From: Candidatus Daviesbacteria bacterium
Lineage (GTDB): Bacteria; Patescibacteriota; Microgenomatia; Daviesbacterales; UBA10151
Length of the DNA stretch: 38,029 nucleotides
Direction: 5' to 3'
Assembly (NCBI GenBank): GCA_016195715.1
Contig: JACPZA010000012.1
Span: 1-38,029 of the forward strand
Numbering within the stretch: position 1 is the stretch's first letter; each line of letters starts with the position of its first letter. Shown piece after piece: positions 1-38,029 of the stretch. Position numbers and translations under genes: made by a program. The notes beneath the pieces are model-generated. The model saw nothing but the letters and a program-made list of their open reading frames with translations. It ran no database searches and had not been told where the DNA came from.

Positions 1-99
1 ATATCTTCTTCTTAAATTAAAAAGCAAATTTATAAAAGGGATCAGAAAAAATCCAGTAATAAAAAAAGCTATTAAAACTAAACCTAAAAGTTGAACCAT
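1..99 (-). CDS. mraY: MraY (phospho-MurNAc-pentapeptide transferase), N-terminal fragment running off the window
   Basis: Reverse complement from ATG at 97-99 reads MVQLLGLVLIAFFITGFFLIPFINLLFNLRRRY, open to the window edge. TM helix followed by the PFI..L..L motif typical of MraY N-termini, and position directly after murF. Confidence 0.65.
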   Translation of the reverse strand, partial: MVQLLGLVLIAFFITGFFLIPFINLLFNLRRRY

Positions 100-100
100 T

Positions 101-1306
101 TTAATTTTTCTTTAATTTAGTAATTCTTTTAACTACCTCATCTAACCGGACAGCTCTCGCCCCTTTAACTAGTACTAAATCTCCTTTCGCTAATACTTTT
201 AATAGTTTATTAACTAATTGAGGATTTTGTAAATCAGTTTGAATTCTATCTGGATTAAATCCCAAATTTATTAACTCTTCATATATAAATTTGGTATCTC
301 CGGTTCCTAAAAAAACTAAATCCACTTTATCTTTATAAATTTTTTGAGCAATTTGACGATGCAACTTTTCTGAATAGATACCTAACTCCCTCATCTCGCC
401 TAAAACGACGATTCTACGTCTAGCTGGGAGGTAATTTAACGTTTCAATTGCTTCCTCAATAGCAATAGGAGCACCATTGTATGTATCATCTAAAATTACT
501 GAACCATTAAACCCTTCTAAAACCTCCATTCGATGTTGTGGTGAAGGAATTTTTTCTAAACCAATTTTGACTCTTACTAGTGGTATACCATTACAAATTC
601 CTAAAGCAGCTGCTGCAAGTAGTGGATATACCTGATGAACACCTAGAAGTTTTGAGCGAATTTCAACTCTTTCTACTCCATAGTTTATCTCAAATTGAGT
701 TTGAAAATTAGAAATTTTTATCTTGTCAGCCCAGATGTGGCAGTTGTCTTTATCCGTCCCAAAATAAATAACCTTAGCCTTAGTTTTATCAGCTAATTTT
801 CTAGCAATAGGATCGTCCCAGTTTAAGATTGCCAATCCCTCCTTTGGTAGTTGTTCAACCAGCTTACCTTTCTCCAAAGCAATTTGTTCTAAACCTCCTA
901 AATATTCACTATGGGCATAAAAAATTCTGGTAATAATTGCAGTTGCTGGCTTTACAAAAGTTAACCACAGCTCCATTTCTCCTGGGTATTCGATTCCCAT
1001 CTCTAGAATTACCTTTTTAACTCCAGGTTTAATTCTTAAAATAGTCATTGGTAGATTAAAAATTGGATCTAAATTAATAGTTTTTTTTAAAGTATCTGTG
1101 GTGGCTATTACATTCATTTTTTCTGATAAAACGGTTTTGCAAGCTATTGTCGTAGTTGTTTTTCCAACTGAGCCAGAGATGCCAATAAACATCGATCTTG
1201 GATAAAGTGAGGCATAATTTCGTGACAAAAAAATCCTTAGTTTATGAGCTTGTCTTTTTATGGGATTTATATTTTTCCAAATTGGATGAGCTGAAATATT
1301 AAGCAT
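101..1306 (-). CDS. murF: MurF-type Mur ligase (UDP-MurNAc-tripeptide:D-Ala-D-Ala ligase family), short N-terminus
   Basis: P-loop GISGSVGKTTTT at about residue 41, then DDTYNGAPIAIEEAI and VVLGEMRELG motifs typical of MurF; located between murB-like and mraY. Confidence 0.85.
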   Translation of the reverse strand: MLNISAHPIWKNINPIKRQAHKLRIFLSRNYASLYPRSMFIGISGSVGKTTTTIACKTVLSEKMNVIATTDTLKKTINLDPIFNLPMTILRIKPGVKKVILEMGIEYPGEMELWLTFVKPATAIITRIFYAHSEYLGGLEQIALEKGKLVEQLPKEGLAILNWDDPIARKLADKTKAKVIYFGTDKDNCHIWADKIKISNFQTQFEINYGVERVEIRSKLLGVHQVYPLLAAAALGICNGIPLVRVKIGLEKIPSPQHRMEVLEGFNGSVILDDTYNGAPIAIEEAIETLNYLPARRRIVVLGEMRELGIYSEKLHRQIAQKIYKDKVDLVFLGTGDTKFIYEELINLGFNPDRIQTDLQNPQLVNKLLKVLAKGDLVLVKGARAVRLDEVVKRITKLKKN

Positions 1307-1310
1307 ATCT

Positions 1311-1904
1311 TTAATTATACTTTTCTTTAGCTTTAAATCTAAATACTACAGATAAAACAACCTGATTTTCCCGCCTTAAATCTTCTAAGCCAATATCATG
1401 TAAACTACCATAATTCCAAATTTTAATTTTTTGAGTTCTGCTTCTTAAGGTTAAATCCAAAAAAATAGAACCTCCAATTGTTGATTGAAGTGCACTATAA
1501 CCAGTTACTTCTTCTAAAGAGTTTTTAGCTAAAAATTCATTTAGTTTTCCAATACTTACCCCAGAGTCAACTTCAACTAAAGCCTCAGATACACCAATAC
1601 CGTCTTTACCTACCTTACCCTTTACTCCTGCAATTTTAATATTTGATGAGCGATTTTTTATAACAAGTCCTTTAATCCCTAAATCTGAAATTAAAACCTT
1701 AGTTCCTCCTCCTAATATAAAAAAATTTAAGTTTAGCTCATTTGCTAAATCTAATACTCTAATTAATTCGCGCTGATTTGTGGCAATATAAAAAGCTTCT
1801 GCTGGCCCACCAAGCTTGGAATAGGTGTGAAATGATAGAGGTTCATTTAGTTTTACTCTCTCATCCCCTAAGCTTCTAACAACTAGTCTAAACTTATCAT
1901 CCAT
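1311..1904 (-). CDS. murB: MurB-like FAD-binding protein, FAD domain only
   Basis: LSFHTYSKLGGPAEAFYIATNQRELIRVL...FILGGGTKVLISDLGIKGLVI is MurB N-terminal FAD-binding domain signature; only 197 aa. Confidence 0.8.
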   Translation of the reverse strand: MDDKFRLVVRSLGDERVKLNEPLSFHTYSKLGGPAEAFYIATNQRELIRVLDLANELNLNFFILGGGTKVLISDLGIKGLVIKNRSSNIKIAGVKGKVGKDGIGVSEALVEVDSGVSIGKLNEFLAKNSLEEVTGYSALQSTIGGSIFLDLTLRSRTQKIKIWNYGSLHDIGLEDLRRENQVVLSVVFRFKAKEKYN

Positions 1905-3108
1905 TTAAAATCTTTCTGATAGTATCAGCATCAGACCAAGCAATTTCATTTTTCCCATCTAAGTTCATAGATTTTTCATGTCCTTTGCCAAAAATTGCTA
2001 GAATGTCACCTTTTTTAGCTAATTTTTCAATCGCCATCCTAATCGCTTTTTCTCGATCATTTTCTACAAAAACATCCTCACCTAAGTTACCTCCTGCTTT
2101 CTTAACTCCTTCTAGAATTTGCTTATTAATTTGCTCAACTTCTCCCCTTGGATCAACCGAAGTGATAATTACTTTATCGGCAAGTTTAACCGCAATTTCC
2201 CCCATTAATGCTCTTTTTTGAGTATCTCTATCTCCTTCAGCTCCAATTAGAGCTACTAAATTTCCTTTTTTAAATTTTTGGAGAGTTTTGAGGGCTTGTT
2301 CAAGTCCATTAGGTGTATGCGCAAAATCCACTATAATTTTAATTCCTTTATTATTTTCTATCTCCTCCATCCTTCCTGGCAAAGATTTAAAACTATTTAA
2401 AGTGTCTTTAACTATTTTTGATGGGACTTTCAAATTGATTGAAACAGCTGCGCCAGCTAAAGCATTCAATAAATTATATTCTCCTGGAATTTTTAAGTTC
2501 AAAGGAAATTTAAGTGGATTAAAATCCGAATTTTTGTGTAAACCAAAACTAACAACTTTTCCTTTTGTGAGTTTGGAAAGTCTCTCAAAGTGTTTCTCGT
2601 CTTTATTAATGACAGCTATGTTAACATTTTTAATCAATTTTGCTTTGGTTTTAAAATAATTTTCCCAAGTTTTGTGATAATCTAGATGTTCATGAGTAAT
2701 ATTAGTGATAACCCCAATTTCAAATTTAATTCCTAAAACTCTAAATTGATCCAAGCCATTTGAAGTAACCTCTAAAACTAAATATTTTGATTCAGCTTCT
2801 TTAGCTTTTCTAATATATTTTTGTAAATCAGATGCATTGGGACTTGTGATATGAAAACCGGTATCAAAACTTTCATCTCCAATCATTGCATTTATAGTTG
2901 AGATCATGGAAACTTTTTTGCCAGCATTTTTTAGAATCTGATAAATCATATTCGTGGTGGTAGTTTTTCCATCGGTTCCTGTTACTCCAATAACAATCAT
3001 CCCTTTTGCAGGGAACCCAAATCTTAAGTTAGCAATATTTGCTTTAGGAAAATGCCAAGCATAATTTTTTACTTTTTGTGGCACTAAACTTTTTAACTTT
3101 CTAACCAT
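1897..3108 (-). CDS. murE: MurE-type Mur ligase (UDP-MurNAc-tripeptide synthetase family), short N-terminus
   Basis: GVTGTDGKTTTTNMIYQIL, ITNITHEHLDYHKTWENYFKTKAKL, LPGRMEEI, VDFAHTPNGLEQAL, ITSVDPRGE; an in-frame stop lies just upstream of the ATG. Confidence 0.88.
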   Translation of the reverse strand: MVRKLKSLVPQKVKNYAWHFPKANIANLRFGFPAKGMIVIGVTGTDGKTTTTNMIYQILKNAGKKVSMISTINAMIGDESFDTGFHITSPNASDLQKYIRKAKEAESKYLVLEVTSNGLDQFRVLGIKFEIGVITNITHEHLDYHKTWENYFKTKAKLIKNVNIAVINKDEKHFERLSKLTKGKVVSFGLHKNSDFNPLKFPLNLKIPGEYNLLNALAGAAVSINLKVPSKIVKDTLNSFKSLPGRMEEIENNKGIKIIVDFAHTPNGLEQALKTLQKFKKGNLVALIGAEGDRDTQKRALMGEIAVKLADKVIITSVDPRGEVEQINKQILEGVKKAGGNLGEDVFVENDREKAIRMAIEKLAKKGDILAIFGKGHEKSMNLDGKNEIAWSDADTIRKILNG

Positions 3109-3115
3109 TGGCGAA

Positions 3116-3121
3116 ATTATA
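3116..3121 (-). promoter_or_regulatory. Candidate -10 box TATAAT 7 nt upstream of murE
   Basis: Minus strand TATAAT-TTCGCCA-ATG. Confidence 0.4.
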
Positions 3122-3234
3122 TATTAAACTCCTACTAAACCTTTTTCAGATTATGATTAATTAACTTATTCCTCTGTGCAAAGGTTTGAATATATTATCC
3201 TCCCTAATTCAACAGTTTTAAAGAATGCTGCTTT

Positions 3235-5235
3235 TTAACTTTCTCTTTTGTAGACTCTTGCCTCTATTCCATTAGACACAATTCTGACTTTTCTAAGTTT
3301 TGATAAATCATGATACCTAAGTAGAGCAAAATCATCCTCGTTTCTATCAGGGAATAAACAAACAAGTCCTCTCTCAGCACAGAGAGTTTGAATGTGTCCA
3401 TTTCGACCATCAGAATTATAGATAATAACTGCTCCCTCTTTAGGTAAGTGATAATCATTTTGTTCCATTGTCCAACCATAGTTACCCCTGAATACTACAA
3501 CTCCAGATTTTTCAGTATTATCAGCATCTTCATCTAAAACCGGAAGTTCCATATCCCCAAATCCAATTGATGCTCCAGAATGGATTGGTGTTTCATCAGG
3601 GAACTTTATTTCAGGAGCTTCTTCTACTGCTTTGGTTGGTAATCCTCTTACTTGTACAAAATGAATAGTATGGCCCTCTCCTACAAATTCTGCCTGCACA
3701 TTTCTATCCCAAATTCTTTCAACAGCATAAGTAAGTTGTGCAACCCTAATGGGTAGGTGCGGAGCTACTTTAAATTGATCTGGTCGAAAATGATGTACAG
3801 TTCTAAAAGCATCGTCATTTCTATCAACATCTAAGGCAATAAAAAAATCTAGTTCCTCTCTATTAACAAAATTTCTGCTAGTTCCAGTTACAATTTCCAT
3901 GAGGTTTGGTACCCCAGGAAGTCTTGAGTTTATATATCCCTCTGTAGATTGACCATGCATTGAGAAGCTATGAGGGGAAACAAATCTTTGTATAACAAGC
4001 CCCATCTCTTCTTTATCAATTCCATGTTGTGCTCTGTAGGCTTGAGCTTGGGGACTATCAGTTGATTCGTAAACTCTTGTTACTGCACCCTTAAAATCTT
4101 CAAATGTTGCCCCGCCACGAACTCGTTCTGAGTGATAAATTCCAGCACCCGTAACTGTCTGTCCATCTTCTGAAAATACAGCACTACTTCTTATCATATA
4201 ATCAGCTGGGCTTGGATCTTCGGAGTACCGCCTATCATCATCTTTTAAAGCACTAGCCCAATCAAAATATGGTTGGAGTTGATCATCTATTAGTTTTCCA
4301 TCTCGCCAAGCTCTATATGAATCAACAGGTACAGCTTGAAACTCTGGAACAGCGATTGTTACATCAAATAAGTAACCTTTTCTTAATCTATTTATGTCTT
4401 CTACCAATTCTGAGAATATTATTAAATTCGCAGCTTTTGCACCATATTGAAGACGAAGTTGGTCAAATCGGTCTTTATCTCTTTTTGGTAATTGCTCCAA
4501 TCTTCTTTCAAACGGATATCTTAATATTGCTGCCTGTGCTACATCAATTGCTTCTCCTAAACCAAAACTTCCAGATATACTACTTCCATCCTTTGTATTA
4601 AGTTCAGTAGAAAGGTATGAACGATGTTGAAGATTGCCCCATGTTGGCTCAACCACTTCGTCTCTAGAATGCCCTCTGTGGAATGTAAAAGGAAAGCCAT
4701 TTACATAACCTAAAACTTTTTTTTTAAGAGCTAAACCTTTTCTATATCTTCGTGCCAATTTAGGTTCGCTACGAACATCCTCAGCCATTTTTCTAATTTG
4801 TCTCTCACCATTTCTAATTTGAATTCTTTCATAAGCAGAGTCCGCAAGGGCTTCAGGATTCAATTCTTCTCCCCAGTTAAGCTCTCCAGTTTGGAGATCA
4901 AACCTATGAACAACACTCTCTATTAATTCAAATGAATTACCAATTCCTGCATGAAGCTTTTCAGAATCATCTATAGTTATTCCATGCCTAGCAAAGAACC
5001 CTTGAGGATTTTCTCCTGCATCGTATGTCGAAAATTGTAGCTGCCGTATATGGCTGAAAGGCATGCAAACCAAACCACGTGTTGTAGCCTCGAGGGCTTC
5101 TATTGATGGATCAGCCATTTGAAGATATAAGTTTTTTAATCCAATTGCTCTGAGTCTTTTACTTTTAGGATCTTCTTGAAAAGGATCTAAATCTCTGCCT
5201 AACTGGTATAAAGCTTCTGACTTTTCCTGAATCAT
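3235..5235 (-). CDS. PEP-synthase/PPDK-related protein: unassigned N-terminal region + PPDK_N-like ATP-grasp + phosphohistidine swivelling domain, no PEP-binding barrel
   Basis: GAKAANL...AVPEFQAVPVDSYRAW (PPDK_N start), IRSSAVFSEDG...GAGIYHSE...YRAQHGI...GLVIQRFV, QAEFVGEGHTIHFVQVRGLP (ATP-grasp end), GRNGHIQTLCAERGLVCLFP (His-domain loop). Ends without a PEP-utilizers TIM barrel. Confidence 0.75.
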   Translation of the reverse strand: MIQEKSEALYQLGRDLDPFQEDPKSKRLRAIGLKNLYLQMADPSIEALEATTRGLVCMPFSHIRQLQFSTYDAGENPQGFFARHGITIDDSEKLHAGIGNSFELIESVVHRFDLQTGELNWGEELNPEALADSAYERIQIRNGERQIRKMAEDVRSEPKLARRYRKGLALKKKVLGYVNGFPFTFHRGHSRDEVVEPTWGNLQHRSYLSTELNTKDGSSISGSFGLGEAIDVAQAAILRYPFERRLEQLPKRDKDRFDQLRLQYGAKAANLIIFSELVEDINRLRKGYLFDVTIAVPEFQAVPVDSYRAWRDGKLIDDQLQPYFDWASALKDDDRRYSEDPSPADYMIRSSAVFSEDGQTVTGAGIYHSERVRGGATFEDFKGAVTRVYESTDSPQAQAYRAQHGIDKEEMGLVIQRFVSPHSFSMHGQSTEGYINSRLPGVPNLMEIVTGTSRNFVNREELDFFIALDVDRNDDAFRTVHHFRPDQFKVAPHLPIRVAQLTYAVERIWDRNVQAEFVGEGHTIHFVQVRGLPTKAVEEAPEIKFPDETPIHSGASIGFGDMELPVLDEDADNTEKSGVVVFRGNYGWTMEQNDYHLPKEGAVIIYNSDGRNGHIQTLCAERGLVCLFPDRNEDDFALLRYHDLSKLRKVRIVSNGIEARVYKRES

Positions 5236-5243
5236 AGTTCGAG

Positions 5244-5249
5244 ATTATA
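5244..5249 (-). promoter_or_regulatory. Candidate -10 box TATAAT 8 nt upstream of the PEP-synthase-like ORF
   Basis: Minus strand TATAAT-CTCGAACT-ATG; suggests its own transcription start inside the dcw cluster. Confidence 0.4.
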
Positions 5250-5286
5250 TCAAAATAGAACACCTATTGCTAATTATAGGATTTAC

Positions 5287-6948
5287 TTATTGCTGAGGTG
5301 AAATGCCATAGTAAATAAATAACTCTTTGGCAATATCAAAAAAAGTTGGAGCGGCAGTTTCAGCACCAAAAATAGAAGATTGCGGCTCACGATAACGCAC
5401 TAACATAATAAATTTAGGATCTTTGGCTGGTGCAAAACCTATGAATGAAGCGATTGTTTTATTAGCATCATAATGTCCAGCTACTGGAATTTGAGCAGTT
5501 CCAGTTTTTCCAGCAATAGAAAAATTTGCTAAGCCTGCATTCTTTTTGTAAAATTGCGCTTCCCCCTTATCAACAGCTTTTACCATCATCTCTGTGATAA
5601 CTTGAGCAGTTTCTTTGCTAATTGGATTTCCCACAATCCTGGGTTGTATTGGAAAAGATTTGTTATCATCTTTAATGAGTTTGGCAATATGTGGTTCCAT
5701 TTCTTGTCCACCATTGGCAATTGCTGAAACTGCTTTGATCATTTGCATTGCAGTAACAGCAATTCCTTGACCAAAAGAACTAGTAGCCAAATCAATCTCC
5801 CTCCAGTCATTGAGCGGTCTCATGTTTGGGGAAACTTCATCTTGCAAATCAACATTAGTTAGATTCCCAAAACCATAGTTTTTAATATATTGATACATTT
5901 TATTAACACCTAATTTTTTAGAAACAAATACCATACCGGTATTGTCTGAGTGAACAATTACATCAGTCATAGAAGAATCTGGTTGATATTGGTTATTCCA
6001 GGTGCGAATTGTAAATCCTCCTAAAGAAACAGGACCTGCGCAAATATCACAAATTGCATCAGGAGTGACTAATTTTTCATTAATCGCTGCCGACATAACC
6101 AAAACTTTAAAAGTTGAACCTGGTTCGTAATTATCTGCAATGATTGGGTTTTTGTAATTTTCTTTTGGATATTTACCTGGGTTAATTGGATCATAGCTAG
6201 GATAGGCTGCCATCGCCAAAATGTTGCCAGTTTTTGGATCCATAACAATTGCTGATGCTTCCTTAGCACTATATTTAGCTAGTCCTTGTTTTAGCTTATC
6301 TTCAACGATATGCTGGATAGTTCGATCAATATTTAAAACCAAAGTCTTGCCAGGTTTTGGTTCTCGAACCAAAAAATCTCCAATTAAAATCGGCACTCCT
6401 TGAGCATCTTGCTCTTGCTGCAGTAACCCATCTTTACCTTTAAGTTCTCCATTATAAAATCCCTCTAGTCCAAAGTAACCAGTTTCACTACCGTAAATAT
6501 CCGATCCAACAAATCCTAAAACATGCGCAGAAGATGATCCTTCGGGATAAAATCTAGCTGACCCAGTTTCAAAACCAATCCCTTTTAAATTCTTTTTTTC
6601 AATTTTTAATTTTTCCTCGGAGTTGGCTCTTCTCCCTAAGCTTACCCAAAATAGATCTTTGGAAAGAGTTTGAAAAATATTTTCTTGCAAAGTTTTTTCT
6701 TGACTAACTTTTTCATCTGGTTCAATTACTTCACCTTCATGATCATCCTCCCAAAAAGTTTGAGCTAAAGTTTGAGCTACTTGAGTTTTATCCTGAATAA
6801 TTTTGGGTTGAGCATAAATTAAAAAAACTGGTTGAGTGGAAGCTAGCGTTGTCCCATCTGAAAATAAAATATTTCCTCTTGGTGCTAAAACTTCCTGGGT
6901 GGAGTTTCGTTGTTTTTCAGCTAAAGCAGTTAAAAAATCTGAACGCAA
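5287..6948 (-). CDS. ftsI: FtsI/PBP2-type class B penicillin-binding protein (transpeptidase); true 5' end probably at 7027 after an apparent frameshift
   Basis: EPGSTFKVL (SxxK), HSDNTGM (SxN), AGKTGTAQ (KTG), dimerisation region LGFVGSDIYGSETGYFGLEGFYNGELKGKDG. The open frame as given begins at a TTG inside the expected post-TM segment. Confidence 0.92.
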   Translation of the reverse strand: MRSDFLTALAEKQRNSTQEVLAPRGNILFSDGTTLASTQPVFLIYAQPKIIQDKTQVAQTLAQTFWEDDHEGEVIEPDEKVSQEKTLQENIFQTLSKDLFWVSLGRRANSEEKLKIEKKNLKGIGFETGSARFYPEGSSSAHVLGFVGSDIYGSETGYFGLEGFYNGELKGKDGLLQQEQDAQGVPILIGDFLVREPKPGKTLVLNIDRTIQHIVEDKLKQGLAKYSAKEASAIVMDPKTGNILAMAAYPSYDPINPGKYPKENYKNPIIADNYEPGSTFKVLVMSAAINEKLVTPDAICDICAGPVSLGGFTIRTWNNQYQPDSSMTDVIVHSDNTGMVFVSKKLGVNKMYQYIKNYGFGNLTNVDLQDEVSPNMRPLNDWREIDLATSSFGQGIAVTAMQMIKAVSAIANGGQEMEPHIAKLIKDDNKSFPIQPRIVGNPISKETAQVITEMMVKAVDKGEAQFYKKNAGLANFSIAGKTGTAQIPVAGHYDANKTIASFIGFAPAKDPKFIMLVRYREPQSSIFGAETAAPTFFDIAKELFIYYGISPQQ

Positions 6949-7028
6949 TATTTGCCAATACCAAAGTCTAGCTATTACCAGAGTAATTGAAAAAAAAATA
7001 AATAAAGCGCAGGGCCTTAAGACGCATT

Positions 7029-7340
7029 TTAATGATTTAAAGCCAGGTCTGAAGCTTTGAGATATTGAATTTTACTTATGGTATCAAAACCTAATTTCTG
7101 CGCTTGAGAGAAAGTAAAAACCAAAGAAGACTTTTCATCAATTTGATTTTTTAGCTGCTGATTTTGCATTTTTAAATTAATAGCTAATCTTTCTAATTTA
7201 TTAATTTCCTCACCAGAAGTAGATAATCTATTAGCCAGCCAAATTTCTAAAATAATTCCTAAAATCAGCGGCAGACATAAAAAAAGCAAAATTCTTTTCG
7301 AGAAAAAATTAAAACTACTAAATTTGTGGACAGGCGACAT
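7029..7340 (-). CDS. ftsL: FtsL/DivIC-like septum protein (single TM + coiled coil)
   Basis: 103 aa, one N-terminal TM helix then a heptad-like coiled coil and a conserved A.KLGF motif; between mraZ and ftsI. Confidence 0.65.
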   Translation of the reverse strand: MSPVHKFSSFNFFSKRILLFLCLPLILGIILEIWLANRLSTSGEEINKLERLAINLKMQNQQLKNQIDEKSSLVFTFSQAQKLGFDTISKIQYLKASDLALNH

Positions 7341-7343
7341 AAA

Positions 7344-7736
7344 TTAAGATAATTTTTTTGTTAAAATTCCCTTCAGCTTTGTTGGGTTCCAAATTTCAAA
7401 ATGATCTCCAGCTCCGATTAAAACAATTTTTTCTTTAATATTTACCAATCTTAATAAGAAATCTGAGATCACAAACCTACCTTGCTTATCTAACTCACTA
7501 CTTTCTGAGAAGGGGAAAAATTCCCTTCTTAAGGTTCTGCCTTGTTCCAAAGTAATTGGAATTTCCAGTTGTTTTTTTACAAATTCTTGCCAAGATTCAA
7601 TAGAAAATCCCCAAATTCCACCATCAATCCCTTTCATTAAAATTATTTCTGGTTTTTTTAATTCTTTTCTAAATTTTTTTGGTAAAATAATTCGACCTTT
7701 TCCAGAAAAAGTTAAGTTGTATGTGCCCAAAAACAT
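7344..7736 (-). CDS. mraZ: Transcriptional regulator MraZ
   Basis: MFLGTYNLTFSGKGRIILPKKFRKEL...LDKQGRFVISDFLLRLVNIKEKIVLIGAGDHFEIWNP; two SpoVT/AbrB-like MraZ repeats. Confidence 0.95.
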   Translation of the reverse strand: MFLGTYNLTFSGKGRIILPKKFRKELKKPEIILMKGIDGGIWGFSIESWQEFVKKQLEIPITLEQGRTLRREFFPFSESSELDKQGRFVISDFLLRLVNIKEKIVLIGAGDHFEIWNPTKLKGILTKKLS

Positions 7737-7793
7737 AATTTTTGAGCAGGATTTTCACCATCTATATCCATTTTCCACCTTTTAAAATAGTTT

Positions 7794-7799
7794 TGTCAA
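7794..7799 (-). promoter_or_regulatory. Candidate -35 box (TTGACA) of a second mraZ-proximal promoter
   Basis: Exact TTGACA on the minus strand in the mraZ leader, with a weak GAAAAT 18 nt downstream. Confidence 0.35.
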
Positions 7800-7847
7800 T
7801 ATATAGCTTTAATATTTGAAAAATAAAAATCAGTTTTAGAAAATTAC

Positions 7848-7873
7848 ACCATTTCTAACCATTTTAGACCATT
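7848..7873 (-). promoter_or_regulatory. Candidate MraZ operator: three AATGGT boxes at exact 10-bp period
   Basis: Minus strand AATGGT-CTAA-AATGGT-TAGA-AATGGT (plus strand ACCATT at 7848, 7858, 7868), directly downstream of a TATAAT at 7875-7880, upstream of mraZ. Confidence 0.6.
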
Positions 7874-7874
7874 A

Positions 7875-7880
7875 ATTATA
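7875..7880 (-). promoter_or_regulatory. Candidate -10 box (TATAAT) of the dcw operon
   Basis: Exact TATAAT on the minus strand immediately upstream of the AATGGT array; no good -35 recognised. Confidence 0.4.
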
Positions 7881-7903
7881 GATAATTTAAAAAAGATGAA
7901 GAA

Positions 7904-8830
7904 TTATTTAGAGGAACTATCTATAAAGACTGCAAATATTCCAGCTCCATCAGCACCAGTAGTTAAAGTAGATCCAGATATTTTGGTATCAAGTATCTTC
8001 CAGTCATTTTGACTTTCTACATACTCAGCAATTTTAGCGCTAAGGGAAGGTTTATCACTTAATTCAATAGAAACTGTCCCTTTTGGTAGCACCTTTGCTA
8101 AAGGTATACTCAGTGCATAAACTTTACCTAAAACTTGTTTATTAGAAGGTAGCTTAGGGCTGCCACTTAAGTCATTAATATCACTAAACCCAACTACTGA
8201 CAAATCAGAATTACTACCTAAAATTGTATATTTAAAATGAGTGTCAGGTGAAATTAGCTTTCCTAAAGCTACATCAGGCTTTTGGAAATGCCAAGGAATA
8301 GTTAGCTTATAAACATCAGCTTTATTAAGTCTTGAGTTAACTTTAGTAATATGCTTAAAATGAAGTTCCAGAGTCCCATTTTCAACTCCAGTATCAAACA
8401 CACAATGCAATGGATCGCTAGTATCGCCCTTTGAACATGTTCCAAATAAGATCTCTTGAGTAAATTCATTTTGACCATCTTTGATATTTATCCAAGTATC
8501 CAAAGACCCTGCTCCCCTATCTATACCTTTATCATCGCTGTAAGTTATTTGATAAGAAAAAGAAGAGTAGTCACTGACTCTTTTGACATCTAAATTAATT
8601 GCATGACCATCGCGCCTTGGAATAAGCAGTGCATAAGCTCCAGCTGGATCAAAAGATAGTTCATGTTCTTCAACTACTTCCTCAACTTTTGGAGCTGGAA
8701 TAAATTTTTTATAAGCAAAAAATCCCCCAATAACTAAAACTAATACTCCCAAAATTAAGAAAACAGTAATTTTGTGTTGAAGAAAAAAATCTTTTAGATA
8801 TTGAACAGAAAACTTCATTTGTACAATCAT
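7904..8830 (-). CDS. Membrane-anchored extracytoplasmic protein of unknown function
   Basis: N-terminal TM (ITVFLILGVLVLVIGGFFAY), acidic linker, about 250-aa beta-rich-looking domain with a GTC...LHC cysteine pair; no family recognised. Start could be Met at 8818. Confidence 0.7.
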   Translation of the reverse strand: MIVQMKFSVQYLKDFFLQHKITVFLILGVLVLVIGGFFAYKKFIPAPKVEEVVEEHELSFDPAGAYALLIPRRDGHAINLDVKRVSDYSSFSYQITYSDDKGIDRGAGSLDTWINIKDGQNEFTQEILFGTCSKGDTSDPLHCVFDTGVENGTLELHFKHITKVNSRLNKADVYKLTIPWHFQKPDVALGKLISPDTHFKYTILGSNSDLSVVGFSDINDLSGSPKLPSNKQVLGKVYALSIPLAKVLPKGTVSIELSDKPSLSAKIAEYVESQNDWKILDTKISGSTLTTGADGAGIFAVFIDSSSK

Positions 8831-8849
8831 TTATTGTAAAGAGCTTCGC

Positions 8850-10334
8850 TCATTTTAAATGCTCTTGAAGATAGTTTGTAAGATCAGGAATTTTAACTCT
8901 CTCTTGTTTAGCAGAATTCCTATCTCTAATTGTCACACTATCATCTTTCAGTGTATCAAAATCTACAGTTATGCAATAGGGGGTTCCAATTTCATCTTGA
9001 GAAGCATATCTTTTTCCAATATTACCTCTGTCATCCCAAGCAATTAAAAATTCTTTTCTTAAATCTTCATAAATTTTTCTGGCTAAATTTACTAATTCTT
9101 CCTTATTAGCAAGTAATGGAAAAACAGCAGCTTTATATGGAGCAATTTTAGGATTAAGTTTTAAGAATATTCTTTCTCCTTCTTCAGAATATGCATCAGT
9201 TAAAACCATTAGCATTAATCTATTAATTCCAACCGCTGGTTCAATCACATGGGGTAAAATTTTTTTATTGGTTTCTGGATCTAAAATTGTTAAATCTTTT
9301 CCAGAAAATTTTTGGTGTTGAGATAAATCATAATCAGTTCGATAAGCTAGTCCCCAAAGTTCTTTATATCCAAATGGAAAATTATATTCTAAATCCAGAG
9401 TTTTTTTACTATAAAATGATCTTTCTTGATCGCTATGTTCTCTCCATCTTAGGTTTGAATCTTTCACACCCAAACTTGAAACCACAAAATTCCACATCCC
9501 TTTTTTAAAATCTTCAAATAACTTTTGCCAGTCTTCTTTTTCTGGATCAAAAAAATATTCTATTTCTCCTTGTTCAAATTCAATAGTTCTAAAAATTGAA
9601 TTTCCTAAAGTTATCTCATTTCTAAAGCTTTTTCCCAGTTGGGCAACACCAAAAGGTAATCTTACTCTTGTTGAATCAACAATATTTTTAAAATTTATAA
9701 AAATTCCCTGAGCTGTTTCTCCTCTTAAATAAGCAAGTGACTGATCTCCCTCAACAATTCCTAAATTTACTGGAAATAATAAATTAAACTTTCTCACCTC
9801 TGTCCAATCGGACTTTCCACAATTAGGACAAAGGATTTTTTCTTTACTTATCAATTTAGTCAATTGTTCAATAGGTAATCCCTCTAGCTTGGTTTCAATC
9901 CCTTTTTTATCATCTGAGGGAATAATAATTAAAGGATTATTCCCTACCATATCAGAGATTAGTTCACTGGCATCTTTTGATTTACTTGAAAGCCTATAAA
10001 AGTTTAAGAAAAAGTCAGATATTATATGATCTGCACGAAATCTAGCTTGACAATTTTTACAGTCAACCATTGCATCAGCAAAACCCGCTGTATGTCCAGA
10101 TGCTTCCCAAATTTTAGCTGCAGAAATTAGACTAGCATCAAGTCCGACAATATCTTCTCTTTTATGAACAAAATAATCCCACCACAGATTTCTAATGTTA
10201 CGCAAAAGTTCAGCTCCCATCGGACCATAGTCATAGGTATTTGCCAGTCCTCCATAAATTTCTGATCCTGGATAAATAAACCCACGGCGTTTACATAAAG
10301 CAACTATTTTTTCTAACAAATTTGAATCTGACAT
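8850..10334 (-). CDS. glyS: Glycyl-tRNA synthetase (class IIa, GlyQS-type)
   Basis: MSDSNLLEKIVALCKRRGFIYPGSEIYGGLANTYDYGPMGAELLRNI, LRGETAQGIFINFKNI, FRTIEFEQGEIEYF, EPAVGINRLML. Confidence 0.96.
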   Translation of the reverse strand: MSDSNLLEKIVALCKRRGFIYPGSEIYGGLANTYDYGPMGAELLRNIRNLWWDYFVHKREDIVGLDASLISAAKIWEASGHTAGFADAMVDCKNCQARFRADHIISDFFLNFYRLSSKSKDASELISDMVGNNPLIIIPSDDKKGIETKLEGLPIEQLTKLISKEKILCPNCGKSDWTEVRKFNLLFPVNLGIVEGDQSLAYLRGETAQGIFINFKNIVDSTRVRLPFGVAQLGKSFRNEITLGNSIFRTIEFEQGEIEYFFDPEKEDWQKLFEDFKKGMWNFVVSSLGVKDSNLRWREHSDQERSFYSKKTLDLEYNFPFGYKELWGLAYRTDYDLSQHQKFSGKDLTILDPETNKKILPHVIEPAVGINRLMLMVLTDAYSEEGERIFLKLNPKIAPYKAAVFPLLANKEELVNLARKIYEDLRKEFLIAWDDRGNIGKRYASQDEIGTPYCITVDFDTLKDDSVTIRDRNSAKQERVKIPDLTNYLQEHLK

Positions 10335-10340
10335 GAAGCT

Positions 10341-10369
10341 ATTGTATCAAGCTAAGTTAAGGTGAGCAA
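10341..10369 (-). promoter_or_regulatory. Candidate glyS promoter TTGCTC-17-TACAAT, -10 box 6 nt from ATG
   Basis: Minus strand TTGCTC (10364-10369), 17-nt spacer, TACAAT (10341-10346), 6 nt to ATG at 10334. Confidence 0.4.
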
Positions 10370-10374
10370 GCAAC

Positions 10375-11013
10375 TCATTTCTTTAACTCTCTCATCACTT
10401 GAACTGACTTTAAGCTAGATTCTAAAATTTTTTCTAAATAAGCTCTTAATATTCTTTCTAAATTTTCAGCTTGATCTTGTAATAAATTAATTTTGGAGAT
10501 TTCAGCCCAAGAGTCATATTCTAATTTTTCTAAAATATCTTTTGTTTCTATATTTAACTCTTTAACTCCATTAATGGACCAAAACCCAAGTAAACTCAAA
10601 ATTTTTACTTCAAAAGCTCGAACAAAAATTTGTCTCGGAGTGTTTTCCAGCAATCTTAAAACGCTTAAAGTTAGATCATAAAGTTTTGGGTTTCTTTGCT
10701 CTTCAGCAGATAATCTATCTACTAGTTCTATAATATGAAAAGCAGTTGTAGATAAAGTTAAATTGTCTTTTAACTTACTAAAAGTTTCCAAACTCTCGGC
10801 TTCAGTTAAATTATAATTTTTGGCTTTAAATAAATGAAGTTTAACTCTATTTAAAATTTCAATATTCCCAGCTCGACGGGAGGTAATTCTTCTAACCCCT
10901 TTGGCAATGATAGAAATTTTTCCATAACGATCTGTTAAAGCAGTTAACACTCTATCCGCCTCCCCAAAATTTTTACGTTTAAGAATAAGTCCTTCTGTAG
11001 TTACTGCTGGCAT
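10375..11013 (-). CDS. recO: DNA repair protein RecO
   Basis: TEGLILKRKNFGEADRVLTALTDRYGKISIIAKGVRRITSRRAGNIEILNRVKLHLFKAKNYNLTEAE is the RecO N-terminal OB-fold signature. Confidence 0.92.
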   Translation of the reverse strand: MPAVTTEGLILKRKNFGEADRVLTALTDRYGKISIIAKGVRRITSRRAGNIEILNRVKLHLFKAKNYNLTEAESLETFSKLKDNLTLSTTAFHIIELVDRLSAEEQRNPKLYDLTLSVLRLLENTPRQIFVRAFEVKILSLLGFWSINGVKELNIETKDILEKLEYDSWAEISKINLLQDQAENLERILRAYLEKILESSLKSVQVMRELKK

Positions 11014-11019
11014 AGCCAG

Positions 11020-11048
11020 AGTTTATTATGAATGGAGATTACTTTCAA
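11020..11048 (-). promoter_or_regulatory. Candidate recO promoter TTGAAA-17-TAAACT, -10 box 6 nt from ATG
   Basis: Minus strand TTGAAA (11043-11048), 17-nt spacer, TAAACT (11020-11025), 6 nt to ATG at 11013. Confidence 0.35.
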
Positions 11049-11058
11049 TCGATAGGAA

Positions 11059-12141
11059 TCAATTAACAATTGTTAGTCCTTGGACAGTTTTAAGTAATTC
11101 TAGTGCTTTTGCTTCTGGAGGGTATCCAAAAAATTTCATTTCAAATCTGAATTCTTGTCCATTTTTAGTTTTGACTCTAGGATGATCACAATCAAAAAGA
11201 ACATTTACTAAACTTGCTTCAAATTGAATTTTTTTATACTCAGTTGGGATGCTGCATCCAGCTCGAGAACCTGGCTCTTGGTACATGGTGATTACCTCCC
11301 AATCATGTTCATCAACTATGGTTATACCTTTATTATAATCACCATTTTGAAAACTATTTACAAGCCAATTACTAGGATACTTAAAAGAATAACCTAATTT
11401 ATCATTTGTATATGTCTTTAGAAAAACTGGGGTTAAAGTAGGCACTGGTCCTAGCAATTTAAAAGTTTTTAAAATTAAATTATAGCCATCTAAATTTTTA
11501 TTTATTACATCTTGATCAAATTGAAATGAAATATTCACTTGAGCTATTCCATAATAAAAACTAGTCACCAATTTATAAAAAGTATCGGTGGCATCACCTT
11601 GCAAAGACTTGTTTACTTCAGTTATTGCCTTTTGTCCTGAAACAATAGTATTCCCAACTTTATAAGATCTTTGATTCGTATTTAACGAAATAGGGGAGTT
11701 ATATCTTTTATCAAAATCTTGTTGATTTTTTAAAACTTCTTCCTGTTCAGTTCTTTTATTAGGATGTTCTACTGATACTACTACTGAGGTCGAATAGTAT
11801 TTCTTGTTTTGCTCACCTGGAGGAACAATCTCATCAAATAAATGACCTTTCCCGTCTCCATCAAATTGTCTAACAATCCAGTCTTTAGGAATTTGAAAAG
11901 AGTAATTATCAGTATGATTTGTATAAATTAAATTGCCAAAAGAATCTGGCTTAATGTCTGGAGTTGGTTTGGGAGTTGCAGTTGCAATTGGAGCAGCAGT
12001 ACTTTTAACAACTTTCAGATCAATATTTTGAGGAGTCTGTATTTGTAAACGATAAAAAATTAGCCCGATGATTATTATTAGCCCAATTAAAAGAAATTTT
12101 TGATCTTTTTTAAAACTTTTTTTAATGAATTTGTTTTTCAA
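11059..12141 (-). CDS. Membrane-anchored protein with two PsbP-like domains
   Basis: N-terminal TM, then two similar motifs: YTNHTDNYSFQIPKDWIVRQFDGD and YTNDKLGYSFKYPSNWLVNSFQNGD. TTG start codon. Confidence 0.65.
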   Translation of the reverse strand: MKNKFIKKSFKKDQKFLLIGLIIIIGLIFYRLQIQTPQNIDLKVVKSTAAPIATATPKPTPDIKPDSFGNLIYTNHTDNYSFQIPKDWIVRQFDGDGKGHLFDEIVPPGEQNKKYYSTSVVVSVEHPNKRTEQEEVLKNQQDFDKRYNSPISLNTNQRSYKVGNTIVSGQKAITEVNKSLQGDATDTFYKLVTSFYYGIAQVNISFQFDQDVINKNLDGYNLILKTFKLLGPVPTLTPVFLKTYTNDKLGYSFKYPSNWLVNSFQNGDYNKGITIVDEHDWEVITMYQEPGSRAGCSIPTEYKKIQFEASLVNVLFDCDHPRVKTKNGQEFRFEMKFFGYPPEAKALELLKTVQGLTIVN

Positions 12142-12150
12142 TTTATAATT

Positions 12151-14076
12151 TTACAAAGCTAGTTTGAACTCTTTATCTGAATCTAATTGGAAAATTTGTT
12201 GAGTTTTTCCATTAACTTTAATTGTATAATCAAAAGCTTTAGTTCCAGGTTGTTTTTGGATTAAAAGTGGTAACTCTTTTCCAGAAACAGAATTAGGTAA
12301 TTCATATTCAAAAGATAAAACATTAGAATTTCCTGGGCGGATTTGGACAAAAGCTTCAAAATAGGTTTTATTTAAATCGCTATCTTCTTTCGTGGTCACT
12401 TGTTCTTCAGAACCTTTTGAAGACATTAAACTACTCCCTTTTGGCGCATAAATTCTGACATAATCTCTATTTATCCCATTTAACCAGGTATTATAAGGCT
12501 GTGGATTTTTATAATTAATAGTTAATTTGTGTTTAACCTTACCTGTTGAATCAGTATTAATTTCAAGTGTTACATTCTCTGTTACATAAATATTGGATTT
12601 TCCTCCAGCAAAATTTGAATCATTAATGTGTAAATAATCACCTTTAAAATCTTTATTTATCTCTCCAGTCCAATTTAATTGTGACAGCGCTTGTTGTACT
12701 TTTTGATCATGCATGTAAAACATAATGTCTTTGGCACTTGCTAACTTTACTCCAGCATTTATAAACTCAGGCAAATGTTCGCTACTTGCGGATAACGATC
12801 TGGCTAAAATTTGCTGCATTAAAGCACCTAAAATTGCTTTCCTGTCTTCTTCCCCTTTTTCAATAATCTGGGCATAATTTTCTAGCTCATAAATTACATT
12901 TGGACAATTGCACCTTGAATCATTATCTGCACTATATTTTGTTCCAAAAACTTCAACTGGACCAGTAATTTTAATTAATTCTTCAACTACGTGAGTATCA
13001 ATGGTAATAATCCCATCGAATTTTTCACCGTCTGGCAAAAAGCTATACAGCTTTTCAAATTCTTGCATCGATGTTGGCAAATCAGGCGATAAATTGGAAT
13101 CTCGCATTGACCAAGCACTACGTAGTTTACCATTGGCTTCTGGTAAATACTTAACAATTGCCTCAGGAGGGGTTAATGGGCAGATTACATTTAGGCAGGT
13201 TTTTAATAATTTTTCATCTAGCCTATAAATATCATCTGAGCTTGAAGAATCAACATGTCCTTTGTCTAAAGTTAAAAAAGCATAAGCCGTCATAAATCCA
13301 CCCGTTGCTCGAAGCTCTTTGTCATTTTGGAAAATAATTAAATAGTTTTTAGGGGTAGGCTCGCCAAGCGCACTAGGTGCTATATTAATAGCTGATCTGC
13401 CTTGAGTAATTGCGCCGTGCGCTCCCATAATTAAATTTTTGGCTGCATCTATTTGAGAGCGCAGCTGATATTTACCAATTTTTTCTGGATATTTATTTAC
13501 ATCAATGCTTGAAACCTCATCACTAGCTTTTTTTAGTTGTGGTTCAATCTCATCAAGTTTTGGATTAACTTTGTCCAAAATTTTTACCAGTTGTGTAATT
13601 TTGTCTTGGCCAGGGGTTGGATGTCCTGTAAATCCAAGTTCATTTTTGTAAGGGAGTAAAGAATTGACTAAAGTTTGTGATGCAGTTAACTCATAACCTG
13701 CTGCAGTTGAAAAATGATTAATATCACCGTAATAGTCACCCAAAAAAGGAATAATTCTTACCCAAAATAAAAAATTAAGCGCAGTTTTTAAGCTATCGCT
13801 TGAATTTTTCATCTGATCAAGGCTGGATTTGATATCATCCAGGTTTTCATTTTTAAAAGCAGTTTTAATATTCCTGGCTGAGTTAATTAACTGCCTGGAT
13901 GATGAATAAACTCCTCTTGTGGGTATATAGATAATCACAGCTATGATAATTAGAATAACTAAAACTCTTAAAACTCCTTTAAATCCCCGCTTTTTTTTAG
14001 GAGTTGCGTATCTTTGAGTTTGACTGTAACCTCGATCTAAGACTGCTATTTTTCTATTTAAATTAACAAATTTCAT
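12151..14076 (-). CDS. DUF4012-domain membrane-anchored protein
   Basis: N-terminal TM, then YLIIFQNDKELRATGGFMTAYAFLTLDKGHV, characteristic of DUF4012; adjacent to the sugar transferase. Confidence 0.82.
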   Translation of the reverse strand: MKFVNLNRKIAVLDRGYSQTQRYATPKKKRGFKGVLRVLVILIIIAVIIYIPTRGVYSSSRQLINSARNIKTAFKNENLDDIKSSLDQMKNSSDSLKTALNFLFWVRIIPFLGDYYGDINHFSTAAGYELTASQTLVNSLLPYKNELGFTGHPTPGQDKITQLVKILDKVNPKLDEIEPQLKKASDEVSSIDVNKYPEKIGKYQLRSQIDAAKNLIMGAHGAITQGRSAINIAPSALGEPTPKNYLIIFQNDKELRATGGFMTAYAFLTLDKGHVDSSSSDDIYRLDEKLLKTCLNVICPLTPPEAIVKYLPEANGKLRSAWSMRDSNLSPDLPTSMQEFEKLYSFLPDGEKFDGIITIDTHVVEELIKITGPVEVFGTKYSADNDSRCNCPNVIYELENYAQIIEKGEEDRKAILGALMQQILARSLSASSEHLPEFINAGVKLASAKDIMFYMHDQKVQQALSQLNWTGEINKDFKGDYLHINDSNFAGGKSNIYVTENVTLEINTDSTGKVKHKLTINYKNPQPYNTWLNGINRDYVRIYAPKGSSLMSSKGSEEQVTTKEDSDLNKTYFEAFVQIRPGNSNVLSFEYELPNSVSGKELPLLIQKQPGTKAFDYTIKVNGKTQQIFQLDSDKEFKLAL

Positions 14077-14702
14077 ATGGCCCCCTTACCACTTAAAACT
14101 GCTGGAATAGTTTTAATAATCAAAAAAATATCATAAAAAATGGATCTTCTTTGAACATAGTGAGCATCCATCTCGACTCTTTTATCAAAATTGATATCTG
14201 ATCTTCCAGAAACTTGCCAGATACCGGTTAGCCCTGGTTTGGCTGATAAAATAATCTTAACAAATTCTCTGGAGTTTGGGTATTTTTTTTGTTGAGCCTC
14301 CAGTTCAAATGGGTAATATGCACGGGGTCCAACAATACTCATATCACCTTTTAAAATATTAATCAGCTGGGGTAACTCATCTATAGAGTATTTACGGATA
14401 AACCTGCCGATAATTGTTACTCTGGGATCATTTTGAATTTTATAGCTATTTTTCGTGTATTGTTTTAGCAATTTGGGATCTTGTTGTAAAAGCTGGTGAG
14501 CTCCTACAACCATTGATCTAAATTTAAACATTTTAAAAAGTTGTCCATTTTTACCTACCCTCATGGGAGTATCAGCTAAAATAGGACCTTGCGTATCAAG
14601 TTTGATAGCTAAAGCCGCTAAAATTAAAATGGGTGAAGCAAATACTAAACCCAAGATTGCAGCAATTAAATCTAGAAATCTTTTTAATAGATCATAGAGC
14701 AT
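14073..14702 (-). CDS. Initiating sugar transferase (WcaJ/EpsL-type polyprenyl-phosphate glycosyl-1-phosphate transferase)
   Basis: LYDLLKRFLDLIAAILGLVFASPILILAALAIKLDTQGP, FKFRSM, IRKYSIDELPQLINILKGDMSIVGPRAYYPFE, KPGLTGIWQVSGRSD. Confidence 0.95.
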   Translation of the reverse strand: MLYDLLKRFLDLIAAILGLVFASPILILAALAIKLDTQGPILADTPMRVGKNGQLFKMFKFRSMVVGAHQLLQQDPKLLKQYTKNSYKIQNDPRVTIIGRFIRKYSIDELPQLINILKGDMSIVGPRAYYPFELEAQQKKYPNSREFVKIILSAKPGLTGIWQVSGRSDINFDKRVEMDAHYVQRRSIFYDIFLIIKTIPAVLSGKGAI

Positions 14703-14710
14703 AATATTTA

Positions 14711-14738
14711 ATTATATCTTTTAACCGAGCAAGGGCAA
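14711..14738 (-). promoter_or_regulatory. Candidate promoter TTGCCC-16-TATAAT, -10 box 8 nt from ATG of the sugar transferase
   Basis: Minus strand TTGCCC (14733-14738), TATAAT (14711-14716), 8 nt to ATG at 14702. Confidence 0.45.
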
Positions 14739-14741
14739 GCT

Positions 14742-15809
14742 TTAATCTTTAATATTTTTTATTGATTTTAAAAATCTCTGTTTAAACTTATCTTTAGAAA
14801 AATTTTTGGCGTTATTTATACAATCTTCCCTATTGAATTTTTTTCTTTCAAAAAGTTCAATTGTTTTTTTTAAACTTTCTTCAGTTTGTTCATCAAAAAA
14901 AACTCCGGTAATATTTTCGATGACAGTTTCTAATACTCCGCCTTCTCTAAAGCCGATAACTGGTTTTCCTAAAGCTTGAGCTTCTAGCGCAGTTAGCCCA
15001 AAATCCTCTTCACTAGTAATTATTAGGGCTTTTGCTCCAGAAATAAAATTAATTAACAAATTATCAGAAGCATTTCCTAAAAACTCTACATCCCCTTTAG
15101 CTAGTTTACTTAAATTGCTCAACTCTGGACCAGTTCCAATAATTTTTAAAGGCTTTTTCAAATTATTAAAAACTTGAATTGCTAAATCAACTCTCTTATA
15201 GAAATTAAGTCTAGAGATCATTAAATAATATCCACCATCAAAATTTTGGGAGTTATTAAAAAATTTATCATCAACAAATGGAAAACAAACTAAAGAGTTT
15301 TGCTTGTAAATTTTCTGAATTCTTTGTTTGGCATTTTCAGATCCTGCAATAAAATAATCCACTCTGCTAGAACTAATTTGATCATAAATTCGAAAATAAC
15401 TTAAAAGGTAAGTTAATAATTTATTTTGTGGCTGTTTTGAAAATCTCCATAAAAATCTCGGGGGAGTGTGACAATAAGAAACATGGGTAGTTTTAGGTTT
15501 AGTCAAAACTGATTTGGCAAATCTAGTGGTATGTGAAATTACCAAATCATATTCTGAAAAATCAAATTGCTCAAAAGCAATAGGATATAGGGGAAGTAAA
15601 GATTTATAAAGAGTTTTAAAACCAGGAATTTTCTGGATAAATGAAGTTATGATTTTTTTATTAGAAAAATTATTAGATAAATGTATATTTGATTCATCAA
15701 AACAAGACGTATAAATAGGCGCCTCTGGAAAAATTTCTGATAAGACACTTAATACTCGCTCAGCTCCTCCCCACTGAATTAAATCATCATGTACTAATGC
15801 AACTTTCAT
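14742..15809 (-). CDS. Glycosyltransferase family 4
   Basis: MKVALVHDDLIQWGGAERVL; GTGPELSNL; SEEDFGLTALEAQALGKPVIGFREGG. Confidence 0.9.
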   Translation of the reverse strand: MKVALVHDDLIQWGGAERVLSVLSEIFPEAPIYTSCFDESNIHLSNNFSNKKIITSFIQKIPGFKTLYKSLLPLYPIAFEQFDFSEYDLVISHTTRFAKSVLTKPKTTHVSYCHTPPRFLWRFSKQPQNKLLTYLLSYFRIYDQISSSRVDYFIAGSENAKQRIQKIYKQNSLVCFPFVDDKFFNNSQNFDGGYYLMISRLNFYKRVDLAIQVFNNLKKPLKIIGTGPELSNLSKLAKGDVEFLGNASDNLLINFISGAKALIITSEEDFGLTALEAQALGKPVIGFREGGVLETVIENITGVFFDEQTEESLKKTIELFERKKFNREDCINNAKNFSKDKFKQRFLKSIKNIKD

Positions 15810-15814
15810 TAAAT

Positions 15815-15843
15815 TTGACTTTATAAGTTTAGTCTTTCAAAAT
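15815..15843 (+). promoter_or_regulatory. Candidate rsmH promoter TTGACT-17-CAAAAT, -10 box 6 nt from ATG
   Basis: TTGACT (15815-15820), 17-nt spacer, CAAAAT (15838-15843), 6 nt to ATG at 15850, inside a 40-bp divergent gap. Confidence 0.45.
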
Positions 15844-15849
15844 TGTATC

Positions 15850-16770
15850 ATGAAAGTTTACCACCAACCGGTTTTACTAAGTGAGGTAATTAGTTTTTTA
15901 AACATTCAACCAAATCATTGGTATATTGATTGTAACTTAGGCGGAGGGGGACATACAGGTGAAATTTTAAAAAGAGGTGGAAGAGTTTTAGGCATCGATT
16001 TAGATCCTGATGCAATTTCTGAAGTTGCAAAAAATTTTAATCTTACCATTCAAAAGAGAGATCAACGCCTTTTTGCAGAGTCAAAAAATCTAATAATTTA
16101 TCAGTCCAATTTTACAGAAATCAAATCAATTGTTAAACAATTTAATATCCAAAAAGTTGATGGTATTTTATTTGACCTAGGAGTTTCTTCATATCAACTT
16201 GAAACTAAAGATAGGGGATTTAGTTTTAATTTGAATGCACCGCTAGATATGCGTATGGATAAACAAAGTTTAGTAACAGCCACTGATCTAATCAATGGTT
16301 TGCATGAAAGTGAGTTAGCAGAGTTATTTTTTAAATTGGGTGAAGAACGTTTTGCAAAAAGAATTGCCAAAAAAATAGTTGAACATCGGCAACTTAAAAA
16401 AATTGAAACAACTGATCAACTAGCTAAAATTATTTTAGCTGTTCGGCCAAAAAATCGTTTAGATAGAACTCATCCGGCCACTAGAGTCTTTCAAGCTTTG
16501 CGAATTGCTATAAATGATGAATTAAATAGTTTAAAAATTGCACTTCCTGAAACATTAGATGTTTTAAATCCTAATGGTAGATTAGTTGTTTTAACTTTTC
16601 ATTCCCTTGAAGATAGAATAGTTAAAAACTTTTTCAAGGATCAAGAAAAAAAATCTTTAATTGAAGTTTTAAATAAAAAACCTATTACTCCAACAGAAGA
16701 GGAAGTATTAAATAACCCCAGAAGTCGAAGTGGAAAATTAAGGGTAGCTGAAAAACTATTAAGTCTTTAA
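15850..16770 (+). CDS. rsmH: 16S rRNA (cytosine-1402-N4) methyltransferase RsmH/MraW
   Basis: MKVYHQPVLLSEVISFLNIQPNHWYIDCNLGGGGHTGEIL, ILFDLGVSSYQLETKDRGFSFNLNAPLDMRMD, THPATRVFQALRIAINDEL, FHSLEDRIVKNFF. Confidence 0.97.
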   Translation: MKVYHQPVLLSEVISFLNIQPNHWYIDCNLGGGGHTGEILKRGGRVLGIDLDPDAISEVAKNFNLTIQKRDQRLFAESKNLIIYQSNFTEIKSIVKQFNIQKVDGILFDLGVSSYQLETKDRGFSFNLNAPLDMRMDKQSLVTATDLINGLHESELAELFFKLGEERFAKRIAKKIVEHRQLKKIETTDQLAKIILAVRPKNRLDRTHPATRVFQALRIAINDELNSLKIALPETLDVLNPNGRLVVLTFHSLEDRIVKNFFKDQEKKSLIEVLNKKPITPTEEEVLNNPRSRSGKLRVAEKLLSL

Positions 16771-17883
16771 TACTTCTTGGTAGATACTAAGAGTCTGCTT
16801 CGCTAACTTATTCCAGCTGAAATGCTTATATCTTCTTTGACCTCTAGCTATCAATTTAGTCCTTAAAGCTTGATTGTTAATTATCAAAATTAACTTATCC
16901 ATAAAGTCCTCTCTTGATGATGAGTCAAAATATAAAGCTGCATCTCCACCAACTTCTTGTAAAGATTTAATATTTGAAGATAAAACAGGACAACCACAAG
17001 CAAATGCTTCTAAAAGTGGTATTCCAAAACCTTCATCTAAAGATGGAATTACATAGGCCAAACTGGATTTATATAATGCAACTAATTCCTGGTCACTAAC
17101 AAACCCAGTATAAATTATATTTTTATTTCTATATTGCTCTTTAATTTTTTGCCAAAAATAATGGTCATTACCAGAAAGAACTAATTTAAGGTGTTGGTAA
17201 TTTTTTTTTATTTGTAAAAAAGCATTAATTAATCCTTCTATGTTTTTATGCGGATGGGCATTACCAACATAAAATAAATAGGGATATTTAATGTTAAATT
17301 TTTTAATTACTTTTTTAATTTCTTTTTCCGTGATCTTTTTGGACAAATTAATAATCGTTTGATCAACTGCTTCTTGAGTTATAACAATTTTTTCACTAGG
17401 AACTTGGCAAGATTTCATTAGCTCCTCTTTTATATATTCAGAAACTACAAATATCTTTTGACTTTTATTTATGGCTTTAGTAAAAATTTTTTTATATCCA
17501 ATTTTTTTTATTTTATAATCTAAAGCATTTTTTGTTGAAGCTCTCTGCATTTGGAATTTTTGATGAATCAAGTCATGAATTGTAACAACTACTTTTCCTG
17601 AATAAAGTAGCGGGACATTAAAATGGGGAATATGAAGCAAATCCAGGTGATACTTGTTTAACAGTAGGGGGAGTTTAAGTTGTTCTGAAAATCCATACCA
17701 TCTAATATCAGCCAAGACTTTTTGGAAATTATTTGAAAAAGTAATTTTATTAAATGATTCATTTAATAAAAAAATATAATATATATTCTCCTTATCTAAG
17801 ATTTGTAACTCATTTAAAAGATTTCGAATATACCTTCCAACTCCAGATTCATTGTAAAGTCTAGCATCAATTCCTATTCGCAT
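16759..17883 (-). CDS. Glycosyltransferase family 4
   Basis: MRIGIDARLYNESGVGRYIRNLL; FYVGNAHPHKNIEGLI; PSLDEGFGIPLLEAFACGCPVLSSN. Confidence 0.92.
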   Translation of the reverse strand: MRIGIDARLYNESGVGRYIRNLLNELQILDKENIYYIFLLNESFNKITFSNNFQKVLADIRWYGFSEQLKLPLLLNKYHLDLLHIPHFNVPLLYSGKVVVTIHDLIHQKFQMQRASTKNALDYKIKKIGYKKIFTKAINKSQKIFVVSEYIKEELMKSCQVPSEKIVITQEAVDQTIINLSKKITEKEIKKVIKKFNIKYPYLFYVGNAHPHKNIEGLINAFLQIKKNYQHLKLVLSGNDHYFWQKIKEQYRNKNIIYTGFVSDQELVALYKSSLAYVIPSLDEGFGIPLLEAFACGCPVLSSNIKSLQEVGGDAALYFDSSSREDFMDKLILIINNQALRTKLIARGQRRYKHFSWNKLAKQTLSIYQEVLKT

Positions 17884-17884
17884 C

Positions 17885-18772
17885 TTAAACTATCAACTTT
17901 CTTCTTGCTAAAAACCATTTTAGATATATTCCTAAATAAACTAACCAATTAATAAAAAAAGGGTAACTTGCAGCTAAATTTTTTCTATAAAAAATTATCA
18001 TAGTTTGATAAAAAGAATTTAAAGATTTAATTTTTATCTCTTTTGATGCTGAGCTCACATCTTGACTATGGCTTTTAATCCCTGAACTTACTCCTTTCAT
18101 ATGTATAATTTTTACATCGGGGACATAAAAAATTTTATACCCGGCTTTTTTTATTCTAAAACATAGATCTATATCCTCCGCATAAAGAAAATAGTCTTCG
18201 TCAAAAAACCCAACCTCATCTAAAATTTTTTTTCTAGTTAAGAAAAAAGCTCCAACAATTGCATCAACAACATGAGGTTTAGTCATATCCTTAAAAGTTT
18301 GATGATAAAGAGTATCGTCCTTTAAAACATAATATTTAAACGAAACCCAGGGTGTAGGAAAACTCCTATGAGATGCTAAATCTAGTGACCCATCTGCTTT
18401 CTCAACTAAACAACTAGAAGCTCCAACTTTTAAATTATTATCCATAAAACTAACCATCCTCTTTAATGTCTTGGGTAAGACTTTTGTATCATGGTTTAAG
18501 AATAAAACATAAGGAGTTTCAATTTGCTTTAAAATTTGATTATTAGCCTTAGCAAAACCTAAATTTTCTGTATTTTCTATATAATGAAAATAGGGAAACT
18601 TTTTCTTTGCCTGATTTAAACTATCATCTGAGGAGTTATTGTCTGCTATCCAAACATCAAAACGAACCTCACTTTTTACTTTATCCAGAGATTTTAAACA
18701 CTCAAGTAAATAATCTCCACTATTATAATTAACGATACTTATACTAAGCTTTTTTTGTTCCGAGGCCTTCAT
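17885..18772 (-). CDS. Glycosyltransferase family 2
   Basis: SISIVNYNSGDYLLECLKSL, WIADNNSSDDSL, NTENLGFAKANNQ, FLNHDTKV, FFDEDYFLYAEDIDLCFRIKKAGY. Confidence 0.93.
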   Translation of the reverse strand: MKASEQKKLSISIVNYNSGDYLLECLKSLDKVKSEVRFDVWIADNNSSDDSLNQAKKKFPYFHYIENTENLGFAKANNQILKQIETPYVLFLNHDTKVLPKTLKRMVSFMDNNLKVGASSCLVEKADGSLDLASHRSFPTPWVSFKYYVLKDDTLYHQTFKDMTKPHVVDAIVGAFFLTRKKILDEVGFFDEDYFLYAEDIDLCFRIKKAGYKIFYVPDVKIIHMKGVSSGIKSHSQDVSSASKEIKIKSLNSFYQTMIIFYRKNLAASYPFFINWLVYLGIYLKWFLARRKLIV

Positions 18773-19937
18773 AAATTTTACCTAAATTTTTAGCAATTGG
18801 ATCCCAGTCATATTTTTGATTAACCATTTTTTTAGCATTACCAGCTATTTTTTTATATAAAGCCTTACTTGTTAGTAGCTCTATTGTCCAAGCAACAATC
18901 TCATTTGGATCATCTCTTATAATTACCTCTTTCCCGTCAATAGCCTCTGTTCCCCCAATACCTATCGATGTCGTTACAACTGGTAAACCTGATGCAAAAG
19001 CTTCAAAATTTTTATATCTAGTTCCTCCTCCTCCATAGATAGGAGCTACCAAAATAGAAGCTTTTTGATATGCAACTCTAACATCAGAAACCTCTTCTAC
19101 TTTAATATCATCGCTATTTAATTTGGAAAAAAACTTTTCCGCTGCTTTACCCACAATCCAAAGTTTAGCATTAGGAATTTGCTGTTTAATTTTTGGCCAA
19201 ATTTTTCTCAATAAAACATCAACTGCTTCTCTGTTTTGTAACCATGTAAAGTTACCAAGATATAGGATAATAGGATCTTTTGATTTATCTGCTATCTTTT
19301 TACTAAAAAAACTACTATCAACTCCATTTGGCACAATATCCACGTCTAGGTTTTTTACTTCTGAAAGCATAATTTGTTTATCATTTTCAGACATTGCCAC
19401 TACTTTTTTGGCTTTCTGCCAGTATTTTAATTCCCAAAATTTTAATTTAGCGACATCAATATAAAAAAAGGGTTTTAAGAAAATAAATCTATTTTGGTTT
19501 GCAAAATGTCTATAAACTAAATATTCAATTGTTTGCTCAACTAAAAGTATCGGTATCTCAGTTTGAGGAATGTGGGGCATTACATAAAAAGTTTCAGCAT
19601 GAATTAAGTCAAATTTTTCAGCTTTCAATTTTTTTTGTATAGCCTGCTTTTCTCCACTGGCCCAGTTCCTAACAACTAAAAAGGGATAAAAACTAAATCC
19701 AGTTCTTAAAATATTGGTTAATGTCCATGGCTTTATAGGTCTATCAAAGATCTTTACCTCGCTACAGTATTTTTCAAGTTCAGGAACATATTTTTTTTCC
19801 TCTTGGTTTTTAATTAAACAAAAAAGAGTAATTTCATGATTTAACTTAGATAATCTTTTTATCAAATTAAAAGATCTGGTTTGACCTCCTGTTAGAAGCG
19901 GGAAGGGTAAATAAGGTGTAAGCATGAGTATTTTCAT
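18744..19937 (-). CDS. Glycosyltransferase family 4
   Basis: MKILMLTPYLPFPLLTGGQTRSFNLIKRLS; ILYLGNFTWLQNREAVDVL; GGGTRYKNFEAFASGLPVVTTSIGIGG. Confidence 0.92.
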   Translation of the reverse strand: MKILMLTPYLPFPLLTGGQTRSFNLIKRLSKLNHEITLFCLIKNQEEKKYVPELEKYCSEVKIFDRPIKPWTLTNILRTGFSFYPFLVVRNWASGEKQAIQKKLKAEKFDLIHAETFYVMPHIPQTEIPILLVEQTIEYLVYRHFANQNRFIFLKPFFYIDVAKLKFWELKYWQKAKKVVAMSENDKQIMLSEVKNLDVDIVPNGVDSSFFSKKIADKSKDPIILYLGNFTWLQNREAVDVLLRKIWPKIKQQIPNAKLWIVGKAAEKFFSKLNSDDIKVEEVSDVRVAYQKASILVAPIYGGGGTRYKNFEAFASGLPVVTTSIGIGGTEAIDGKEVIIRDDPNEIVAWTIELLTSKALYKKIAGNAKKMVNQKYDWDPIAKNLGKIYEGLGTKKA

Positions 19938-19938
19938 A

Positions 19939-21447
19939 TCAAAGTGGTTCTTTTAGATCATCAGCCGATTTAACATTTTTATAAAAATCAGGGTTTATTT
20001 TCGTTAAATCAATAATCACATACAAAGGAGTTGCGTCCAAGACTGTATATTTTTTCATTAACCATTTTGTTTTAGCATCATAAGTAACTGATACATAGCT
20101 AGTAGTTTTAAACCTGGTTATCAACTCATCTATCGCCAAAGGTGTATAGGGAAAACCATATCTATTTGTCTGATACAAAAATGCTGTATCTCCAAAATAA
20201 GGAGCTATAACCACCGCATTTTTTGGAAGTAACTGGTCTGCTTTCTGACCAGCGATGACAATTGCTGGATTATTTATTTGATATAAACCTTTAACCTCAT
20301 TTGTGGTTAAAATAAATATTAGTACAAAAAATAAAAAAGCCAAAGGTATGGTCATAATTCTTGGTAAAAAAATGGGTATACCTCTAAATAAACTAACAAA
20401 TCCCCGAGCGACAAAAATTACTAAAGCCGGGACAATCATATATTGATAATAATCATGCTGGACATTTCCCGTTGCAAAAACTATCAAATACAGAAAACTT
20501 GATATAGCTAGAAGATGTAATAAAAGATTTTCCTTACCAGTTGGTTTAATTAATAATCCAATTACTAATAATATTGTTCCTGGAATAGATAAAATCTCTC
20601 TACCCAATCTATCATTAATTATCCAACGCCAAAAAGCCGGTCTAAATCTTATACCATTACCATTAAATAACCAATTAGAAGCTGGTATACCCTCGGGGTG
20701 CTGATTTATCCAGATTCTCCATAAAGCCAGTGGTAAAAAAATCGCTAATAAATAGAAAAAATAAATTTTAGAGACTTTGAAAATACTTTTTTCCTTAGTA
20801 AAAAAAAGATAAATCAAAGGTAATACATAAAAAATTGCCATCGGCTTAATCAAAAAAGCTAAAGCACCAAATATACCACCCAAGAAAAAAAATGTTTTAG
20901 TTTTATGCAAAATCCACCTATCTGTAAAGTAAAACATCCCTAAACTGAAAAAAACTAAGGATGGTTCAGGAAGTGTAGTTCTTGAAAAATAAACATTAAA
21001 AGGTAAAAAAGCATATAAAAAAGATGCAATAAGTGCAGTTATCTTACTAAAATATTTTTTTGTAATTAAAAAAATGAATACACAGGATCCCAAGGAAAAA
21101 AATACATTTATTATCCTGGCAATTTTTTCATCAACTCCTCCATTCAATAAATAGCCAAAATAAACTAAAGATTGATAGATTGGAAACTCTGCAAAACGAT
21201 ATCTGCCTAAATTAAATCCAAACCCATCAGATACAGCAGACATGTCATCATACTTTGGAACAAATGGATTATAACCTTCTTTATAAAAATTACGCGCAAC
21301 TGCTGCCGTATCTGCTTGTCTCCAAGAATGCCAATCTGCAATTGGATTATCAATTTTATAAAGTCTCACGAAAAAACCTAAAAATAATATTAGAGTTAAC
21401 CAAAAAAAAGGGTTTAGTATTAATTTAGTCAATTTATTCATTTTCAT
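19939..21447 (-). CDS. GT-C membrane glycosyltransferase (ArnT/PMT, GT39-like)
   Basis: Multi-TM; early DWHSWRQADTAAVARNFYKEG acidic loop and FSRTTLPEPSLVFFSL motif. Confidence 0.8.
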   Translation of the reverse strand: MKMNKLTKLILNPFFWLTLILFLGFFVRLYKIDNPIADWHSWRQADTAAVARNFYKEGYNPFVPKYDDMSAVSDGFGFNLGRYRFAEFPIYQSLVYFGYLLNGGVDEKIARIINVFFSLGSCVFIFLITKKYFSKITALIASFLYAFLPFNVYFSRTTLPEPSLVFFSLGMFYFTDRWILHKTKTFFFLGGIFGALAFLIKPMAIFYVLPLIYLFFTKEKSIFKVSKIYFFYLLAIFLPLALWRIWINQHPEGIPASNWLFNGNGIRFRPAFWRWIINDRLGREILSIPGTILLVIGLLIKPTGKENLLLHLLAISSFLYLIVFATGNVQHDYYQYMIVPALVIFVARGFVSLFRGIPIFLPRIMTIPLAFLFFVLIFILTTNEVKGLYQINNPAIVIAGQKADQLLPKNAVVIAPYFGDTAFLYQTNRYGFPYTPLAIDELITRFKTTSYVSVTYDAKTKWLMKKYTVLDATPLYVIIDLTKINPDFYKNVKSADDLKEPL

Positions 21448-22885
21448 TTTTACCTAGCTTATAGTCTGTAATAATCGCCCAAGCAATACCCAGCCAAATC
21501 CACAAAAGCTCTGCAACCTTAGATGCTTCCAACACGTCAATAACAGTTGCCGTTACTAAAATGACAACAACAGACGTAATCATAGAGAGTAGATAATACT
21601 TCTCAAAGCCCTGGCTTTGATTAAATACTTTTAACAGACTTTTGATTAATATGTAAAAAATAAGAGCTAAGCTTAAAGTTCCAAGTATTCCTACCTCACC
21701 TAATGATCTTAAAAAATCATTATCTGTAGCCAAAGATATTGATGAATAGCCAGTGCCTAAAAATGGATTTCGCAAAAAAGAGTTAATCGCCCTTGGCCAC
21801 TCAACGTTAAGCCTTATACCAAAAGACCTGTAAACTCCGAGTTCTGTAGAATTTACTGGCTCCCCTGCAACCGTATCTTTATAAACTATTGTACTAGGAC
21901 TGCCTGGATTTGCAGCACGTTTAGCTCGGTCCTCTAAAACCTGCTGCCTGATGTTTTCAGGAATTTGATCGATTGGAGTAAAATCAGTAATTGTCCCAGG
22001 TGCAGGAGTGTACTTTGGTCCTCCTCCGTTAAGTAAATTGACGGTAACTGTTGCAACTAAACGGTGACGAAGCTCAGGGATTAGCCCTACTGATGCTATA
22101 ACAAGGAATATTAATAAAACTAACAAAACTTTTTTTTGGTTTAACCAAAATACAGCTGCTAAACCTAAAATAGTAGCTACAAAAGATACCCTAGCTGCTG
22201 TTAAACCAAGCAAAGCAAAACTGATAAATCCAACAAATGCAATCATCAATTTATTTAAAATTTTTCTATAATAAAAGAAATTTGTGGCTATAATCATTAA
22301 AATTATTGATAGATACATTGCTAGATCATAGTGTCCAGCAAAGGTAGAGTTTACCCTGGCACCATTGGTCAAGTATAAAATTAAACCTTTAGAAAACTCC
22401 CTATTTGTTGTTGAAATAACTGGGAAGTTAAAATAAATTTGCCCAAAGCCATAAAATATAACTATCAATGCACCAACTAAACTAATTTTAATTAAAAATT
22501 TTGCCTGGTTTAACGAAGAAACACTTGTTGCAGCAATCAAAAATAAACTCATATATTCAACTCGACGCAACCAATGAAACAGAGCTAGCTTTAAAGATAT
22601 TGTATGAGTTATAAAGATCCCCGAAAATAAAGATAAAAGTCCGATTAACCAAAATAGAATAAAAGCCTGGAAGATGATATTAGAAAAATATTTTCTTAAA
22701 TTCCGAATATTGAAAACAAACCAAACAAATACCACCAAAGCAATTAATACATCCTCATATCTAATAGCAACAAAAGTACCTGATATATTTTCCAAAGGAA
22801 ATTTTGGGAAAAGAGGAATAAAGATAAATAAAATCCCTATTAAGAAATAAAAATATTTTCTATAAATAAGCTGAAAGTTATTCAT
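21434..22885 (-). CDS. O-antigen ligase/polymerase-like (WaaL/Wzy) membrane protein
   Basis: Multi-TM; NGARVNSTFAGHYDLAMYLSI, GLTAARVSFVATILGL, large extracytoplasmic loop, NPFLGTGYSSISLATDNDFLRSLGEVGILG. Confidence 0.82.
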   Translation of the reverse strand: MNNFQLIYRKYFYFLIGILFIFIPLFPKFPLENISGTFVAIRYEDVLIALVVFVWFVFNIRNLRKYFSNIIFQAFILFWLIGLLSLFSGIFITHTISLKLALFHWLRRVEYMSLFLIAATSVSSLNQAKFLIKISLVGALIVIFYGFGQIYFNFPVISTTNREFSKGLILYLTNGARVNSTFAGHYDLAMYLSIILMIIATNFFYYRKILNKLMIAFVGFISFALLGLTAARVSFVATILGLAAVFWLNQKKVLLVLLIFLVIASVGLIPELRHRLVATVTVNLLNGGGPKYTPAPGTITDFTPIDQIPENIRQQVLEDRAKRAANPGSPSTIVYKDTVAGEPVNSTELGVYRSFGIRLNVEWPRAINSFLRNPFLGTGYSSISLATDNDFLRSLGEVGILGTLSLALIFYILIKSLLKVFNQSQGFEKYYLLSMITSVVVILVTATVIDVLEASKVAELLWIWLGIAWAIITDYKLGKNENE

Positions 22886-22894
22886 AAAATCTAG

Positions 22895-23785
22895 TTAGAT
22901 TGATTTAATAATATTTAGGTAATTTTTAGCAAACTCTTTTTTGCCTAATAGATAAAAAATAATTAATCTTATTATTACAAAAAAATAAATCAATATTTTT
23001 AAAGCATAGACTCCAACCGTTCCTAAATATTTTTGGTACAAATAAATCATCCCTTTAAATTCTCCTAACCATTGTTTAAATTGTGGATTATTATGACTCC
23101 CCCCGCCTAAATGAACAAATGTAACATCAGAAAAAATACCCACCTTAAGTCCAGCTTCGTTTGCTCTAATGCACAAATCAACATCTTCAGCATACATAAA
23201 TATTTTTTCATCAAAATAACCTATTTTATTAAACACTTCTTTTTTTATCGCCATTATTGTTCCTGATACCCAACCTACTTTTGGATTATTCAGGTAGTAT
23301 TTTTTCTCTAACCGATGGAAAGAAGGTAAGCTAACTCCAAATGTGTTAAAAAAATCATCTAATCCAGAAATCCAGGTAATTAAAGCCAAGCCAAATGGTA
23401 AATCACCAGCATTAGGCTGGAAACGACCATCAGGATAAGTAAGCTTGGAAGCCATAATAGAATAAGGAGAAGCAGCTAAATAATTAATCCATCTTATGGT
23501 ACTACCTCCATCGGTTTTTGTATCAGAATTTAAAAGTAAATAGATCTTGCTGTTAACTTTTTTCAATCCAACATTATAACCTTTAGAAAAACCCAAATTT
23601 TCATTATTATAAATTACATTGACTTTTGAAAATTCAGTTTTTAACATCTTTAAAGATCCATCAGTTGACGCATTATCAATCACCCAAATTTTTTGGGGTT
23701 TAACACTTTTTAGAAGCGACTGCAAGCAATCTTTAAGTAGTACTTTAGTGTTGTAGTTCAAAATCATAATTACAAAATCATCCAT
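22895..23785 (-). CDS. Glycosyltransferase family 2
   Basis: VIMILNYNTKVLLKDCLQSLL, WVIDNASTDGSL, NENLGFSKGYNVGL, LLNSDTKT, YFDEKIFMYAEDVDLCIRANEAGL. Confidence 0.93.
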   Translation of the reverse strand: MDDFVIMILNYNTKVLLKDCLQSLLKSVKPQKIWVIDNASTDGSLKMLKTEFSKVNVIYNNENLGFSKGYNVGLKKVNSKIYLLLNSDTKTDGGSTIRWINYLAASPYSIMASKLTYPDGRFQPNAGDLPFGLALITWISGLDDFFNTFGVSLPSFHRLEKKYYLNNPKVGWVSGTIMAIKKEVFNKIGYFDEKIFMYAEDVDLCIRANEAGLKVGIFSDVTFVHLGGGSHNNPQFKQWLGEFKGMIYLYQKYLGTVGVYALKILIYFFVIIRLIIFYLLGKKEFAKNYLNIIKSI

Positions 23786-24374
23786 ATTTTGTAACTCTCC
23801 TAAATAGTTTATACAGAACTATAAAAGCAACCCAAATTCCCAGGTATACTAAAAATCTAGCCAAATACGGGGAAGGATAATATCTTAAAGTTGCCTTAGT
23901 GTTAAAATATCTATCTTGATAATAAATATGATCTCCAACATAACTTCTCACTTTTACCTTACGTCGATCATTATCAGCATGTGGGTCAACACCATTAACA
24001 AATAGAGATTCTCTCAAGGGAAACACATATTCCTCCAAAAAGGTAGACTCTTGCTGATCTCTAACATACTGATAAGCTTCTTCAGGAGGATGATTTAACC
24101 TTAGGGGCAAAACCTTAAGGTCGAAAAAAACCCTTTCTCCCAACATCTGTCTATAGTAACTGGTAATAAATTCTCTCCTAAAATCATTAAAATAAGCAGC
24201 TATATTTGGATTCTGGATAGTATCACCCTCAAGATTAGATTTAACAGAATTAGGCAAAGGTAAAAAAGAATCTATTGAACTAGGGCCTGGGAGTATTATA
24301 TATGCTAACCCAATGAAAAAAAGAATCAGTAAAAAAAGTTGAAGTCTGGATAAATTTTTTAATCTAAGATCCAT
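23778..24374 (-). CDS. Uncharacterised bitopic membrane protein
   Basis: TM near the N-terminus (LQLFLLILFFIGLAYII), about 130-aa extracytoplasmic region, C-terminal TM (FLVYLGIWVAFIVLYKLF); no family recognised. Confidence 0.65.
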   Translation of the reverse strand: MDLRLKNLSRLQLFLLILFFIGLAYIILPGPSSIDSFLPLPNSVKSNLEGDTIQNPNIAAYFNDFRREFITSYYRQMLGERVFFDLKVLPLRLNHPPEEAYQYVRDQQESTFLEEYVFPLRESLFVNGVDPHADNDRRKVKVRSYVGDHIYYQDRYFNTKATLRYYPSPYLARFLVYLGIWVAFIVLYKLFRRVTKYG

Positions 24375-25024
24375 TATTGAAAAAGCCTTGATCTTCCTAG
24401 TTTATAGTTAAGATCTTTTAAGGCTCTTTCTCCTATTACCTTAGCAGGCACACCTCCAACAATTACAAACTCTGGTACTTCTTTGGTGACTACTGCACCT
24501 GCACCCACAACAGCTCCTTTTTTAATTGTTACTCCGGGTAGGATAATAGCTCTTGGACCGATAAAAACATAATTTTCAATAATAACAGGCGCAACAACAG
24601 GTCGAAAATCCTCCGAGTTAATGTCATGTTCAGAATTATAAATCATTACATCTGAGGCAATATCTACAAAATCCCCAATAACTAACTTATCCCTCCCGTC
24701 TAAAAAAGCATTTTGACCAACTATTGATCCTTTTCCTATCTCTACACCAGTAGGATCAAAAAACTGTGTGCCCATATGAATATGAGATCCTTTACCTATT
24801 TTTACCCCCGCGAGTATGTAAAAAATATAGCGCACTAAATAAATCGGTATAAACCCAACAATTCGCAAAGTTAAAAGCTCTATATCTTGAAAATAGTTAT
24901 ACATTCTATTTAAGATTTTTTTTACAGTCTCATTAGCTGCTAATGTTTTACCCATTTTATCCTTAAATACTATACTTGGAACACCTGACTTAAACTGAAA
25001 ACTTAAATGTTCTAAATAAAACAT
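24374..25024 (-). CDS. Left-handed beta-helix (hexapeptide repeat) acyltransferase
   Basis: VEIGKGSIVGQNAFLDGRDKLVIGDFVDIASDVMIYNSEHD, PRAIILPGVTIKKGAVVGAGAVVTKEVPEFVIVGGVPAKVIGER. Confidence 0.93.
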   Translation of the reverse strand: MFYLEHLSFQFKSGVPSIVFKDKMGKTLAANETVKKILNRMYNYFQDIELLTLRIVGFIPIYLVRYIFYILAGVKIGKGSHIHMGTQFFDPTGVEIGKGSIVGQNAFLDGRDKLVIGDFVDIASDVMIYNSEHDINSEDFRPVVAPVIIENYVFIGPRAIILPGVTIKKGAVVGAGAVVTKEVPEFVIVGGVPAKVIGERALKDLNYKLGRSRLFQ

Positions 25025-25030
25025 TATTAA

Positions 25031-25036
25031 ATTATA
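25031..25036 (-). promoter_or_regulatory. Candidate -10 box TATAAT 6 nt upstream of the acyltransferase ATG
   Basis: Exact TATAAT on the minus strand, then TTAATA, then ATG; no good -35 seen. Confidence 0.35.
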
Positions 25037-25046
25037 CTTAAATTAG

Positions 25047-25928
25047 CTAAAAATTACTAAACTTTGATAAAACCTCTTCGTCTCGATACTTTGTTTTAGC
25101 TTTCTCTAGATTGCGTTTTTTTAATATCTTAGGTAATTTTGCTAAAGCACTTAAAAAAACAGACCAATATCTTGGATTAGAAATAAGCATCAGAAAAAGA
25201 TTCAGAAGATGTGACCTTATAAGCCATAAGCTCGTGATATTCTTCCAGATAAAAAGCAGTTGATTTCGTGAAGCAATCATTTGAATTCTGGATTTAGAGA
25301 AATTAGTGGTAATTACACCTGGCTCTTTATAATGCTCTGCTACAGCTTTAGGTTCAAATAAGTTTATATATCCTCTTTTAGTAGCTCTGTAACCCAAATC
25401 TACGTCCTCTTCATAAAAAGGGTTAAATAGCTCATCTAGTCCTCCAAGTTCTATCCAGATAGATTTTCTAAATACCCCACTCCCTCCCGAAACCCATAAA
25501 GTTTGGTGAACAATAGCTACTTTTTCTTCTGCTTGATAGTGCCAGAAAAATCCTTTTTCAAATTTCCCCCAGGCCCAACTGCCCCCACTATTAAGCCCCA
25601 CACTAAAAACCTTTGGATCTTTAAAATTAGGTAAAATAAACTTTAGACAATTTTCTTGCGCAATTGCATCTGTATTTAATAAAAAAACTAAATCTCCACT
25701 GGCTTTTTCTACACCTAAATTAACTGTAGAAGAAAAACCTTCATTTTTAGTTTTTTTTATAAGTTTTACCTCAGGGAATGATTGCTCAATTAAACTAACG
25801 CTTCCATCTGTTGATGTATCATCAACAACAATAATTTCTTCAACGTTTTTTATCTTTAAGACTTTGGGAAGATTTTTTCTTAATTTCTCTTCTCCATTCC
25901 AATTAGGAATTATAATAGAAACTTTCAT
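25047..25928 (-). CDS. Glycosyltransferase family 2
   Basis: [65 protein letters not shown]. Track start at 25973 looks over-extended; Met at 25928 gives a 4-nt overlap with the preceding gene. Confidence 0.92.
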   Translation of the reverse strand: MKVSIIIPNWNGEEKLRKNLPKVLKIKNVEEIIVVDDTSTDGSVSLIEQSFPEVKLIKKTKNEGFSSTVNLGVEKASGDLVFLLNTDAIAQENCLKFILPNFKDPKVFSVGLNSGGSWAWGKFEKGFFWHYQAEEKVAIVHQTLWVSGGSGVFRKSIWIELGGLDELFNPFYEEDVDLGYRATKRGYINLFEPKAVAEHYKEPGVITTNFSKSRIQMIASRNQLLFIWKNITSLWLIRSHLLNLFLMLISNPRYWSVFLSALAKLPKILKKRNLEKAKTKYRDEEVLSKFSNF

Positions 25929-27046
25929 ATTTGTGTAAATACCTTCAATACTTTTTCTGCCATTCTTTCCCAAGAATATTTTTTAGCTTGCTCTAAACCC
26001 AAATTTGAATATTTTTGATTAAATTCAGTTTTATTTACAAGTAATTGAATAGCATTCTTTATCTCATCTACGGAATAAGGATTCACAGTTAAACCTGCAT
26101 CCCCTACTATTTCAGGTAGCGATGAAACATTTGAGGTTATAACTGGGGTACCACAAGCCATTGCTTCAATAACTGGTATCCCAAATCCTTCCCACAAAGA
26201 AGGCAAAACAAAAGCTTTTGCGCCAGTTAATAAAAAGGGTAAATTCTCGCTGTTAACAAATCCTGTAAAAATAACTTTATCTTTTATCCCCAATTTTTTT
26301 GGAGCTTCCAGTATATCTTGATACATCCAGCCCTCTCTTCCTGGACCTGAAGTTTTACCAACAATAACTAGCTTTAGGTTATTTGATTCAAGTGATGAGA
26401 ATGCCTCAAATAACCTAATTAAATTTTTTCTTGGCTGGAGTGTTCCTATATATATAATGTAGTTATCCCTAATGTCATATTTTTTTACTATCTTATTAAC
26501 TTTAGTTTTGTCTTTAATTTGACGGAAAACCTTCTTATCAAATCCTGGATAAGCAACTGAGATTTTATCTTCCTGTACCCCATATTGTTTTATAATATCC
26601 TGCTTTGAAAAATTTGAGATAGTAATAATATGATCACTTTTTAATACTGAAAATTTAGTCCAACTTGTTAATTGAATTAAATCTTTTTTTGGAAACATCT
26701 CTGGAAAATGTAAAAAAGCTAAATCAAAAATGGTAACAACTCTTTTAACAGGACTAAATCTAGGGATATAGTGCGTAGGACTAAAGATTAGATCAGGCTT
26801 TTTTAAACTTGTATATAAAGCTAAAGGTACGGAAATCAAAGTTTTAAGCTTACTAGGTCCAATAATTTTATACTTCCAATTCTTTCTCGCTTTTGGTAAA
26901 TCACTTATGGGTGGTTTTGTCAGTAAAATAGTATACTCATTCTCCTTGTCTAAAATCTCTATATTTTTCAAAAGTTCAAAAGCAACTTGACCTGAACCTA
27001 CTCTTTGCTGCACATTAGCTTCATATCCATCAATCCAAATTCTCAT
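25925..27046 (-). CDS. Glycosyltransferase family 4
   Basis: [85 protein letters not shown]. Track extension to 27166 rejected. Confidence 0.93.
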
Positions 27047-28179
27047 TTTTTGACAAAATCCTTTATTATATAAAAAGATAACAAATACATAGCTGGTAGT
27101 ACAGGGATTAAGTATCGGGCCAGTATAGTACCAAAAAATAAAAATGCAACATACATCACAAACCACAAAGCTATTACATTTAACTTTTTATCCTTTGATC
27201 TCTTTTGTTTTTTAAAAATTTTATAGATAGCAAAAATAGACAAAATTAACAAAATCGGCCAAGTTATTTGAAAATCCACCGATGGTTTAATAGTATTCTC
27301 CCAAGTAACGTGCCAACGATTAAATAAAAGTAGGTCAAAAAAAGCCAGCGGGTCAAAGTGAAATTTACCACTATGATAAACATAAATATATTTTTGAACT
27401 CCAAGGATCCTTCTAAATGAATCGCCTTGAATATAACTTGGAATATAACTGATAAGTAATACAAGTAAAGATACCGGGGTATAAATTAAAAAAATAAGTT
27501 TACTTTTTGCTTTGTACAAAAAAACAGCTAATAACCAAGCCAAATAAATTACAAACGCAGTTATCCAGAATTTAACTGAGGCTACTAATCCTAAAAAAAT
27601 AAAGGCAGGCAAAATTGATAATTTTCCTCGCCACCATATTAGAAAAAAGTAAAAGCTAAGTAAAATAAAAAATAATTGGATATTATCAAGAAGCGGCATA
27701 TAAATCATTTGAACTTGAAATATTTTTTCAAAACTAAAAGCGCTAGTCATTACTAAAGACCAAATTTTACTTTGGAGCACTAAGCTGCCTAATAAAAATA
27801 GCGCTAAAAGAGAAAGCAAATTAAATATTGGACCAGTTAGAGTTTCATTATTAAAAAGACTTATTGTTAGGGAAACAAAATATTTACCAAGTGGCGGTTG
27901 CTCGCCATTAAACAAAATTGGATCTTGACTATGTAAGTAATTCCATCCTGCTAAGGCATAGTAATATTCATCGGGAATAATAATTGGACTATATGCTTTT
28001 ACATATTGAGATTGATCGAATAACCCTTTTAAAACTAAATAGCGTTTTGGGTAAAAAGGCCTTATATAAACTTGCCACTGTTTGCTCGCTACGTAAATAA
28101 AATTTGCTATTAATAAAATAAAAAAGAAAGTAATGATAATTATTACATAATGCCTGGTAATAAACTTAAGGGGATTCAT
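27043..28179 (-). CDS. GT-C-like membrane protein (PMT/dolichyl-P-mannose mannosyltransferase-like)
   Basis: Multi-TM; PDEYYYALAGWNYLHSQDPILFNGEQPPLGKYFVSL loop typical of PMT-like enzymes. Start more likely Met at 28179 than 28215. Confidence 0.72.
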   Translation of the reverse strand: MNPLKFITRHYVIIIITFFFILLIANFIYVASKQWQVYIRPFYPKRYLVLKGLFDQSQYVKAYSPIIIPDEYYYALAGWNYLHSQDPILFNGEQPPLGKYFVSLTISLFNNETLTGPIFNLLSLLALFLLGSLVLQSKIWSLVMTSAFSFEKIFQVQMIYMPLLDNIQLFFILLSFYFFLIWWRGKLSILPAFIFLGLVASVKFWITAFVIYLAWLLAVFLYKAKSKLIFLIYTPVSLLVLLISYIPSYIQGDSFRRILGVQKYIYVYHSGKFHFDPLAFFDLLLFNRWHVTWENTIKPSVDFQITWPILLILSIFAIYKIFKKQKRSKDKKLNVIALWFVMYVAFLFFGTILARYLIPVLPAMYLLSFYIIKDFVKK

Positions 28180-29173
28180 AAAGTTTTTGATATAAGGCCT
28201 CAGTCTTTTCTGCACATTTTTCCCAGCTAAACTTTTTTGAATGCTCCAATCCCTTTTTGCGATAATAATCCCTTTTTGCTAAAACAGTTTTTATACCCTC
28301 TTTTATTGAATTTATTTCTTTAGGATTAGCTAAAAAGGCATTTTCAGCTGCAATTTCTGCCATCGACGATAAATTAGATGTAATAACTGGAGTTCCTGAT
28401 TGCATTGCCTCAAGTATCGGAAGTCCAAAACCCTCATAAAAAGATGTATAAACTAACGCAGCCGAGCTGTTATATAACAAAGACATCTCCTCAATAGATA
28501 AATGAGGTATATTTTGTCCGGTTATTATAAGAGGGGTATTTAATGAAGCTTTCTTAATATTTTCCAGATTTCTCCTTTTTCCAACACCTCCGATTGCTAA
28601 TAAAAAAATATTCGGTAAATTATATTTCTTTCTAAAAACTTCTACTTTTTTCTCATCCTCTACTTTAAAAATGGGATCTGCCGCTTCATAAATAACGGTT
28701 ATTTTTTCTTCAGGAATTTTCGAAACTTCAAGTAAATCTTGTTTTGTTGATTCAGATACTGCAATAATCATATCAATTTCATTTTCAACAATTTTCAATC
28801 TTTTTTGATGAACCTTTACAATTTTAGGATGAGACCACTGCGGAAATTTAATTGGGATTAGATCATGATAAGTTGTAATTTTTTTAGCCTTTGTTTTAGG
28901 CTGCATCCAATCACTACTATGAAAAATATCAGTTTCACCAATAAATAAATCAATCGGAACTCTTAATTTATTAAATAAAAACTCTAAAAGAATGGGCGGA
29001 AAATTAAATGATTTCACATTAGGAATTTCTCCTTTATACGGCTTTCTTAAGGAACTATAAAAAGGGACAATTTGTAACTTATGATTTCTAATAAGTTGAA
29101 TAACAAGATTTTTGGTATAAGTTGCTACTCCACCTGGATGAGCAATTTGTGAAATGTCAATTCCAATTTTCAT
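28166..29173 (-). CDS. Glycosyltransferase family 4
   Basis: [82 protein letters not shown]. Confidence 0.93.
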   Translation of the reverse strand: MKIGIDISQIAHPGGVATYTKNLVIQLIRNHKLQIVPFYSSLRKPYKGEIPNVKSFNFPPILLEFLFNKLRVPIDLFIGETDIFHSSDWMQPKTKAKKITTYHDLIPIKFPQWSHPKIVKVHQKRLKIVENEIDMIIAVSESTKQDLLEVSKIPEEKITVIYEAADPIFKVEDEKKVEVFRKKYNLPNIFLLAIGGVGKRRNLENIKKASLNTPLIITGQNIPHLSIEEMSLLYNSSAALVYTSFYEGFGLPILEAMQSGTPVITSNLSSMAEIAAENAFLANPKEINSIKEGIKTVLAKRDYYRKKGLEHSKKFSWEKCAEKTEALYQKLYESP

Positions 29174-29196
29174 AACTATATTTAGTCTAAAACATT

Positions 29197-30609
29197 TTAT
29201 CTTATGTACAAAGTAACAAATCCGACTCCATTGAAATTAAAAGTTTGCATTTTGTTATAACCTATACTTACTAATTGCTGAGCCAATAACCTTTTAGGAT
29301 CTGTAATATCAACCAAGTATTCAAATAGATAAACCTTCGGATCATTTCTTAACAACTTATTGAGATCAATTAAATCATCCTTTGTCATAACGGGAATTCT
29401 CTTAAGCCCACCTATCAGATTATCTGTGTTTTTTGCATAATATTTAACTGGTGCTATTAAGTTATTATCCTCAAAAATAGTAACTGAAATATTTTTTTGA
29501 TTTTCTATAAAATGAATCGCCTCCCGCCAATTCTCCCTTTGAAATTTAGGGTTAATGTTAAATACAAAAACCGCTACTAAACTAATACTTAAAACTAAAG
29601 AAATTAATAATATTTGCCATCTTCTTGAAAGTATACAAATTCCCTGTGCAGTTAAAATAATCATCGCAGGTAAAGTGTAAAGTAGGCGCTGATATGATAA
29701 AACCGGCAAGTAAATTGAGATTAACCCAAGAAATAATATTGGAACTGTGAACCATAATAATAACAACCCATTCTCTTTTCTAGTTTTTTTAATCCCAAAT
29801 AAAATTAAAAATAAATAAAAAATAAATAAAGCTAAACTGAGTAATCCATAAATGACCTTATTGTCTAAACTAATTCTTCCTATAATAAATTTAATAAATA
29901 TTAAGCTGAGGTTTTTAAAACTTAAACCACCAACAACTTCAGACCATTTAGATAATGTAAGAGCAGTTTTTTCTCCTAAACCAAGTTGGTTTAAAAAAAT
30001 TGGTAGCCAAAATATAAAGCTAAGTAAAGTTAAAAATAGTGAGGCCAAAAAATTTTTAAGTTTATATTTTCCCCAAATCAATAAATATAAAATTTGAACT
30101 AATAGTATCGGAAATAAGACATAGTCGGAGTAAATCAGCAATATATTAGCTATAGTTAAAGGTAGCATAGTATTTTTTTTATTTTTTAAAAAAGAAATAA
30201 AGAATAAGAAAGAAGTTACTGTTAAAAAAACATTTAAAGAATACATTCTTGCTTCTTGTGAATAATATATAAGCAAAGGATTAAAACTAAAAATTAGCGA
30301 GGAAAAAATTCCAATACGCTTATTAAATAAAGTCTTAACTAACAAATAAACTATGTAGACTGATGCTACTCCCAATAGAACTGAAGGCAACCTTAAACTT
30401 ATCTCAGAATAACCAAATACTTTCCCCCAGAAAAATATTAACAGATAATGCAATGGTGGATGAAAATCTCCAGGCATAAATTTAACAACTAGATCAACTA
30501 AGGAGTACTGTTGAATGGAAATTGCACTAATAGCTTCATCTAACCAAAATGATTGGTTAAGATTAATTACTCTGAGAAAGAATGCAATTATTAGTACTAA
30601 AAAAATCAT
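29197..30609 (-). CDS. GT-C-like membrane mannosyltransferase (ArnT/PMT_2-like)
   Basis: Multi-TM; INLNQSFWLDEAISAISIQQYS...MPGDFHPPLHYLLIFFWGKVFGYSEISLRLPSVLLG. Confidence 0.85.
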   Translation of the reverse strand: MIFLVLIIAFFLRVINLNQSFWLDEAISAISIQQYSLVDLVVKFMPGDFHPPLHYLLIFFWGKVFGYSEISLRLPSVLLGVASVYIVYLLVKTLFNKRIGIFSSLIFSFNPLLIYYSQEARMYSLNVFLTVTSFLFFISFLKNKKNTMLPLTIANILLIYSDYVLFPILLVQILYLLIWGKYKLKNFLASLFLTLLSFIFWLPIFLNQLGLGEKTALTLSKWSEVVGGLSFKNLSLIFIKFIIGRISLDNKVIYGLLSLALFIFYLFLILFGIKKTRKENGLLLLWFTVPILFLGLISIYLPVLSYQRLLYTLPAMIILTAQGICILSRRWQILLISLVLSISLVAVFVFNINPKFQRENWREAIHFIENQKNISVTIFEDNNLIAPVKYYAKNTDNLIGGLKRIPVMTKDDLIDLNKLLRNDPKVYLFEYLVDITDPKRLLAQQLVSIGYNKMQTFNFNGVGFVTLYIR

Positions 30610-31460
30610 TTGTACAAATGTTCTTTAAAAAATGATCTGAAAAGTGATACCTCAACTGCAAAATCATAGATTAACTTAAAAAAAATAAAGAATGGAAGTT
30701 TATAAACAATTCCCTTGATAAAACCGTTAACCAAAGAAAAAGGCAATGAATATCTGATGATTGAAATAATTCTCATTAGATTTTCGTTTCTAATTTTCCT
30801 ATTTTTATATTCATTTTTTCCAATCCAACGTGCTTGCGTAAAAACTTCTTTTAGAGTTTCCGGATTTTTATGATAAAAGTAAGCATTTTTTGCTACTTTT
30901 GCTTTTGCATTTAATTTCTTTGATAGGGTATAGTCATCTATATAACCAATAGAATCAAAACCGCCTACTTTCAAAAATTCTTTTTTTAAAATTGCTCTAA
31001 AAACTGCCTGTTCATCTGGATAATTTTTTGGATGCATTTTATTAAATGGTAAATTTTTGTTAACATTCCAACATTTACTCCATATGTTTGTTTTATTTAA
31101 AACAAATTCATCTTTGCTAAATGAACCTATTGCTTTTTTACTCAAAATGGGTTTTATTAAATTGCTTATAAACTTTTTATCAAAAGTCATATCAGCATCT
31201 ACAAAAACTAAGATTTCTCCTTCTGCGTTTTTTGCACCAAGATTTCTTGCCAGACCAGCACCTAAATGCTTTTGTGTTAAAACTTTAACTTTTGGATTTT
31301 CATTTTTGAACTTTGATAAAATCTCTAAAGTTTTATCAGTTGATCCATCATTTACAACTATAATCTCTAAGTTTTTATAAGTTTGCTTAAAGAGTGCTTC
31401 TAAACAATCGGCTATCGCTTTTTCTTCATTAAATGTTGGAATAACTACACTTACTTTCAT
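30606..31460 (-). CDS. Glycosyltransferase family 2
   Basis: MKVSVVIPTFNEEKAIADCLEALFKQTYKNLEIIVVNDGSTDKTLEIL, GAGLARNLGAKNAEGEILVFVDADM. Confidence 0.94.
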   Translation of the reverse strand: MKVSVVIPTFNEEKAIADCLEALFKQTYKNLEIIVVNDGSTDKTLEILSKFKNENPKVKVLTQKHLGAGLARNLGAKNAEGEILVFVDADMTFDKKFISNLIKPILSKKAIGSFSKDEFVLNKTNIWSKCWNVNKNLPFNKMHPKNYPDEQAVFRAILKKEFLKVGGFDSIGYIDDYTLSKKLNAKAKVAKNAYFYHKNPETLKEVFTQARWIGKNEYKNRKIRNENLMRIISIIRYSLPFSLVNGFIKGIVYKLPFFIFFKLIYDFAVEVSLFRSFFKEHLYK

Positions 31461-32413
31461 TTTTTTAATTCTTGAACAAATAATTTTTCATACTGTAAAG
31501 CTATATCCTCCCAAGAAAATTTTTCCGCTTGATGCCTTGGTTTATTATCCCAATTTAATTCTAAAGACATATTTAAAGCCTTAACAAATGCATCAATATT
31601 TGATGGATCAAACAATATTCCTCCATTACCAATAATCTCTTTTCTTGACTCATCATCTGGGGCAATTACAGCAAGATTTGTTGCCAATGCCTCAAGATAG
31701 ACAATCCCGAACGCTTCTCTATCCCATGATGGAAGAGTAAACAAATCACAAGCTCGATAATAGCTTGGCATATCGCCATAATTTGCATCTATAATTTTAA
31801 ATCTACTATCCCCCAAAAGCATCTTACCTAGTTTCTCCAAATCCCTTTTTTGTGAACCTTTGCCTATAATTAAAAGCGAACCCCTCATCAGCCTTGATAC
31901 AGCTTTAATCGTAAAATCATGGTTTTTATACCACTCTAATGCTCCAACGCTCAAAATAATAGGTGCTTCTAAATTTATATCTGCTTTTTGACCAGTTGGC
32001 GAAAATTTCTCTAGATCTATACCATTTGGTATTTTAGTGACTTTAGTTTTCCAAGCTATTTTTTTCGCCCATTTAAATTGGCTTTCTGTTAAAGCTACAA
32101 AAATATCAGGAAAAGTTCCTATTAAATTCCAAATATCATCTCTACCAATTCCTGCATGTCCCACTATCAAAGTTTTATAGCTGCTAAATAATCTCCCCAG
32201 GCCCGCCTTAAAAGACTGCACTCTCCCGTTAGCAGGAATTACAAAATCATATTTCCCTTTTAATATTTTGGTAAGTGAATCAGCATCTTTTTCAGAAAAA
32301 ATATCTACTTGGAATTTCTTTTTCAACCTTTTAGATAACTCAAATATATGTGATTCAACACCTCTAAAAACACGATTTTGATAGCGGCTCAAAAAAACAA
32401 TTTTTAAACTCAT
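31457..32413 (-). CDS. Glycosyltransferase family 4
   Basis: RVFRGVESHIFELSKRLKKKF; ILSVGALEWYKNHDFTIKAV; PSWDREAFGIVYLEALATNLAVIAPDDESRKEIIGNGGILF. Confidence 0.9.
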   Translation of the reverse strand: MSLKIVFLSRYQNRVFRGVESHIFELSKRLKKKFQVDIFSEKDADSLTKILKGKYDFVIPANGRVQSFKAGLGRLFSSYKTLIVGHAGIGRDDIWNLIGTFPDIFVALTESQFKWAKKIAWKTKVTKIPNGIDLEKFSPTGQKADINLEAPIILSVGALEWYKNHDFTIKAVSRLMRGSLLIIGKGSQKRDLEKLGKMLLGDSRFKIIDANYGDMPSYYRACDLFTLPSWDREAFGIVYLEALATNLAVIAPDDESRKEIIGNGGILFDPSNIDAFVKALNMSLELNWDNKPRHQAEKFSWEDIALQYEKLFVQELKK

Positions 32414-33789
32414 TTTTTAATCCTCCAAAATTCAACACCATCCAATACATCATCTTTATAGTAATTTTTATACATATACTCTAAAACCTTTTTTGGCTTA
32501 TAAGTACCCAAATCATATGCATTCCCTCTCAAGGGTGGACTATAAACAATCACTATTGGAGGGTCTTTTATAAATCCACCAATTAATTGATCTTGAATAC
32601 CTGGAACTTCCATATACCATCCAAATGTATCAATCCAGGGTTTAGGGGCTAATCTATTAGTTAAAGCATATATCGATGAATTAGGGCCAAATAGATAAAT
32701 TTTATCTGTTTTATCGGTTCTATTTTTTATTAAGTTCACCAAGTTTTTTTCCGATTCTGCATAAAATCTTATCTCTGAGTTAATATTAAAAGGCCCAAGC
32801 AAATAAACTTCGCTTATAACAACTACTAGAAAAATTAGCAATTGTAAATACTTAAAATTCTCACTCAAAAAATTAAATATCATAAATCCCAGTACAAAAA
32901 CCAAAGCTAGTGCTGGTTGAAAGTGGAAGTAAGAAAATCTAGGGTAAATTGCCAAAATTGCAGCCAAAAGTAACGAAAAAGCTAGAATTATTTTTTTATT
33001 TAAAAAAATTTTTATTCTACTAAAAATTAACAAGAGGGGAGTAAGAGGAAGTATTAAGGTTAATACTTGGTTTCTACTTATTTTTAAAGCAACATACCCA
33101 GGAAACTTTGACCACTCAAAAAGTGGATAATAAAAGTTCCAATTCCAAAAATCAAAAATAGAATTAGTAATTAACAAGTAGATAAAAAATATGATTAAAG
33201 GCAGCAAAAAAGCTGCCAGACAAATTATAAATTTATTTAATATTTCTTTTCGAAAAATAATAGGTACTAGAATTAAAAAAGCAAAAAAATATATAAAGGC
33301 TATTTGCTTAATTAAAACCGCTAGAGAAAAAAACAATCCAGATAAAATAATATATCGCTTCCTAGACTTATCAATTGCTTTATTTGAAAAAAATAAAGCA
33401 GCTAAAATAAAAGCTATTGTTGCATAATCAAACCACAACATATCTCCATCGAATAAAGTTTGTAAAACAACATAGACTGCTAAAAAAATTAAACTTACTT
33501 TTGTCTTATTAACTAATCTCAAATTAAAAAAAAGAAGTAAATCAGTCAAAAGAATTATTATAAATGTGAATATTCTTAAAGCCTCAGGACTAAATTTAAA
33601 AAAAGAAATAACTCCTGATAAAATTAGAGGCAAACCAGGTGTATACGGCATAACAAAATCTTTATAAAAAACAAAACCTTTAGAAAAAAAATAAGGATAA
33701 GAGATTAATTCAGGCCAAGAAGTAAATTGAAAAATTAAAAGTAAAAATAAATGAAACCCTAAGATAAAAAGAACTACTATTTTAGTCAT
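32410..33789 (-). CDS. GT-C-like/PMT-type polytopic membrane protein
   Basis: Multi-TM; FSKGFVFYKDFVMPYTPGLPLILSGVISFF loop and FDYATIAFILAALFF; soluble C-terminal tail. Confidence 0.65.
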   Translation of the reverse strand: MTKIVVLFILGFHLFLLLIFQFTSWPELISYPYFFSKGFVFYKDFVMPYTPGLPLILSGVISFFKFSPEALRIFTFIIILLTDLLLFFNLRLVNKTKVSLIFLAVYVVLQTLFDGDMLWFDYATIAFILAALFFSNKAIDKSRKRYIILSGLFFSLAVLIKQIAFIYFFAFLILVPIIFRKEILNKFIICLAAFLLPLIIFFIYLLITNSIFDFWNWNFYYPLFEWSKFPGYVALKISRNQVLTLILPLTPLLLIFSRIKIFLNKKIILAFSLLLAAILAIYPRFSYFHFQPALALVFVLGFMIFNFLSENFKYLQLLIFLVVVISEVYLLGPFNINSEIRFYAESEKNLVNLIKNRTDKTDKIYLFGPNSSIYALTNRLAPKPWIDTFGWYMEVPGIQDQLIGGFIKDPPIVIVYSPPLRGNAYDLGTYKPKKVLEYMYKNYYKDDVLDGVEFWRIKK

Positions 33790-34597
33790 TTTTTTTTGCT
33801 ATCACCAAAAGATCACTACCCATATTTAACTTAGATAAAATCAAACCTGGAATAGCCGTTAAAAGATTAATAATAAATCTCTTTTTAAATTTATATAAAG
33901 AAGTAAATAGTTCTAAAAAAGGATTATTTAAATCCCATATCCCAGATGCTCTTTCAGTAAATATTATTTTTAATCCATTTTTTCGAAGTAGTATTTCAAG
34001 AGATTGTAAACTAAAGTGCCAAAGATGTTCTTCTAACAAAAGATACGGCCAGTTTTTTCTTTTTAGTGATGCAGATAAACTTCCAAAATTAGGCAGATCT
34101 ATATATAGTAACCCATCTTTATTTAATAACCTGGAGGCTTTATTAATAGCAAGAAATGGGTCTTTTAAATGTTCCAGGGTGTGATTGAAAAGTATCACGT
34201 CAAATTTTTTTTTGAACTGGATTTCTTCAAAAGGAATGGTTATAACATCAATTCCTCTATTTTTTGAAAGTGCGGCTGCTTTATTAGATATTTCTACTCC
34301 TAAAACATTAAATCCCTTATCCTTAAATAGCTTAAGCATTAACCCTGTCGAACTCCCAACATCTAATACCTCTCCTTTTTTTTTAAAATTCATAACTTTG
34401 TTTACCCGTTTTTGAAAAATATTCTCAAACAATTTCTCTTCTTGAATATAAACCTCATCCCTATGATATTGTCCTAAATGTGCTGATAAATTTGTGGTAT
34501 AACCAAAACCGCATTTTTTGCATTTATAGACTAAATGATTTTTAAATTTAGCGAAAATTTTTGTATCTGATTTACAAACTGGGCACATATTTTTCAT
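33782..34597 (-). CDS. Zn-ribbon + class I SAM-dependent methyltransferase
   Basis: N-terminal CPVC...CKKC; GEVLDVGSSTGLMLKLFKDKGFNVLGVEIS; FNHTLEHLKDPFLAINKASRLL. Confidence 0.85.
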   Translation of the reverse strand: MKNMCPVCKSDTKIFAKFKNHLVYKCKKCGFGYTTNLSAHLGQYHRDEVYIQEEKLFENIFQKRVNKVMNFKKKGEVLDVGSSTGLMLKLFKDKGFNVLGVEISNKAAALSKNRGIDVITIPFEEIQFKKKFDVILFNHTLEHLKDPFLAINKASRLLNKDGLLYIDLPNFGSLSASLKRKNWPYLLLEEHLWHFSLQSLEILLRKNGLKIIFTERASGIWDLNNPFLELFTSLYKFKKRFIINLLTAIPGLILSKLNMGSDLLVIAKKND

Positions 34598-35378
34598 TTT
34601 TTTCTAAAACGACCATTAAATGAGGTCCCCACAAATAAAAAGGATAAATTTTAAGTAATCCTAAAATTTTAAATACTAACTGAAATAAAGAGAGTCTATC
34701 TTGGTCCCAAAAACTTGAGAAATAATTAATTTTAAAATTTTGTTTTGTGTATAAAATTAATGTATTTAAATATGGCTCAGTAGTTGTATCAGAGTCTATT
34801 GTATAAATTTCACTTCTTGGTTCGACTTTAGTCCAATTTAAATTAGAAATATTTTTTTTATTTAAGTTGATTAAATCACTTAAAAATCCTTTAATCAACT
34901 TATTAATTTTTTTCTCTTTTGAGTTGGGAGATCTTCTGTTAGGTGATCCAAAGTTAGGAGCTATTATCACCAACATTCCCTTTGGTTTTAAAACACGTCT
35001 GGCTTCTTCCATTACTGTTTCAGGATTCATTAAATGCTCAAAAACATATGCGGAATAAACTAAATCAAAAAAGTTATCTTTAAAAGGAAGTTTCTCTAAA
35101 TTGCCTTTTGTAAAATTAATTTTTGGATATTGTTTCCTAGCTTTTTCTATAGCTAATTTATTAACATCTATCCCGTAAGCCTGAGGAGATGTGTTAATGG
35201 TTGCTAGAATTAAATTAATCCTTGTACCTTCTCCGCATCCCATGTCTAAAATAAAATTAGAATCTTCACACAATTTTAAAAGTTTTTTCATACTTGGATG
35301 ATTTAAATCTAAACTCCCTTTATGAGCTAAAGTATAATAATTGTTATCCCTTAGTTTTTCAGCTTTTTGATTTCTCAT
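34572..35378 (-). CDS. Class I SAM-dependent methyltransferase
   Basis: FILDMGCGEGTRINLILATI, YGIDVNKLAIEKARKQYP, FDLVYSAYVFEHLMNPETVMEEARRVLKPKGMLVIIAPNFGS. Confidence 0.9.
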   Translation of the reverse strand: MRNQKAEKLRDNNYYTLAHKGSLDLNHPSMKKLLKLCEDSNFILDMGCGEGTRINLILATINTSPQAYGIDVNKLAIEKARKQYPKINFTKGNLEKLPFKDNFFDLVYSAYVFEHLMNPETVMEEARRVLKPKGMLVIIAPNFGSPNRRSPNSKEKKINKLIKGFLSDLINLNKKNISNLNWTKVEPRSEIYTIDSDTTTEPYLNTLILYTKQNFKINYFSSFWDQDRLSLFQLVFKILGLLKIYPFYLWGPHLMVVLEKNEKYVPSL

Positions 35379-36204
35379 CTGTTATCTCTCTTTTAATTTT
35401 TTTTAGCGGAGTTTCTGCTAAAGCTCTTAACCTAAAACCCATTGACATGTGTTGCCAGGGTGAATTAATAAAAGATGGATAAGGTTGGTAAAATACTTCC
35501 GGATATTCAAAATCACTAGGGAATTTAACTCCTATCTCATACTTAATCTTTATCGATCTTTTAACGGAGTCTTTATCTCCCTCTTTTAAATTTGATCTTA
35601 TTAAGTGGCTAAAGTGAAGCAATGGTCCATTAATAAACTCCAGTTTTTCCTGACCATAATCTTGTATTAATTTTTTCTCTTCTGTAAAAAAACCCTCAAG
35701 TGGATATTCATTTTTAATATGTAACCCTTTAATTTTTCTATTTATTGCCCTGATATTAAAATGTCCTTTTTTACCTAAGATTTTGTATCTTCCAGTTTCC
35801 TCAGTTCGGTAATGGTAAATGTCTCCGACTAAATTTATAACCGGATTAACCAAGGCGTATAAGATATCTCCCTTAGTTTGTATCCGATTAACTGTTTTTT
35901 TAATTGAATTTCTCCACCAAACTTCATCTCCATCAACTAAAATTAACCAGTCACTAGTTGTTTCATCAAGCATTTTTTGCCTTAGTCTGGTTAAACCTTC
36001 AGCATTAACCTCACCCATCTTTTTAAAAATAATTTTATTTGGGTGGTCTTTTTTTAGCAGATCAATTATTTTTACAGTGTCATCAATGCTACCAGTATCA
36101 TAAATTAAAATCTTATCCAAATGATCAATTACACTTTTAATTGCAAACCATATATATCTTCCCTCATTCTTAACAACCGTATTTCCCCAAATAATTTTAG
36201 CCAT
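35359..36204 (-). CDS. Glycosyltransferase family 2-like
   Basis: WGNTVVKNEGRYIWFAIKSVIDHLDKILIYDTGSIDDTVKII, WLILVDGDEVWW. Confidence 0.82.
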   Translation of the reverse strand: MAKIIWGNTVVKNEGRYIWFAIKSVIDHLDKILIYDTGSIDDTVKIIDLLKKDHPNKIIFKKMGEVNAEGLTRLRQKMLDETTSDWLILVDGDEVWWRNSIKKTVNRIQTKGDILYALVNPVINLVGDIYHYRTEETGRYKILGKKGHFNIRAINRKIKGLHIKNEYPLEGFFTEEKKLIQDYGQEKLEFINGPLLHFSHLIRSNLKEGDKDSVKRSIKIKYEIGVKFPSDFEYPEVFYQPYPSFINSPWQHMSMGFRLRALAETPLKKIKREITDEKSKS

Positions 36205-37471
36205 TTTTGCCCTTAAATTTTATCATTACCCAAGTTGTAGAAATTATTAAATTGAGTAAGCTTACCGCTACAACTGTAAGTGCTGCTCCCACTGGGCCTA
36301 AAGCTTTAATCATAACCCACATCAAAGAGGTATTCACGACAAATATAATTAAGGTAATTATAAAAGCAATTTTTGACTTAGAGAAATAATAATAAATTGC
36401 TTGATATGCAGGGGTAGAAATTAAAAAAAGTAAATTAGCAATAAACAATAAGACAAAAAGGAGAGAGCTTCTTTGGTAATTAGACCCATAAAAAATCGGG
36501 ATAAGGAAAAAGCCTAAGGGTATAACAAGAAGTCCTAGTAGTGAAAGCCCGATACAAAAAAAACCCAGTTTTCGAAAATAACTAAAGGCATCTCTGGTAT
36601 TGGTCATACTACCAAATTTAGGAGCAGCAACAACAGCAATAGCAGAACTGAGTTGTGGAAGATACGATGTTAGTTGATTTGCAACTGAATAAATCCCTAG
36701 ATCATTTAGAGAACTAAGTTTTGTTAAAAAGATGCTATCTATGCGGGATGAAATTGCTGATAAGACTATTGTTAGAGCTACCCATTTATTAAAATGGAAA
36801 AGACTATTAAATTGTGAGGTTTCATTTTTAGCAGTTAAAAAATCCTTTGGCAAAAAAAGTAAGGCAATGAAAAAACCTAAAAAGGTAATTGAAATATAAA
36901 TTAATAATGCATTTGTAGGAGTTAAAATAAGTCCATAAATTAGTAAGATGGCAAGTGCCAGGCGAATTGCATTCATTGAAATGTTAATAAAGCTCCATAA
37001 TTTAAATCTTTGGAGCGCTTGCAATGAACTAGTTGCAAAAGAGAAAACTAATGCTCCACCAACACCAACTAAACTAAGCCTTAAATAAAAAGAAAGCTCT
37101 GGTTTTTGCAGTATATTGAAAGATATAAAAGGCATTACTAACCAACCAATAATTAAAACGACGAGCCAAATTAAAAGTTTACTTTCAAGTGATAATTTGA
37201 GAATTTGCCTTACTTTCGATAAGTCATTTAAGTAATTTTTACTGACAAAATTAATAATACCCGTGTTAATCCCTAAATCAGCGATATCTGATATTAAAGT
37301 TAAAATTATAATCGAAAACGAAACGATACCAAAATTTTTGGGTCCTAGACTTCTAGCTAGTAATAGAAAAAATACAGCTCCAATAAGCCCATTAATTATT
37401 GTACCGCTTAAAGTAATCAGCGAGTGTTGAATCGTCTTAGTTTTCAATATCTGTGCAAGTTTTTGTTTCAT
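36197..37471 (-). CDS. Wzx-type flippase (polysaccharide biosynthesis protein, MOP superfamily)
   Basis: Polytopic; LSGTIINGLIGAVFFLLLARSLGPKNFGIVSFSIIILTLISDIADLGINTGIINFV. Confidence 0.9.
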   Translation of the reverse strand: MKQKLAQILKTKTIQHSLITLSGTIINGLIGAVFFLLLARSLGPKNFGIVSFSIIILTLISDIADLGINTGIINFVSKNYLNDLSKVRQILKLSLESKLLIWLVVLIIGWLVMPFISFNILQKPELSFYLRLSLVGVGGALVFSFATSSLQALQRFKLWSFINISMNAIRLALAILLIYGLILTPTNALLIYISITFLGFFIALLFLPKDFLTAKNETSQFNSLFHFNKWVALTIVLSAISSRIDSIFLTKLSSLNDLGIYSVANQLTSYLPQLSSAIAVVAAPKFGSMTNTRDAFSYFRKLGFFCIGLSLLGLLVIPLGFFLIPIFYGSNYQRSSLLFVLLFIANLLFLISTPAYQAIYYYFSKSKIAFIITLIIFVVNTSLMWVMIKALGPVGAALTVVAVSLLNLIISTTWVMIKFKGKNG

Positions 37472-38029
37472 TTAAATTTACTTTTGAATTTAAAAATTGA
37501 AATTAATATCAAAATAAAACTGAATGATATTAAGGATAATAATACTCCATATTCAATAGTTTTTTGCGGGGTGAAATATAAAACTAGAGTTCTATTTAGA
37601 TCATTTTTCTTTAGGTAAAAACCATTAACCATTGCATAAAAAGGATAGGATTTACTGTCTTCCAAATTCCACCCTTGGTTATAGTGATCAGTAAAAACTA
37701 TCCAATTTGTATTATTTGGGATATTAATTTTATATTGGGTTGGGTTTATTCTATTATAGTCGACAAAAAAATAATTATTATTATTTAATTCTTTTTGAAT
37801 TTCTTGAGAAACTATCTGATCATTAAAGTTATATGTGTTAAAGTGGCTAGTCAATTTTTCCGCAGTCTCTACTGCTTGCTGGTAATCATTTTTCGATATC
37901 AGTAAAACCGTGTTTAAAGCAACAGCTGATCCCAAATTAGTTACTTCAATAATTTTAGTACCTGACGTAAGAGTGGGTATTTCAAAATAACTCCAATGAA
38001 AAGTATTAAAGTCTTGGTTTTTAACCTCC
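37468..38029 (-). CDS. C-terminal part of a large membrane glycosyltransferase/YfhO-like protein, 5' end outside the window
   Basis: Frame stays open to the window end upstream of the listed start: EVKNQDFNTFHWSYFEIPTLTSGTKIIEVTNLGSAVAL... C-terminal VFTDHYNQGWNL...VLYFTPQKTIEYGVLLSLISFSFILI resembles YfhO/GT-C tails. Confidence 0.55.
   Translation of the reverse strand, partial: EVKNQDFNTFHWSYFEIPTLTSGTKIIEVTNLGSAVALNTVLLISKNDYQQAVETAEKLTSHFNTYNFNDQIVSQEIQKELNNNNYFFVDYNRINPTQYKINIPNNTNWIVFTDHYNQGWNLEDSKSYPFYAMVNGFYLKKNDLNRTLVLYFTPQKTIEYGVLLSLISFSFILILISIFKFKSKFK

Follow-up and report, generated by a model that had tools for sequence, protein, structure and literature searches.

A predicted phosphotransferase with an unrecognised N-terminal domain in a variable slot between ftsI and murE of a Candidatus Daviesbacteria genome

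The window, the whole stretch of 38,029 nucleotides analysed here, belongs to a genome of 1.15 Mb that is 99% complete, in a class where genomes span 0.5-1.7 Mb. The window carries an open reading frame (ORF) for a protein of 666 aa, just as a preliminary description of this DNA had reported; the ORF is flanked by ftsI (Transpeptidase, 5287-6948) and a MurE-type Mur ligase (1897-3108) and lies on the same strand as both. The features discussed below are given one per line; PPS stands for PEP synthase, RPH for rifampin phosphotransferase and G721 for the genome encoding the one full-length relative.

3109..5286, no strand: variable slot between ftsI and murE, holding the 666-aa gene, recognised by comparison of family genomes
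5244..5273, minus strand: promoter-like site with TG-A-TATAAT at its end, directly before the ATG; a similar TG-G-TATAAT precedes the start of the G721 gene
3235..5235, minus strand: whole gene, 666 aa with ATG start, encoding an N-terminal domain, an ATP-grasp domain and a phosphohistidine swivel domain
4450..5235, minus strand: N-terminal domain (residues 1-262), putatively acceptor-binding, no Pfam match, 45% identity to G721
4435..4437, minus strand: Lys267 (in GAKAAN), equivalent of RPH/PPDK Lys22, aligned and invariant
4189..4191, minus strand: Arg349 (in IRSSA), equivalent of RPH Arg117
3646..3654, minus strand: Gln528-Val-Arg530 (VQVR), the end-of-grasp motif VQ-R of PPS
3601..4449, minus strand: ATP-grasp domain of PPDK_N/PEP-synthase type (residues 263-545; Pfam PPDK_N and hhalign)
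3394..3396, minus strand: codon of His614, which aligns with the PPS catalytic His (GGRTSH) and is identical in G721
3238..3600, minus strand: phosphohistidine swivel domain (residues 546-666), aligned by hhalign to that of PPS, 64% identity to G721

The gene resembles its neighbours in third-position GC (0.20) and in its AGA-rich arginine codons. Its GC content (about 36-40% in 500-base windows) is slightly higher than that of murE (about 29-36%), and its product contains 8.3% Arg and 4.2% Lys, against 3.0% and 12.9% in MurE. Matches to the promoter-like pattern are no commoner than in shuffled sequences. A 14-nt direct repeat (3089-3102 and 3231-3244) does not flank the gene, and we dropped it as a candidate insertion scar; 14 of 500 simulated sequences contained a repeat of that length. 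Elsewhere in the window, mraW (rsmH, Methyltransf_5; 15850-16770, plus strand) lies 8 kb from mraZ (7344-7736, minus strand), on the opposite strand and inside a glycosyltransferase cluster. Since an ORF of comparable size (about 300 aa) sits between mraZ and ftsI in the three family genomes inspected in detail, mraW has probably been relocated to that cluster in the window. The cluster itself (14073-31460), with its many glycosyltransferases, a sugar transferase (Bac_transf), and PMT-like and Wzy_C-like proteins, is a surface polysaccharide locus adjoining the dcw genes.

The junction between ftsI and murE could be compared in 29 family genomes that include murE and its upstream DNA. The end of ftsI is separated from murE by at most 146 bp in 21 of them; the remaining gaps measure 207 bp (one genome), 428 bp (one), about 0.8-1.0 kb (three) and more than 1.4 kb (three). 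Longer stretches of these last three showed ftsI still upstream and gene order kept, with the inserts lying between. Altogether, 7 of the 29 genomes have inserts of 0.4-2 kb at the junction, mostly unrelated genes, which include PaaX_M-type, NUDIX, short-chain dehydrogenase (SDR) and isomerase-like genes, a weak DUF2795 match and an IS200-type transposase. Three family genomes have the PaaX_M (Cas2-like) genes at this position (L019 2878-3378, L034 887-1387 and L024 3008-3715). The 666-aa gene is absent from the junction in all 29. The slot is thus an insertion hotspot, and because it holds unrelated inserts, position within the dcw cluster provides no evidence of a function in the cell wall.

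The 666-aa protein has a single Pfam match, to PPDK_N, limited to residues 343-422 and above the curated cut-off (E 2.5e-8); its G721 relative matches the same family almost to the end of the profile (positions 96-314 of 328, E 2.1e-15). Profile-profile comparison (hhalign), with a reference profile of 22 PEP synthases and 40 column shuffles as controls, gave a collinear alignment of residues 262-666 to the PPS ATP-grasp and swivel domains (P 1.3e-9). Taken alone, the ATP-grasp part scored 60.0 against a shuffled maximum of 22.2, and the swivel part 29.8 against 22.7, a modest result (P 0.0013). In three comparisons DGRNGH614 aligned with the phosphohistidine site GGRTSH. These results bear out the ATP-grasp and His swivel domains proposed in the preliminary description; of the two Pfam families it named, PF01326 (PPDK_N) was matched, and PF00391 (swivel domain) was matched by Pfam in neither the protein nor its relative. 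The PEP-utilizing TIM barrel is indeed lacking, as the ORF stops after the swivel domain and has no match to PF02896 (PEP-utilizers_C). A PDB sequence search gave no meaningful match, and AlphaFold2 models built without an alignment were unusable (mean pLDDT 31.5 for the whole protein and 36.7 for residues 546-666).

Residues 1-262 matched no Pfam family, and their hhalign score against the PPS profile (18.0) fell within the shuffled range (maximum 26.6), so the N-terminus is as unrecognised as first described. It contains the conserved polar motifs DPFQE (17-21), NGERQI (142-147) and PFTF-RGHS-DE (182-193), which suggest a binding or catalytic surface. The ATP-grasp domain ends near residue 533 and the swivel domain starts near residue 550, too close together for an acceptor domain to fit where RPH has one. 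Residues 1-262 are therefore, by elimination, the candidate acceptor domain.

Seven residues are identical in both members: Lys267, Arg349, Ser369, Glu516, Gln528, Arg530 and His614. Their counterparts in RPH-Lm are Lys22, Arg117, Thr136, Glu297, the VQ-R motif and His825, equivalences that were mapped through PPS and not RPH itself and, for Ser369, placed by hand with a one-residue gap. The roles of Lys22, Arg117, Thr136, Glu297 and His825 in RPH-Lm have been described (PMC4844700); the position of Thr136 is Ser369 in both members. Both carry Gln514 where the PPS motif DIEW has Asp (Q-A/L-E-F), the GLGE motif is not retained in the shortened grasp domain, and the Thr of the swivel-site motif GGxTSH is replaced by Asn (DGxNGH). 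The key ATP-site residues Lys267, Arg349, Ser369 and Glu516 are thus in place, but the DxE Asp and GLGE are lost, for which reason nucleotide binding may be altered.

The full-length relative, on contig C68 of G721, belongs to another family of the same class and shares 54% identity over residues 6-664 (E 1.1e-219), rising from 45% in residues 1-262 to 56% in residues 263-545 and 64% in residues 546-666, the most conserved part. The two genes differ at 51% of third codon positions, against 36% and 29% at the others, an excess expected of a protein under selection. Since this relative has the same three parts, the architecture is, judging from the two sequences, that of a stable protein and not of a broken PPS, and the possibility raised at the outset that homologues might expose a fragment of an ordinary PPS is excluded. 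Nor is the 666-aa protein the PPS of the cell, because the same genome encodes elsewhere a complete one (L016, 809 aa) with all three PPS domains, including PF02896.

Searches with the protein or a two-member profile found the gene in 2 of about 775 distinct genomes of the phylum, and in no other family genome searched; these two are the known members. Peptide or DNA patterns, which detect close relatives only, revealed no more members in GTDB contigs or IMG/VR; the motif pattern G-x-G-[VI]-YHSE proved too strict, as G721 has YDSV. One IMG/VR match (L070) was rejected as a helicase/methylase protein. Other matches in the phylum were ordinary PPS or chance, with the exception of a 544-aa orphan (L003 403-2037, from G304:C35), which adjoins a glycosyltransferase-like ORF and combines a divergent PPDK_N (E 1.5e-6) with a C-terminus of about 290 aa of unrecognised kind. 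The orphan resembles the 666-aa protein over the first ATP-grasp lobe (blastp 1e-8) and differs in architecture. On the 3.7-kb contig of the G721 relative, the gene adjoins a DUF2958 gene; there is also a weak Replic_Relax match (E 0.22, below the cut-off). DUF2958 is frequent on mobile elements, so its presence beside the relative makes horizontal spread of the gene likely.

The 666-aa protein is thus a predicted member of the PPS/PPDK/RPH superfamily that differs in its domain arrangement. It shares with RPH (RPH-Lm, PDB 5FBS-5FBU) the ATP-grasp domain, the C-terminal phosphohistidine swivel, the absence of a PEP barrel and the counterparts of Lys22, Arg117 and His825 in Lys267, Arg349 and His614. 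In contrast, it is about 200 residues shorter, and its extra domain is N-terminal, whereas the acceptor (RIF-binding) domain of RPH lies between ATP-grasp and swivel. In PPS and PPDK, the swivel domain directly follows the ATP-grasp, as in the collinear alignment obtained here, but the 666-aa protein has the N-terminal 262-aa domain and no PEP/pyruvate-binding TIM barrel, in addition to the Thr-to-Asn and Asp-to-Gln replacements. The two-component aromatic dikinases HpeHI, CreHI and PpsAB have the same list of parts (ATP-grasp, swivel His, acceptor domain), but their ATP-grasp is a separate protein, and acceptor and swivel domains are fused (PMC12167813). A Streptomyces plasmid protein annotated as 'PEP/pyruvate-binding' (WP_142270066.1) is similar in the ATP-grasp around VRSS..AGVYDS, which is however C-terminal (match at 476-555 of 668), in the opposite domain order; its gene is flanked by an ATP-grasp gene and an MFS transporter. 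The two Streptomyces plasmid loci encoding such proteins (L071 2567-4573 and L072 2585-4597; about 670 aa, C-terminal ATP-grasp, the same flanking genes) look like biosynthetic or resistance cassettes. Our literature search found no X-ATP-His proteins, which is no proof that there are none, and further databases may contain other X-PPDK_N proteins.

The best reading of these data, in agreement with the preliminary description, is an RPH-like, ATP-driven phosphotransferase, predicted from an ATP-grasp and a His swivel joined to an unrecognised N-terminus without a PEP barrel. We consider it fairly probable that this is an accessory enzyme of the dikinase superfamily that was acquired horizontally and passes phosphate from ATP through a phosphohistidine to an acceptor bound by the N-terminal domain. 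According to the superfamily mechanism (PMC4844700, PMC12167813), ATP would bind in the ATP-grasp domain (263-545), and His614 of the swivel domain (546-666) would accept a phosphate from it with release of AMP + Pi, as in PPS and RPH. The phosphohistidine would then swing to the acceptor held by residues 1-262, which would stand in for the PEP barrel or the rifampin-binding domain. Phosphorylation of His614 is proposed by homology to PPS and RPH; we likewise infer the catalytic activity, the AMP + Pi stoichiometry, acceptor binding by residues 1-262 and the horizontal acquisition. By analogy with RPH and HpeHI, a small molecule is our first guess for the acceptor.

Other readings explain part of these observations. 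The acceptor might be a protein or nucleic acid, for example if this were a defence or competition gene on mobile DNA: the gene is rare, patchy and located in a hotspot, a DUF2958 gene adjoins the relative, and defence genes are often similarly patchy. Yet the 666-aa protein matched no PADLOC or PHROG family, no homologue was found in phages, plasmids or IMG/VR (plasmids yielded only ATP-grasp similarity in the two Streptomyces proteins), and the window genes scanned include no recognised defence gene, which leaves this reading unlikely. The replacement of Asp by Gln in the DxE motif, the loss of GLGE and the shortened grasp domain might instead indicate a catalytically dead or regulatory dikinase descendant that binds only a nucleotide or ligand. 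We regard this as quite improbable: although the two proteins differ at about 46% of positions, they have the same catalytic His and share the remaining ATP-site residues, and their most conserved part is the swivel domain. Moreover, RPH retains its activity when its Mg-binding Glu297 is substituted (PMC4844700).

An enzyme acting on a peptidoglycan precursor was hinted at in the preliminary description by the location between ftsI and murE, on their strand. We find this very improbable: in other genomes the variable slot contains genes of unrelated kinds, and related genomes with the same set of wall genes lack this one. Recurrent linkage of homologues to mur or fts genes is also not seen, either at the 29 junctions or around the sole relative, whose contig has no mur or fts gene, though it is only 3.7 kb long.

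Pyruvate, rifampin, glucans and phenols are known substrates of enzymes combining an ATP-grasp with a swivelling His. If a compact enzyme of this kind has an acceptor domain of unrecognised type, this would indicate a new substrate and show that the ATP/His module is reused with different acceptor domains, in this case in bacteria whose small genomes hold few accessory enzymes. It is possible, and we suggest it only tentatively, that the two proteins represent a small undescribed family of mobile phosphotransferases of CPR-like bacteria, with a new acceptor-binding fold in the order X / ATP / His and a target new to this class of enzyme (an antibiotic, signalling molecule or macromolecule, for example). 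Finally, the ftsI-murE junction collects accessory genes in this family, and is therefore a place to seek others.
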